Virus record (IMG/VR): IMGVR_UViG_3300004369_000679
Location: 1 to 49,365 of that record
DNA from: a virus
Reading direction: 5' to 3' (one strand)
Length of the DNA: 49,365 bases
Shown: piece after piece, positions 1-49,365 of the stretch
Numbering within the stretch: the first letter of the stretch is position 1
Layout: every line of letters starts with the position of its first letter
Translations under genes and position numbers: made by a program
The notes under the pieces: model-generated
What the model was told of the DNA's origin: nothing
What the model saw: only the letters and a program-made list of their open reading frames with translations
The model's database searches: none

Positions 1-2929
1 TAATTTCTGCTTGATCGGCTGTAATGGCACCAGTTCCACTATTGTAATTTACACCAGTACTACCACTAAATAATCCTCTTACGTCTGAATTACTAAGTTC
101 TATATCATCTGCATTAACAGTAATACCATAGCCACCAACAACACCAAGTGTGACGTTTCCATCTGTTCCACCGCCTGTTAAACCATTACCAGCACCAACA
201 CCTGATATCAATCCTGTATCACTTAAACTGATAGCACCTGTTGAACTATTATATGTAATGCCTGTGCCGCCACTTAATAAGCCACGTACTTCTGAATCTG
301 TTCTTTCTGTAAAACTAACTTCACCAGTACCACTATCATAACTTATATTGCCACCAGCACTAAACAGTCCTCTGATGTCTGAATTTGCTACTTCAATATC
401 ATCTGCATTAACTGTGATACCATAACCACCTACAGCATTTACTGTGACGTTTCCATCTGTTCCACCGCCTGTTAAACCTGAACCAGCAGTAACACCTGAA
501 ATATAACCAGTGTCACTTAAACTGATAGCACCTGTACCACTATCATAAGTAATACCTGTACCGCCAATAAACAGTCCTCTTACATCTGAATTGCTTAATT
601 CTATATCGTCTGCATTTACAGTGATACCGTATCCGCCAGCCACATTGAGGGTAGCATCTCCTGATGTTGCTCCACCTGTCAATCCATTACCTGCTACAAC
701 ACTGGTAATGTCTGCTGAAGCACTATTTGAAATTGTGATAGTGTTACCACTATGAGTAACATCAATATTTGTGCCACCCTGAATTGTTAAAACTTCAGCA
801 CTACTAATTGCTTCGTTACCAACACTATCTGTTGTGAAACTCCATGAACTATAATTATCTGCTGTAGTTGTAAAGCCCCCTGTGCCACTATCATAACTCA
901 GTAAGCCATTTGCACTTACCAATCCTCTAACGTATGAATCTGTAATTGCTATGCTACCTGAACTACTGTTGTATGTTATACCAGAACCGCCACTAAATCC
1001 TGTTCTGATTGCTGTTATATTTCCATCTATGGTTATAACATTACTTGATTCTGATGCAGTGGTATATGTGCCACCATTTACACTTCTGATATAATATTGA
1101 ATAGTACCATTTCCAAGTGTTGCACTACCTTGTAAAACGTCAATACCTGTACCACCTACATCAATACTTTCTATTGTTCCTGTAAATCCTGTTTGGGAAA
1201 GCACACCGTTCATGGCGCTCAATCCTGCGCCTGCCATTGCACTTACAAAATCTGCAATGCTTTCTTTCTTACCTGAATTACTATCACTTGCATCAATAAA
1301 AGCAATACTGTCTTCACTAACATCTACTGTTGCTGATGTTAGTTCATTTAAATCTAATGCAAAAGTTCTACTTGCTGAAATATCACCGCCACCACTTAGA
1401 CCATTACCTGCTGTTAAAGTTACACTAGTGTGATCTATGTGTTCGTCTGCTACAAAATTTTGTAACGCATCGTGATCAATTGCTACATCACTTGCACCTG
1501 TAATTTGCCCTTGTGCATTTATAGTAATTTGTGCAACATCGTTGCTTGTACCATATGTACCTGCACTAACGGCTGTGTTTGTAATACTAAATTCACCGCT
1601 ACTAAATGTTAATCCTGTTCCTGCACTAAAATCTGAAAGTAGCAACATATCATTGTCTGTGCTACCGTCATTACTAAACTGCCATCTATCAGATGTTTCA
1701 TTCCATTGTAAGTAAGCATCGTTTCCTGTGCTACCTCTTTCAACTAAAACTTTTGCATCTGCACCTGAACTTGCACCTTGCCTTAAAACTAAACTTGCGG
1801 CTGTAATAAAGGAATCTGTTTCTGTTGCAGAGTCTATATTTGTTACTGTGATATTACCAAATGTAACATTTCCTGGTATTGTAGCACCTGTTAAATCAAC
1901 TGTACCTGTAAATGTTTTATCACCACTTATTGTTTGAGTACCTGTTGTTTGTACAACTGTGTTATCTATAGCAACTGTACCACTTGAAATATCAATACCT
2001 GTGCCACCACTAAAATGAGCTCTTACTTCTGAGGCACTTGGACCAGTATATGTAAATTGTCCGTTTCCATCGTAACTGAAACTTCCGTCTCCACCTAAGT
2101 CATTGGCACTAAAAAGTCCTTCCACAGTAGATTCAAGGTCTGTTACGTTTGCAGAAGGTATATTGATGTCTAATAGAGTTACTGATGTAACCCTACCACT
2201 ATCGTCTAAAATAAATTGTGGTGTTAAATGGCTATTTCCATATTGTCCTGCAATACCGTAGTTTGTTAAACCAATAGTACCTGTACCACTATCATAACTG
2301 ATACCTAATCCATTTTGTAAAAGTGATCTAGCACTAGAACTAAAATCAGATACCTGTGAGGAAGTAATATTAATTAATTCTTCTGTTACAGCAGTTACTA
2401 AACCTTTTGCATTAACAACTAAATTTGCAACTGAGTTTGCATTTCCAAAACTGCCTGTTGTTGAATTTACCGAATTTAAAGCAACTGGTACTGTTGCTGT
2501 ATTTCCTGAACCAATAAATGTTGCACTACCTGATGCATCGCCGCCTAAACTGATCGTTACTAGACTTTCAAATGCTGTGGCTTCACTGGCCACACCTGAT
2601 ACATTACCAAAAAATATGTTACCTTGAATGTTGGCGCCGCCTGTCACTGTTAGTGTTTGGCCTGAACCTATAATAATATTACCCTGTAAGTTAGGCTCAA
2701 CAACCATGTTGCCGCCATCTATAAAACTAATATTTCCTAAACTGTTATTACTGTTTAATGTTAATTTAGCAGTAGTGTTTTGGCCATCAGAATTTATGAT
2801 AAATTCTTCTGCTTCAACTCTGTTCTCATTTATAGTTGTACTAACCTGAGTAACATTACCTTCAACAGTCAAATTACCTTTGATAACTAAGTCTTCAAGA
2901 GCATTTAGGTAGGTATTATTTGTTGCCAT
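1..2929 (-). CDS. Tail-fibre-like repeat structural protein (3' end outside window)
   Basis: The frame is open from the ATG at 2929 to the window edge (976 codons seen, C-terminus missing). The start is supported by an AAAGGAAC ribosome site about 10 nt upstream. The N-terminus begins MATNNTYLNALEDLVIKGNL. The rest is Gly/Ser/Thr/Asn-rich and beta-prone, with recurrent short blocks of the type S-[DE]-x-R-G-L-[FL]-S followed by Y-[DN]-S-x-T-G-x-I, and longer blocks containing GLTGGGTDGNVT and YGITVNADDIE. Such blocks are typical of fibre or adhesin proteins of marine T4-like phages. No signal peptide or enzymatic motif is visible. It has its own late promoter and follows the terminator of the head operon. 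It could instead be a head decoration or baseplate-attached fibre; adhesion is inferred from composition only. Confidence 0.6.
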   Translation of the reverse strand, partial: MATNNTYLNALEDLVIKGNLTVEGNVTQVSTTINENRVEAEEFIINSDGQNTTAKLTLNSNNSLGNISFIDGGNMVVEPNLQGNIIIGSGQTLTVTGGANIQGNIFFGNVSGVASEATAFESLVTISLGGDASGSATFIGSGNTATVPVALNSVNSTTGSFGNANSVANLVVNAKGLVTAVTEELINITSSQVSDFSSSARSLLQNGLGISYDSGTGTIGLTNYGIAGQYGNSHLTPQFILDDSGRVTSVTLLDINIPSANVTDLESTVEGLFSANDLGGDGSFSYDGNGQFTYTGPSASEVRAHFSGGTGIDISSGTVAIDNTVVQTTGTQTISGDKTFTGTVDLTGATIPGNVTFGNITVTNIDSATETDSFITAASLVLRQGASSGADAKVLVERGSTGNDAYLQWNETSDRWQFSNDGSTDNDMLLLSDFSAGTGLTFSSGEFSITNTAVSAGTYGTSNDVAQITINAQGQITGASDVAIDHDALQNFVADEHIDHTSVTLTAGNGLSGGGDISASRTFALDLNELTSATVDVSEDSIAFIDASDSNSGKKESIADFVSAMAGAGLSAMNGVLSQTGFTGTIESIDVGGTGIDVLQGSATLGNGTIQYYIRSVNGGTYTTASESSNVITIDGNITAIRTGFSGGSGITYNSSSGSIAITDSYVRGLVSANGLLSYDSGTGGFTTTADNYSSWSFTTDSVGNEAISSAEVLTIQGGTNIDVTHSGNTITISNSASADITSVVAGNGLTGGATSGDATLNVAGGYGITVNADDIELSNSDVRGLFIGGTGITYDSGTGAISLSDTGYISGVTAGSGLTGGGTDGNVTVNAVGGYGITVNADDIEVANSDIRGLFSAGGNISYDSGTGEVSFTERTDSEVRGLLSGGTGITYNSSTGAISLSDTGLISGVGAGNGLTGGGTDGNVTLGVVGGYGITVNADDIELSNSDVRGLFSGSTGVNYNSGTGAITADQAEI
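61..640 (-). repeat. Direct repeats inside the fibre gene, alternating 207- and 87-nt blocks
   Basis: The motif encoding S-[DE]-x-R-G-L recurs with anchors at 75, 282, 369 and 576, giving spacings of 207, 87 and 207 nt. The combined unit is 294 nt (98 codons). The DNA is also conserved: tgacgtttccatctgttcca occurs at both 151 and 445. A further, more diverged copy of the block lies near 912. Confidence 0.75.
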
Positions 2930-2963
2930 TTATAAAAAGTTCCTTTAATTACAATTATAGAAC

Positions 2964-2971
2964 TATTTATC
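2964..2971 (-). promoter_or_regulatory. Late promoter motif GATAAATA for the fibre gene
   Basis: GATAAATA on the minus strand, 34 nt upstream of the start at 2929 and just after the head-operon terminator. It is one of six intergenic copies, each facing a structural gene. It resembles the T4 late -10 element TATAAATA, with G in place of the first T. Confidence 0.6.
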
Positions 2972-2998
2972 ATTTTCTTTAATAAAGATTTTTAACTC

Positions 2999-3026
2999 AA
3001 AAAAAGAGGCTCCTAAGAGCCTCTTT
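2999..3026 (-). terminator. Rho-independent terminator after gp23
   Basis: A perfect 10-bp stem (3003-3012 with 3017-3026) with a 4-nt loop is followed on the minus strand by a run of seven T (3005-2999). It lies 23 nt past the gp23 stop codon and ends the head operon before the fibre gene's own promoter. Confidence 0.9.
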
Positions 3027-3048
3027 AATTTTCCTGAAACGTTTCGGT

Positions 3049-4188
3049 TTACTGGAATGCAACGTTGGCAAGTGTTACTGCATCAACGTAATCTGCCGCA
3101 TTACCAAGCGATGAAGCAGTATTTGTAAGTTCTTTATAACCATATCTGGTCATGAAACTTACTACTGGTTCAAATGTACTTGGATCCATTACTGGGCCTG
3201 TGCTCATTAATGGAATGTAAGGACAGTAGAATGCTGGAGCATCAGTTTCGCTTGATCCTTTGTAACCAACAAGAACTTTAGTTCCGTCAGCCGCATAGTT
3301 ATCAGCAAAAACTCTGATAGATCCGTTTAATGTACCAACAAATTTAGTATTTGTAGGTGCTTCAAATGATCCTTCAGTTGTTCTAGCAAATGTTGAAGTA
3401 GATGCACTTTGTAAAATTGTAAGTGCTTCTGGAGAAACAACAATGTAGTTACCAGCGCCACGTCTTGTTCTAGCCGCGATTCTGTTAGCCGCTCTGTTGA
3501 TCTCAATAGCCAATGCCGCGTGTCTATCACCGACATAAATGCTTGTACCACTTAAAGAACTAAAGTCTAAAGTTGTACCTGAACCTGCTAGAGTTCTTAG
3601 TGAACCGATAATTTCTTGGTCGATTTCAACTACGATCTCTTGTGCTAGTGCCTGCATAATTTCTGCTTCTACATCTACACCATGCATTGCTTCTGCATCT
3701 TGAGCCGCCTCAAAAGTCCATCTTGCTGATAACCTTCTGGTTTTCGCTTCAACAGTTTCTTTTAAGATTTGAATGCTCATTTTTCTACCTGCTTGTCCTT
3801 CAGCAGTTGCCGTAGCATCTGGAGAACCTGCATAAGTAGAAGCAAGTTTAAACGGACTTAAAGCCTCGTCACCTGCTGTTGCTCCACCACCAGTTTCAGA
3901 ATATCTGACTCTTAGTGTGTGGATTTGCCCTACTGGACCAGTCATAGGTTGAACACCTACTAGTTCGTTAGCAATAACAGAAGGCATAACCCTTCTAATT
4001 AGTGGTAACATTACTTTGTTTAAAGTTGCTACTGAACCTGCACCTGTGGCACCTGCTGTTGCGGCCTCTGACAAATGTCTCTTTGTATTTTCGAGGACAA
4101 CATCTAAAGAAGATTTTCTGTTTCCAGAAAGACCTTCTAATAAAGCGTCTTTAGTTGCAGACCAGTTGCTTTCAAATAAGTTTGCCAT
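3049..4188 (-). CDS. gp23: Major capsid protein (gp23)
   Basis: Forms the hexameric capsid lattice of the T4-like head. The 379-residue product begins MANLFESNWSATKDALLEGL and contains the typical gp23 stretch around LPLIRRVMPSVIANELVGVQ and PMTGPVGQIH, followed by a C-terminal GYKELT region. A Leu-Ser-Glu/Ala site at residues 39-42 fits the [LI]-x-E specificity of the gp21 prohead protease and would remove a 41-residue propeptide. The protein is clearly shorter than T4 gp23 (521 residues), probably through smaller loops and insertion domain. A GGAG ribosome site precedes the ATG. The gene is the last of the head operon, 14 nt after gp22, and is followed by a strong terminator. Confidence 0.93.
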   Translation of the reverse strand: MANLFESNWSATKDALLEGLSGNRKSSLDVVLENTKRHLSEAATAGATGAGSVATLNKVMLPLIRRVMPSVIANELVGVQPMTGPVGQIHTLRVRYSETGGGATAGDEALSPFKLASTYAGSPDATATAEGQAGRKMSIQILKETVEAKTRRLSARWTFEAAQDAEAMHGVDVEAEIMQALAQEIVVEIDQEIIGSLRTLAGSGTTLDFSSLSGTSIYVGDRHAALAIEINRAANRIAARTRRGAGNYIVVSPEALTILQSASTSTFARTTEGSFEAPTNTKFVGTLNGSIRVFADNYAADGTKVLVGYKGSSETDAPAFYCPYIPLMSTGPVMDPSTFEPVVSFMTRYGYKELTNTASSLGNAADYVDAVTLANVAFQ

Positions 4189-4202
4189 TTTTTTAACTCC
4201 TA

Positions 4203-5315
4203 TTATATTGAAAGTCCGGCCAATTTGCGGATCATATTAATTTCAACTATATCATCCGCTTTGTCATCAGCATCTGTCTTTACAACAACTGCCTTATTGC
4301 CAGTGTGCTCACTGACAACGGATTCTGACAATGTCTTTTTCGCTCTTGATGTTTCGCCATCTAAAACTGAAGGCAAGTACTTGTTAAAGGACTCTTCCAG
4401 TTTCTCAGTTTTAACACTTTCAAGTAAATCTGACATAATTTCTTTCTTTTCTTTACCAAGTGGTGCCATTAATTCGTTGAGTTTCTCTTTTCTTTCGAAA
4501 CGATCTTCTGCAACTCTTAACTTAGACTCAGTTAATTTAACTGCTTCTTCTTTCTCAGCAATCGCTTGTTGAGATTCGTTAAGTTTGGCTTCCATTTCAG
4601 TAATTTGTTTTTGTACTTTCTTGATTTCTTTTGCTTCATTCAAATAGCTCACGCCATATTCATTTGCAAATGCTTCAAAAATTCTTCGACCAAAGTCGTT
4701 TTCACGTGCTCTAGTGATGTCTTCTTTAAATGATCTTACTTCATTAGTAATTACTTTATTGACAACGTTTTCAACTTTGTCAGCGGCTTTCTTAATAAAG
4801 TCTTTTTTCGCTTCAGCAAGTTGTTTCTTACCTTCACGTACCATTTTAACTTTCTGCTCCACAAGTCCTTTTTTGTCTTCGTGGAATTCAGATAGCTCAC
4901 CAGCCAATTGCTCTGTTACAAAATCATCTAATTTTGCAACATGCTCACTAACTCTTGATCTATCTGCTCTAAGTTCTTTGACTTCTTTAGCAACCATTTC
5001 AGTTACAAATTTGTCTAAAACTTTGGCATGCTCACTAATTGCTTTGTGATATTTAACTCGGTCATTTGCAAGGGCACTTTTCTCTTCTGCAATCTGAGAA
5101 ATTTCTGCTTCAACTTTTTCAGTGATGAAATTGTCCATTGCTTCAACAATCAATCCTTTGTCATGATCATATCTTTGGGCAAATTCTTCTCTAAGTTCTG
5201 CAGTAAGTTCTTCTCTTGCTTCTGCGATTCTAGAATCCCATGCTTCTTGAAGAGCTGATTTTACGTCTTCCGTAAGCTCTGCATTTTCAAGTAACTCTGT
5301 AAAATTCACTGCCAT
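4203..5315 (-). CDS. gp22: Prohead core scaffold protein (gp22)
   Basis: The scaffold around which the prohead assembles, degraded by gp21 during maturation. The 370-residue protein starts MAVNFTELLENAELTEDVKS. It is highly charged and almost entirely helical, with long heptad-like stretches rich in Glu, Lys and Ala (about residues 15-290), as in T4-like gp22. The C-terminus ends in MIRKLAGLSI. Its position between the gp21 protease and the gp23 capsid gene is the T4 order. The ATG is preceded by AGGAG about 8 nt upstream. Nine nt separate it from gp21, so translation is probably coupled within the operon. Confidence 0.88.
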   Translation of the reverse strand: MAVNFTELLENAELTEDVKSALQEAWDSRIAEAREELTAELREEFAQRYDHDKGLIVEAMDNFITEKVEAEISQIAEEKSALANDRVKYHKAISEHAKVLDKFVTEMVAKEVKELRADRSRVSEHVAKLDDFVTEQLAGELSEFHEDKKGLVEQKVKMVREGKKQLAEAKKDFIKKAADKVENVVNKVITNEVRSFKEDITRARENDFGRRIFEAFANEYGVSYLNEAKEIKKVQKQITEMEAKLNESQQAIAEKEEAVKLTESKLRVAEDRFERKEKLNELMAPLGKEKKEIMSDLLESVKTEKLEESFNKYLPSVLDGETSRAKKTLSESVVSEHTGNKAVVVKTDADDKADDIVEINMIRKLAGLSI

Positions 5316-5324
5316 AGTAGTCTC

Positions 5325-5951
5325 CTACTTAATTTTTAATTCATTGATAAAACCAGTGATTGCTTTCATCAAATGTTTTTCTGCACTTTTATCGTGTGTT
5401 AATGCACCAGCGGTATCAAATATTTGACTGCCGCCTCGCATGTTAAATAAACTCTCATATATAGTCTTTGGGTAGGCATCTGGGGCACTAGGTTGTGCCA
5501 CAATGTCTACTGTTACTATGTCGAAGTCCGAAACTCGTCCGCTTTCGTTGACGTTTCCTGAACCTCGGCTACTAACACCTAGTTTTGCTCCTGCCTTTAA
5601 TAATGCTCTTGCAATATTACCCATTGGTGTTTCTATAATTTTAAGTTTGCCAAGACCGTTTGCATCTTCACAATACATGTCAGTAATTATATGACTAACA
5701 CGGTCTAAATTTATTTGTAGTTCTTCAGGATGATCTAACTCACCCATCACAGTCTCTCCTTTGGAAAGACGTGATTTTACACTTTCACAAGCTCTAGTTA
5801 TTTCATCTTTTGGATAAACACGTCCATTCTGGTTTTTTACGTCACCCTGAATAAACAGACCTACCATAAATAGGTCTTTACCATCCTCTGATTCCAGTAA
5901 TCTAACTCCAGATTGCTCTGGACTCATGTACTCGTATAACTTATTAGCCAT
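5325..5951 (-). CDS. gp21: Prohead core protease (gp21)
   Basis: Serine protease that cleaves scaffold and capsid proteins during head maturation. The 208-residue protein carries the gp21 landmarks: an NGRVYP motif (residues 42-47), GELDHPE with probable catalytic His74, and GVSSRGSG (125-132) containing the probable nucleophile Ser127 or Ser128. Length matches T4 gp21 (212 residues). It has an AGGAA ribosome site upstream of the ATG and lies between the gp68-like gene and gp22. A substrate-like Leu-Ser-Glu site is present in gp23. Confidence 0.92.
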   Translation of the reverse strand: MANKLYEYMSPEQSGVRLLESEDGKDLFMVGLFIQGDVKNQNGRVYPKDEITRACESVKSRLSKGETVMGELDHPEELQINLDRVSHIITDMYCEDANGLGKLKIIETPMGNIARALLKAGAKLGVSSRGSGNVNESGRVSDFDIVTVDIVAQPSAPDAYPKTIYESLFNMRGGSQIFDTAGALTHDKSAEKHLMKAITGFINELKIK

Positions 5952-5978
5952 GCAATTTCCTCAAACTATTAAAAGTAA

Positions 5979-6716
5979 TTAAACTTTTTTAGGTTCTACT
6001 TTAATGTTGTCTGATGGTGTGTGATCTTTTGCTGAATCTCCATGGTTGCCTTCGCCCCCATCTTTTGATTTAACAGGTGATCCTGCCGCTTCAACTTTTG
6101 ATCCGCCACTTGGAAGTGGTGCATCTTTGTTGTCTGGATTTTCGCTTTTTGATGCTACGTTTTCTGCATTATCAGAAAGTTTAGTTGCTTCTTCAACAAC
6201 TTCACCATCTTCGTCTGCAACTTCGTCTAGGTCATATTCAACTGACTCTAGGTCTAGCTCATCTGCTACGTCCATTTCTGCTTCATCATCATCTGCTGGT
6301 TCTTCATCTTCTTCATCAGCAAGTAATTTTTCAAATTCTGCTTTAAGGTCTTCAAGCTCGTCTTCGATTGCATCTACTTTATCTTCTAGATCGCCATCTT
6401 CTAGATCGCCATCTTCCATGTCGTCGCCTTCTTCGGCTTCTTCCATATCGTTTTCGATTTCATCTTCGTTTGCTCTAATTTCATCTACAAAATCGCCAGC
6501 CGGATCAACATCGCTGATGTCCTCTTCAACTGCTTCTTCTGATTCTTCTGCTTCTTCAACTGCCTCTTCTTCAGAAACGTCTTCGTCTAGAACTTTTTCA
6601 TATTCTGCTCTTGCTTTAGCAACAACATACTCATGAAGCAGTTCTTCCGCTTTTTCATTTTCTTCTGCAAGGAGAAGTTCAAGAATTTCTTCTAATTGAC
6701 TTCTTGATTGTGACAT
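5979..6716 (-). CDS. gp68: Acidic prohead core protein (gp68-like)
   Basis: Probable minor component of the prohead core. The product is extremely acidic, with long Glu/Asp runs over residues 45-190, a helical N-terminus (QSRSQLEEILELLLAEENEK) and a Gly/Ser/Lys tail. I choose the ATG at 6716 because GGAG lies 7 nt before it; the in-frame ATG at 6728 overlaps that ribosome site and would add only four residues. Its place before gp21 matches T4 genes 67/68. Assignment rests on position and composition because the sequence is low-complexity. A long open frame on the opposite strand is an artefact of the GAA/GAT-rich codons. Confidence 0.6.
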   Translation of the reverse strand: MSQSRSQLEEILELLLAEENEKAEELLHEYVVAKARAEYEKVLDEDVSEEEAVEEAEESEEAVEEDISDVDPAGDFVDEIRANEDEIENDMEEAEEGDDMEDGDLEDGDLEDKVDAIEDELEDLKAEFEKLLADEEDEEPADDDEAEMDVADELDLESVEYDLDEVADEDGEVVEEATKLSDNAENVASKSENPDNKDAPLPSGGSKVEAAGSPVKSKDGGEGNHGDSAKDHTPSDNIKVEPKKV

Positions 6717-6846
6717 TGTGGTCTCCATTATTAAATAATTCGCACACAGATGACAACGCCATCATATGTGCCTGTAATTACTTAGTTAAATAGTGTATTT
6801 TTATGTTTAAATGAGTGTTTTTTGGGTGATTATGTAAAATTTGGCT

Positions 6847-7857
6847 TTATCTAGCCTGTTTGTAAATGTTCGCTAGGATATTTATCTTTTTGTAATTATA
6901 TTCCAGTATTTCAGTAATTTGTTGTGAATTAATTATATTATGCAATTCCTGTAATGATTTTGTCTGTACTATTTGCTTGTTTTGTTCCATTACTGCATAG
7001 GTTCGTAATTGAAAATCTGTGATGTTGTCATAAGATTCGTCAAATAATATGTTATCAAATGTTTTAAATCCTAGTTCTTGTATGGTCTTTAAAGTGTGTT
7101 TATTGCCTATTAGCAGAAAAGGTCGTTTATAATATATACTTCTCCACAATTTTTCTGTGATGAAAACCTCCTGCCACCAATCCAGTTTGGATTCCTGGCC
7201 AGTAAGTGTTTCTGTAATAATGTCATAATAAGTTTCATCAAACACTTTGTAAAATTCAGGTTTTTGTTCCTTGTGGCTTCTGATGTGTTCTGGATCTGAA
7301 TACCCATCTACACTTTGGCCTTTCCACACAAATGTACATACTCCTTTATCAAGCAAATTGTACTCTTGTAAATAATTAAACACATACTCCCTATGTAATC
7401 TCTGCCTGCCGTTCAGACAACTGAAATATCTGGGTTTAAGTGTGTCAATATGCTTGTCAGTATATTCTGTATGAAAAGATACTGTTTGACTAAGCCAAAA
7501 ATCCTTGTAAAAGGCACTTTTAAAGGGCAAGAAATCAGGTTTTTCTGCTTTTTTAATGCCAATATATGTGTTATAATTTTGTTTATTTAACAGATTTCCA
7601 CTGCAGAAATGTACTAAATCTGCAGATATGTCTGCTTTTTGTAGTATTTTGTGTATAGATGTAAAGATATCATCATTATCTGTCATATCTTTCAGATAAA
7701 AGTTAGACTCAGTGCTGAAGTCTAATAATAAACCATTTTGCAATATTTGTTGTTTATTTTCTAAAAGGTCTTGATAAAGACACTCATCGACATTAGGTCT
7801 GCCGTCATTCAGTATCTGTATAGTTACTAAATTAGATAAGTCCGCCGGCTCCACCAT
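6847..7857 (-). CDS. Putative glycosyltransferase inserted in the head operon
   Basis: A 336-residue protein with the signature of exostosin/fucosyltransferase-like enzymes seen in marine phages: YFSCLNGRQRLHREYVFNYL in the middle, then FITEKLWRSIYYKRPFLLIG and a following ELGFKTFDNILFDESYD region. The E-K-x-W...R-P-F-L-x-x-G pattern resembles GT10-type nucleotide-sugar binding. Substrate is unknown. An alternative in-frame TTG start at 7890 exists; I prefer the ATG at 7857, which overlaps the previous gene by 26 nt. No clear ribosome site is visible, so coupled translation is likely. T4 has no gene here, so this is an acquired gene inside the capsid operon; capsid or host-surface modification is inference. 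A 118-nt spacer (6729-6846) separates it from the gp68-like gene. Confidence 0.55.
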   Translation of the reverse strand: MVEPADLSNLVTIQILNDGRPNVDECLYQDLLENKQQILQNGLLLDFSTESNFYLKDMTDNDDIFTSIHKILQKADISADLVHFCSGNLLNKQNYNTYIGIKKAEKPDFLPFKSAFYKDFWLSQTVSFHTEYTDKHIDTLKPRYFSCLNGRQRLHREYVFNYLQEYNLLDKGVCTFVWKGQSVDGYSDPEHIRSHKEQKPEFYKVFDETYYDIITETLTGQESKLDWWQEVFITEKLWRSIYYKRPFLLIGNKHTLKTIQELGFKTFDNILFDESYDNITDFQLRTYAVMEQNKQIVQTKSLQELHNIINSQQITEILEYNYKKINILANIYKQAR

Positions 7858-8044
7858 CTGCACTTGGTTGTTGATACATAATGGCAACAAACTTTTTATG
7901 CTCTATATCTTCAGCACGTTTGATAGCTCTAACTTTACGCAATTTATTGAGTTGCTCTAAAGTCATTTTGGGTTTTCGTCTTTGCTCAGAGTCTGCTTTT
8001 TGATACTCATCGAACTCAGGATTGTAAAACTCATTTAATCTCAT
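7832..8044 (-). CDS. Small conserved head-operon protein (gp67 position)
   Basis: A 70-residue protein beginning MRLNEFYNPEFDEYQKADSE, with a basic helical middle (LEQLNKLRKVRAIKR) and a Gly-rich end. The ATG overlaps the gp20 stop as TAATG, showing translational coupling. A protein of this size and N-terminus directly after gp20 is familiar in marine T4-like phages. In T4 this slot is gene 67, a prohead core protein, but similarity to T4 gp67 is not evident by eye. Confidence 0.6.
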   Translation of the reverse strand: MRLNEFYNPEFDEYQKADSEQRRKPKMTLEQLNKLRKVRAIKRAEDIEHKKFVAIMYQQPSADGGAGGLI

Positions 8045-9765
8045 TATATATTCTCTGGTGGTGTTCCTGCTGGTGCTTGTGGAACAGTTCCTACATCTGT
8101 ATTTAGCGGATCTGCTAAAGGATCTTCCAATGGTAATTGATCTACAGGGATTTCTGCATCAGGATTTACTAAGGCATCTGGCTCTGGCCTAATACCTATG
8201 TTTCTGAGATCTGCTGGTGTTTTATCATCTGCATATTTCTCATATTTGTTTTCCTGTCTCCACAATTCTTCATTTTCTTTGATTTCCTGCTCTGTAAGAC
8301 CCAGATATTTTTTCATTTTAAACTGATTAGCCAGGAATGGTACTGCCGCAACTGAATTATATAGTGTTGCTCTTTCAGTATCTAATTGTAAATCTCTGTA
8401 ACTGCTGAAGTTCATTGGAGGATTAAAGTTTAATTCAAAATCAGCATTGTCTATTTCAATGCCTCTGTGTTTCACAAACATTTTGAACTCTCTGTCTAGA
8501 TCTTCCTGTATTTGTTTTTGCAATCTTTCCACATATCTAGCAAATCTGTATTCCTGAATATAAGCAATACCCACTTTACCGTCATTGTATGTTGCACTTC
8601 CATCTTCTGGACCTGTAGGCAAATAACTTGCAGGTATTCTCAAACCACGTAACAGTTTATTATTAAAGTATCTCAGGTCATCTATTTGCCCTAAGTTCTC
8701 TCCACCTGGCAATGTTTCAACTTTTGAACCTCTGCCTTCTCCGGTCTGTGCAAAGAAGTAATCTTCCAGCATACTCATTGGATTATATGCGGCATCTATT
8801 ACATTACTGCCATCTTTGCTTTTGTTTGGTACTCTTTTTTGCTGTACTTCGTATTTTACTTGTTCTAGATATTGTCTTGCTTTGTGAGGGGGCATATTAC
8901 CCACGTCAATCATAAACACACGTCTTTCTGGTGCTCTATGTACCCTGTATATAATAATACTATCTTCTAGTAGTTCTTTTTGTTTAAAAACTTTGAAAAT
9001 TGGTTCTAAAATACTGATACCAAATGGCCATGCATGATCCATACCTTCTGTTAAACTGATATGTACAACATGTTCTGCATCTACAGGTGTTCCCTGATTT
9101 ACACCATCCATAGCACCTGTAACATAAGTGCCACTTGCACTTGGATTGTTTGGTGGTTGTCCTATGTATTGGCCACTTGCACTTCCATAGGGTCTGGAAT
9201 GCAGGGCACTAGGATTAGTTGCTAAAAGTTCTGTAAAATTGGGTGCTAAATTTTTAACAAAATATGTTTCTATTTTTTTACCATTACTTTCATTTACAAT
9301 AACTTTTTCTATATTTGCTGGATCTGTCCAGTATAATTTAAATGTTTGTGGATCTCTGATAAAAAATTGATCACCGTATTTGATTGTGCTACGGAAAATT
9401 CTGAATGCTCTTTTTTGTAAGTCGTTTGCATTACACCATTGGCTTAATGATTTTGATAAAATTTTATCTTCAGTATCACTAGGTGTGCCTTTGTAAAAAA
9501 TCCTGAAAGGCAGTCTGGTGAAATCGTCTTCCTGTGTGCCAAACTCTGCAATAGTATCCAAGGCCGCATTTATTTCCAAATCGTTGTCCATTTGGTCATA
9601 TTGCATGTATCTCATAAGTCTGTTGGGACTTCCAGCATATACCTCAGGTAACCAACTAGCATATCTGCTGGTTGCGGCACCAGGACCCGCAGGACCTCTG
9701 TCGCCCGTTACATTTAACGGCAATCCGCTGTTATCAACACTAGAAAAATATTTTCTCCAACTCAT
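8044..9765 (-). CDS. gp20: Portal vertex protein (gp20)
   Basis: Forms the dodecameric portal through which DNA is packaged and to which neck and tail attach. The 573-residue product starts MSWRKYFSSVDNSGLPLNVT and contains hallmark gp20 stretches: MDNDLEINAALDTIAEFGTQ, IYRVHRAPERRVFMIDVGNM and the region with YNPMSMLEDYFF and GRGSKVETLPGG. Length is close to T4 gp20 (524 residues), with a Pro-rich C-terminal tail. An AAGGA ribosome site and a late promoter motif lie upstream. It is the first gene of the head operon. Confidence 0.95.
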   Translation of the reverse strand: MSWRKYFSSVDNSGLPLNVTGDRGPAGPGAATSRYASWLPEVYAGSPNRLMRYMQYDQMDNDLEINAALDTIAEFGTQEDDFTRLPFRIFYKGTPSDTEDKILSKSLSQWCNANDLQKRAFRIFRSTIKYGDQFFIRDPQTFKLYWTDPANIEKVIVNESNGKKIETYFVKNLAPNFTELLATNPSALHSRPYGSASGQYIGQPPNNPSASGTYVTGAMDGVNQGTPVDAEHVVHISLTEGMDHAWPFGISILEPIFKVFKQKELLEDSIIIYRVHRAPERRVFMIDVGNMPPHKARQYLEQVKYEVQQKRVPNKSKDGSNVIDAAYNPMSMLEDYFFAQTGEGRGSKVETLPGGENLGQIDDLRYFNNKLLRGLRIPASYLPTGPEDGSATYNDGKVGIAYIQEYRFARYVERLQKQIQEDLDREFKMFVKHRGIEIDNADFELNFNPPMNFSSYRDLQLDTERATLYNSVAAVPFLANQFKMKKYLGLTEQEIKENEELWRQENKYEKYADDKTPADLRNIGIRPEPDALVNPDAEIPVDQLPLEDPLADPLNTDVGTVPQAPAGTPPENI

Positions 9766-9791
9766 AAGAATCCTTTTGTATTATAATACAC

Positions 9792-9799
9792 TATTTATC
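9792..9799 (-). promoter_or_regulatory. Late promoter motif GATAAATA for the head operon
   Basis: GATAAATA on the minus strand, 26 nt upstream of the gp20 start, in the 69-nt space between gp20 and the tape measure gene. Confidence 0.6.
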
Positions 9800-9834
9800 G
9801 ATATTGTCAAGTATTTAATTTTAACCTGGTTAGG

Positions 9835-12483
9835 TTACTCGGAAGCCTTTATCTTTTGTGCAATTTTTCTAACTCTGTCATCTAGGCTTTTTGTATCTGT
9901 TCTCATGTTATCAAATCCACTAATTAAAACCTTTAACTGGTCTTTTAACACGTTTATTGATGAATCTTGGCTGGAAATCAGTTGTTGTTCATTGTAATAC
10001 TGGTTGCTGTCTGTAGAATATGTGTTATTGCTGATGTTTTGATTTGAACCTTCTAATTTGCTTGTAGCACCTTTCATTGCAGAGTTCATAGCCATTGTGG
10101 CTTTTGCTAATTCCATGATCTTGTTAGGGTCACTTCTTTCAGACATATTAATAACATTTTGTATTGGGGAATCTAGTCCTAGTAAATTTCCAAATCCTGC
10201 TCTCAAGGAATCTATAATACCTGGTGTCATTTCTGTAGCAAAAACACCCAGTGATGTGCCTAGTTCGTCTATGCCCATTGCCAACCCTGACATTTGCTCA
10301 TAACTGATACCAGCACCTGCAAGATCTTTAACTGCGGCTGTTACTGCCTGTGTTTTGGACTTCATTGCATCTGCTTCTGCATTTATTCTGGCAACCTTTC
10401 CGCCACTAAATGCTTCAACAACTTTTGCAATAGCATTTCCAACACCTTCTATGACTTTGGTAACACCCTCAAATACACTTTTAATTGCTTTTCCGATACT
10501 CTCAACTAAAGGTGCTAAAAATGACAATGCTTTAGCAAGTCCCATAATCGCCAGTGTAACCACTGCAACACCCAATGCAACCTGTGGTGTAGCAAATGCA
10601 CGGAATCCTGCCGCCATGCTCTTCATGGCTGGACCCATGGCTTTCATACCAGCCGCTATTCCGCCACCTGCGGCCGCACCTCCACCTCCTGTAGCCGCGG
10701 TTGCGGCCGTACCTGCAACTGTAGAAGTGCCACCTGCCAATGCATTAGTAACGACTTTAGATGCAAATGCCTTAGTAATACCGGCTAGAATACCTGTTGC
10801 GATGGCAGTAAAAGTCACGGCTCCAATGCCAAGCATAAGATATTTTCCAATAGTACCCCAAGGAATAAGGTCTCTTATAGCAACACCAAGTGAATCTCCC
10901 ACGTTGGACATTATTTCACCAAAAGACATTCCTTCTGTTGCTTCAACAAATGCTTCAAGATAACTGGAAGCATATACTATTGCACTATTAAATCTTCTAC
11001 CTACCTCTTGCCCAACTTCTTTAAAAACTTCTTTAACTGTTTTACCTTCTCTGCTGACTCCAAATAAGGTGGCAAACAACACGCTTAACAAGTTATTAAT
11101 CTGTTTGGTTAGATCTGACATGATATTAGTGACATCGCCCACAGCACTACCAAATCCATCCATGAACATATTGAAGAAACTACTAAATGTACCTTTTATT
11201 TTGTCAATCACAGTATTAAAAGCATTGAATCCTTTTTGCACGTTTTCTAATTCGTATCCAACCTTTTGTGCATTTTGAGTTGCCTGTTCAAATTGTTTAA
11301 TTGCTTTGGCCATTACCTGAGCATTCTGATCACCCGCCCTGGCTAATAGGAATACCCTTTGCTTTTCGTATTCTGTTAAGTTACCCAACTCATTCACAAA
11401 GGCCATTGTTGCAGTCATGCCATTTAATGACCCATCTTCAAATCCGCTTATAACGTCCTGCATGGCTCCACTAAGTTGTGGCAATACTGTAATAAATCCA
11501 AAGGCGGCATCACTGAATCCGATTGCTCCCATTGATGCGGCTTCCAGAATTGCCGCTGACAATTCGCCACCTGCATCTCCACCCATTGCTCTCATACCAG
11601 AAAGGAAACTTTGTATTTCTGGTAATACTCTGGAATTCATGGAATCACTAAATCTCAATGTAGATGCCATAAACATCTGATTGTTACCCAGTACTGATTC
11701 CACAAACTCTCTTTGCACCGTTGTGCTGATACCAAGAGCCTTGGAATAGGCCAGTTGTTGTCTAGACAGGTTACCTATGTCTGAAGCCATTTGTCTTCTC
11801 TGATTAATATCTAGAGCACCTATGTTTAATAATTGTGTTCTTAAAGCAAGTTCATCTCCAAACATGCCTATTGTATCTTGCAAACTCATACCTAAATCTA
11901 TACCATTATTTGTTAGTTGCAAAAATGCATCAACTAGACCTGGTGTGGCATTTTGCCCTAAAACTCTGACAGCCTGTGCATTCTCCAACATAAATCTGGA
12001 TGCCTTCTCTGTACTCATACCCAGTTCATTAAAGGCGGCTACGTTCATTGCAGTACTGCCTTCTAATGCTAAACCAGATTGGCTAAGAGAGTTAAATGTG
12101 TTTCCTAATTGATCAAATTTTGTAGTAATAAGTGTAGTTGCTGTACCCAGAGCAACCAGAGAAAGTCCCACAATTTTATCAATAGCACTACCAAATAATC
12201 CGCCGGCCTTTGCCATCACAGTTTGATAGTTTAGGCTAGACTGTGAAATATCGTCTAAAACGTCTGTAACGTCTTCTAGTTCTTCTTTGAATTCATCAAA
12301 AGTTTCATCTAGTTCGGGTATTCTGACATCAGTCAGTTTATTGAGTGCTTTGGTTAGACTTTCTGTGCTTTTTTCTGTTTTACCAATTAAGGCCTCTACC
12401 AATCTGTTCAGAGTGGCTTCTGTTGCCCATTGGGGCAGGGTTTGGCTATTGCCACCGCCATCTGTAAAATTAATATCTGCCAT
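9835..12483 (-). CDS. Probable tail tape measure protein (gp29-like role)
   Basis: Sets tail tube length and occupies the tube lumen. The 882-residue product has an N-terminal helical, charged part (residues 20-85), a long Ala/Gly/Met-rich helical body, a Gly/Ala-rich patch near 590-615, and two strongly hydrophobic stretches around residues 545-575 and 630-665. This is the usual architecture of tape measure proteins, whose hydrophobic parts enter the host membrane. It is longer than T4 gp29 (590 residues), consistent with a longer tail or extra domains. No enzymatic motif is seen. It has its own late promoter and AGGAAAAC ribosome site, and is divergent from gp26. The call rests on composition and context, not on clear similarity to gp29. 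Confidence 0.6.
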   Translation of the reverse strand: MADINFTDGGGNSQTLPQWATEATLNRLVEALIGKTEKSTESLTKALNKLTDVRIPELDETFDEFKEELEDVTDVLDDISQSSLNYQTVMAKAGGLFGSAIDKIVGLSLVALGTATTLITTKFDQLGNTFNSLSQSGLALEGSTAMNVAAFNELGMSTEKASRFMLENAQAVRVLGQNATPGLVDAFLQLTNNGIDLGMSLQDTIGMFGDELALRTQLLNIGALDINQRRQMASDIGNLSRQQLAYSKALGISTTVQREFVESVLGNNQMFMASTLRFSDSMNSRVLPEIQSFLSGMRAMGGDAGGELSAAILEAASMGAIGFSDAAFGFITVLPQLSGAMQDVISGFEDGSLNGMTATMAFVNELGNLTEYEKQRVFLLARAGDQNAQVMAKAIKQFEQATQNAQKVGYELENVQKGFNAFNTVIDKIKGTFSSFFNMFMDGFGSAVGDVTNIMSDLTKQINNLLSVLFATLFGVSREGKTVKEVFKEVGQEVGRRFNSAIVYASSYLEAFVEATEGMSFGEIMSNVGDSLGVAIRDLIPWGTIGKYLMLGIGAVTFTAIATGILAGITKAFASKVVTNALAGGTSTVAGTAATAATGGGGAAAGGGIAAGMKAMGPAMKSMAAGFRAFATPQVALGVAVVTLAIMGLAKALSFLAPLVESIGKAIKSVFEGVTKVIEGVGNAIAKVVEAFSGGKVARINAEADAMKSKTQAVTAAVKDLAGAGISYEQMSGLAMGIDELGTSLGVFATEMTPGIIDSLRAGFGNLLGLDSPIQNVINMSERSDPNKIMELAKATMAMNSAMKGATSKLEGSNQNISNNTYSTDSNQYYNEQQLISSQDSSINVLKDQLKVLISGFDNMRTDTKSLDDRVRKIAQKIKASE

Positions 12484-12519
12484 TAGATCAGTTTTCCTAT
12501 AAACACTAGTTTTAATGGT

Positions 12520-12527
12520 GATAAATA
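12520..12527 (+). promoter_or_regulatory. Late promoter motif GATAAATA for gp26
   Basis: GATAAATA on the plus strand, 62 nt upstream of the gp26 start. It lies back to back with the minus-strand copy at 12556-12563 in a 106-nt divergent intergenic region. Confidence 0.55.
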
Positions 12528-12555
12528 CTCAGGTATAGAGATAGTATCACTTGTA

Positions 12556-12563
12556 TATTTATC
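12556..12563 (-). promoter_or_regulatory. Late promoter motif GATAAATA for the tape measure gene
   Basis: GATAAATA on the minus strand, 72 nt upstream of the start at 12483. The two divergent copies overlap in their promoter zones, so the two transcripts would start within each other's upstream regions. Confidence 0.55.
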
Positions 12564-12589
12564 CTATTTATAAACAGGAGTTTTAATAG

Positions 12590-13441
12590 ATGTCAAATAC
12601 ACCAAACCCATTACGCGAATATTTTAGATCGCCCAAATTATATGTAAAATTGCCCACAGGCGGTAAATTTTACACAAAAGACATAGTGGAGTATCCAGAA
12701 AGTGGCGAACTTCCTGTTTTTCCCATGACTGCAAAAGACGAAGTTATGATGAAAAATCCAGATGCACTTTTAAACGGAGAAGCAATTACACAATTAATTA
12801 CCAGTTGCGTACCTAATGTAAAACAACCCAGAGAAATGATCACAAACGACGTTGATGTATTGCTGGTTGCAATTCAGGGTGCTACAAACGGTGACGATAT
12901 GGAAGTTTCAGCAACCTGTCCAGAGTGTCAGGAGACAGTTACAGGTGTAGCAAGTGTGGAAGGAGCATTAGAGACTATGGATGAACTAGATGAAATTTAT
13001 AGTGTTCCAACACCACAAGGTTTAACTATCGAATTAAAACCTTTTAAATACGCAAACACAATCAAGGCAGGTATAGCCAGTTTCCAGACAACCAGGAGCC
13101 TTCAAACATTGGCTGAAATGGAAAATGATATGGACAAACTGAAAGTTTTTAACCAAAATTTTAGAAAAATGGCTGACATGAATTATCAACTTATTTTAGA
13201 TGCCATACATTCTATTAAAATAGAAAAAGACTCAGAAAAACTTGTAATTACTGACCGAGACCACATTAGAGAATTTTTAGATAATTGTGAGGCAGGAATT
13301 GGTAAAGCAGTAGATCAATCAGTAGGCAAACTTAATCAAATTGGTATTAACAAAGATATGCAATTTGAATGTGAAAAGTGTGAAAAAATATTTACAGCAC
13401 CCATAGGATTTGACCCTGTAAATTTTTTCATGGCTTCCTAG
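12590..13441 (+). CDS. gp26: Baseplate hub / tail assembly protein gp26 with zinc ribbon
   Basis: The 283-residue product begins MSNTPNPLREYFRSPKLYVK and contains LPVFPMTAKDEV, the T4-like gp26 family pattern. Two CxxC pairs (Cys110/113 and Cys261/264) make a likely zinc ribbon. T4 gp26 is smaller (208 residues) and takes part in baseplate hub assembly. An AGGAG ribosome site precedes the ATG. The last codons contain the slippery heptamer A AAT TTT (13420-13426), followed by a stem-loop, so a fraction of ribosomes may shift to -1 and make a 357-residue extended form (see the feature at 13426). A hub/chaperone role is inferred from the family and from the divergent tape measure gene. Confidence 0.8.
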   Translation: MSNTPNPLREYFRSPKLYVKLPTGGKFYTKDIVEYPESGELPVFPMTAKDEVMMKNPDALLNGEAITQLITSCVPNVKQPREMITNDVDVLLVAIQGATNGDDMEVSATCPECQETVTGVASVEGALETMDELDEIYSVPTPQGLTIELKPFKYANTIKAGIASFQTTRSLQTLAEMENDMDKLKVFNQNFRKMADMNYQLILDAIHSIKIEKDSEKLVITDRDHIREFLDNCEAGIGKAVDQSVGKLNQIGINKDMQFECEKCEKIFTAPIGFDPVNFFMAS

Positions 13442-13483
13442 CTCGAGCCGAACCTGAAGAAATTGTCAGTTACCTAGAGAAGC
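13420..13483 (+). promoter_or_regulatory. Candidate -1 programmed ribosomal frameshift signal
   Basis: Slippery heptamer A AAT TTT (13420-13426, X XXY YYZ in the gp26 frame), a 6-nt spacer, then a stem formed by 13433-13441 and 13474-13483 (nine base pairs, one bulged A at 13478, 32-nt loop). The gp26 stop TAG is at 13439-13441, inside the stem. After slippage the frame stays open to 13662. Heptamer type, spacing and stem match the known requirements for -1 frameshifting. Confidence 0.7.
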
Positions 13484-13662
13484 TCAAAAAAGATTCCACG
13501 GCCATAACAACCAATATAATGGAAATGGTGATTTATTCTGAAGGTAAAATAAGTTATTCAGAAGCATGGACCCTAAGTTATGAAGAAAGAGTTCTCTTTA
13601 TGAAGACATTGAATAATTTTATCAAGAAGAAAAATGGACAACAAGGTACTGAAGAATTATAA
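13426..13662 (+). CDS. Frameshift-dependent C-terminal extension of gp26 (gp51 position)
   Basis: An open -1 frame of 78 codons that fills the gap between gp26 and the next gene. It has no ATG until its 40th codon and no ribosome site there. Its upstream limit is a TGA at 13411, only 9 nt before the slippery heptamer, so it can be reached in full only from gp26. The peptide is acidic and helical, beginning FHGFLARAEPEEIVSYLEKL and including YSEAWTLSYEERVLFMKTLN. It ends in TAATG shared with the nuclease gene. T4 encodes gp51, a baseplate assembly factor, near gp26; similarity to gp51 is not established here. A short internally started form is the alternative. Confidence 0.65.
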   Translation, partial: FHGFLARAEPEEIVSYLEKLKKDSTAITTNIMEMVIYSEGKISYSEAWTLSYEERVLFMKTLNNFIKKKNGQQGTEEL

Positions 13663-14084
13663 TGAGTTGGTATTATAAAGACAAACTTATAACAGAACTT
13701 CCAGAAGACTGCGAAGCATTTGTATATCTAATAACAAATTTAACCAACGATAAAAAATATATTGGCAAAAAATTAGCAAAATTTAAAACTACTAAACCTC
13801 CATTAAAAGGCAAAAAGAACAAAAGACGTGGTTACAAAGAAAGTGATTGGCGTACTTATTGGGGTAGTAGTGATCATTTAAATGCAGATGTTTTAGAACT
13901 AGGAGAAGATAAATTTCGTAGAGAAATATTATATTATTGTCCTAGCCGAGGAGTTGCAAGTTACTTAGAGGCTAGAGAGCAATTTGAAAGGCGAGTGCTT
14001 GAAACTGACGACTATTATAACGGAATCATCAACGTCAGAGTAGGTGGTTCAAAAATCCTTAAGGAAGCCTTAAAGACCTTATAA
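13662..14084 (+). CDS. GIY-YIG family endonuclease-like protein
   Basis: A 140-residue protein with a GIY-YIG core: FVY at residues 20-22 and YIG at 33-35, separated by the family's usual ten residues, followed by a basic patch (KGKKNKRRGYK), an Arg in SDWRTYWGSS, a Glu-rich helix (YLEAREQFERRVLE) and a final Asn in YYNGIINVR. The first motif is diverged (FVY instead of GIY). Such proteins, annotated as Seg-like homing endonucleases, recur near baseplate genes of marine T4-like phages. The ATG overlaps the previous stop (TAATG). It is followed by a 474-nt GC-rich non-coding stretch. It may be a homing nuclease or a domesticated nuclease; I cannot decide. Confidence 0.7.
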   Translation: MSWYYKDKLITELPEDCEAFVYLITNLTNDKKYIGKKLAKFKTTKPPLKGKKNKRRGYKESDWRTYWGSSDHLNADVLELGEDKFRREILYYCPSRGVASYLEAREQFERRVLETDDYYNGIINVRVGGSKILKEALKTL

Positions 14085-14536
14085 GTAGGTGTGTTAAAAC
14101 GCAAGTTAGAACACAATTCACATCAAGGCACACACATAGGACCATACACCACCCTACCGAGGCGAATAATATCGGGCTCTTCGACAATCCGGCAATGGAA
14201 ACACCCGGTGCGAGATTTAGAGATGTATGGCGTTTAAAGAGATACAGAAACACGACAAACAGTATTAAAAGATACAGGCTCTGAGAAAGCAACCTGTTAG
14301 CCACAAAACTAAACTCATCCAGGTAATGTGGTTCCCGTGAGATACCAGTGACGGTAGTGTAAGGGGGGATAAGGCTCACCGCCTCCTAGTAGCACCCGAG
14401 ATTGAGATGATGAAGCCATCACATGATGACTCATTTTTCGCCTGTATAGGTGAATTATGACTCCTCCATACATGATAACGAAAACACTTTAAGTCGAGTA
14501 AATGAGTTGAGTGAAACGAAACGAATTGACGAAGAC
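14085..14536 (+). ncRNA. Candidate structured non-coding RNA region, strand uncertain
   Basis: No supported gene lies in this stretch. Bases 14101-14400 are about 47% GC by my count (58% in 14341-14400), against roughly 30% in neighbouring coding lines. Several helices can be drawn: 14090-14095 with 14110-14115 (TGTGTT/AACACA), ACAGG/CCTGT near 14274-14297, TGATG/CATCA near 14407-14420 enclosed by TGAG/CTCA and followed by five T, CGCCT/AGGTG near 14439-14452, and TTTAAGTC (14488-14495) with GACTTAAA (14534-14541). A CGGT...GGGGGG...ACCG...CCTCC order near 14350-14385 could form a pseudoknot. I could not match it to tRNA, tmRNA, RNase P or a group I intron core. Plus-strand transcription from the gp26 operon seems likelier because the minus operon has its own terminator-like hairpin. 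Confidence 0.35.
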
Positions 14537-14537
14537 T

Positions 14538-14556
14538 TAAAAGGTCCGAAGGACCT
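14538..14556 (-). terminator. Possible terminator after the gp46 operon
   Basis: Six-base-pair hairpin AGGTCC/GGACCT (14542-14556) with a 3-nt loop, two nt beyond the stop at 14559. On the minus strand it is followed by only three to four T, so termination may be weak. It also sits at the end of the RNA candidate. Confidence 0.45.
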
Positions 14557-14558
14557 AA

Positions 14559-15350
14559 TTAATATGCTTTTATGGAATGTATAAAGCGATATTTCTTTAT
14601 TTCCGATAAATCTGGCTCGTGTGTTAATTTGCCTAACGGAATCTTTCCGATTGCCAGTCTTTTATCGCCTATTGTATAAGGCAGTTTGTTATGTATTTTT
14701 GCCAGGAATCTGTTTAAGTTTAACAGATACCTTTTACCTGCAAATACATCATCATCTAACCAACCAGCCAAATCATTTTTTAATATACTAGTAGGTTGTA
14801 TTTGGTCTTCAGGAATGTCTATATCGCCATCATTAAAGATAGCCATAATGTGTTTGCCAACATGTGGGTAATTCATATATAACCAGTTCTTTTTTAAATC
14901 AGGTGTGAATAAATCATAGTCCGTATCTTGCAGTGGCTCTCCAGGGTCATTCGTACATGTTATAAATCTTTTTTTGGCATGTCTGGAAATGTCTTCTAAG
15001 TGGTGAATCGTATAATTCAACTTAACTAAAAGATCGTTAAGTTTTTGAGACGGGTATTTTTCTTTTTGTAATTCGTAATGTGTAGAAGCAAAAATGTCGT
15101 GCAGGTGATTTAAGTCCATGGACTCTATAACAATTTCAGGCCTTAATAATTTTAATTGCTTAACACAATCCTTTAAAGAGTGTTCTACTTCCTGTTTGGT
15201 TTCACCAAAACCATAAAATCTGTCTGGACTAATTACAGGGTAATCTTGTTCTTTAAATCTTTCCCATATTCTGGTAGCAACTCTGTTATCGAAAAATTTG
15301 TAAGTTAAGGTGTATTCTGCATTTTCACCTAAATTAATATCAACCAACAT
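14559..15350 (-). CDS. Hypothetical protein, last gene of the gp55-47-46 operon
   Basis: A 263-residue soluble protein I do not recognise. It begins MLVDINLGENAEYTLTYKFF. It has a helical middle (DLLVKLNYTIHHLEDISRHA), an Asp-rich segment (DYDLFTPDLKKNW and IFNDGDIDIPEDQ) and a basic C-terminal third. There are no membrane segments, signal peptide or obvious catalytic motif. It overlaps the end of gp46 by 11 nt and so is translationally coupled to it. A link to DNA replication or recombination is suggested only by the operon. Confidence 0.75.
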   Translation of the reverse strand: MLVDINLGENAEYTLTYKFFDNRVATRIWERFKEQDYPVISPDRFYGFGETKQEVEHSLKDCVKQLKLLRPEIVIESMDLNHLHDIFASTHYELQKEKYPSQKLNDLLVKLNYTIHHLEDISRHAKKRFITCTNDPGEPLQDTDYDLFTPDLKKNWLYMNYPHVGKHIMAIFNDGDIDIPEDQIQPTSILKNDLAGWLDDDVFAGKRYLLNLNRFLAKIHNKLPYTIGDKRLAIGKIPLGKLTHEPDLSEIKKYRFIHSIKAY

Positions 15351-17106
15351 ATTCTGTATCTGTGTTATAACTTGTAAATCCGCCTTCTTTTACCACAGTT
15401 AATACATTATTAACACGTCCTATAAGTTCTTCTTTGTGTGAAATAAGCATGATATTTTTGCCTTGTTCTCTGTGCATTTTTTTCAGTACTGCCAGAGCAT
15501 TTTCCACACCCATACTGTCCATACCACTATCAACAAGTTCATCAATACACATCAGGTTCATTGGTCTGTTTAAACTTTCATACATGTCTCTGAATGCCCA
15601 ACTTAATCCAAGTATCAGTCTGTTACGTTCTCCACGACTTAAATTATCAAAATCCAAGTCTCTACCGTATTCAGTAATCTCGACACCTAAATCGTTACTG
15701 AATTTAACATCATGTGGTAGTCCAAGTTTCTCTAAATAATAACTTAGTCTGTGATTCATATATGCAATATTTTGGTCAATAATTTTCTTTCTGATAAAAC
15801 TGTCTTTGCTGGTTAGTAGTTTATATAAAAAGTCCTGATGTTCTTGTAAATGTGTCAGATCATTCATTAAATCAAAACTGATTTCCTGAATACCTGTTGT
15901 TCGCAAACCTTCTATTTGTTCAATGTATGGATTTAATTCCTCTACTTTGTCAGATAATTGACTGTGTATAGTTTCTAAATTGTGTTTGTGTTGTAGTGCT
16001 TCTTCCAATGTGCTGTAAGTTGTTACAGGCTCTTGTTCTATATCGCTAAACTCTTGCAGAGCGTCTGATACTTCCTGATGTCTTTCTGATAACTCTTTGT
16101 TGTACTCCTCTTCTGCAACAATTTTATCTCTTACTTCTTGTGTGTAAGTTTCGTGTGTATCCAAATGTGCAGTAGGTTGCTCACATGCAGGACATACACC
16201 TGCTAGAGCACTTTCTAAATCACTTTCCAATTGATTTAGTTTATCATGGCTTCTGTTTAAACTGGTTTCCAGCCTGTTTAATTCAGTATCCAGTGTTAGT
16301 TTAGTACTTCTTTTCTCTTTTAATTCTGCTTTTAATTTATGGTTATCTAACTCAATGTCTATATCAAGTTTTTCCATATCCACTATTGCTGTGCCCAGCT
16401 CAGTTAGTTTATTTTCCTTGTTAATTTCCCAAGCCTTACTGCGACTTTCTATCTCTTGTATGTTTTTATCTATACGTTTATTGCTTTCTTCTACAGCATT
16501 TATACGGATTTCTTCCTCTTTTATACTGTCTCTGGTGTGTTTTTGCCTTTCTTTTAACACTTCTGCTTTAAGAGACAACTCTGTTATACCCAGTAATTGC
16601 TCTATCATGTCCTTTTGATCGTTGTTTTTCATGGCAAGGAAAGGCTCAGTATAAGTGTTTAATGCAATTAAATGCTTAAACATATTATGAGGGAAACCAA
16701 TAATTTTTTCTATCTCTTTTTGTGTTTCTCTGCTATCGCCTTGTTGCTCTTCGCTAATTGCGTCTTCTCCATCAATAAAAAACTTTAATACATTGGGTCT
16801 TCTGCCACGTTCTATTCTGTATTTTTTACCCTGTATTTCAAACTCCACAGTGGTCATCATGCCCTTGCCATTTGTTTTGTTTATAAGGTTGTCTTTTCTG
16901 ATATTTGTAAGAGCTTCGCCATATAAGGCATAACTAAGAGCATTGATAATTGTAGTTTTACCTGTGCCGTTCCTACTACCATCTCCTCCCATATCCAGAT
17001 TATGACCTAATACAAGAGTAAGTTGGCAGTTATCAAAATTTACTGCCTGTGTGTTGTTGCCAACACTCATAAAATTCTTTGCTGAAACGTTCTTAATTTG
17101 TAACAT
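15340..17106 (-). CDS. gp46: Recombination endonuclease subunit gp46 (Rad50/SbcC-like ATPase)
   Basis: ATPase partner of gp47, resecting DNA ends for recombination-dependent replication. The 588-residue product has the Rad50 layout: N-terminal P-loop SRNGTGKTT (44-52), two long coiled-coil arms around a zinc hook CPAC near residue 304, the ABC signature LSRGERN near 487, Walker B LMCIDE near 517, and an ISHKEE His-switch near the end. The first Gly of the usual GxNGxGK loop is Ser44. Length is close to T4 gp46 (560 residues). The start overlaps the gp47 stop (TAATG). Confidence 0.95.
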   Translation of the reverse strand: MLQIKNVSAKNFMSVGNNTQAVNFDNCQLTLVLGHNLDMGGDGSRNGTGKTTIINALSYALYGEALTNIRKDNLINKTNGKGMMTTVEFEIQGKKYRIERGRRPNVLKFFIDGEDAISEEQQGDSRETQKEIEKIIGFPHNMFKHLIALNTYTEPFLAMKNNDQKDMIEQLLGITELSLKAEVLKERQKHTRDSIKEEEIRINAVEESNKRIDKNIQEIESRSKAWEINKENKLTELGTAIVDMEKLDIDIELDNHKLKAELKEKRSTKLTLDTELNRLETSLNRSHDKLNQLESDLESALAGVCPACEQPTAHLDTHETYTQEVRDKIVAEEEYNKELSERHQEVSDALQEFSDIEQEPVTTYSTLEEALQHKHNLETIHSQLSDKVEELNPYIEQIEGLRTTGIQEISFDLMNDLTHLQEHQDFLYKLLTSKDSFIRKKIIDQNIAYMNHRLSYYLEKLGLPHDVKFSNDLGVEITEYGRDLDFDNLSRGERNRLILGLSWAFRDMYESLNRPMNLMCIDELVDSGMDSMGVENALAVLKKMHREQGKNIMLISHKEELIGRVNNVLTVVKEGGFTSYNTDTEYVG

Positions 17107-18122
17107 TATATTTCTAAACTATTATAAATTTCCACTAATACAGTTTTATCTACAGTATTACTTTCTATTGTGTCTAATTGTGCAAGTACAATTTGATCTA
17201 CACTTTCAAATTGTATTTCTCCGCCTTCAAATTCTTCCTCTTCTTTAATAGGTATAAGTTGTAACTCTCTAACACCATATTGCTCTGCAAATTTTTCTCT
17301 TACAAAATTTGCTTCTTCATAACTGATACTGACATCTAGTTTTACTCTGGCATAAGTATATTCGTCCAATAAATTTTGATGATTATCTAATAACTGTTTA
17401 AGTGTGAATACTTTATACTTAGGACACTCTGCCCAATTCACATACAAAGGTTCTTCTCCCCATGTGAGGAACATGGCACCCCTCTCGTTGTCATCTACAT
17501 CTGCGTAATTATGTGGGAAAGCATTTCCAATATAATGTATATTATTTTTAAACTGCCTTTTGTGAAAGTGACCACTAAACACATACTCTGGCCCACTTAG
17601 CATTTTGTCGTTTATACCACCACCGTGGTCTGGCATCTCCACCATTGCATTCATTTTAAAGTATGGTAATTCAAAATGACCAAACATATACTTAACTTGC
17701 ATCTTTGCAACTTGTTTGTATTCATCTCCTACAAGCCAAGGAATAATAGCAACATCGTCTTGTAAAAAATGCTCATCAACCATTACAAAATTTGACAGAT
17801 CTCTAGCATACTCAATACTGTTTAATTCACGTTTATCTTTATAATATAAATCATGATTACCTGTTATAAAATAAACAGTTTCAAATGCATCATTTAATTT
17901 TTTAAAATCCTTAATAGATGCATTCATAGTTGCAACACTGATACTGGCTCTGTGATGATTCCAATCACCGAGGAAAATACAGGTTTCTGCATTTCTGGCC
18001 TTTGCTTCTGCAATAAACCAGTCTATGTACCTGTGGCAATCTTGTAAATGCAAACGGCTGTTCTGCTTTAAACCGTAATGAATATCCGTAAAGCAAGCCG
18101 CTGTTTTAAACAGTTGGCTCAT
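17106..18122 (-). CDS. gp47: Recombination nuclease subunit gp47 (Mre11/SbcD-like)
   Basis: Metallophosphoesterase nuclease that acts with gp46. The 338-residue protein has the phosphoesterase motifs in order: TDIHYG with Asp13 and His15, LGDWNHHR with Asp53, TGNHDLY with Asn89 and His90, a GHFELP segment, and SGHFHKRQ. Length equals T4 gp47 (339 residues). It lies 3 nt downstream of gp55 and overlaps gp46 by a TAATG junction, so the two subunits are made together. Confidence 0.95.
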   Translation of the reverse strand: MSQLFKTAACFTDIHYGLKQNSRLHLQDCHRYIDWFIAEAKARNAETCIFLGDWNHHRASISVATMNASIKDFKKLNDAFETVYFITGNHDLYYKDKRELNSIEYARDLSNFVMVDEHFLQDDVAIIPWLVGDEYKQVAKMQVKYMFGHFELPYFKMNAMVEMPDHGGGINDKMLSGPEYVFSGHFHKRQFKNNIHYIGNAFPHNYADVDDNERGAMFLTWGEEPLYVNWAECPKYKVFTLKQLLDNHQNLLDEYTYARVKLDVSISYEEANFVREKFAEQYGVRELQLIPIKEEEEFEGGEIQFESVDQIVLAQLDTIESNTVDKTVLVEIYNSLEI

Positions 18123-18125
18123 ATA

Positions 18126-18995
18126 TTAGTTATTAATGTCTGTAATTTCGTTATCTATTGCGGCGTCTCTTAATTCACGTAATTCGTTTTCGTGTTGAAT
18201 TTGTCTGCCGTAACTTGGTAAGTGACCTTGCTCAATTAAAATGTCATCTCTAATTGTTTGGTTTCTTTTTTCCAAGTTAAGTACTCTGGTAAAACTATTA
18301 TTAACTGCGGCTGTATAATAAGCAAAAGGGTTATCTGATTTTTGCTCATTAAACTGTAGTCCAATATAACTTAATTGCAATAATGCTTGTCCTCGCATTT
18401 CATCTACATAAGTATATCCTCTCCAGTTGCCTCTGTGACTATATCTTTCCACTAGTTTTAAAAACATGGTACCAAGTTTGTTTGTGATTTGGCCATGATC
18501 TGCACTAAAGTGGCCGTTACTTAAACTGCCCCTCCAATGACTTCTTGATACCTCTACAACTTCTTTTCCTTTAAATGCATAATGCTTAAAAGGAGGAAAA
18601 TTTACTTTTTCTCTGGTTTCTGCTTCATTACGTGGATTTTTCTTTCTGCCAGGTGCTTCTGGAATGTGTTCCATTGTCATTACTCGAAAAACTAAATCTT
18701 CAGTATCTATGTCCTTGATATCAACAGCAAATTCCTTTTGTTTGGGTTTGTTTCTGTAATCCTTGGGGTCATGCTCTGCCATTGCGGCCTGATAAGCATC
18801 ATACTGCATTTTTGCGGCTTTGTTTTCCTTTGCGGCTTTAATGCTGATTCTGTTTATTTTACTTACATCGTTAAGAATGATATCAAAATCTTTATATTTG
18901 TCATCTGCTAACCAGCAGTAACTCATTTTGCTTTTGTGAATTTCTTTTAGAATATCTTTATTATTAAGATAGTTTACTTTTATAGGCTGTGCCAT
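18126..18995 (-). CDS. gp55: Late-transcription sigma factor gp55
   Basis: T4-type divergent sigma-70 family protein that directs host RNA polymerase to late promoters with the sliding clamp. The N-terminus (VNYLNNKDILKEI) parallels T4 gp55 (YNYVNNKELLQAI). A region-2-like stretch (about residues 185-250: RGYTYVDEMRGQALLQLSYI, then NPFAYYTAAVNNSFTRVLNL and EKRNQ) aligns with the T4 GYTQ...NPHAYITQACFNAF...KKERK part. At 289 residues it is longer than T4 gp55 (185); most of the extra length is a Lys/Glu-rich insertion at about 45-150. A strong GAGGAGAG ribosome site precedes the ATG, and a sigma-70-type promoter lies 40-66 nt upstream. Confidence 0.82.
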   Translation of the reverse strand: MAQPIKVNYLNNKDILKEIHKSKMSYCWLADDKYKDFDIILNDVSKINRISIKAAKENKAAKMQYDAYQAAMAEHDPKDYRNKPKQKEFAVDIKDIDTEDLVFRVMTMEHIPEAPGRKKNPRNEAETREKVNFPPFKHYAFKGKEVVEVSRSHWRGSLSNGHFSADHGQITNKLGTMFLKLVERYSHRGNWRGYTYVDEMRGQALLQLSYIGLQFNEQKSDNPFAYYTAAVNNSFTRVLNLEKRNQTIRDDILIEQGHLPSYGRQIQHENELRELRDAAIDNEITDINN

Positions 18996-19033
18996 TAACT
19001 CTCCTCAAAATTATCGTTCATTTATATTGTGGT

Positions 19034-19061
19034 ATTATACACAGTCTTTAGTGTATGTCAA
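19034..19061 (-). promoter_or_regulatory. Early sigma-70 promoter of the gp55-gp47-gp46 operon
   Basis: Minus-strand TTGACA (19061-19056), 16-nt spacer, TATAAT (19039-19034): both hexamers are exact consensus. It drives gp55 and the recombination genes before late transcription begins. Confidence 0.85.
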
Positions 19062-19132
19062 ACGATATTTACCCGTTTTGGGAAAAACTGGAAAGTTTTA
19101 TAGGAAATATTAAAATATGTTTTAATTAAATG

Positions 19133-19140
19133 GATAAATA
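19133..19140 (+). promoter_or_regulatory. Late promoter motif GATAAATA for the gp48 operon
   Basis: GATAAATA on the plus strand, 17 nt upstream of the start at 19158, immediately before an AAAGGAGA ribosome site, so the leader would be only about a dozen nt. Confidence 0.6.
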
Positions 19141-19157
19141 TAGTAAAAGGAGACTGA

Positions 19158-20093
19158 ATGGCATTAAAAAGTTTAATTTCAGGATATTTAGGAAATAAAG
19201 CAAACCAAAAAATTGGTGGTATAAAAAATCCATTCGCTAGAAGACTGGCTGGATCTTTATTAGGTCAAACTGCTTTAGGAAAATGGATTCCAGGATTAAA
19301 TAATCCACCACGTAATCCTGATTCAAACTTGTTATTTGGTGCAAGGAATTTAAGTGAATTACAACTAAGAGATCAATTATTACAGCAAACCAATCAGGCA
19401 TCTCAATTTGAAATACCTGAGCAAGATGCTGTAGCAAAAAATTATGACTGGAGAGCAAGACTGAGACCCAAGGCAGGCGGTGCTAATCAAATTTATGCAA
19501 TCGATTCTGGTGAAGGGAAAAAACAAACAACTCCAAATATATTACAGCCTATTATAGATTCAGGCGGAATGATTTGGCAATACACACCTCAGATATTTGT
19601 ATCAGCAGGTGCGACTTATGAGCAGTTTGATTTACAGGGAATGAATTATCCTTTATATGCATACAATAATAGCAGACCGCCAGAATTACCCATTACATCA
19701 GAATTTACTGCTAATAACATAGACGAAGCCAGATATCTTTTAGCAATATTTCATTTTTTAAAAATTGTTACTAAAAGTTATTCCGGTGATGCCGCAGTAG
19801 CACAAGGATTAGCAGGAACACCACCTCCAGTTTTACTTTTTGAGTATCTGGGAGAACACGGGTTTAATAAGGTGCCTGTTATAGTAAAAGACTATTCCAT
19901 ACAGTATAGTGAAGAAATAGATTACGTTCCTGTACATTACAAGATAGGTAGTAAAGATACAGTGACTTATGTTCCAACAACAGCACTGGTGTCTATTAAC
20001 TTGTCACCAAGTTATACTCCGCACAAATTGAGGAAAAAATTCAGTATCACTGGCCTTACCTCGGGCAATCAATACATGGATGGATTTATTTAA
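19158..20093 (+). CDS. gp48: Baseplate tail-tube cap/initiator protein (gp48-like)
   Basis: A 311-residue structural protein that would sit on the baseplate hub and start tail tube polymerisation. It contains MIWQYTPQIFVSAGATYEQF, an APPxL-like PPVLLFEYLGEHGFNKVPVI segment and VIVKDYSIQYSEEIDYVPV near the C-terminus, the pattern of T4 gp48/gp54-type tube-fold proteins. T4 gp48 has 364 residues and gp54 has 320; the two are related, so gp54 is the alternative. The start has an AAAGGAGA ribosome site. The stop overlaps the gp53 start (TAATG). Confidence 0.65.
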   Translation: MALKSLISGYLGNKANQKIGGIKNPFARRLAGSLLGQTALGKWIPGLNNPPRNPDSNLLFGARNLSELQLRDQLLQQTNQASQFEIPEQDAVAKNYDWRARLRPKAGGANQIYAIDSGEGKKQTTPNILQPIIDSGGMIWQYTPQIFVSAGATYEQFDLQGMNYPLYAYNNSRPPELPITSEFTANNIDEARYLLAIFHFLKIVTKSYSGDAAVAQGLAGTPPPVLLFEYLGEHGFNKVPVIVKDYSIQYSEEIDYVPVHYKIGSKDTVTYVPTTALVSINLSPSYTPHKLRKKFSITGLTSGNQYMDGFI

Positions 20094-20398
20094 TGGCAAA
20101 ATTTCATAGTAATAAAAGTTTTTTAAGAAGTGCTGGTACTTTAGGCAATTTTTTGGATGTAAATTCTTTACCTAAAATTAGAAAAAGTGCTTATGACGAA
20201 AAATTTAAAATAACAGCAGACGTAGATGGCAGACCAGATTTACTTGCTTATAAATTATATGGAACAACAGAACTATGGTGGGTATTTGCATTGAGAAATC
20301 CTGATGTTTTAATCGACCCAATTAGAGATTTCAGAGCAGGTGTTACAATTATCCTGCCTTCAGGTGAGTCAGTAAAACTAGCAACTGGCGGAAATTAA
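20093..20398 (+). CDS. gp53: Baseplate wedge protein gp53 (LysM-like)
   Basis: A 101-residue wedge protein carrying RPDLLAYKLYGTTELWWVFA followed by LRNPDVLIDPIRDFRAG and a hydrophobic VTIILPSG strand, the gp53 core seen across T4-like phages. T4 gp53 has 196 residues, so this version keeps only the conserved core. It overlaps the gp48 stop by TAATG and is one nt from the next gene. Confidence 0.85.
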   Translation: MAKFHSNKSFLRSAGTLGNFLDVNSLPKIRKSAYDEKFKITADVDGRPDLLAYKLYGTTELWWVFALRNPDVLIDPIRDFRAGVTIILPSGESVKLATGGN

Positions 20399-20399
20399 A

Positions 20400-23300
20400 A
20401 TGGCCTTAGATAACAGGGACACAGCAACAAGATTGAGTAATCTGGGATTCACAGTTGGTGACTATTCAAGAGATGCATATCGAGTAAATGGAGTTGATGT
20501 AATTACAGGCGAGTCTGTTAATTTAAGAAGAATATACACAATTACCGACGCGAAAGGAAACACCTATAAATTAAATGCCACCAAACATAGTAGTGAATTA
20601 TATTCAGAACTTGATCAATTTTTAAATACCTACGAAGAAGATCAAAAAAATAAAATAGACGAGAGTGTTAAAGAAAAAACAGATGCAAACAAAACAAACA
20701 ATAAATTTGTAGGTAGTGTATTAGCCAATATTTTAGACAAATATGACAACCCAACGTATAATCTAAAACTATACATGATACCTCCTGATAGTGGTTATAG
20801 TAATGCAAAAATAAGGAACCCTGATCAAGAAAAACCAAATCCAGATGATACCAGTGGAGAAGAAGCACGAAATAACAGTGGTAAAGTTGGAGATTATCAG
20901 AGCACAGGTAAAGGCTACCTTAACGATTGTGTAAGAGCAGATCCTGAACACACAGTTGTACTTGCTCAAACAGGTGTTACTGAAGTAGGAATAGATAATC
21001 TGGAAATTATGGTGGTACCTGGCCCTGAAGGCACCAGCGAAATCTCCACTGTAAATTTTACAATCACGCAACCTAATGCCGCAGATTTTCCAGATCAGAT
21101 TGTAAAAGCAAAAACATATTTAGGTGCTCCTCCTGATGCACCCGACGTACCTTTGTTTTTAGAAATTAATTTTGTAGGTTATGAAGAATCTGATCTGAAC
21201 TCAGAAAAATGGGACGTAGATAAAGGTGGTTCTCCTGTTACTATTGCAGGACCGTTTGTATTACCTTTAATAATGAAAAACTTCAGCATGAATATCAGTC
21301 AAGCAGGTAGCAAGTATGATTTCGAATGTGTTAATAAAGATGACGTTTCAGGTACTGATAACTATTTTAGACTATTAAAAAACTACACTATCACAGGCTC
21401 TACCATTGGAGAAATGCTAATAGATTTAAAAGAACAAATTAATTCGTACCATAGAAAAACTGATGGAGCGGCTGTTGAAGACAATTCCGGAGGTAAGGTT
21501 AATGAAGCAACAAGAACATCTCCTTATGAAATAGATTTTGGATTTATATTGCCTACAAGAGTATCAGGGTTAAAAATAAAAGACCAAAGCCTTGATATTG
21601 GTAGAGCAGAAACAGTAGCCAAGGCTATCAGCTCTAAAAAAAGCGAAGGTTTATCGGAAATACAATCACCAACTGTAGCAGAAGATAATGAAGCAAAACG
21701 CAAAGAGGCTGAATCTAAAAGTGAGGAGTTTCTCAAGAAATACAACCTGCCTAAGACTGAAAATAATAATGCTATTGGAGGTCCCTTCCGAAGTGCTATA
21801 GATGGGAATACAAATTTCATAGACGCTATTGCTAAACCCAAAAAAGCAAAAGGAGAAGACACAGAAAAAAATCCTGAGGTGAATCCAGTTACTATAGATC
21901 TAAAGCAGGGTATGACAATTAAAGAAGTTGTTGGTATTTTGCTTTCCATGAACAACGAATTTATGCAAAATGCAACCAGGACCAAAGATATAAACGATCC
22001 TACAAAAGAAGAAGTAGATGCCACAAAAGAAATTATGTGGTATCAGGTGGAAGGATATATTAAATATGGCAAATATAACGAAAGCAAAAAAGAATACAAC
22101 AAAAAGGCTGTCTTTATTCCTAGGACATATAAAACAAGTTCAAGAAATTATGCCATATTTCCCTGGGAAGTAGAAAAAAACAATAATTTGTCTAAAGAAG
22201 AAGCCACAACAAATCTGAGATTGATGAATGTCAGAAAAGCATACGAATATATTTTTACAGGCAGAAACGATCAAATTAAAAATTTAGATATCACATACAA
22301 AGAAGGACTTGCTTTACTATTACCCCCTGAAAGAGGAACACTTGGTGACATCAGTTTAAATGCAGAAAACATTCTAAAAAGTGCGCCTAAACCAACAAAC
22401 GAAAGTCTTGAAGATGCTGGACTAGAAACCTTGAAAAAGGAATCTGGTGGTAAGGGATTCTTTTCTTCACTTAAAGACTTGTTGTCAAAAGGTGAAGAAC
22501 TTGTTAGCAACATAGGAAGAGCCGCAAATTTATTGGATAGCGAAATAAAAGATCTGGTAACTAACATTAATGGAAAGGCGGCAGAAAAACTTAAGAACGC
22601 ACTGAATAATTCACAAACAGCACAAGCAATAGCAGACAATTTAACTGCTCAAAGAAAAGCCACCGCACAATCAGGATCATCTACTGAAACAGACATATCT
22701 TCTCCTAAGTCATCTGGATTTGTTTATGGAGGCGATCTTATAGGCAACAATGTATATACAGAAAGATTAGGCGAGATGTCTAAAAAAACAAATACAGGTA
22801 GCGGATTTTTACTGAACCCAGACAAAGTGGAAGATGTAAAAGAAAAATTTCCTAATTTAGGTGCTCAAAGAGCTAATTTTCAAACAAAAGATGGTTTTGC
22901 TAATGTGGGAACATACAACGGCATTAAAAACAATTTATTTACATATTTGTATCATCAGCATCAAGCAGTGGATTTTATGATGCAGTTAGACATGACGGTC
23001 AGAGGTGATCCCTATTGGTTAGGTAGAATGCCTTTGGAACCAGGTCAAAATCAACTTATAAGCGGACAAGATGCAGATAAATCTGATGACAAGGAAGATA
23101 AAGAATATACAGCATCATTAAAAAACGAAAATTATTTGGTGTTTAGCCTTAACTCACCTAGATTATTTGACCCAGATGTTGATGATGAAGACAATAATAC
23201 GGGTTTATGGCAAAAAGAAGGTGATGGCACCTCATATTTCATATCAGGTGTTTATCAACTTAAAACTGTATTACATAGGTTCAACGGTGGTGTATATGAT

Positions 23301-23807
23301 TGCGATATAAATTGTGTTAAAGAAATGTCAATAGATCTTAGAAATACAGACAGAATAACTGGTAATTTTGAAAAGGCAGATGTCCTTAGACAAAGCAGGA
23401 CCTCTAAAACTCAGGACGGAACACTTACAGAATCTGAAGCTCTTGCTACGGATCCTAGATCAAGAAGCAATATTGCCAGAGTGAATGGATTCATAGATGC
23501 CAGAGGATCCACTGCAACTGGAAATAGAGGTTCAACCAGATTAGAAAAAGCAGACGCTTTATTGGCAAGAGGTGATATTACCAAGGAAGAATACGATGCC
23601 TGGAGAGCAAACTATGATGCCAAACAGACCAATGATAATCGAAGGTCCAGAACAGAAAGGACTAAGAACGAAGATCTAGGCGTCTCAGATTATAAAAATT
23701 ATCCTTATGGTACGTGGTATGAAAATGGAAAAAGACATCCTATCAAGGCAGATGGAAGTGTAGATTATAGCATCACAATTCCAATTAATGGTCCATCAGG
23801 AGGATAA
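20400..23807 (+). CDS. Large baseplate hub-like structural protein (1135 residues)
   Basis: The N-terminal third has tube-fold-like beta segments (NPTYNLKLYMIPP, near residue 120; then EINFVGYEE and LPLIMKNFSMNISQAGSKYD). The middle contains MTIKEVVGILLSMNNEFMQ and a charged region. The C-terminal part has LDMTVRGDPYWLGRMPLEPG, followed by YFISGVYQLKTVLHRFNGGV and YDCDINCVKEM, resembling the GDP...GxYxVxxVxHxF pattern of phage tail hub proteins. Position directly before gp5 suggests a gp27-like hub partner, though much larger than T4 gp27 (391 residues). No T4 homologue is obvious by eye and the hub role is inference. It starts one nt after gp53. Confidence 0.55.
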   Translation: MALDNRDTATRLSNLGFTVGDYSRDAYRVNGVDVITGESVNLRRIYTITDAKGNTYKLNATKHSSELYSELDQFLNTYEEDQKNKIDESVKEKTDANKTNNKFVGSVLANILDKYDNPTYNLKLYMIPPDSGYSNAKIRNPDQEKPNPDDTSGEEARNNSGKVGDYQSTGKGYLNDCVRADPEHTVVLAQTGVTEVGIDNLEIMVVPGPEGTSEISTVNFTITQPNAADFPDQIVKAKTYLGAPPDAPDVPLFLEINFVGYEESDLNSEKWDVDKGGSPVTIAGPFVLPLIMKNFSMNISQAGSKYDFECVNKDDVSGTDNYFRLLKNYTITGSTIGEMLIDLKEQINSYHRKTDGAAVEDNSGGKVNEATRTSPYEIDFGFILPTRVSGLKIKDQSLDIGRAETVAKAISSKKSEGLSEIQSPTVAEDNEAKRKEAESKSEEFLKKYNLPKTENNNAIGGPFRSAIDGNTNFIDAIAKPKKAKGEDTEKNPEVNPVTIDLKQGMTIKEVVGILLSMNNEFMQNATRTKDINDPTKEEVDATKEIMWYQVEGYIKYGKYNESKKEYNKKAVFIPRTYKTSSRNYAIFPWEVEKNNNLSKEEATTNLRLMNVRKAYEYIFTGRNDQIKNLDITYKEGLALLLPPERGTLGDISLNAENILKSAPKPTNESLEDAGLETLKKESGGKGFFSSLKDLLSKGEELVSNIGRAANLLDSEIKDLVTNINGKAAEKLKNALNNSQTAQAIADNLTAQRKATAQSGSSTETDISSPKSSGFVYGGDLIGNNVYTERLGEMSKKTNTGSGFLLNPDKVEDVKEKFPNLGAQRANFQTKDGFANVGTYNGIKNNLFTYLYHQHQAVDFMMQLDMTVRGDPYWLGRMPLEPGQNQLISGQDADKSDDKEDKEYTASLKNENYLVFSLNSPRLFDPDVDDEDNNTGLWQKEGDGTSYFISGVYQLKTVLHRFNGGVYDCDINCVKEMSIDLRNTDRITGNFEKADVLRQSRTSKTQDGTLTESEALATDPRSRSNIARVNGFIDARGSTATGNRGSTRLEKADALLARGDITKEEYDAWRANYDAKQTNDNRRSRTERTKNEDLGVSDYKNYPYGTWYENGKRHPIKADGSVDYSITIPINGPSGG

Positions 23808-23809
23808 AC

Positions 23810-26626
23810 ATGGCAAAAGGTGATTTCAGTAAATCTATATTAGGTGCAACAACAACCAGACCAGACTCTAAAAAAGATGCAAACTTAACCCATGGCATAT
23901 ATCTTGCCAAAGTGGTTAATAACACAGACGATTTTTTAACTGGTAGCATTGAAGTAGAAATTCCTGCACTATATAGATCTACCGGCCAAGGTGTAAAGTC
24001 AATCAAGAAAGTTCAATTCTCTACACCTTTTGGCGGAATATCTCCTAATGTAGTTGTAAAACCAGAAGATACGGAAAAATACGAAAACACACAACAAAGT
24101 TATGGAATGTGGTTTCAACCACCTGATGTTGGTAGCATGGTATTAGTTGCTTTCGCAGACGGAAACATGAAACATGGCTACGTTATAAGCCACGTTCTCA
24201 AGCCAGAGTTTAATCATATGGTACCAGGGCTTCCAGGAGGAAAAAGTTTTCAGGGAGGAGACTTTAATTTACCAACAGCAGAAAAAAATCAATACTCCGG
24301 CCAAGAAGGACATATAGACGTATTAAGACCTATACATCATGATATATCAGAAGCAATTACCAGACAAGGTTTAGCAAACGACCCTATTAGAGGTCCTGGA
24401 ACACAAGGTGCTAGGAGAGATACTCCTAGTAATGTTTTAGGTATTCTGTCTAAAGGCCCAAGACATAAAAAAGGTCTTCCATCAGGTGCTGGACATAGTT
24501 TTGTAATGGATGATGATCCTGTCTCATCTATGGTAAGACTGAGATCAGGAAAAGGACAACAAATATTACTAGACGATGTCACAGGCACAATTTACATGAT
24601 TAACAAAGACGGTAGATGTTGGATGGAATTGGACTGCAATGGAAATATCAACTTTTTTGGAGATGGAGATATAAATTTCCGTGCTAAAAAGAATTTCAAT
24701 CTACGTGCTGATTATGATATCAATATAGAAGCCGGGCAAAATATTCGAATAAAAGCCGCAGGAGATAATATTGACGGCGAAATGAAAGAAACAAAACTTG
24801 CTAAACTAGGACTGCCTACAGAAGGAACTGGAGGTAACATAAACTTCCATGCGGCCGCAGATATGGGAATGTTAGCAACCCGTAATGCTCAGTTATCTGC
24901 AATAGGTGGCGACGTTGATATAAATGCAGGTAGTATGATTAAAACAGAAAGTGGTCTAGGAACAGCCATATCAGCAAATCTAATGGGAGTTAATATTACT
25001 GCTAAGGCTGGTACAATAGGTATTGACTCTCCATTGTCTGTAGGTATTAAAGGCGGAACAGACGTAGGTATAGCAGGTGCAATGATAAGATTAAATACGC
25101 CTGTAGGTGAAGAGATAGCGGCAAAAATTAAGGGTGTGGCATTCGATGCACTAAAAGTAACTGCACCAGCAATAGAAGGTAACGAACAAGAAGACCAATC
25201 TAGCGAATTTCCAGAGTATGATAGAGAAGGCCAAGTTGCATTAACTAGTGGTGGCAAAAGACCTGGCGAAAGGCCAAAAATTAAAACTATTGTGCAGACA
25301 CTTGTAACAGCAGAACCATATGCCGGTCATGCTCCTTACAATCCTCAAACAGAAGACCCTGAATCTATAAGCGAAGATATGAATGCAGATGCAGAAACCA
25401 TGGAAGGACAAATTAGTCCAGAAGATAATTCTCCAGCAGATACTGTAACACCTGAAGGTGATAAAAAAGGAAACGGGTTTAAAGATGCTAAGTCAGGTGT
25501 AGTAAAGGGAGCAAATGCAATTTCAGGAGCAATTGGTGGTGTTTCTGATAAAGTGGGTGGTACAGGTACTGCAATTAGTGGTGCAATAGATAAAGTAACA
25601 GGAATGGTTCCAAACATGGAAGGCATTAAAGACAAATTAAGTAATTTTTTACCATCAAGTTTGCAAAGTTTAACCAGCATAAAAAATCTAGATGGACTAG
25701 TGGCGGCTATGGGTATAGCCATTCCTGCATTCAGAATACCAACAGGTAATGCATTAGGTGATAAGATTGTGGGTATTAAAAAACAACTTAAGGAGATGGA
25801 AGCAAGACTAGGACAATTCAGTTTAGACGGATTTGATCTTCCTCTAGATTTAAATCTTGAAAAAGTAAAAGAAATGAAAAACAAGATTACCGGAGTTGTA
25901 GATGAAGTAAATGCTCTAAAGTCTAAGGCAGATGAATTATCAGGTAAAATACAGGGTTTAAAAACAGATGCTCAAAGACTTGCAGGTCAGGCCGATGGAT
26001 TTGCCTCTAGTATAGATCCTGTAACAGGTGAGGCTCATGGCAGTATGGGAATAACTAGTCAAAATTTTGTAGAAGTAAAATCAAAGTTATCAGAAAAAGG
26101 AATAGATACAACTGTAGATGGTCCTAGTTTAATATTTACAGACAGAAAATCAGGGACTAAAATTGTAGATATTTCCAATGGAATAGGTCCTGTAGGACAA
26201 AGACTTGGGCTAATGAGTACTTTACAATCTACAAAAAAACAAATTGCAGAGCTTATTACAGTAGATATAAGTGAAAATCAAACACTTGCTCTTACCAGTT
26301 TTGTAAGCCATATAGGTATAAGAAACTTTGCAAGGAGTGAATGTCTTATACAATTAAACAGTGGAAATTATGATCAAGTACCAAAGTGTATGAAAAGATG
26401 GCGAACAGGCAGAATAGGAGCAGATTCTGACATAGTAGTAAGACCAGATTATGTTCAACGAAGAGAATATGAATGCGAGTTATTTACTACACCTGATTGG
26501 CTTAATTTAACACTTGAAGAAATGGGACTTGCCGGACCAAATAAAAACTTGTCATTCGGCCAATTGAGGTCTCAACTAAAACTTGCTAAAGAAAGAAAAT
26601 ACAAAGAAATGGGTATTACAGAATAA
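23810..26626 (+). CDS. gp5: Baseplate hub spike gp5-like protein with rearranged domains
   Basis: A 938-residue central spike. Residues 25-150 look like the OB-fold (GIYLAKVVNNTDDFLTGSIE, then WFQPPDVGSMVLVAFADGN). About 225-440 is a VgrG/gp5-type beta-helix with repeated short strands (GQQILLDDVTGTIYM, GNINFFGDGDINFRAKKNFN). About 480-815 is acidic and then helical. Residues 816-898 match the C-terminal half of GH24 lysozymes (TLALTSFVSHIGIRNF, IQLNSGNYDQVPKCMKRW, YVQRREYECELF). The catalytic N-terminal lobe (E...Y.D..G..TIG.G) is not seen. T4 gp5 order is OB, complete lysozyme, beta-helix. An AGGAGG ribosome site lies in the preceding gene's end. Confidence 0.82.
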   Translation: MAKGDFSKSILGATTTRPDSKKDANLTHGIYLAKVVNNTDDFLTGSIEVEIPALYRSTGQGVKSIKKVQFSTPFGGISPNVVVKPEDTEKYENTQQSYGMWFQPPDVGSMVLVAFADGNMKHGYVISHVLKPEFNHMVPGLPGGKSFQGGDFNLPTAEKNQYSGQEGHIDVLRPIHHDISEAITRQGLANDPIRGPGTQGARRDTPSNVLGILSKGPRHKKGLPSGAGHSFVMDDDPVSSMVRLRSGKGQQILLDDVTGTIYMINKDGRCWMELDCNGNINFFGDGDINFRAKKNFNLRADYDINIEAGQNIRIKAAGDNIDGEMKETKLAKLGLPTEGTGGNINFHAAADMGMLATRNAQLSAIGGDVDINAGSMIKTESGLGTAISANLMGVNITAKAGTIGIDSPLSVGIKGGTDVGIAGAMIRLNTPVGEEIAAKIKGVAFDALKVTAPAIEGNEQEDQSSEFPEYDREGQVALTSGGKRPGERPKIKTIVQTLVTAEPYAGHAPYNPQTEDPESISEDMNADAETMEGQISPEDNSPADTVTPEGDKKGNGFKDAKSGVVKGANAISGAIGGVSDKVGGTGTAISGAIDKVTGMVPNMEGIKDKLSNFLPSSLQSLTSIKNLDGLVAAMGIAIPAFRIPTGNALGDKIVGIKKQLKEMEARLGQFSLDGFDLPLDLNLEKVKEMKNKITGVVDEVNALKSKADELSGKIQGLKTDAQRLAGQADGFASSIDPVTGEAHGSMGITSQNFVEVKSKLSEKGIDTTVDGPSLIFTDRKSGTKIVDISNGIGPVGQRLGLMSTLQSTKKQIAELITVDISENQTLALTSFVSHIGIRNFARSECLIQLNSGNYDQVPKCMKRWRTGRIGADSDIVVRPDYVQRREYECELFTTPDWLNLTLEEMGLAGPNKNLSFGQLRSQLKLAKERKYKEMGITE

Positions 26627-26627
26627 T

Positions 26628-26819
26628 TTATTTATTACTGAGTTCTTTTTTAAGATCTGCATTTTCAACAAGTAACCTGTATTTTTGTTCTTGCTCTTCA
26701 GCAACTGCTTTTTCTAGTAATTCAATATGAGCTCTTAAAGACGCACACTCATTGTTTTTATCAATTAACATAACTCTCAATTCTTCTTCCAATGTATTGT
26801 TTAAAGATGATATAGCCAT
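26628..26819 (-). CDS. Small coiled-coil protein beside the hydrolase gene
   Basis: A 63-residue, almost fully helical protein (NTLEEELRVMLIDKNNECAS and LEKAVAEEQEQKYRLLVENA) with heptad-spaced Leu/Ile/Val, probably a dimeric coiled coil. I choose the ATG at 26819, preceded by GAGGAAT; an in-frame TTG at 26831 would overlap the hydrolase. It starts one nt after the hydrolase stop and converges with gp5, whose stop is two nt away, with no clear terminator between them. Function unknown. Confidence 0.6.
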   Translation of the reverse strand: MAISSLNNTLEEELRVMLIDKNNECASLRAHIELLEKAVAEEQEQKYRLLVENADLKKELSNK

Positions 26820-26820
26820 T

Positions 26821-27429
26821 TTATTCCTCAAATATTATTTTTTGTAACATATCTGTTACACTATTATTTAACAAAACACTACTATGACCTGCTTCTATAG
26901 TGATATTTTTACTGTTTTTAAATCCTGGTGGTGTAGCACCTTGACTATCCACTGTGATCATGCCATCGTTTGCTTTGCCTCCTAGACCTGCAACAGGATT
27001 AGAACCTGCTGTACAAACTATGTTTGTGTGATTACCACTAAAGGTTTTTTCCTGTAATAATTGTAATACTTCCGCACCCGGCCTTGTGTTTTGAAACATC
27101 TTAGAATTTCTCCAAAAATAACCAAAAATTCTGGCTACCGGAGTACCCTCCCAGGGAGTTGCTATTGTAACTAAATGACTCACTTTTCTGGGATAAACAC
27201 TAGCATACCAAGCCGCAAGAAGCCCGCCAAAACTGTGTCCTACTAATACTACAGGCTGTTTTCCAAACTCTCGCTCTTTTCTAATACGCAGAATTTCTAC
27301 TAAATCGTATGGGTCTTCGTCCATACTATATGCAGGGCGTATAAAGTTATGCTCTGGCAACTTTAAAGTGTAATAATTAAAGTTATCAGGATCAGCATTA
27401 GCACCGTGTATATAGATCACATTTTTCAT
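26821..27429 (-). CDS. Lipase/esterase-like alpha/beta hydrolase
   Basis: A 202-residue protein with the fold's landmarks: N-terminal VIYIHGANAD (oxyanion region), the nucleophile elbow VGHSFGG with Ser66, VTIATPWEGTPVA typical of triacylglycerol lipase-like enzymes, NDGMITVDSQ with Asp155, and EAGHSSVL with His182, giving a complete catalytic triad. No signal peptide is evident. The start is set at 27429 because the earlier ATG at 27444 lies within the -10 box of its promoter; the mRNA would then be nearly leaderless. It is antisense within the baseplate cluster. Substrate unknown; a role in host lipid or envelope modification is inference. Confidence 0.75.
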   Translation of the reverse strand: MKNVIYIHGANADPDNFNYYTLKLPEHNFIRPAYSMDEDPYDLVEILRIRKEREFGKQPVVLVGHSFGGLLAAWYASVYPRKVSHLVTIATPWEGTPVARIFGYFWRNSKMFQNTRPGAEVLQLLQEKTFSGNHTNIVCTAGSNPVAGLGGKANDGMITVDSQGATPPGFKNSKNITIEAGHSSVLLNNSVTDMLQKIIFEE

Positions 27430-27435
27430 GAATTC

Positions 27436-27463
27436 ATTATACATGTAAATCTATATAAGTCAA
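27436..27463 (-). promoter_or_regulatory. Sigma-70-type promoter of the hydrolase unit
   Basis: Minus-strand TTGACT (27463-27458), 16-nt spacer, TATAAT (27441-27436). It has the same spacing as the gp55 operon promoter. The -10 ends only 6 nt before the ATG at 27429. Confidence 0.75.
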
Positions 27464-27493
27464 GTAAAAATTAAAACTTGTTATAATGAATAT

Positions 27494-27501
27494 GATAAAT
27501 A
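27494..27501 (+). promoter_or_regulatory. Late promoter motif GATAAATA for the gp25-gp6 operon
   Basis: GATAAATA on the plus strand, ending 5 nt before the gp25 ATG at 27507. If used, transcription would start at or next to the start codon. Confidence 0.5.
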
Positions 27502-27506
27502 CTTGC

Positions 27507-27878
27507 ATGGCAACATTATTTAAAGGATTTAGCACAGTTAATAAGGTCAGGGCACCCTATACTTTAACTGACGCAGAACTTGTAAAAAGAGATTTACTAA
27601 ATCATTTCTATACCAAATTAGGTGAAAGAATAATGAGACCCACATTTGGAAGTGTGATATGGGACTATCTCATGGAACCACAAACTCCAGATTTAGAAGA
27701 AATTATAAAAGAAGATATTGAAAGAATAGTAGGTTCAGACCCAAGAGCAGAGCTAATAGACGTAAATATATTAATTCTTGACCATGCTATCCAGGCAGAG
27801 GTAAAAATTAAGTATATTTTGTTAGATAGCGAAGACGTTCTATTTTTAGAATATGCAACAAAAGGTGTAGATGAATAA
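27507..27878 (+). CDS. gp25: Baseplate wedge protein gp25
   Basis: A 123-residue wedge protein connecting baseplate and sheath. It carries FKGFSTVNKVRAPYTLTDAE at the N-terminus, then the gp25 core GERIMRPTFGSVIWDYLMEP and EDIERIVGSDPRAEL. Length is close to T4 gp25 (132 residues). I choose the ATG at 27507 because the family begins just before KGFSTVN; the in-frame ATG at 27486 lies upstream of the late promoter motif. No Shine-Dalgarno sequence precedes either. The stop overlaps the gp6 start (TAATG). Confidence 0.9.
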   Translation: MATLFKGFSTVNKVRAPYTLTDAELVKRDLLNHFYTKLGERIMRPTFGSVIWDYLMEPQTPDLEEIIKEDIERIVGSDPRAELIDVNILILDHAIQAEVKIKYILLDSEDVLFLEYATKGVDE

Positions 27879-30800
27879 TGGCAACAGTAAATAGACAAAA
27901 TAATTTATTTGCCGCAGAAGATTGGAAGGTGGCATACAAGGCATTTAGCCAGGTAGATTTTCAGGCTTATGACTTTGATTCTATAAGAACCACATTAGTG
28001 GATTATATAAGAACAAACTTCCCAGAAAACTTTAACGACTATATCGAAAGTTCTGAATTTATAGCGATTTTAGAATTACTTGCGTTTTTAAGCACCAGTA
28101 TTTCTTTCAGAATGGATATCAATACCAGAGAAAACTTTTTAGAAACTGCTGAAAGAAGAGACTCAATTTTTAAACTTGCCAGAATGTTGGGATATAACCC
28201 CAAAAGAAATTTACCAGCAAGTGGATTAGTAAAATTAACATCTATAGTAACAACTGAAAATATAACAGATAGCTCAGGAAATCAGTTATCAAATACAAGA
28301 GTATTTTGGGACGATGCAAATAATCCTGATAGTTATGAACAGTTTATATTAATTTTAAACTCTGCAATGAGTACCACAAACAGATTTACAGCACCTGTTA
28401 AAGAAGGAAAAATAGCAGGAATACCTACAGAACAATATAATCTAAACACAGTTATAGGATCGCCTATTTCATATACGTTTAATATTAATACAAATGGCGT
28501 AAGTAGAGCTTGTGAAATTGTTAATGGTGATTTTGATGATGGTAAGTATTTTTATGAAAAACATCCTAATCCATTAAACGATTTTAGTTTATTTTATAGA
28601 AATGACGGCAAAGGAATTTCTAGTAATAACACAGGATTCTTTTTATTATTTAAACAAGGCGTACTTAATTTTGAAGATGTAAATTATACTATACCTGTGG
28701 TAAGCAGAACACAAGATTTAAACGTTACAAGTATCAATGAAACTGATGTTTGGGTTCAAGAAATTACAACAGGTGGCACAATATTAAACCAATGGACAAA
28801 GATTCCAAATACTGTTGGCCAAACACTAAACTATAATAGCCTAAAACTAGGATCTAGAAACCTATTTTCTACAGAAAATATAGATAATGCTGGAGTAAGA
28901 ATAAAATTCCCTGATGGCAATTTTGGTAATATTCCAAACGGAGTTTTTAGAATATGGTATAGAACAAGTGATCCTGAATCATATACGATATCACCTGAAG
29001 ACGTTCAAAATGTTAGTGTCAATATACCTTACGAAAATGCCGGTGGTGATTCTCACACACTCACATTAAGTTTTAGTTTAAGATCGCCCGTTAATAACAG
29101 TTTGCCACCAGAGTCTCTAAATGAAATAAAAACAAGAGCACCTGAGGTATTTTATACACAAAACAGAATGGTGAGTGCCCAAGATTATCAGGTATTCCCC
29201 ACAAGTCAATCTTCAAATTTAAGAAAGTTAAAAGCAACAAATAAAACTCATGCCGGGCATAGCAGATATATTGATATAACAGACCCTACAGGAACTTTCC
29301 AAAGTATTGAGTCATATGCGGAAGATGGCGTAATTTATGCAGATGATAAAAGTGTATCAGAATTATTTACTATTAACGAAAACACAACATCATCTGAAAT
29401 TGCTACAAGTATTTTACCATTGTATTTAAAAAATCAATCTTTAAATAATTTTGTTTATAACACAATGCGTAAAAATGTTGTTGCTACCTCTCCTGCTACT
29501 TTTGACACTAGTACAAAAAGAATAAACTGGAAAACATTACCTGTAAAAACAGTTAATACTACAGGATACTTAACTGAGACAGTTATTGAATCTAATGTTG
29601 CTGTAACAAGTGTTCTTATAAACACCACTGCAGACACATCTATGTTTAAAGAAAACAATTTTATTAAATTTGCAGACCCAAACAACATTGGTAATTATAA
29701 ATGGGTAAGAGTTACCAGAATAGATAACAATGGTCAATTATCTAGTGGATTAAGTACATCTACAGGACCAATAAGCATTAGTGCTAATATAAATGATGGT
29801 TGGAAGGCATTAGAAGTAATTGCTACATTAAGAAAAACATTTACTGCAACAGAGCAGAATGCAATTATTACTGAGCTTAATAACAAGAGAAATTTTGGAT
29901 TAGGTTATGATCCTGGTCTAGACGAATACTATATTATTACAAGTAACAATTTATCTGCACCTGTAAATGGTGTTTTACCAGATTACAGTTTTGCGAATGC
30001 CAAAGATACTTCAGGCACAAATGCAGATGCTAGTTATATAATACATTTTAAATATAATCCTATATCTGTTTCCAGTTACAGTTACAATGTAACAGTAAGG
30101 GGATTACAATATGTAATACAGAGCAAAGAAAGTCTAAAATTTTACAATGTTAAAAATGTTAAAATTACAGACAATACTACAAAAGCAGTAAGAGATGTAA
30201 TTACTTTTAACACACTAAACACTAAGCCAGGTGTAACAGAAGTGTTTAAATGGTACGACAATGATGACGACAATAAAGGTGAAGTTTGGCAAAGTCAGGA
30301 AACTGGACAAACATATCTACCTCAAACAACCGTACCTATGTTACCATTAAGAAGTAGAAATTATTATTGGTATGATATAAACTGTGAATGGCAAAGTAAT
30401 TTTGGTTTGCTTAGAGGTCAGGGATTACCTAAAGCAAACATTATAGCAAACAACAGATTTGTAGATGAAGCCACTATACACTTAAATACTTTTTATGAAG
30501 ACAACACAGCATTTGAAACTAGAACAAATGTTACTATCGCTAATGTTACAGGTAGAATAGAGCATTTCCCTGCAAATATAGTTATAGAATTTGATAACAC
30601 AACCTTTGGATACAATTTATTTGATGCTGATGGAAATATAAATTATAAACAAGAAAATACCAGCACAGGATTAGTTGAATTTTTTAGTGGAAACACCAGC
30701 ATTTACACTTATGGAGAAAGTGGAACGCTCTTAGATCCATCAAAAACCGGCAGAATAGTTTTAGCAAATGCAGATCATATTGCACAAACAGGAACATTGT

Positions 30801-32059
30801 ATTATGCTGATGTTCAAGACCCTACAGGATTTTTACATGCATCAGATAGTAGCAGTAACTATAGTGTAGATAAATTTAAAGTTCTGTATTTAAACGACAA
30901 AGAAAAGTTAGACAAAGATATCAAATGGACAATAGCAGACACGTTTAAAGAACCAGACGGTTACGTCGATCCAAGAAAAGTTATTGTGGCACCAATAGAC
31001 TCTGATGAAGATCTAGTACCAGACGAGCCACTGCAATATGATGATTTTGTGGGGCCTAATAGTTTAGTATTTTTTGAATACTATACTGATTTCGATGGTT
31101 ACACATACGACAAACCATCAAGTGGAAAAATTTTAGATTACAGAGGAGAAACCAGTATTAACCTTAGCGATACTGCCTTCTTGTCACCAGCAAGTTATGA
31201 TGCACCTACTAATTGGGAAACTGTAAAGTTCTTAATTGTTGATACGGTTGCTATTGCACAACTACTTAACAATAATTCAGATAGATATCATGGAATGGTA
31301 GTGTATGTCACAGAAAATAAAAAGACATATCAAATGACCAGAAGTAGTACAAACAACACCACAATTACATTAATAGAAACACAGGATTATCTGGTTAGGC
31401 AAGGAAGAGCTTCTACTCAAGACACATCAGTTGTAGATCCGCAAAATGTTATACTTAAATGGAATCATACAGCACCTAATGATGTGAGAATAGATCCTAG
31501 TATTAGTAATGTTGTTGAAATGTTGGTGCTCACAGACACATACTACTCACAAATTTCTAAATATAAAAATGTTCCAGGTACAACATACCCTATAGCACCT
31601 ACAAGTGAGGAACTTGCAAATGAATTTGAAAACCTCAACGAGTTTAAAAATGCTAGTGATACTTTGGTTTATAGAAGTGCAAAATTTAAAATATTATTTG
31701 GTGAAGATGCAGATCCAGAATTCCAGGCAAAATTTAAAGTAGTTAAAATACCAGGAACAACATTAAGTGATAATGAAATAAAATCACAGATCATATCTTT
31801 ATTTAATTCATATTTCTTTGTGGATAATTGGGAGTTTGGTGAAAACTTTTACTTTACAGAACTATCTAGTTATATACATTCTAATATGGGTAATAGTATA
31901 GGAAGTATAATTATACTGCCTAAAAACACATCAGGAAGTTTTGGTGACCTTTTTCAAGTTAAAGCCGAACCTAATGAATTATTTTTAAGCACAGCAACAG
32001 TTAATGATATAACTATTGTAGAAAAAATTAACTCTCAAACATTGAGAACTGATAGATAA
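27878..32059 (+). CDS. gp6: Baseplate wedge protein gp6, extended
   Basis: Main wedge subunit that forms the inner baseplate ring. The N-terminus (KAFSQVDFQAYDFDSIRTTL, then ESSEFIAILELLAFLSTSIS and FRMDINTRENFLETAERRDS) is the gp6/baseplate-J helical region. RMVSAQDYQVFP around residue 430 is the J-type motif. The 1393-residue length is about double T4 gp6 (660); the extra part is mainly in the beta-rich middle (roughly 500-1200). The C-terminal part (IISLFNSYFFVDNWEFGENF, near 1310-1340) returns to the J pattern. It overlaps gp25 and the next gene by TAATG at both ends. Confidence 0.85.
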   Translation: MATVNRQNNLFAAEDWKVAYKAFSQVDFQAYDFDSIRTTLVDYIRTNFPENFNDYIESSEFIAILELLAFLSTSISFRMDINTRENFLETAERRDSIFKLARMLGYNPKRNLPASGLVKLTSIVTTENITDSSGNQLSNTRVFWDDANNPDSYEQFILILNSAMSTTNRFTAPVKEGKIAGIPTEQYNLNTVIGSPISYTFNINTNGVSRACEIVNGDFDDGKYFYEKHPNPLNDFSLFYRNDGKGISSNNTGFFLLFKQGVLNFEDVNYTIPVVSRTQDLNVTSINETDVWVQEITTGGTILNQWTKIPNTVGQTLNYNSLKLGSRNLFSTENIDNAGVRIKFPDGNFGNIPNGVFRIWYRTSDPESYTISPEDVQNVSVNIPYENAGGDSHTLTLSFSLRSPVNNSLPPESLNEIKTRAPEVFYTQNRMVSAQDYQVFPTSQSSNLRKLKATNKTHAGHSRYIDITDPTGTFQSIESYAEDGVIYADDKSVSELFTINENTTSSEIATSILPLYLKNQSLNNFVYNTMRKNVVATSPATFDTSTKRINWKTLPVKTVNTTGYLTETVIESNVAVTSVLINTTADTSMFKENNFIKFADPNNIGNYKWVRVTRIDNNGQLSSGLSTSTGPISISANINDGWKALEVIATLRKTFTATEQNAIITELNNKRNFGLGYDPGLDEYYIITSNNLSAPVNGVLPDYSFANAKDTSGTNADASYIIHFKYNPISVSSYSYNVTVRGLQYVIQSKESLKFYNVKNVKITDNTTKAVRDVITFNTLNTKPGVTEVFKWYDNDDDNKGEVWQSQETGQTYLPQTTVPMLPLRSRNYYWYDINCEWQSNFGLLRGQGLPKANIIANNRFVDEATIHLNTFYEDNTAFETRTNVTIANVTGRIEHFPANIVIEFDNTTFGYNLFDADGNINYKQENTSTGLVEFFSGNTSIYTYGESGTLLDPSKTGRIVLANADHIAQTGTLYYADVQDPTGFLHASDSSSNYSVDKFKVLYLNDKEKLDKDIKWTIADTFKEPDGYVDPRKVIVAPIDSDEDLVPDEPLQYDDFVGPNSLVFFEYYTDFDGYTYDKPSSGKILDYRGETSINLSDTAFLSPASYDAPTNWETVKFLIVDTVAIAQLLNNNSDRYHGMVVYVTENKKTYQMTRSSTNNTTITLIETQDYLVRQGRASTQDTSVVDPQNVILKWNHTAPNDVRIDPSISNVVEMLVLTDTYYSQISKYKNVPGTTYPIAPTSEELANEFENLNEFKNASDTLVYRSAKFKILFGEDADPEFQAKFKVVKIPGTTLSDNEIKSQIISLFNSYFFVDNWEFGENFYFTELSSYIHSNMGNSIGSIIILPKNTSGSFGDLFQVKAEPNELFLSTATVNDITIVEKINSQTLRTDR

Positions 32060-35000
32060 TGGCAAAAATTTACGAACAATTACCACTAGTTAATCAGACT
32101 ATTGCAGTAAAAAACTTTTTTGAAAGTACTGTTGAGCAACTTTTTTCAGAAGTATCTACAGAAACAATTTCAGGATTTATAGGCCACAAAACTAGCAGTG
32201 ACCATAATGTTGATGTATCATTTATTGCAGAGCCTTCTATTAATAGAACATTTTATAGTTTAAGCCCTGCTGTAAATACAATCAATTTAAATACTGGTGT
32301 AAGTGAAGATTTTGTGTTTTTTGATGAATACATTAACACATTAAAAACTTATGGTGCTAATACTATAAATCAAGATAAAATATTTTCTACAGATTTTCAG
32401 ACTTTCCTGCCACCTATAAACGTAGATAAATTAATAAATTACCAGGAATACTATTTTGATCCTAAAACTGTAGCAAATTGTCATGACATTTATACTTGGG
32501 CCGCAAATACATCATACAAAATAAATGATGTAATTTTGCACAGTGGCAATTACTATATTGCTAACAGAAACTTTACTACTGGAAGTTCATTTCTTAATGA
32601 TGCATCAATAGATGATTATAATTATGTACCGGATATAACACAGAGTACAAATGCTGTAATTACAACAAATCAAGACCATAATTTTTATACAGGCGATAAA
32701 GTAGTAATAACAGATGTTCAGGGAATGACAGAGGTCAATAATCAAACATATTATGTTGAAAAAATTACATCCAGAACATTAAAGTTATATACAGACAAAG
32801 ATATCAGAGTACCTTTAGATAGTTCATCGTTTAATACATGGACATCAGGAGGAACAATCACTCATAATAGTGGGCCAACACCAATAAGTATTTCAGGAAA
32901 TGTCTCTAACTATATTGATGTGGAAAAAGACATCACAAATAAAAAATATTACACCACACCACAAAACAAAATTTTTAGAAATGGCATGGTAGTTAAATTT
33001 ACTGGAGATTATGTAATATCTTCCAGTATTGTAAATGATAGAGAATATATTGTTGAAGGTGTTGGTGATGCAATTATATTAGTAGATAAGACAATCAGCA
33101 CAGCATCTCCATATTCTTTTACAACAGGTAAAGATTATATTGTATTAGGAAGAGGCTCAAGCAATAAAAATATTTGGAGTAGAACTAATTTTTGGTGGAA
33201 AAAAGAAAATTATTTAGATGCAGAGGACAGGATTCCTAATTCAGGAAAAAGATCATTAAGACCTATTTTAGAATATGATGCAGATCTAGAGTTGTACAAT
33301 CATGGCATAAACTATAAAGCCAGTGTAGATTTAAGTATTGACACCCTTACATTTGAACAAGCAAATAATTTATCAACGTCACAAATGATTGATGGTATTG
33401 ATGTGTCTGATGTATCTAAAACATTTACTTGTATTTTTCCTAATGAATCAGAATTAATTAGTAAAAATATATACACTATAAATGCAAGTGGATCAACTTT
33501 ATTATTTTCAAGTACCCAAACATTAGAAAAAAATGATATTGTTATTATTACACAAGGACAAAATAATAAAGGTTTAGAATATTTTATAGGAATATCTGGA
33601 TTTGAATTAGCACAAAGCAAACCTAATAGATCTACTCCGCCGCTATTTACTTTATACAGGGATGACAAATCATACCTGGGAGATAATACATTATACCCAT
33701 TAAATAATTTCAGCGGAAACAAAATTTTTGGACATAAATTAGGCTCAGGTGCCAACGATTCAGAATATGGTTTTCCTTTAAGTTTTAAATCCTTTAAAAG
33801 TTCAGGTGAAATTGAATACGAAAACTTTTTAACAAATAGCTCTTACAACTTCACAGCAGTTGGTTCTACAACGCCTACAACAATTAACGGATACTATTAT
33901 TACAAGTTATTAAAACCTGAAACAGAGTATCACAAACTTTATAAAAATAGTAATAAAAGACACAAGCAAAGAATTAATACTCATTATCAAATCACTAGTT
34001 TGGAAGTTGATCAGGAACAATTAGTATATTTTTGTGGTGCAGAGCCTATTGCAGATACAAATATGCAAAGTGGTTATGATATACGAGTAAAAGTTAATAA
34101 TGTTGCTAATAATGATTTTACATATTTTGGAAATAGTTATATTAAATTTAACAACTTTACATTTACTAAAGGTGATTTAATAGACGTTAGTGTTAGATCA
34201 AATAAAGGGTTATTTTCTGAAAATAGCATTAGTAAATATGAATTACCATTGAGCTGGTCTAGAAATCCTCTTAATGAAGAAATAGCAACAATATCTGAAC
34301 CAGAGTTTTTACAGCACTTCACTAATTACATGGAATCACAAGTTGGGTTTTCTGGAAATGTATTAGCAAGTAATAATTTTACTAACACTACAAAAGAAAC
34401 CAGATTTGCTACTGATATTGTGAAAACCACACAAGACACATTACTGGGTGCTTTTTTACTTGATGACAAACCTTACAATTTAATAGACGCAATAAGGTTT
34501 AACAAAAAAGAATTTTCCAAATACAAGAAAAGATTCTTAAATGAATTAACCACATATTTTAATACATCAGATATTTCAGATCAAACAAATGATTTTATTT
34601 TAGAAAAAGTTTTAAGAAGTGTTATCTCATTTAGTGTGGGAAGAAAAGTATTTAACCAAACATACATTATACCATTTGGTGACAACTATTTTGATGAAAC
34701 TCACACCATATCTGACACCTCAATCGCAGAGCATACCATCACTCATTATGCAGATTTGTCAAAACTTGAAAACAGTTTGCTAATTTATAAAGATAGAGGT
34801 ACATCAAGAACACTATTGCGTATTGGAGAGGACTATAATATTAGCTCATATAATCCAATTACTATACAACTTTTAAATATATCGGATTTTAATACTGGTG
34901 ATATTCTAACATTTAGATTTTACGATGCTGACAGAGACAGTGGCCAGTGTCCGCCAACACCTAGTGCTATGGGACTATACCCACTTTATCAGCCTTCAAA

Positions 35001-38000
35001 AGTTACAGACAGCAGTTTCCAAACTCCACAAACACTGATTATTGGACATGATGGTTCCAGAACTCCATTGTTTGGTGATAGAAGAGACGATATTGTTTTA
35101 GAGTTTGAAAATAGAATTTACAATAGTGCTAAAAAAGAATTCAGAGATGCAAACAGTTTAGGTTTTTATAGCTCTGTAAATATTAGACCTGGATATTTTA
35201 GAAATACAGATTTTGAAATCACAGACTGGAGTGATTTGTTAAATATGAGCTTCCAGGATTGGGCTAATGAAAACAATGTAGATCCAATAGTTAATGATTT
35301 TTATGATCAGGCTAATGAATTTACCTGGAATTACAGAGGCAATACTGACATTCCTGGCTACTGGAAGGGGTGGTACGAATACTATTACGACACAGTAAGA
35401 CCTAACACCCATCCATGGGAGATGCTAGGATTTACAGAAAAACCTACATGGTGGGATACCAGATATATTACAGCAGTTTATACTGATTACAGCAGTAGTA
35501 ATACTCCTATGTGGCAAGACATAGAGCAGGGTATAATTAGGCAAGGTCCAAGAGAAAACTTCAGCAATGGCATATACAAATTGTCAGAGTTTAATCCCTA
35601 TAGAAGAATAGGATTACTAGACATACTTCCTGTGGATGCAAATGCTAAATTGATATCACCGTATGATATTGCAAACACTGGTGCAACAACTATTACACCA
35701 ACTTATACTAATAGTGAGCCAGACACTTCACAGGGTTATTTTACAACCAGTTTTCTAAAACTAGACGGAATTAATGTAAATTATAGTTCTTCTAATGTAT
35801 TTGTAAAAAGTAATAATATTATAAATCACAATGTAACCATATCTGATAGCAGTATAGAATACACACCTTCTAAAAATCAAGAATTAACTTACACTATTCC
35901 AAAAGTAAATTTAGCCAGTATTACTACAGTTGCAAATCAGGCACAAAATAGTGATGCTATTGCTTTAGCAATAAATGGTCTACCAATTTACAATATACAG
36001 GATTCTAATACCTGGAATAACAGTAATTATCACTACAATAAAGTAGAATCAGAAGTAAGTGTATTTGCATTAGGCAATACAACTACAAACGGAGTACAAT
36101 ACTACTATACATTAACAAAAGATGTAGTAGGTGAAACAGCATGGGGTAATTCGACAACACACTCAGGCATAGTAGGCTGGGCTTTTGATGGCTTACCAAT
36201 TTATGGTCCATATGGTTATGCAAATTTGGCAGTAAATGGTGACATCACAGATAGTAATATTTCAATTATTAAAAGTTGCTTCGAATTAAAATCCGGCAAC
36301 AGGGATTCAGTGATGGGCGGTAAAGGAGCCCATACTGGTGAATTTACAGAAGATTACGAATTTAAAGGAACTAACCAGGGCCAAACAGGATATGTTGGTA
36401 ATGATGGAAACGGTAAATTTAATATGCGATATGGAAAAACACCAGAGTCTCCAAATACCGCAATTAAATATTATGTACTTACTCATGACGATAATCTAAA
36501 ACCAATGTTCCCATATCATGTGGGTGGCGGTGAGCAAAACTTTAATGGAGCAACATTAACATACGCAAACAGATATTTTGCAACACCTATAACTGAAAAC
36601 AATTTAAATGCCGGCACTTTTGATACAACAGCCACAAATGCTATAATTAGTGCCTATAGTGAAGCACAAACAACATCAAATGATATAAACAACCAATGGA
36701 GAATTGGAGATGGTGCTCCTGTAGAAAATGCATGGAAATATTCTACAGATTATCCATTTGCAGTAGCAGAGGCATTGTTAATTGCTAAACCAGGATTATT
36801 TGCTACAATGTTCTCAGACCCTGTAAAGATAAAAACAGCCACAATAGATAGAAGAAATTATATCAGTACAGAAACTAATAAAAAATGGCTATTTACAGAT
36901 AAAACAGATTTTAAAGTACATGGCGAAACAGACAGCGACGGCCTTAAGATATCTAACATAGGTTATACACAATTTATTGATTCCTGGTTAAAGTTTCAGG
37001 GATTAGAAATAGAAACTGAATTTGCAGAAAAACTTAGAACTTTAAATATTAAACTTGGCCATAGGTTTGCTGGATTTGTAGATAAAGATACAATGAGATT
37101 ATCTTTAGATCAATATAGTGCAACAGGCTCATCAACTAACCTTATTTTACCAAATGAAAATATCACAATTGATGTACATGATTCAGGATATAAATCAAGG
37201 AATTTTTACAGTGGTGTAATAATTGAAAAGACAGTAAATGGATGGAAAGTAAGAGGATTTGACAAGCAAAAAGGATACTTTGAAACATTACAACTAGATT
37301 TCAACGGTGCAACAGAAAATGTTAATGTAGGCGGAGATCCTGTTAGCCATAGTGTTTGGGCGGCTAATGTTTCATATAACATCAATAGTTATGTAGAATA
37401 TCAAGACGTGTATTACAGAGCTATTTCAGATGTACCAAGTAGCGAAACTTTTAATATTTTATTCTGGCAATCATTAAGTGCATTACCGCAAGAAAATAGT
37501 GCATCAGCAGTATATTATCAGAGCAGTACTGATGTTGTAGAAAAAGTTTATTACGATACTGAATACACAGATATTCAGAGTCTATTCAATTTTTTAATTG
37601 GATTAGGAAGATTCCAGGAAAGAGCAGGATTTTATCTAGAGCAGTACGACTCAGAAATTGCAGATGTTAGAGGGTGGTTATTTGCCGCAAAACAGTATTT
37701 GTTCTGGACAACAGGAAGTTGGCAAGTAGGTAATACTATAGAGTTGTCTCCTATTTCAAACAGAGTTGCATTTACACCGCCTAACACAGGATTTGTAAGT
37801 AGAATTTTAAGATCAGAAAGAGACATGTTCTCTATAGTGGATCAAAATGGTAGAGCAATAGAACCTACAGAATGTGCAATATTAAGAGAAAACACATCTA
37901 TAGAAATTGTACCACCAGCAGGACAAGATATTTACGGTATAGTTCTTTATGCTAAAGAGCTTGAACATGCCATGGTAATAGACAATGTTACAGACTTTGC

Positions 38001-41000
38001 GGACACTTTATTTGATCCAAAAATTAACCAAAGACAAAACAGAATTAAAATTAAAGCAACACGAACATCAGCATGGGACGGAAGATTTGTAACAAACGGT
38101 TTTATAATTGATGGTGATGAGTTAATACCTAACCTAGACACACTTGCTGGTACTATGACCAGATATAATGAAGTAGGTTTTATACCGGTACAACGAGATG
38201 TTTATGATGTAAGTAGAAGGCAGTACGGGTATCAGGAAAGAAGTTATTTGAATGAATTAGATATCACAGACGATCAACAATTCAATTTCTATAAAGGAAT
38301 GATCCAGTCTAAAGGTACTGCAAACAGTTTAAGCAGAATAGCACGAAGTAATAAAATTGTTCAGGGCGAGATGAATGTCTATGATGAATGGGCAATCAAA
38401 GTGGGAGACTTTGGTGATGTAAATAATGATCAAAGCATTGAATTAAAGATTGATAGAGCAAACGTATTACAGGACCCACAATTAATTACACTTGCTTTTC
38501 CACAGGATACCACAGGTGTAGTAACAAAGATAGACGTTGTAAATAGAAAGCACAAATATTTTAGTCTGCCAACAATTACAATTAATAACCCATTAACAGG
38601 TTCAAATGTTGCTACAGCAGAAGCAACATTATTTGCTAATGGAGAAATTAACAATATCACAGTTACTAATGCTGGTTCCGGCTATACCAGTGGAGCAAAT
38701 CTAGTTATAGAAACAGCAACTATATCAACATTTAATACAGATACTTCACTAACAAAAACAGATGCATTATCATCTAACTATGTAACATTAAAAGAATATG
38801 ACGGTGCAAACGCCAATTTACTTGTTAATAGTGATGTTGCTAACATTACAGGCTTAGGAAATTTAACACTGACAGATCATTTTGGTGTATCAAATGCTAA
38901 CGCACAATTAAACACAGCAACATCAACATATGATTTAAGTAGTATAACTGATTTAGCCAATGTTGCAACACTTATAAACAATGACGCAACAATGAATGCA
39001 AACATCACTGCTAGTGTTATTACAATAAGTGGAGTAAGTAACATAAGCAGTAGTTCTGCAAATGTAGGATATTTTACATATTTACAAATTTCAGGTAACG
39101 ATTTTTCACTTTCAGATGATGATGGAAATGTAACTTTAGGTAAATTGCAACTGGCCGATAGTAGTAATAGGTATCAACCAAAACAAAGACATAAAGTATC
39201 AATCGCAAACAATACAAGCAAATCAAATGTTGTAGTAAGTGTATCAAATGTCACAGTAGATAGTTCTAATTACGATTTTGATGCTGGTGGTAGATGGAAG
39301 ATAACACCAAGTATAGAAACTTCTGGAAGTGGAGCAAGTGTTACTTTTAATCTTGCTGGAGGAACCGGATATAATGTTACGCAAATTACACCAGATGATC
39401 TTGGTAATGTAAAAACTAGTTTTGATATAATAAATTATACTACAAAAGACAACAATGATTACAGTTTTGTTGATGTATATCTAGATGACAGATACATTGA
39501 GAACGAAGGTGATATAACATACTACACATTAACTAACAACAGTATTACATTCGCAAATGTTGAGTTATTGCCAGGTGCTAAAATTAATAAAAATGCAAAC
39601 GTTTATGTTATAGAGCATGCCACAATAGACTTCGTGGATTCATTCCAGGGCGATCTTCCAGGTGCAACACTAAACGTTAAAGCATTTACTAATGATGATA
39701 TCACTGTACATTTGGGTACAAGACGTAATTATGAAATTACTCCAGATGCAAATGATGATGAAGTAATTTTATTAGACATAGACGACAAAACCAAGTTTCT
39801 TAAAAAACCCACAGGCTTACGATCAGATGAGTTATGGGCTACAACTTCAAATGTAAGTTCTATTGGTATTACAGATAGTAAATTTAATCCGTTACCAAAT
39901 TCAGGTTATGTAAATCCTGATAATGTAACATATCAGGCATTTAGTATTCCAAGTATTTCGAGTTTATTTGCTGAAAATATAATTTATAAACCAGAAGCAA
40001 ACGACACTATTCATGTTGCAAAAGCAGAAAACTCAGACTGGAATGTGTATAAATTAACAGACACAAATGCTACACTAAGTTTTGTAGAACAAGATGATTT
40101 TACAGAAACAGCATACTTGTATCTTAATGATGTAGATTTATTCAATTACGTGGATAACAACGCAATCGGTGGAATAGATAATAACAGATATTTAGATTAT
40201 CATTTGATTATTAAAGATGCAAATTTATCAGATCAATTTGTAGTTTGGACTAATCAGGAGATTGTAAGTAAAAAAGGTGTAACAATATCAGACTTTGCTG
40301 GTGCAAATATGATAACTGCTAACATTGTAAATATTGGACCTTACGATGTTGCTAACACAGTTTTAACCATTAATAATATCAGCGGCTCACCTACACAAAG
40401 TACAGTTGCTACAGCAAACACAACAAGTACTCCAGGTGTTATACAGATTTCAACAAGTATGTATAATTTGGAAAATAACGACATTGTTAGTTTTAGCGAA
40501 ACACAACCTTCACAAGTTACATTTAATGTTACAAGTGTAGAGCCTGTAAGAGTTACAGTAAGTGCAAATGTTTCTACATCATCAAATGTGGTAAGTTATT
40601 CTTCTAATGCAAGTTTAACATTTGAAAAACTATCTTACGATGGAAACAGTATTATAATTCCTTTACCTGATATAGATGCAAATCAATACTCCAATGTTAC
40701 AGCAGGAAGTTTTAATATTGGTACAGAATACATAATATTAGAAATAGGAAATACAGATTGGAATACTGCGGCTGGTACCACAGGTGTTACCTACGTAGTT
40801 GGAGACACTTTTACAAGTAGCACAGCAGGGTCAGGCACAGGTGTAGCGGCGCCAACATCAGGAATAGAATATATTACAGACACTGATTTAACAATTCCAA
40901 ATAGTTATTTGTCCTCATCAAACACACTAGTAACCGTTTCATTTGTAGATACAGAGCTTTTAAAATTAAATGTTGCAAATATACATCAAAGCGGTGCAAA

Positions 41001-44000
41001 TATTGTTAAAGCAGGAAGAACAATAGATATAGTTTCAAGTAACTCATCTATAAATCAAGATAATTTTACTATTGAAGAAGTGGGTGAGCATTATATAGTT
41101 GTAAGAAGTGAAGATTTCCTATTAGCAGATTCCCCAGACTCTGCTAATGTTGAAGTAATTGATATAGCCAATATGTCAGTTACTGGTTTCCAATATAATA
41201 ACCATAGCAACATACATAATAACACATACTCTATTACAAATGTATCAAGTAGAGGATTTACTATTGCAGATGCAAATATAACAGCAAATATTTCACCAGA
41301 AATATTAAGCATGAGTTATTTAGGTAAGGCCAAAATTAGTGTAAGCAACAATGATCACAATTTAGCGTCTGGTGATATTGTAAAATTAGTTGCTAATACA
41401 TACAGTGGATATTACTATGTTGAAAGTGCCACAGCAAATACTTTTGTTATTGATGCACCATACAATACTAATGTACCTAAATCAGGAAGTGTAATTAAAG
41501 CAGGATTACAAATAGAAACTGATGTTGCACACGGAATAGACAGCACATATGAAGGCAAAAGAATTGCTGTTCATATGGCAGAGCCTAAATATTATAACAG
41601 AGTTTATGTTGTGGATAGTATAACAAGCAACACAACAATTAAAATTTCAGATGCATACAGTTATGGCGTAACAGCAGATAGCCAATTTACTCCATGGGGA
41701 GCAGGTAACAGTATTGTTAAAGACGAAAGAATAAAAAATATAAATGTGATGTATCTCGCAACATCTTCATTTACTGCTGGTAGTACATTTGATGCATCTA
41801 ACTTACTAATTACTAAACCTGCTGTATTAACTACAATAGATCACAACAGAATTAAATTAAACAATAGTGATATTGTGTTAAATGATATAAGTTCAGAAGA
41901 TGCTGTTGTACAAAGTTTAAACACAGCAATGGCATTAAGAAGAGGAGCAATAGATACAGACCATGGACAAATATCGTTCCCAATGCTTACTGGAAACTTT
42001 GATCAAAAACTTAAACCTATATTGGGAGATTACAGACAAATAGCAGGTTCTACTCCTTATGTTACTGCAGAAGATATTGATAACACACCATTAACTGATG
42101 GCTTATCAAGAGCAGGAACTATGAACATAAGGACCTTTAATAAAGGATTTGAAAACAATGATCTTAATCCATTATTAGCACAACCACAAAGTCAATTATC
42201 TACATTAAATACAGATCCATCTAATCCTGCATACTTAGGAAAAAATAACAATTACAGTAATAATGCAAGTAAAATGGATATACCATTGTTTAATGTACCT
42301 GATAGTAATTTTACGCCTATGCCTAATACAGGATTTGATAGTGGTGCAAAACCAATTATTGATCCGCGTAAAGCATTAGCAGATACATTGAAAAAACCTT
42401 GTGTAGAAGTATGTGCTCCAATTAAACCAGTTTCAAGTCCTGTGGTACCTATTTTACCACCACAACGTACAACAATAGATTATAGTGGAACACTATTACA
42501 TCCAGACACAGGTAATCCTGGAATTAAAATTATTTCTGCTAACAGTAAAGGTGCAAGAAAATGGACCAGTGAATGGGCAGGTTATTTTTATAAAACAGGA
42601 AGTGGATATGGAAGTAATAATCAAGTAGGTGGCACCAGAGGAGGATTATCTGCAAAAGGTTTAGCAGGGCTTTTAATTTGGAGTGATAACGGTAGTACTC
42701 AAACATTTAATATTAGTATCAAATTTAGTAAAGCAGGAACTTTTTATCTACATGCATTAAGAGCCGGTAGAGCTGGGTACGAAGACAGAAACTATGTAAC
42801 ATTTTCAACAGCATCAAATGGATCTTTAAGACACAATGCTAAATTTGTTAGTAAGACAAGTTTAGATGGTACTAATGCTAAAGAATTCACAGTTGCAGAA
42901 AACGAAGTAGTCACTTTTAGAGGCACAGCAAGAGCAGGTAAAAATCACTGGAACGGTTTCGCTATATGGTTATCAACATCACCTAATGGATTTGAAACAT
43001 CAGTATCTAAACTGATTACTCCAAAATCAGGTAGTAGCACAGGATACGGAAATATACCACAACAAAATTATTCGGCTACTAACACTATAGTATCATATCA
43101 CGAACAACACGCAAGAACAGCCAACGGTACTGATGAAGATTTCTTTGTATTAACTAACAGCGGCCAAATTCAGATACTATTTGATTTTTATAGTGGTGCT
43201 GACAGATTAGACGTATATCAAGGTGTAAGTAAAGGTGGCGAAAATCTTAAACTAGGTTCTACTGATGACACACTGATAAAATTAACTGACGTAGAAAAAA
43301 ATGAAATATTAAACAAGGTAGGTGGGCAGACAAACTCATCAACACAATCAGGTAGAGCAGGTGGCTCCACAACACAGAATTCAACATACCATTCCAGTTA
43401 CAAGCCTACTATAAGAGATTTTGATAGATCTGGACAATATGTAAAAAATGGCGGTAAATTATTACTAGATGTAGATATTGCTAATGGAACATATTTAAAG
43501 ATTGTGATACGAAAACCAAGTAGTGTTTATAGATATGTTTTAAAATTACCAAATCAACCACAGAAAAAAATAGATCCACCTAAAGATCAAAAATGTGCGT
43601 CATCTAGAACACAAACACCTATATATCAACCACACGGACAGCCTGTAACACAAAAGAAAAAACCTGGAACTGGCAATAGTGGAGGTGGCAGTGGAGGTGG
43701 TGGCTCTATCTATTCTGGTGGAGGATCAGGTGGAGGATCTGCATCTAGAAAAAATAATTATTCTGCAGGTAGTGTTAGGTATCAAGGATCTGTTTATAAT
43801 TACATGCAAAACTATGGAGGATTTGGACTAGCACCTATGGCAGGTTTTAGTATGATCCCTGATATATTTAAAAAGACTGTCAAAGTTACATCTTCAAACA
43901 CTTATGGAAAATATCAACCACTTACTACAGGACAATATGTAAATAATACTGTACAAAGAGTTACAGGTAATCAAATATTACCACTTGCAAGGCCATTAAG

Positions 44001-47000
44001 AAACGTTGCACCATCAAGGCCTGGTCCATTAAGAGCATTAGATTTATCTAACTATCCATTCTGGAACGAACTTAAATATACAGGTGACAATTATTATATT
44101 AAAGGTAATAATATCTTTACATATGAGCCTGGAAAAATTGGTTCAGACATAAGACTAAAAGACGGAACTTTAATAGGAAATGTTTTAGATGATTTAAATG
44201 TTTCAGATTCCTTTGCAGGAGAAAGTATTTCATTTATATATCCAGGACAATTACCAAACATATTGCCTAATCCTGATAACGAAGCAATGCCATTGTTGCC
44301 TAACGACGCAGTGGTGCCACCAGAAGATGCACCAGTAGATCCAGATATAGATTATAACAAAGCACCTATAATAGAAATTACACCTAAACTCAAAAATGAA
44401 TTAGGAAATTATCTTCCAGCAGGTCCAACAATACAATGTGAATTAAGCAGACCAACACCAGGGCATGTTATTGCATTAGATGAAATGACTGGTGTTAAAC
44501 CAGGCGATGAAATTATAATTAATAAAATACCTATTAGATTCCCTGGTTCTGATCCCAAAGTGATAGAAAACGCATTGCGATGTACTCAGGGTGGCGGATT
44601 TAAAGTGATGGATACATTTAAAAATGGAAAACCAGCACTAAGAATCAGTAGTTGTACAAACGCACCACTAACAATCAGAGACGGTTGTGCAGGTGGTGTT
44701 TATAAGGAAGTTTTAGATTTCCACGTTGTCAGAGGATTCGAACAATTATCAGTAAGCAATACAGTTGTTGTTCCAGCAACTACCGGTTATACAGGTACAT
44801 CAGGAAACACCTATGTTGATATAGGTACTAATTTAGAATCAACATACACAATGTATAATGCAGAAGGTGTTGTTACAGACTATACAGGATCAGACAGAAC
44901 TGTACAAAACTCCACAACACAATCAGGTTCCATACTGTCCAGCAAATCATATAGCATGGGCGGAAGTGGATATCAGATAGGAGATAGATTAAGACTAGTA
45001 GGCGGATTACCAATCGAAAACCCATATGGTGGAATTACCGAACTTTGTATTGATAATCCGGGATTAGGATACTCTAGTCCAGTTAATGTAAAAGTTTATA
45101 TTGGAGACGGTACCACACCTGGATCAGGTGCTAGAGCCGGCAGAGTAACATTAAACAGCGATGGTGGAATTACAAGTGTTGAAATTTTATCTGGTGGAGA
45201 AGGTTATGATTTCTCTAATCCTCCTAAAGTTAGAATTGTTGATATAGGTGCTTATGCAGGATTTACTGCCATTAATGCGTCTATTACACCTAAAGTGGGA
45301 ACTGGCAAAGGAATGCCACCAAGAGTTGCTAAGTTTATTGTTTCTGCTGTTGATAATAATGGTGCAATTTTAGGAATTCAGATTATAGATAGAGGGATTT
45401 ACAAACAATTCCCATCAGATTTAACAATGGGTGTTCCATTAGAGTATGATGCTGTTGGACTGGGTGATGAAACAGGAATAGATCCCACAACAGGAAAATA
45501 TTATCAGGGAACTGGTTTAGGACAATTTAGTCCATTAAACGATAACGAAGTATTGCCACCTCCTGGTGCATATAATCCTCTCACATCAGACTTTGGTGGT
45601 GGTACAGGTGCTAGAGTATTCCTTACAGCAAGAGAAATACCAGATTGTTCAGAAAGAGGTGATGCAAGAAGCCAATTAGGATTACCTGAAACTGTCGTGG
45701 ATATTAATATCCCAGAAGATTTATCAGCATGTCTTAACACAGCTCTTGCTGATGCAGGTTATGATCCTAACAAAGTAAATTTCGATACAGAGCCTCTTAA
45801 TCCATATATAGATCTGTTAAAATTAAGAACTCCAGGTTATGATGGCGTAGAAATAGGAGAAGGCACACCAGGATTTTTAGATAAATTGGGTATTCCTGCT
45901 GGTGATTATAATATAGACAGTTTATGTATTGACGCAAACATAATTACAGCAGATAATCCTAACCCTAGACCTGATGGAAAAGTACAAGTGGGTACAAATT
46001 TATTAGACGACAATAGATATCCTATACAAACTACAACAGTATCACCTAAAATAACAATTAACTGTATTGACACAATTGGCCCAGGTTACGATGGTACTGG
46101 TGCAAGGCTAACAAATAATCAATTGCCAGGTAATGGAAACGGTCAAGATGCAAACAGCATATTGGGAGGTGCAAATGTTGCCTTTACAACCGACATGTTC
46201 CAATATGAATTAAGAACACCTGATGGAAGAGCAGTAAATACAGAAAATTTCCAACAAGAGTGTAAAGTATTGTATTTAGAAAGTGCAAGATATAACACCG
46301 AAGCAGGTTTAGATCTAGCAAATGTAAGTAATGTATGGATTGACAATTACAGCAACTCAGGTTGGGCATATTTTGAAAGCAGTAATATCCCAAGTATTAC
46401 ACAGCCTAAACTAGTTGATACAACCTTTGTAAAAAATGCTATACTTTATGATCAGGAAACTGGTGAAAAAGAATACGATTTACATTTTTATGATCCATTT
46501 AAAGGAATTATACCAGGGTTCATACAAAAAGAAATTCATTTTACTGGAGAAAGTGATCCAGTAGTTTATAATAATACTAGAACTGGGTTTGGAAGGAAAG
46601 ATATAGGTAAAGTTTGGTGGAATACCAGCACTATATCATATCAATGGTATGAGCAAGGGTCTAACAGAGAAAGATGGCTTAATTGGGGTAAAACATTTCC
46701 TGGTAGTGGTGTTACATTATATGAATGGGTAGAATCTTTAGTACCTCCTTCACAATGGGGTAGTGATGGACAACCTAAAAATGGTAGCGAATTTGTATTA
46801 GAAAGAAGATACGACACTACAACTAGAACATTTAGAAATTTTTATTACTATTGGGTACAAAACAGAACCGTATTAGAAGAAACTCCTAGAAGAAACTTAG
46901 GTCGAGAATACGATACCTTTACACTAGCAAAATATATTGCAGATCCAGTAGGCTCTGGATTGCCTTTAATTAGTTTTGTAAGCGATAAATCAGTTGTGCT

Positions 47001-49365
47001 GACAAACATAGCACCTTTATTAAGAGAAGACGAGCAAAACTTACAGATTAACTTTAGCAGAAACTTAAATCCTGTAGGCCAAAAACATACAGCATGGAAA
47101 TTATTAAGGGAACATGATAATAACAGTTATATACCTGAAGATTTAAGTGATAAACTGATAGATAGTTTGGCTGGAGTAGATGCATTAGGACAATCTGTTC
47201 CAGATCCACTGTTGAGTGAAGTAGAGGCATGCGGTATTCAATTTAGGCCAAGACAGAGCATGTTTAAAGACTTAAAAGGTGCTAGACAGGTATTACATTA
47301 TACATTAAATGAGATTTTAGCAGATTTAAAACTGAACACCAACTATCCTAATTGGGATAGCACATTACCTACAGTAAGAACCTATATTGAGTCAGTAAAT
47401 TGGTATGAAACACAATATGTAGACGCTTCTACAAACAAAAAAGTAAGATATGACAATACATTTAAGCCTATATACAAAGTAAATAGTGTAAATGAGTTGG
47501 CAACTCTTCAAAATATTCCAGATAACACTATAGTACAAGTAAAAAGTCCAAATTCTACAGAATATTCACTTCATAAGTACATAGCATCGTCTCAGACCTT
47601 TGAAATGATTAGTATCACAAATGATAATGTGAAATTAAAAGAAACTGTTTATACAGACATCACAAATCCAACTTTAAGCAGTGAAATTAGACTACTTTTA
47701 AAGGCTCTTAAAGATAATGTTTTTGCAGACACTAATTTATGGAATAGATTGTTCTTTGCACTATTAAAATTTGCACATTCTGAACAAAAACAACTCAGTT
47801 GGGCGTTCAAATCCAGTTATATCTATATAGAAAAAGAAGAAGAAGATTTAATTGAGGTGAATGGTTTTAAAGTTGATAATTTTGACAAGGTTTTACAATA
47901 TTTTGATGAGGTTAAACCATATACATCTAAAATTAGGGAATATAAAGACGGAAAATCGCCTGTTAAAGAAACTATAGGCACAAATTCTGTTAGTGACTTT
48001 GATAAGCCGCCTTATGCTGACCCAGTTACAGGAAATGTAAGAATTCTAGACGATTTCATACAAGCAGATTCTAATATTATACAAACAAACAATGCTTATA
48101 CAAAATACTACAGCATTAGTAACAAATCTTTAGATCCTATTAGACATAGTAATACAACTATTAGGTTTGATAGAGTGGATTATAACCTGTTACCACATGA
48201 TTACAGACCAGCAGTTAATGTTTCGGAGTGGCAGGCTAATACTTCATACCCAAGAAGTTCATATGTTGTACATAATGACATATATTACAAAGCAAATGCA
48301 GATGTTTCAGAAAGTAACACATTTGTAAGTTCAGCATGGGTTAGTTTAGGACAGAAATATATTAGCCCTGTGGCATCAGAAGCAAATATATATTACTTAC
48401 CAATACCTCAAGCAGATACTATGAATAGTGCTATTGCTAGAAACATAGTAACATTAACATTACAATCTAATAGCCAGATACAAGCAAACACTTTAATCAA
48501 TGCATCAGAGAGAGCATTTAAATTTAATCCTGCAATACAAACTCAATTTACAGCAGAGTTAAACGACTACTATAGCATAACAGATGCAGTATCAAATGCT
48601 AATGTAATTAATAGCTCAAATATATCAAGCAGTATAGCAAATATTACAGCAGTTGTCAATGCAGGTGGTTTAAATAAAACCTTAACACTTGTAAAAACAG
48701 CAACAGGCGGCGATTTCCAGGGCGATATTATAGATGCTAATTTGTTTAGCCAACAATTTGGTGTAGATTCAAATACATACAACGAAAATATTGGGTTTAA
48801 CAGGCTAGGATGGAATGCATACGGCTTAGATACAAAAATTGATATCACAAATTACGATGGTGTGTTTAATACATCTATTTCTGGAAACGAAGTAACATTT
48901 GAAAAAGATGGTGTGCTGTATGATGGCTTTGATGGTGTTACATTTAAACGGGTTCTTTATGGAGAAGAAAGACCTCAAGAGCTATCATTAATTGAACCTT
49001 TAGAAAATTTAATTATAAGAGTTACAACTCATGCGTATCAAGATGGTGATGCTAATAGTAATGTTGTATCATCAAATGCAACCACAGTTAAATATCTAAT
49101 GACAAATAATATTTACGGTGACTCAGAATTTATAAGAATAAAACAAGACGGTACAACTACTACAACTTTAACTGCAAACTTATACACTTATAGTGATGAA
49201 ATAAGTGTTGCAAATGCCAGTGTATTAGCCAAACCTTTGAGCAGAATACCTGGTGTTATTTGGGTAGGCTCAGAAAGAATAGAATATACAAAAAGAAATT
49301 TAGCGACCAATACATTGGGCGAAATTACCAGAGGCACAAACGGTACATCTAATCAGGATTGGACT
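32059..49365 (+). CDS. Giant baseplate-position structural protein, over 5769 residues, 3' end outside window
   Basis: The frame starts at the ATG overlapping the gp6 stop and stays open for 5769 codons to the window edge. It occupies the place of T4 gene 7 (wedge protein, 1032 residues) but homology to gp7 is not shown. Visible modules: three W-x-A-N-x-S-Y...V-x-x-x-x-x-Y-Y segments at residues about 147, 1767 and 5391, like CBM5/12 chitin-binding modules; a YHYH-like domain about 1290-1490 (SNYHYNKVE, then FDGLPIYGPYGY); a GTEYIILEIGNTDW phage repeat near 2890; a beta-domain around 3490-3650; a natural Gly/Ser linker at 3875-3894; and GxGY-type repeats near 4330-4400. Composition is rich in Asn, Thr, Ser, Gly and Tyr, beta-prone, with no signal peptide. 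Probable baseplate wedge or fibre network combined with receptor or glycan binding. Confidence 0.75.
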   Translation, partial: MAKIYEQLPLVNQTIAVKNFFESTVEQLFSEVSTETISGFIGHKTSSDHNVDVSFIAEPSINRTFYSLSPAVNTINLNTGVSEDFVFFDEYINTLKTYGANTINQDKIFSTDFQTFLPPINVDKLINYQEYYFDPKTVANCHDIYTWAANTSYKINDVILHSGNYYIANRNFTTGSSFLNDASIDDYNYVPDITQSTNAVITTNQDHNFYTGDKVVITDVQGMTEVNNQTYYVEKITSRTLKLYTDKDIRVPLDSSSFNTWTSGGTITHNSGPTPISISGNVSNYIDVEKDITNKKYYTTPQNKIFRNGMVVKFTGDYVISSSIVNDREYIVEGVGDAIILVDKTISTASPYSFTTGKDYIVLGRGSSNKNIWSRTNFWWKKENYLDAEDRIPNSGKRSLRPILEYDADLELYNHGINYKASVDLSIDTLTFEQANNLSTSQMIDGIDVSDVSKTFTCIFPNESELISKNIYTINASGSTLLFSSTQTLEKNDIVIITQGQNNKGLEYFIGISGFELAQSKPNRSTPPLFTLYRDDKSYLGDNTLYPLNNFSGNKIFGHKLGSGANDSEYGFPLSFKSFKSSGEIEYENFLTNSSYNFTAVGSTTPTTINGYYYYKLLKPETEYHKLYKNSNKRHKQRINTHYQITSLEVDQEQLVYFCGAEPIADTNMQSGYDIRVKVNNVANNDFTYFGNSYIKFNNFTFTKGDLIDVSVRSNKGLFSENSISKYELPLSWSRNPLNEEIATISEPEFLQHFTNYMESQVGFSGNVLASNNFTNTTKETRFATDIVKTTQDTLLGAFLLDDKPYNLIDAIRFNKKEFSKYKKRFLNELTTYFNTSDISDQTNDFILEKVLRSVISFSVGRKVFNQTYIIPFGDNYFDETHTISDTSIAEHTITHYADLSKLENSLLIYKDRGTSRTLLRIGEDYNISSYNPITIQLLNISDFNTGDILTFRFYDADRDSGQCPPTPSAMGLYPLYQPSKVTDSSFQTPQTLIIGHDGSRTPLFGDRRDDIVLEFENRIYNSAKKEFRDANSLGFYSSVNIRPGYFRNTDFEITDWSDLLNMSFQDWANENNVDPIVNDFYDQANEFTWNYRGNTDIPGYWKGWYEYYYDTVRPNTHPWEMLGFTEKPTWWDTRYITAVYTDYSSSNTPMWQDIEQGIIRQGPRENFSNGIYKLSEFNPYRRIGLLDILPVDANAKLISPYDIANTGATTITPTYTNSEPDTSQGYFTTSFLKLDGINVNYSSSNVFVKSNNIINHNVTISDSSIEYTPSKNQELTYTIPKVNLASITTVANQAQNSDAIALAINGLPIYNIQDSNTWNNSNYHYNKVESEVSVFALGNTTTNGVQYYYTLTKDVVGETAWGNSTTHSGIVGWAFDGLPIYGPYGYANLAVNGDITDSNISIIKSCFELKSGNRDSVMGGKGAHTGEFTEDYEFKGTNQGQTGYVGNDGNGKFNMRYGKTPESPNTAIKYYVLTHDDNLKPMFPYHVGGGEQNFNGATLTYANRYFATPITENNLNAGTFDTTATNAIISAYSEAQTTSNDINNQWRIGDGAPVENAWKYSTDYPFAVAEALLIAKPGLFATMFSDPVKIKTATIDRRNYISTETNKKWLFTDKTDFKVHGETDSDGLKISNIGYTQFIDSWLKFQGLEIETEFAEKLRTLNIKLGHRFAGFVDKDTMRLSLDQYSATGSSTNLILPNENITIDVHDSGYKSRNFYSGVIIEKTVNGWKVRGFDKQKGYFETLQLDFNGATENVNVGGDPVSHSVWAANVSYNINSYVEYQDVYYRAISDVPSSETFNILFWQSLSALPQENSASAVYYQSSTDVVEKVYYDTEYTDIQSLFNFLIGLGRFQERAGFYLEQYDSEIADVRGWLFAAKQYLFWTTGSWQVGNTIELSPISNRVAFTPPNTGFVSRILRSERDMFSIVDQNGRAIEPTECAILRENTSIEIVPPAGQDIYGIVLYAKELEHAMVIDNVTDFADTLFDPKINQRQNRIKIKATRTSAWDGRFVTNGFIIDGDELIPNLDTLAGTMTRYNEVGFIPVQRDVYDVSRRQYGYQERSYLNELDITDDQQFNFYKGMIQSKGTANSLSRIARSNKIVQGEMNVYDEWAIKVGDFGDVNNDQSIELKIDRANVLQDPQLITLAFPQDTTGVVTKIDVVNRKHKYFSLPTITINNPLTGSNVATAEATLFANGEINNITVTNAGSGYTSGANLVIETATISTFNTDTSLTKTDALSSNYVTLKEYDGANANLLVNSDVANITGLGNLTLTDHFGVSNANAQLNTATSTYDLSSITDLANVATLINNDATMNANITASVITISGVSNISSSSANVGYFTYLQISGNDFSLSDDDGNVTLGKLQLADSSNRYQPKQRHKVSIANNTSKSNVVVSVSNVTVDSSNYDFDAGGRWKITPSIETSGSGASVTFNLAGGTGYNVTQITPDDLGNVKTSFDIINYTTKDNNDYSFVDVYLDDRYIENEGDITYYTLTNNSITFANVELLPGAKINKNANVYVIEHATIDFVDSFQGDLPGATLNVKAFTNDDITVHLGTRRNYEITPDANDDEVILLDIDDKTKFLKKPTGLRSDELWATTSNVSSIGITDSKFNPLPNSGYVNPDNVTYQAFSIPSISSLFAENIIYKPEANDTIHVAKAENSDWNVYKLTDTNATLSFVEQDDFTETAYLYLNDVDLFNYVDNNAIGGIDNNRYLDYHLIIKDANLSDQFVVWTNQEIVSKKGVTISDFAGANMITANIVNIGPYDVANTVLTINNISGSPTQSTVATANTTSTPGVIQISTSMYNLENNDIVSFSETQPSQVTFNVTSVEPVRVTVSANVSTSSNVVSYSSNASLTFEKLSYDGNSIIIPLPDIDANQYSNVTAGSFNIGTEYIILEIGNTDWNTAAGTTGVTYVVGDTFTSSTAGSGTGVAAPTSGIEYITDTDLTIPNSYLSSSNTLVTVSFVDTELLKLNVANIHQSGANIVKAGRTIDIVSSNSSINQDNFTIEEVGEHYIVVRSEDFLLADSPDSANVEVIDIANMSVTGFQYNNHSNIHNNTYSITNVSSRGFTIADANITANISPEILSMSYLGKAKISVSNNDHNLASGDIVKLVANTYSGYYYVESATANTFVIDAPYNTNVPKSGSVIKAGLQIETDVAHGIDSTYEGKRIAVHMAEPKYYNRVYVVDSITSNTTIKISDAYSYGVTADSQFTPWGAGNSIVKDERIKNINVMYLATSSFTAGSTFDASNLLITKPAVLTTIDHNRIKLNNSDIVLNDISSEDAVVQSLNTAMALRRGAIDTDHGQISFPMLTGNFDQKLKPILGDYRQIAGSTPYVTAEDIDNTPLTDGLSRAGTMNIRTFNKGFENNDLNPLLAQPQSQLSTLNTDPSNPAYLGKNNNYSNNASKMDIPLFNVPDSNFTPMPNTGFDSGAKPIIDPRKALADTLKKPCVEVCAPIKPVSSPVVPILPPQRTTIDYSGTLLHPDTGNPGIKIISANSKGARKWTSEWAGYFYKTGSGYGSNNQVGGTRGGLSAKGLAGLLIWSDNGSTQTFNISIKFSKAGTFYLHALRAGRAGYEDRNYVTFSTASNGSLRHNAKFVSKTSLDGTNAKEFTVAENEVVTFRGTARAGKNHWNGFAIWLSTSPNGFETSVSKLITPKSGSSTGYGNIPQQNYSATNTIVSYHEQHARTANGTDEDFFVLTNSGQIQILFDFYSGADRLDVYQGVSKGGENLKLGSTDDTLIKLTDVEKNEILNKVGGQTNSSTQSGRAGGSTTQNSTYHSSYKPTIRDFDRSGQYVKNGGKLLLDVDIANGTYLKIVIRKPSSVYRYVLKLPNQPQKKIDPPKDQKCASSRTQTPIYQPHGQPVTQKKKPGTGNSGGGSGGGGSIYSGGGSGGGSASRKNNYSAGSVRYQGSVYNYMQNYGGFGLAPMAGFSMIPDIFKKTVKVTSSNTYGKYQPLTTGQYVNNTVQRVTGNQILPLARPLRNVAPSRPGPLRALDLSNYPFWNELKYTGDNYYIKGNNIFTYEPGKIGSDIRLKDGTLIGNVLDDLNVSDSFAGESISFIYPGQLPNILPNPDNEAMPLLPNDAVVPPEDAPVDPDIDYNKAPIIEITPKLKNELGNYLPAGPTIQCELSRPTPGHVIALDEMTGVKPGDEIIINKIPIRFPGSDPKVIENALRCTQGGGFKVMDTFKNGKPALRISSCTNAPLTIRDGCAGGVYKEVLDFHVVRGFEQLSVSNTVVVPATTGYTGTSGNTYVDIGTNLESTYTMYNAEGVVTDYTGSDRTVQNSTTQSGSILSSKSYSMGGSGYQIGDRLRLVGGLPIENPYGGITELCIDNPGLGYSSPVNVKVYIGDGTTPGSGARAGRVTLNSDGGITSVEILSGGEGYDFSNPPKVRIVDIGAYAGFTAINASITPKVGTGKGMPPRVAKFIVSAVDNNGAILGIQIIDRGIYKQFPSDLTMGVPLEYDAVGLGDETGIDPTTGKYYQGTGLGQFSPLNDNEVLPPPGAYNPLTSDFGGGTGARVFLTAREIPDCSERGDARSQLGLPETVVDINIPEDLSACLNTALADAGYDPNKVNFDTEPLNPYIDLLKLRTPGYDGVEIGEGTPGFLDKLGIPAGDYNIDSLCIDANIITADNPNPRPDGKVQVGTNLLDDNRYPIQTTTVSPKITINCIDTIGPGYDGTGARLTNNQLPGNGNGQDANSILGGANVAFTTDMFQYELRTPDGRAVNTENFQQECKVLYLESARYNTEAGLDLANVSNVWIDNYSNSGWAYFESSNIPSITQPKLVDTTFVKNAILYDQETGEKEYDLHFYDPFKGIIPGFIQKEIHFTGESDPVVYNNTRTGFGRKDIGKVWWNTSTISYQWYEQGSNRERWLNWGKTFPGSGVTLYEWVESLVPPSQWGSDGQPKNGSEFVLERRYDTTTRTFRNFYYYWVQNRTVLEETPRRNLGREYDTFTLAKYIADPVGSGLPLISFVSDKSVVLTNIAPLLREDEQNLQINFSRNLNPVGQKHTAWKLLREHDNNSYIPEDLSDKLIDSLAGVDALGQSVPDPLLSEVEACGIQFRPRQSMFKDLKGARQVLHYTLNEILADLKLNTNYPNWDSTLPTVRTYIESVNWYETQYVDASTNKKVRYDNTFKPIYKVNSVNELATLQNIPDNTIVQVKSPNSTEYSLHKYIASSQTFEMISITNDNVKLKETVYTDITNPTLSSEIRLLLKALKDNVFADTNLWNRLFFALLKFAHSEQKQLSWAFKSSYIYIEKEEEDLIEVNGFKVDNFDKVLQYFDEVKPYTSKIREYKDGKSPVKETIGTNSVSDFDKPPYADPVTGNVRILDDFIQADSNIIQTNNAYTKYYSISNKSLDPIRHSNTTIRFDRVDYNLLPHDYRPAVNVSEWQANTSYPRSSYVVHNDIYYKANADVSESNTFVSSAWVSLGQKYISPVASEANIYYLPIPQADTMNSAIARNIVTLTLQSNSQIQANTLINASERAFKFNPAIQTQFTAELNDYYSITDAVSNANVINSSNISSSIANITAVVNAGGLNKTLTLVKTATGGDFQGDIIDANLFSQQFGVDSNTYNENIGFNRLGWNAYGLDTKIDITNYDGVFNTSISGNEVTFEKDGVLYDGFDGVTFKRVLYGEERPQELSLIEPLENLIIRVTTHAYQDGDANSNVVSSNATTVKYLMTNNIYGDSEFIRIKQDGTTTTTLTANLYTYSDEISVANASVLAKPLSRIPGVIWVGSERIEYTKRNLATNTLGEITRGTNGTSNQDWT

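Follow-up and report, generated by a model that had tools for sequence, protein, structure and literature searches.

We identified a gp26-like gene in a phage genome that very probably encodes a pair of tail assembly chaperone (TAC) proteins, a short form (TAC-N) and a C-terminally extended form (TAC-NC), the second arising by −1 ribosomal slippage on the heptamer U UUU UUC at positions 13423–13429. The stretch of DNA analysed, referred to here as the window, is IMG/VR virus record IMGVR_UViG_3300004369_000679 at its full length of 49,365 bases. By comparison, the slip site, its phase and the open −1 frame are conserved, related phages carry either one copy of the domain or two, and the extension appears to be similar to the C-terminus of gp51; the occurrence of slippage, its rate and the chaperone role of the products are inferred. 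The features discussed below are as follows.

9835–12483, minus strand: 882-residue neighbour in divergent orientation, possibly a tape measure protein; uncertain, with a weak PHROG match
12590–13441, plus strand: gp26-like ORF, the putative short chaperone form (TAC-N); 283 residues, PF12322, phrog_150
13411–13413, plus strand: TGA that closes the −1 frame upstream, by direct reading
13420–13426, plus strand: overlapping heptamer A AAT TTT in the 0-frame phase; in the window and some relatives only
13423–13429, plus strand: T TTT TTC heptamer, in phase with gp26, putative conserved slip site; in 57 of 57 evaluable jumbo-type and 79 of 80 cyanophage-type loci
13429–13662, plus strand: −1 frame extension (TAC-C domain), predicted to be helical; 77 codons plus TAA
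13433–13441, plus strand: 5′ arm of a 9-bp bulged stem, including the gp26 stop
13439–13441, plus strand: gp26 stop TAG, three codons past the slip site (1–11 codons in relatives)
13474–13483, plus strand: 3′ arm of the 9-bp bulged stem, with a bulged A at 13478
13662–14084, plus strand: SegE-like GIY-YIG endonuclease ORF; PF19835, E 1.5e-33; its ATG lies in TAATG

The gp26 frame ends with the codons CCT GTA AAT TTT TTC ATG GCT TCC TAG, and direct reading places the stop codon at 13439–13441. A preliminary description of this DNA, made from the sequence alone, had reported an in-phase A AAT TTT at the end of gp26 and taken it as the slip site. The heptamer is present in phase at 13420–13426, but the conserved site is the overlapping U UUU UUC. 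A −1 slip at either heptamer gives an identical predicted product of 357 residues. The −1 frame stays open down to the TAA at 13660–13662, a length of 78 codons when counted from A AAT TTT and 77 from U UUU UUC; re-reading bore out the upstream TGA, the open length, the product size and the TAATG shared with the next ORF, all as first described. A AAT TTT occurs in the window and in relatives L001–L006, L155, L156 and L158, and is missing from the other junctions compared. Slippage at A AAT TTT alone as the main site was rejected because distant relatives lack it; this heptamer may contribute to slippage and is not required for it. Among the 33 window ORFs of at least 100 residues, only gp26 has an X XXY YYZ heptamer that is in phase, lies within the final 45 nt and is followed by a −1 frame passing the stop. 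One other ORF carries such a heptamer (AAATTTG), and its −1 frame closes before the stop.

We collected jumbo-phage-type relatives by gp26 similarity alone, disregarding the heptamer. Sixty-two phage records matched gp26, and 16 of these, all named phages, were examined. In the first set of relatives, the heptamer was in phase and the −1 frame open in 24 of 24 cases, as T TTT TTC in 22 and T TTT TTT in two. The jumbo-type count covers 57 evaluable loci, or 49 distinct junctions once eight duplicates are removed; L148, which runs off its contig, was excluded, and with the extensions of L137 and L158 truncated, 47 distinct junctions have a complete −1 frame. An in-phase U UUU UUY followed by an open −1 frame is present in all 57 loci. 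Loss of the heptamer in close relatives that keep the −1 coding sequence, which had been named as an observation that would speak against frameshifting, was not seen among these 57 loci. Across these loci the gp26 stop lies 1, 3, 4, 6, 10 or 11 codons past the slip site, and the extension measures 69–80 codons in the 47 distinct complete cases.

Codon choice at the junction is similarly constrained. In 22 loci the residue preceding the two phenylalanines is variable (N, S, H, D, R, Y or A), its codon always ends in T, and the first phenylalanine codon is TTT throughout. From local codon use, the probability product of these two regularities comes to about 1e-7 when 14 diverse loci are counted and to 1e-10 with all 22 included, values that serve as a scale rather than a true P value because the loci are related. 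In the window and its four near relatives (five sequences), the overlap codons are frozen: eight of nine amino-acid-invariant columns are codon-identical in the last 12 codons, compared with 37 of 145 elsewhere (Fisher P 2.3e-4).

These data bear on three other explanations. The −1 frame could be a separate small gene, with its own start or translated by re-initiation after the gp26 stop. Many relatives do have an ATG, GTG or TTG a few codons from the slip site, databases often annotate short separate ORFs there, and two loci of a sister lineage (L170 and L174) carry an ATG directly behind the gp26 stop. In the window, however, the first ATG, GTG or TTG of the −1 frame is 80 nt 3′ of the first base of the stop, with no Shine-Dalgarno-like GGAG, GAGG, AGGA or AGGG 5–15 nt before it, in keeping with the original statement that the frame has no start with a ribosome site. 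The extension of phage PA5oct contains no ATG, GTG or TTG at all, and none of the 49 distinct jumbo-type junctions has a Shine-Dalgarno-like sequence before its first possible start, the only start considered. A separate gene would also leave the conserved heptamer, its phase and the frozen codons unexplained, and we regard this explanation as highly unlikely. A separately started gene in relatives had likewise been listed as evidence that would count against frameshifting; judged by the first possible start, none appears among the jumbo-type loci, but distant lineages differ, in that the extension domain lies inside a full gp51 gene (T4, KP15) or behind an ATG (L170, L174).

Alternatively, RNA polymerase could slip on the T run, so that mRNA with one extra U would encode the fusion. 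The run of six T is conserved and is longer in L016 and L021; it nonetheless remains TTTTTTC in all but two of the 57 evaluable loci, showing no growth there, and a conserved TTTTTTC suits tandem tRNA slippage. Bacterial polymerase slippage usually requires longer runs. Polymerase slippage is therefore, in our judgement, extremely improbable. Finally, the overlap might be incidental, a functionless remnant of a broken gp26–gp51 fusion, given that a true fusion gene exists in relatives (T4 gp51) and that one cyanophage-type locus, L111, is also fused. Against this, 49 distinct junctions from phages of different hosts share the heptamer, the phase and the open frame, and the length of the extension is maintained, which makes an incidental overlap barely credible. 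The features seen at these junctions are those of programmed −1 frameshifting: a heptamer in phase, an open −1 frame whose first possible start has no Shine-Dalgarno-like sequence, and a conserved site behind which the 0-frame stop varies in position.

The preliminary description had also placed a 9-bp stem with one bulge, holding the gp26 stop, downstream of the slip site. This stem, in which GCUUCCUAG (13433–13441) pairs with CUAG-A-GAAGC (13474–13483), is part of the minimum-energy fold of 13430–13490 (−12.3 kcal/mol), but the fold has a z score of only −0.78, with 35 of 200 shuffles equally good, and the stem is kept in near relatives only. In four near relatives the z scores are −2.15 to −2.88, and the shorter piece 13430–13480 forms a different hairpin (z 0.04). 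A 10-pair version is paired in 50 of 50 cells across five distinct near sequences. Nine of its 10 pairs never vary, hence the lack of covariation: no two-sided pair change occurs in this stem across the five sequences. A short competing hairpin at 13432–13449, six pairs of which are kept in five distinct near sequences, also shows no two-sided change and was set aside. Single folds of the 50 nt behind the slip site at 23 loci contain no common stem, although PA5oct (z −3.4) and Atu_ph07 (z −3.1) each form their own strong hairpins. It is plausible that the stem acts as a local helper of slippage rather than as a defining part of the signal.

We compared the junction with the T4 genes 26 and 51, both of whose products match PF12322. 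The window gp26 matches this family (T4_baseplate) at 54.5 bits (E 1.6e-14; Pfam cut-off 24.5), and its PHROG match, phrog_150, is a baseplate hub family. In whole-record searches of 24 named phages, T4 and KP15 each had two PF12322 copies and 21 phages a single one, with none over threshold in SCTP-2, whose gp26 gene was located by tblastn. No in-phase heptamer is present in the last 100 nt of either T4 gp26 or T4 gp51. Copy number and frameshift site are therefore complementary in this sample, T4 and KP15 having two copies and the frameshifting phages one, with the exception of GG32.

T4 gp51 consists of a PF12322 domain and a C-terminal region akin to the window extension, but it is encoded by a whole, separate gene. 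In hhalign comparisons, the cyanophage-type extension, a set that also includes V09, Moby and RL2RES, matched the gp51 C-terminus with 96.6% probability (E 5e-10, for one pair). For the jumbo extension the probability was 36% (E 4e-4, likewise for one pair), which is weak, but its score of 23.5 exceeded that of every one of 100 column-shuffled controls (maximum 17.6); between the jumbo and cyanophage-type extensions the probability was 33% and the score 22.6 (controls, maximum 16.5). Scored against the single T4 gp51 sequence, the jumbo extension profile HMM gave 0.8 bits, less than the profile–profile comparison. L123, part of the first profile comparison, was removed from the final one because its gp51 frame is broken. 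The product is best read as a tail assembly chaperone pair whose extension resembles the gp51 C-terminus, T4 and its near relatives presumably making the same two forms from genes 26 and 51.

Earlier literature on gp51 touches on the same region. Passages of PMC3037559 give cyanophage gp51 as about 20% of full length and describe the gp51 of cyanophages and marine vibriophages as without the first ~200 residues, the C-terminal region being common. A 2010 review (PMC3004832) names gp26 and gp51 as hub assembly chaperones and gp51 as an essential hub assembly protein of unknown function at that date. In one deposited record, a relative of gp51 goes under the name “tape measure protein assembly chaperone”.

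To extend the comparison, IMG/VR loci matching P-SSM7 gp26 were taken as a cyanophage-type set, comprising the best 80 of at least 600 matches. TTTTTTC is in phase in 79 of these best 80 loci, starting 10 nt before the stop in 78, and the −1 frame continues for 57–66 codons past the stop in 76 loci and runs off the contig in three. What is annotated in cyanophages as “gp51”, after gp26, is a 31-residue ORF beginning within this −1 frame. In the eightieth locus (L111, 1501–2394), gp26 and the extension lie in one frame, on a 236-kb contig with one PF12322 match; the in-frame fusion could be real or an assembly error. Nine further loci (L025–L033) were chosen by hand and counted separately. T TTT TTC lies 10 nt before the stop in ACG-2014g, P-SSM7, V09 (KVP40 type) and Moby, T TTT TTG at the same distance in RL2RES, and T TTT TTC 70 nt before it in LR756511. 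GG32, LR756508 and KP15, three of the nine, have no such heptamer. Salmonella phage GG32 (L028, 2930–3115) has one PF12322 copy and a −1 frame extension with no X XXY YYZ; the nearest candidate is G ATT TTC, which we take to be reminiscent of the T7 gene 10 sequence G GUU UUC.

LR756508 served as the query for a sister lineage of 20 loci, 18 of which were analysed, with two short matches (L177 and L178) omitted. In 14 of the 18 (L159–L169 and L171–L173), TTC TTT TGG CCT GA precedes an extension in the +1 frame, and L175 and L176 have a similar junction with TTT TTT TGG. LR756508 itself (L030, near 3200–3245) has a +1 frame extension behind a different junction, AAC TTT CTA TTC; this extension scores 17.7 bits against the jumbo extension profile. 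From these junctions, the sister lineage appears to use a +1 shift, or a −2 slip or some other route. The remaining two loci, L170 and L174, have the extension in the −1 frame, in an arrangement that looks as if it were separately started; the L170 record has no PF12322 match. We consider it conceivable, although somewhat short of probable, that the two forms arise in several ways across the PF12322 family and its distant relatives: by −1 shift at U UUU UUC in the jumbo, cyanophage and vibriophage types, by +1 shift in the sister lineage, from paralogues in T4 and KP15, and perhaps by separate start or non-canonical slip in L170, L174 and GG32. If so, the ratio of the forms, and not the mechanism, would be what evolution retains.

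At the protein level, two CxxC pairs of gp26 (C110, C113, C261 and C264) are unchanged in 17 aligned proteins, which fits the zinc ribbon proposed in the preliminary description. The acidic helical tail proposed there fared less evenly: AlphaFold2 predicts helices at residues 2–8, 11–38, 45–49 and 53–70 of the extension, but its charge is only mildly acidic (12 acidic and 10 basic residues, counted by hand). The extension model has a mean pLDDT of 80.6, the five models ranging from 57.5 to 80.6, and the gp26 model is good (mean pLDDT 84.0). The best match of the latter, at E 1.3e-26, is a predicted T4-like baseplate hub assembly protein. A PDB structure search with the gp26 and extension models returned nothing at E <= 0.001, and for neither model did it find a likeness to the solved lambda or HK97 (gp13) chaperones; by sequence, one PDB chain was returned at E 0.98. 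Among viral models, the gp26 fold search also reaches larger proteins of 384–548 residues in further giant phages (phiRSL1, RP12 and Erwinia Special G). The predicted folds hint at a chaperone family extending beyond PF12322.

We propose the following mechanism for the window. Most ribosomes would terminate at the TAG at 13439–13441 and release the 283-residue gp26 (TAC-N), while a minority would slip one base back on U UUU UUC, perhaps aided in the window's lineage by the downstream stem. Slipped ribosomes would produce the 357-residue TAC-NC, with the first 280 residues in common and a 77-residue helical C-terminal domain. The analogy with lambda gpG/gpGT suggests that, as the tail is assembled, TAC-N would coat the tape measure protein and TAC-NC would bring in tail-tube subunits.

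Comparison (57 of 57 loci) strongly supports both the −1 frameshift and the lambda G/GT parallel first suggested in the preliminary description. According to a passage in PMC5009743, lambda makes a short protein and a rare C-terminally extended one by a −1 slip near the 3′ end; the likeness lies in this layout, a short and a C-terminally extended form of one domain, known here at the level of genes. The systems differ in that Pfam and PHROG scans of the window gave no match to a lambda protein family, and in that the window's possible tape measure gene is on the opposite strand. The lambda slip heptamer, G GGA AAG, is also unlike that of the window.

A further precedent concerns the T4-like group, whose TAC genes Vladimirov, Gautam and Davidson (Virology 2022, 566:9–15) are said to have identified; frameshifting reportedly appears conserved in several T4-like groups, and T4 reportedly uses genes 26 and 51. 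Citing that work, a passage of PMC10885494 states that some T4-like phages encode a short gene together with a longer, fused one, and a passage of PMC12846349 that poly-T slip signals are known in T4-like TAC-N genes. The resemblance to the window is one of family: the same gp26/gp51 proteins, in a short and an extended form made by frameshift or from two genes. PMC12846349 further describes a TAC −1 frameshift at GTTTTT in Pakpunavirus Adele and its relatives. As in the window, TAC-N in these phages ends with a conserved poly-T slip site, and the frame downstream is routinely annotated as hypothetical, but the phages belong to another group of myoviruses and use GTTTTT instead of TTTTTTC.

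Because of these papers (Vladimirov et al.; PMC10885494; PMC12846349), the frameshifted T4-like chaperone is an already known kind, and the frameshift principle itself is already published; the window and its jumbo relatives are unannotated members of that kind. A literature search that covered few subscription journals yielded no paper on frameshifted tail assembly chaperones in jumbo phages, which is not evidence of novelty, and the word frameshift is missing from three jumbo-phage papers, on CBB, phAPEC6 and Atu_ph07. In 15 annotated jumbo-phage records, the extension is omitted (PA5oct and RaK2) or given as a short hypothetical protein or predicted ORF, and a joined gp26–extension feature is flagged in none of the 15. 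The present assignment corrects the annotation of the extension in such records, suggests for T4 gp51 a concrete role that can be tested, that of the long chaperone form, and makes available many natural variants for measuring how the chaperone ratio affects tail assembly.

The surroundings of gp26 were examined as well. The 882-residue neighbour, which the preliminary description had called the likely tape measure, has a weak match to a tape-measure PHROG (E 5.9e-5). Among eight jumbo neighbours scanned, however, six fall in phrog_14121, a family of virion structural proteins in the head and packaging category; the other two match nothing. BF alone among the eight has weak tape-measure matches besides. 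A profile of 12 neighbours recognizes the upstream proteins of Vibrio 2.275.O (2.9e-39) and SCTP-2 (5.2e-14), but reaches T4 gp29 only at 0.14. Atu_ph07 has no such neighbour gene beside gp26, and its tape measure is named as gp701 in a passage of PMC6102473. That the 882-residue neighbour is the tape measure is possible, on matches that are weak and inconsistent among relatives.

Downstream, about 470 bases (14085–14558) hold no convincing ORF; an Rfam scan of 12000–15400 found nothing at E <= 0.5, and no tRNA was found in 14085–14558. The extension is followed directly by the SegE-like endonuclease ORF; its ATG and the stop of the −1 frame overlap in TAATG (13660–13664), as they also do in L001, L002, L003, L005 and L006. 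Of the ribosomes translating gp26, only those that frameshift would reach TAATG, and translation of the endonuclease may therefore be tied to frameshifting in the window's own lineage. The best PHROG match of the endonuclease ORF is phrog_447, labelled NAD synthetase, a label that looks wrong.

Follow-up and report, generated by a model that had tools for sequence, protein, structure and literature searches.

RESULTS

Genes and base composition around a gene-free stretch

The window, by which we mean the whole stretch of DNA analysed, comprises the 49,365 bases of IMG/VR virus record IMGVR_UViG_3300004369_000679, carries T4-like genes, and is very likely a fragment. Its proteins include a gp26-like baseplate protein (PF12322), a gp46-like protein of 588 aa (phrog_77), a gp47-like protein of 338 aa (phrog_100), and a late sigma factor (phrog_12791). 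The closest gp46 matches among 50,697 phage records were large phages, including PA5oct-like Pseudomonas phages at 50% identity, with Sinorhizobium phage Phosso (469 kb) and Agrobacterium phage Atu_ph07 (490 kb) among the further top matches. On the + strand, gp26 is followed by a SegE-like GIY-YIG gene (PF19835) and then by a stretch free of genes, which spans from the GIY-YIG stop (14084) to the end (14559) of an opposing gene. The latter gene (14559-15350, - strand; 263 aa) matched nothing in Pfam or PHROG within the limits applied; lying between gp46 and the stretch, it is present or absent depending on the relative and occurs in two copies in L005. The GIY-YIG protein has 140 aa, of which the GIY-YIG domain (residues 3-123 in Pfam) takes up nearly the whole; an AlphaFold model run without an alignment was too uncertain to be used (pLDDT 37.8). 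The same protein family is called "NAD synthetase" in PHROGs (phrog_447) and in many listed phage records, which looks like an annotation error that spread.

At the end of the gp26-like open reading frame (13418-13441; AAT TTT TTC ATG GCT TCC TAG), slippage by -1 at the T-run would lead into a conserved frame of about 75 aa (FFHGFLARAEPEE...) that continues to 13662 on the + strand. The same pair of frames was seen in 6/6 relatives printed and suggests programmed -1 frameshifting; the part downstream of the slip may correspond to gp51.

Our recomputation of the base composition gave a GC content of 0.439 over 14085-14558, compared with 0.350 for the window, rising to 0.473 over 14101-14400 and 0.583 over 14341-14400, in agreement with the rise (about 47% and, in the last 60 nt, 58%) that an earlier note on the letters of this DNA had pointed out. 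Of 982 segments of 300 nt, taken every 50 nt, only 7 reached the GC content of 14101-14400. That note had also found no supported gene in these 474 nt, which was borne out in the homologues described below. The longest + strand open reading frame is 48 aa, and the - strand holds a mechanical 106-aa frame with a GTG start (14059-14379). In 41 representative homologues, compared over 370 nt, the longest run without a stop codon on the - strand was 41-116 codons, with a median of 65 and a value of 88 in the window; on the + strand it did not exceed 99 codons, the median being 49 and the window's value 54. Given this variation, neither strand keeps an open frame or looks coding, and indels among the homologues do not come in multiples of three. 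Folding of the single sequence was not significant on the + strand (z -1.04; 16/100 shuffles equally good) or the - strand (z -1.85; 4/100), and single-sequence folding was dropped as proof of structure, the evidence for which comes from homologues.

Homologues and spread of the RNA

A search of IMG/VR with the GIY-YIG protein yielded 590 confirmed loci, the best 80 of which were used. The stretch could be aligned over at least 144 nt in 21 of these 80 loci and over only 33-74 nt in six more (blastn), and several further loci held a diverged, similar-looking stretch at the same place. Of 55 other GIY-YIG loci, 10 matched a profile of the RNA core with E at or below 1.1e-14; the remaining 45 end early, are more diverged, or are without the RNA, with L026 and L033 running into another gene. 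Scans of IMG/VR by two different motifs taken from the RNA only returned at least 119 and at least 120 stretches. The contigs bearing the RNA were as long as 250,519 (L186) and 267,783 bases (L046), and its carriers are uncultured phages, in part jumbo-sized, for which the relatives point to an aquatic setting. Seven versions of the RNA had no match in the 50,697 phage records (blastn). In the genome collection, the loop motif described below gave 20 matches, about 15 being expected by estimate at equal base frequencies, and none lay near any of six window proteins.

A structured RNA supported by compensatory changes

Our comparative analysis was based on two alignments: A3, with the window and 28 relatives (29 sequences), and A4, with 25 diverged sequences. 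Of 32 diverged representatives, 25 entered A4, L271 and L303 joined A3, and L260, L270, L279, L304, and L313 were omitted; the first covariation scan was made without the three rows L011, L029, and L053. The features on the + strand are as follows, in window coordinates.

13662-14084, + strand: SegE-like GIY-YIG gene (PF19835; Pfam E 1.5e-33), the usual but dispensable neighbour upstream of the RNA
14136-14479, + strand: structured RNA proper, conserved and covarying; extent judged from conservation
14142-14148 / 14224-14230, + strand: P1, closing the 5' domain; both-side changes in 4/7 pairs, 97.9% of cells paired
14157-14160 / 14172-14175, + strand: P2; both-side changes in 4/4 pairs
14180-14183 / 14211-14214, + strand: P3, not proven; one-sided variation only
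14189-14192 / 14205-14208, + strand: P4; both-side changes in 3/4 pairs
14241-14245 / 14262-14266, + strand: P5; 100% paired, both-side changes in 2/5 pairs
14274-14278 / 14293-14297, + strand: P6; both-side changes in 3/5 pairs, same hairpin in the diverged set
14298-14310 / 14322-14334, + strand: P7, long hairpin; both-side changes in 11/14 pairs
14337-14341 / 14375-14379 interlocked with 14363-14368 / 14382-14387, + strand: H-type pseudoknot; 100% paired, compensatory changes
14357-14360 / 14392-14395, + strand: P9 (helix 9); invariant in 29 sequences, so that covariation neither supports nor refutes it
14417-14430, + strand: twin unit 1, heptamer 14421-14427, the same as that of unit 2 in relatives
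14437-14454, + strand: hairpin between the twin units; covaries in A3 and in A4
14467-14479, + strand: twin unit 2, heptamer 14470-14476, the same as that of unit 1 in relatives
14488-14495 / 14534-14541 and 14542-14547 / 14551-14556, + strand: two 3' hairpins; compensatory pairs in 13-18 sequences

In A3, an 11-helix structure with a pseudoknot left 97.4% of 1883 cells paired, compared with 88.0% in shuffles and 34-42% in slid versions, a percentage that is partly by construction, as the structures were derived from the same alignments. Changes on both sides of a pair affected 36 of 66 pairs and 186 cells (19.6 and 47.0 in shuffles), and none of 500 shuffles reached either value; relatedness inflates such shuffle contrasts, yet the slid versions keep the relatedness and score far lower. 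A4 retained P6, both pseudoknot helices (93.6% and 86.4% of cells paired), and the hairpin between the twin units, and added one further helix; over all five, 90.5% of 682 cells were paired and 20/28 pairs had both-side changes (14.6 in shuffles). Across both groups (39 sequences), the first pseudoknot helix had 95.9% of 195 cells paired and 58 cells with both-side changes, compared with 15.9 in shuffles; in 4 of its pairs both sides had changed and 12 further pair types occurred, values not above those of shuffles, which reached them in 134/500 and 85/500 cases, as expected for five pairs. P6 encloses a conserved purine-rich loop with the motif GGCNNUGRGAAAAAGCAACC, two A of which are absent in the window.

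The earlier note had proposed a structured RNA in the GC-rich stretch, including an 8-bp closing stem at 14488-14541 and a possible pseudoknot near 14350-14385. The stem was recovered at 14488-14495 / 14534-14541 with its letters checked, and the pseudoknot exists, formed by 14337-14341 / 14375-14379 and 14363-14368 / 14382-14387. The note had called for homologues to be collected and searched for compensatory changes, and had held that an absence of covariation, or conservation along a reading frame, would speak against such an RNA; the IMG/VR homologues revealed neither, and compensatory change was found in A3 (36/66 pairs, 0/500 shuffles), in A4, and in one pseudoknot helix across both. Sequence comparison thus confirms that the gene-free stretch encodes a structured RNA on the + strand. 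Judged from conservation, it would measure about 345 nt without the 3' hairpins (14488-14556), which may be part of the RNA or partly a feature of the end of the opposing operon. The last hairpin was rejected as a Rho-independent terminator, as a T-rich tract follows it on the + strand in 0/41 homologues and an A-rich tract (a U-run on the - strand) precedes it in 5/41.

No known class was recognised in the earlier note, and the Rfam covariance search likewise gave no match at the RNA core. At the gathering threshold, no Rfam 15 family matched the window. Relaxing the limit to E 5 around the stretch gave one chance-level match (E 2.7; 13942-14097, - strand), lying mostly in the GIY-YIG gene, and five loci holding diverged versions had no match up to E 1. 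A group I intron was rejected for lack of an Rfam group I match in the window, the stretch, or these five loci (E up to 1). ARAGORN detected no tmRNA or tRNA, and Rfam no tmRNA. Membership in GOLLD or ROOL, both of which are presumably included in Rfam, was rejected because no covariance model matched in the window or the five diverged loci; HEARO, if included in Rfam, had no match either.

Twin units that change in concert

Two segments flanking the conserved 3' hairpin carry the same heptamer within an RNA and different heptamers between phages; in the window, both read ACATGAT (14421-14427 and 14470-14476). Because A3 and A4 were picked from representatives with detectable twin units, they are no test of this rule, and an unselected test was made on 144 distinct RNAs. 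All but four of these (L269, L285, L299, and L304) allowed the hairpin to be placed, and 139/140 shared a run of at least 7 nt between the flanking zones, the single failure, L177, being a misplaced hairpin. This run was exactly 7 nt in 117 of the 139. Among random pairs of RNAs with different units, 442/2720 reached 7, as related RNAs share other letters. In the group of the window, every RNA printed shared a run of at least 7 between both zones, and altogether 19 heptamers occurred among 126 distinct RNAs with detected units.

The flanks of the two units differ in a steady manner. In the window's group, unit pairs were chosen by the G and A after the heptamer and also by GAT as its end, which in part predetermines the flank rows. 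The next two positions beyond the G/A played no part in the choice and were identical in 63/63 distinct unit pairs. Diverged-group pairs were chosen by at least three of four flank marks (G/A, CUC/UCU), and their flank rows are likewise partly predetermined. In the diverged scan, which includes window's-group loci and a few false pairs, units of the forms CUC-N7-G and UCU-N7-A were found in 36/77 loci, with G for the last A in 13 more. Similar flanks were also listed without flank-based choice of pairs. Most flank differences are transitions, tolerable to one partner via G-U pairing, and a few pairs in the diverged group break the wobble pattern, with transversions in 11% at -2 and -3 and 3% at +7. 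Unit 1 of the window's group carries one extra base before the heptamer, which would be a bulge. In the consensus ensemble, the units were unpaired more often than average (means of 0.79 and 0.74, compared with 0.62 for all columns). Inheritance alone would not be expected to hold the copies equal while 19 versions arose, and gene conversion would hardly keep steady flank differences between them. L306 has a longer sequence shared between its units (16/17 nt), with a G/C difference after the heptamer, and this outlier may show how units are renewed.

Search for a pairing partner

Pairing of the twin units with each other was rejected, as the registers differ between heptamer classes when examined by hand. 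No RNA column besides the units follows the heptamer fully, the next best being gap-rich or loop columns, and an internal third strand pairing with the units was found neither in RNA columns nor in the flanks. The unit complement has no constant place within the RNA or 700 nt around it; single complements occur in some loci, and for nearly palindromic heptamers such as TCATGAT the complement overlaps the unit itself. At orthologous gene starts, the unit complement was not above swapped heptamers (16 contigs, 40-260 kb); neither the heptamer nor its complement was enriched within 0.4-5 kb of the RNA, and heptamers were not clearly over-represented in 8 contigs with a known unit. No recurrent matching phage target exceeded the control: an excess of 45 target matches in the loci turned out to be the antisense strand of the RNA itself in all but one shown, and several of the 10 matches in long contigs, most of which are fragments that limit this search, were likewise antisense. 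A conserved bacterial target was also rejected: among 385 genomes from a single bacterial class, the 13-nt complement of the window's unit occurred once each in 6, compared with 1 for the backward control, and these scattered sites share no sequence. These results lead us to infer a partner that is external, or outside the sequences covered.

Locus arrangement and the GIY-YIG companion

The RNA lies where the 47-46 operon meets the gp26 operon. It follows 47-46 and faces gp26 in 54/79 loci with a long gp46, and the window's arrangement (25 rows) needs two changes on a quick gp46 tree. The order of GIY-YIG gene and RNA is constant in both arrangements, suggesting that the two were inverted together. 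Counting was restricted to loci that the RNA itself had retrieved and that extend at least 700 nt upstream of it; in these, the GIY-YIG gene lay upstream on the same strand in 107/107 for the first motif and in 62/73 for the second, where it was reversed in 4 (L264, L267, L310, and L314) and not found within 2.5 kb upstream in 7 (L252, L253, L284, L289, L304, L308, and L316). Pooled, these counts give 169/180 on the same strand, 4 reversed, and 7 not found, with search E limits of 1e-5 and 1e-3 and contigs that may recur between scans. A wider set of 174 testable loci gave 164, 4, and 6, respectively, and the RNA-first counts are preferred, as this set includes some of the 18/189 loci found via the GIY-YIG gene and repeats some contigs. 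An obligate partnership, in keeping with 123/123 loci at first, was broken by the second-motif scan. The seven loci without the gene have other genes upstream, and the RNA still faces gp26 in 6/6 with enough downstream sequence. Its presence in loci lacking the GIY-YIG gene means that the RNA has an independent function, and we regard it as a separate gene that the GIY-YIG gene often accompanies. Further open reading frames separate the two in L053 and L073.

Up to 3 kb upstream of the RNA, L252, L253, L304, and L308 carry clusters of other genes, transporter-like and oxygenase-like as judged by eye only, and L304 has a tandem pair of similar genes there; cargo genes may preferentially accumulate at the gp26/47-46 junction. 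The earlier note had not seen how widely the RNA is distributed, its concerted twin motifs, or its occurrence without the GIY-YIG gene.

DISCUSSION

Our analysis adds a class of large structured RNA, found in more than 100 contigs of uncultured phages, some above 250 kb, for which we know of few described non-coding RNAs. Its evolutionary signal is unusual, in that two places are kept identical rather than complementary while the sequence itself changes. The reading that we favour, to which we give about an even chance, is a trans-acting phage RNA or ribonucleoprotein with twin recognition segments for one external partner. Its fold consists of a 5' domain closed by P1, the P6 hairpin with its conserved purine-rich loop, the long P7 hairpin, the H-type pseudoknot, and, between the twins, the 3' hairpin; the RNA would act in trans, either as such or within a ribonucleoprotein. 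Both copies would base-pair with the same short site in the partner, for which a host RNA or DNA, or a phage site outside the sequences searched, is a candidate. The G or A after the heptamer and the C or U before it (in most of the diverged group) would be allowed by wobble pairing to one partner, and possible outcomes include silencing, sequestration, or the guiding of a protein. A bolder version, which we consider rather unlikely, is a dual-seed guide RNA within a ribonucleoprotein that carries the same reprogrammable 7-10 nt twice, binds one target cooperatively or two copies at once, often has the GIY-YIG protein as effector, and has both seeds re-written together to track a changing host or rival target.

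As for the source of the transcript, the T4 late-promoter consensus is TATAAATA, and no exact copy lies upstream of the RNA on the + strand, the single match in the window being at 12565-12572 on the - strand; sigma-70-like sites over 12300-15000 were at chance level (11 versus 9.0). In view of both results, read-through from the upstream operon is probably the simplest source of the RNA.

That the RNA is instead a cis-acting 3' element, stabilising or terminating the transcripts of both convergent operons, would suit its place between such operons in both orientations and the covarying hairpins at its 3' end. However, a pseudoknot and a nearly invariant loop are far more structure than termination needs, the last hairpin has no + strand T-run after it in 41/41 homologues, further open reading frames can intervene between the GIY-YIG gene and the RNA (L053 and L073), and the concerted units would be left unexplained; we find this reading doubtful. 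We hold it unlikely that the RNA is a dedicated guide or scaffold giving the small neighbouring GIY-YIG nuclease its target. The gene stands upstream on the same strand in 107/107 and 62/73 loci, keeps its order with the RNA when the unit is inverted between operons, and encodes a 140-aa protein that is nearly all GIY-YIG domain (residues 3-123). Against such a partnership, 7/73 loci lack the gene within 2.5 kb upstream and 4/73 have it reversed, and the gene in turn occurs without recognisable RNA, as a good match to the RNA model was found in only 10/55 further loci. T4-like phages have freestanding SegE-like GIY-YIG genes (PF19835), which belong to the same family and are known on their own; in four isolates, 0-148 nt separate the GIY-YIG gene from the next gene. 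The protein also stays 73-96% identical to that of the window (first scan) while the units change, although a guide would allow this.

Alternatively, the twin units might act as DNA, for instance in an origin or as a site-specific recombination pair: they would be binding or recombination sites that come in pairs and require the same core, and whose location inside a structured RNA is coincidental or has some linked cause. In recombination overlap regions, paired sites typically share an identical short core whose sequence is free, a pattern that the units resemble, and the cassette is found inverted. Recombinational inversion requires inverted sites, whereas the units have the same orientation, at fixed places in the RNA fold about 50 nt apart, which is close for deletion; no conserved inverted arms were seen by eye beside the heptamers, and we judge this reading quite unlikely. 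Very improbable, finally, is a remnant of a known class, be it a group I intron, tmRNA, a GOLLD/ROOL-like RNA, or another catalogued RNA. GIY-YIG genes often reside in group I introns, which lends the neighbouring gene some weight here, as does the two-piece tmRNA of a related marine phage (PMC9004378, in part); the searches with Rfam and, for tmRNA and tRNA, with ARAGORN gave no match. That phage also carries a glutamine riboswitch, and the part of its report covered describes nothing like the twin-unit RNA (PMC9004378).

Comparison with known systems places the RNA broadly among phage non-coding RNAs. GOLLD and ROOL are longer than the twin-unit RNA, and we know of no twin concerted heptamers in either. 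A likeness lies in being long, highly structured, non-coding, and found in phage or environmental DNA, a description drawn partly from general background and partly from portions of two reports (PMC12286853 and PMC2864571). Unlike them, the twin-unit RNA has no Rfam similarity, is tied to the gp26/gp46 junction, and has twin concerted heptamers. OMEGA systems (IscB/TnpB with wRNA, HEARO) pair a nuclease gene with an adjacent structured RNA whose short recognition sequence varies, and the adjoining nuclease gene and variable sequence recall this arrangement. In our loci, however, the nuclease is GIY-YIG rather than RuvC/HNH, its gene is missing or reversed in some loci, and the variable sequence occurs twice and inside the RNA. 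These features speak against an OMEGA-like RNA-guided nuclease, the neighbour belonging to PF19835 and not always accompanying the RNA (62/73 on the same strand, 4 reversed, 7 none). Some trans-acting bacterial sRNAs carry two copies of one antisense seed, and two mostly unpaired copies of one short sequence could similarly pair with one target; here, in contrast, the seed turns over between related phages with the copies staying identical, and the rest of the RNA is a large pseudoknotted fold. Since neither the fold nor the concerted units fit any family tested or known to us, we rate the RNA as new. Searches of open-licence PMC literature, by title and the start of the abstract, returned no description of it. 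Fremin and colleagues reportedly carried out a large computational survey of viral structured RNAs, and the family may be an unnamed entry in such surveys. The concerted heptamers point at a partner that can now be searched for. As a guide or seed RNA, the molecule would give phages a new means of recognising nucleic acids; if it is neither, the question becomes what else keeps two 7-mers identical.

Among isolated phages, model R1 of the RNA, which has only 5 base pairs and is therefore mainly a sequence profile, found nothing convincing in 8-16 kb stretches of PA5oct, Phosso, Atu_ph07, SCTP-2, and Melnitz, the best match (E 0.22) lying away from the expected place. Unannotated gaps at about the same junction occur in Phosso (L395:10411-11424; 1014 nt) and PA5oct (L394:10868-11530; 663 nt), with no match to the RNA model or Rfam and no twin heptamer by pattern. 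The PA5oct gap contains a hairpin followed by TTTATGAC, resembling the hairpin before unit 2, and both gaps may hold diverged or other RNAs.

Follow-up and report, generated by a model that had tools for sequence, protein, structure and literature searches.

The reading frame that opens at position 32059 of the window, the stretch of 49,365 bases analysed here, and runs to its last base is genuine and constitutes one gene, and its product is probably a single very long virion protein of the tail baseplate, at its wedge or periphery, in which a conserved scaffold carries modular insertions. The giant size stems from elaboration at defined sites and not from the joining of gp7 to gp8 and gp10. 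The source is an uncultured myovirus akin to the jumbo phages PA5oct, RaK2 and Atu_ph07, and in a comparison of portal proteins the nearest cultured phages were those of the PA5oct group (~53% identity). Judged by relatedness and domain content, this myovirus and its uncultured clade are probably marine. A published description of the giant protein was not found in the literature outside subscription journals.

The gene of the giant virion structural protein (32059..49365, plus strand) starts with ATG and comprises 5769 codons without a stop. The other five frames over the same interval contain 241 to 716 stops apiece, with a longest open run of 176 codons, and at the local base composition (stop probability of 0.080 per codon) the probability of such a frame arising by chance is about 10^-209. 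Since the window is the entire IMG/VR record, the missing stop is due only to the contig edge. Relatives were collected using both ends of the window protein, and the whole genes were then read. The complete gene is uninterrupted in L034 (5797 aa) and in L035 (5900 aa), two close relatives from separate contigs; both proteins are ~67% identical to the window protein and terminate 54 residues beyond the residue aligned to the window's last codon, so that a full length of ~5,823 aa (~640 kDa) is expected and about 54 codons plus the stop codon are absent at the 3' end. Complete orthologue frames of 5544-6539 aa were also present in 12 further contigs, one of them 339,794 bp long, which brings the contigs with a complete uninterrupted frame to 14 altogether. 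Between the window and L034, pN/pS was 0.34 overall and 0.19-0.56 across all 300-codon blocks; because it stays below 1 in every block, the frame is translated and constrained from end to end. The sequence-only reading had described a single unfinished frame of at least 5769 codons encoding a protein of more than 600 kDa, far larger than T4 gp7 (1032 residues), with its stop expected beyond the right-hand edge, and all of this was borne out; the interval contains no other long frame. The protein may be cleaved after synthesis.

Upstream of the giant gene, the window contains gp53-, gp5-, gp25- and gp6-like genes. The gp25-like baseplate wedge protein (27486..27878, plus strand; phrog_43, E 5.1e-14) is followed by a gp6-like baseplate wedge protein of 1393 aa (27878..32059, plus strand; phrog_10646, E 0; phrog_219, E 3.7e-19), the stop codon of which overlaps the start of the giant gene by one base (TAATG). 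As the gp6-like protein is about twice the size of T4 gp6 (660 aa), enlargement also affects the giant protein's neighbour. An esterase/lipase-like ORF with a weak phrog_789 match lies on the opposite strand within the run of baseplate genes (26821-27444, minus strand). Elsewhere in the window, a small ORF of 140 aa (13662-14084) resembles a GIY-YIG-type nuclease by eye, and a repetitive ORF that looks tail-fibre-like by eye (2-2929, minus strand) continues past the left edge of the contig. In the close relative L008, the giant gene is followed by one small ORF and then by a fibre-like gene, and gp8 was not recognised downstream of it; a downstream ORF of this contig (15861-17282), which is without a PHROG match, appears Hint/intein-like by eye in its C-terminal half.

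All three thirds of the giant protein have matches to the virion structural protein family phrog_10938 (E 7.6e-159, 6.2e-79 and 1.1e-71). Homologues in this family are PA5oct gp355 (3857 aa), RaK2 gp465 (3326 aa), Atu_ph07 gp180 (4449 aa), a Phosso protein of 4555 aa and SCTP-2 gp140 (3807 aa). The homologue is encoded directly after gp6 in PA5oct, Atu_ph07, Phosso and RaK2, and in SCTP-2 the gp6 match is located elsewhere in the genome, away from the 3807-aa homologue. The record of PA5oct gp355 carries an ESI-MS/MS mark, and on the strength of this record note the giant protein is predicted to be present in the virion.

The anatomy of the protein was derived from an alignment of 18 homologues, in which three common blocks and two main insertion sites were observed. 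Core block 1 (aa 1-1250; 32059..35808, plus strand) is kept in RaK2, PA5oct, Atu_ph07, Phosso and SCTP-2 and contains an E1_FCCH-type beta domain (aa 199-269) as well as a CBM5/12-like stretch (aa ~147-190). It is followed by insertion 1 (aa 1255-1590; 35821..36828, plus strand), which harbours a YHYH-type domain (PF14240 at aa 1289-1478) and measures 313-386 aa in the marine clade versus ~60 aa in isolated jumbo phages. Core block 2 (aa 1600-2250; 36856..38808, plus strand) contains a second CBM5/12-like fold (aa ~1767-1808) and the motif FYxGMIxxKGTxxS (aa 2075-2091). Insertion 2 (aa 2250-4750; 38806..46308, plus strand) is partly Gly/Ser-rich, with a linker at aa ~3875-3895 (43681..43743, plus strand), and bears a GxGY repeat module at aa ~4302-4400 (44962..45258, plus strand) that recurs in the N-terminal region of cyanophage gp7. 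The last of the common blocks, core block 3 (aa 4780 to the contig edge; 46396..49365, plus strand), is conserved in the jumbo-phage homologues and under the strongest purifying selection.

The extra size consists mostly of insertion 2 and the ~275-aa YHYH-type module, both placed between conserved core blocks. Insertion 2 is 2501 aa long in the window protein, 2135-2930 aa across the clade that the uncultured contigs form and ~1415 aa in Atu_ph07 and Phosso, and it shrinks to 484 aa in SCTP-2, 192 aa in PA5oct and 176 aa in RaK2. A tblastn search of 50,697 phage records with the window's insertion 2 yielded nothing, nor did it match any Pfam family, and when Pfam was applied to insertion 2 of 13 members no family occurred in more than one of them. 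Self-comparison of the giant protein at E <0.01 revealed no internal repeats, and PDB sequence searches gave nothing usable, whether the query was a profile of core block 1, 2 or 3 or a beta-sandwich-like insert segment. The CBM5/12-like folds in core blocks 1 and 2 are indicated by two weak sequence matches to PF02839 (26.0 and 19.9 bits, cutoff 26.2) and by Foldseek comparisons of low-confidence models with chitin-binding domains (probability 0.99-1.00, rmsd 2-3 A over 45-50 residues, E ~0.1-0.4). A third CBM-like motif in core block 3 (aa ~5391) is a sequence pattern situated outside the Pfam slice used.

In T4, a (gp6)2-gp7 heterotrimer is present in each wedge. The sequence-only reading had placed the giant frame in the gp7 position; this holds for its place directly after gp25 and gp6, but neither the sequence comparisons nor those of low-confidence models showed homology to T4 gp7, so that 'gp7' is to be read as a statement on position. 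Aligned with T4 gp7 by hhalign, each of the three core blocks reached a probability of at most 0.33%, and no match to phrog_964 (T4 gp7) was found in the giant protein. AlphaFold models of aa 1-1190 and 1590-2245 had mean pLDDT values of 50 and 53, and Foldseek detected no T4 baseplate match for these low-confidence models; because of the low pLDDT, the small chitin-binding fold is the only Foldseek match that was taken into account. Among viral proteins, Foldseek returned mainly members of this family, for example Atu_ph07 and uncultured phage proteins annotated as YHYH.

Giant proteins in the same position are also known from T4-like cyanophages (phrog_2885), namely P-SSM2 gp7 (5195 aa), which is annotated as such, and the proteins of S-SSM5 (6171 aa), ACG-2014d (6817 aa), ACG-2014g (7019 aa) and P-TIM40 (7351 aa). 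Pelagimyophages have been described to lack T4 gp7, which is apparently replaced by the VrlC protein there and in cyanomyophages (PMC7029224). The GxGY module was aligned to cyanophage gp7 by hhalign with a probability of 79% (E 1.5e-5) and by blastp to ACG-2014g with E 4.6e-6. Only the YHYH domain and the GxGY repeats are clearly common to the window protein and cyanophage gp7. Cultured marine cyanophages, with 5195-7351 aa in this slot, provide earlier and in part longer examples of the kind, which the sequence-only reading does not mention; together with the 3.3-4.6-kaa homologues of cultured jumbo phages they leave little cause for surprise.

A docking scaffold with surface-contacting modules is proposed since it fits the position, the family and the domains of the protein. 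The three core blocks would form the scaffold, whose most likely docking site, to judge by gene order, is gp6/gp25, in the manner of T4 gp7, and which would bear the outer baseplate. From it would project the two modular insertions, that is the YHYH-type domain and the ~2,500-aa stretch with its GxGY beta-type repeats and Gly-rich linkers, as an expanded string of beta modules. Together with the CBM5/12-like folds of the core, these insertions probably contact the cell surface or fibres, a contact that we infer to involve glycans, and probably help to signal, as a trigger, the contraction of the sheath. The very large peripheral baseplate structure suggested by the sequence-only reading is plausible. 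Insertion 2 might conceivably form an appendage of the baseplate that is specific to this lineage, with the wedge protein itself encoding a fibre-like arm for receptor contact, but this is rather doubtful.

Three other origins or roles of the long frame appear improbable to different degrees. Its length could be an artefact of assembly or sequencing that masks stops or a frameshift, as the source record is a metagenome contig and as the giant gene of the relative L021 has an in-frame TAA at position 1720 of that contig where two near-identical contigs have TAC; yet this stop is a single C-to-A change among 13 differences, mostly in third positions, and may represent a sequencing error or a broken allele. 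Independent contigs share the frame over its full length and pN/pS is below 1 in each block, and by this agreement an artefact is refuted for practical purposes. If neighbouring baseplate genes had fused (gp7 with gp8 and gp10 or fibres), this would accord with the downstream region of L008, where gp8 was not recognised and a fibre-like gene comes after one small ORF, but gp8- or gp10-type PHROG or Pfam matches occur nowhere in the giant protein and the extra length lies in internal insertions that vary among relatives instead of in end blocks, which makes such a fusion very unlikely. Hardly more probable is that the YHYH insertion acts as a metal-dependent wall hydrolase on the baseplate, in line with the enzymatic role predicted for the YHYH domain of jumbo phages (PMC7824862). 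PF14240 scored 58.5 bits, far over its cutoff of 25; the namesake tetrad, however, is absent from the window protein, from all its relatives and from the cyanophage gp7s examined, and with only one invariant His column in the domain of the marine clade the His triad of a metal site has not been retained.

Compatible with the proposed scaffold is the possibility that the giant protein, T4 gp7 and the cyanophage giant gp7 are true, though divergent, orthologues, with the same gp6-binding core that has grown independently in each lineage; this is a stronger statement because it claims common descent, and we hold it to be somewhat less probable than not. It agrees with the identical gene position, with the YHYH domain and GxGY repeats common to cyanophage gp7 and with a motif, FY..KG(T/I)..S, which is found in T4 gp7 (aa ~730), cyanophage gp7 and the window family (aa 2075) and of which F, G, I, K and G are invariant over the 18-member alignment. 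This motif is at present a lead, being short, found after the fact and differently spaced. Against common descent speak the hhalign values for T4 gp7 given above and the value of only 0.07% for core block 1 with the N-terminal core of cyanophage gp7 (P-SSM2/S-SSM5 type); a segment of the middle core reached 84% (E 7e-6) with the cyanophage N-termini, but the convincing part of this alignment is the terminal GxGY repeat.

The extra length of these proteins is traced to insertion sites in a baseplate scaffold that is otherwise conserved, both in cultured jumbo phages and in an uncultured clade. Proteins of 5-7 kaa follow gp6 in two phage groups, perhaps having arisen independently, and the cultured PA5oct and RaK2 proteins offer practical minimal models for the core structure.

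Compared with T4 gp7, the window gene is alike in its placement after gp6 in the wedge operon and possibly in the short FY..KG..S motif, whereas the protein differs in showing no significant sequence match and, with low-confidence models, no fold match to the 1032-aa T4 protein. With the cyanophage giant gp7 proteins it shares the position after gp6, the YHYH-type domain and the GxGY repeats, at a comparable or shorter length, but its core blocks have no detectable homology to theirs and the context of their YHYH domain is different. The closest resemblance is to the phrog_10938 proteins of jumbo phages, to which it is homologous over the three core blocks (24-31% identity overall) and with which, in PA5oct, RaK2, Atu_ph07 and Phosso, it has the site directly downstream of gp6 in common; unlike the cultured members of 3326-4555 aa, it has ~1,100-2,300 additional aa at a single central site, besides a YHYH module that sits elsewhere. 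The giant protein is large but ordinary for its group, as proteins that match or exceed its length in this slot are already on record.
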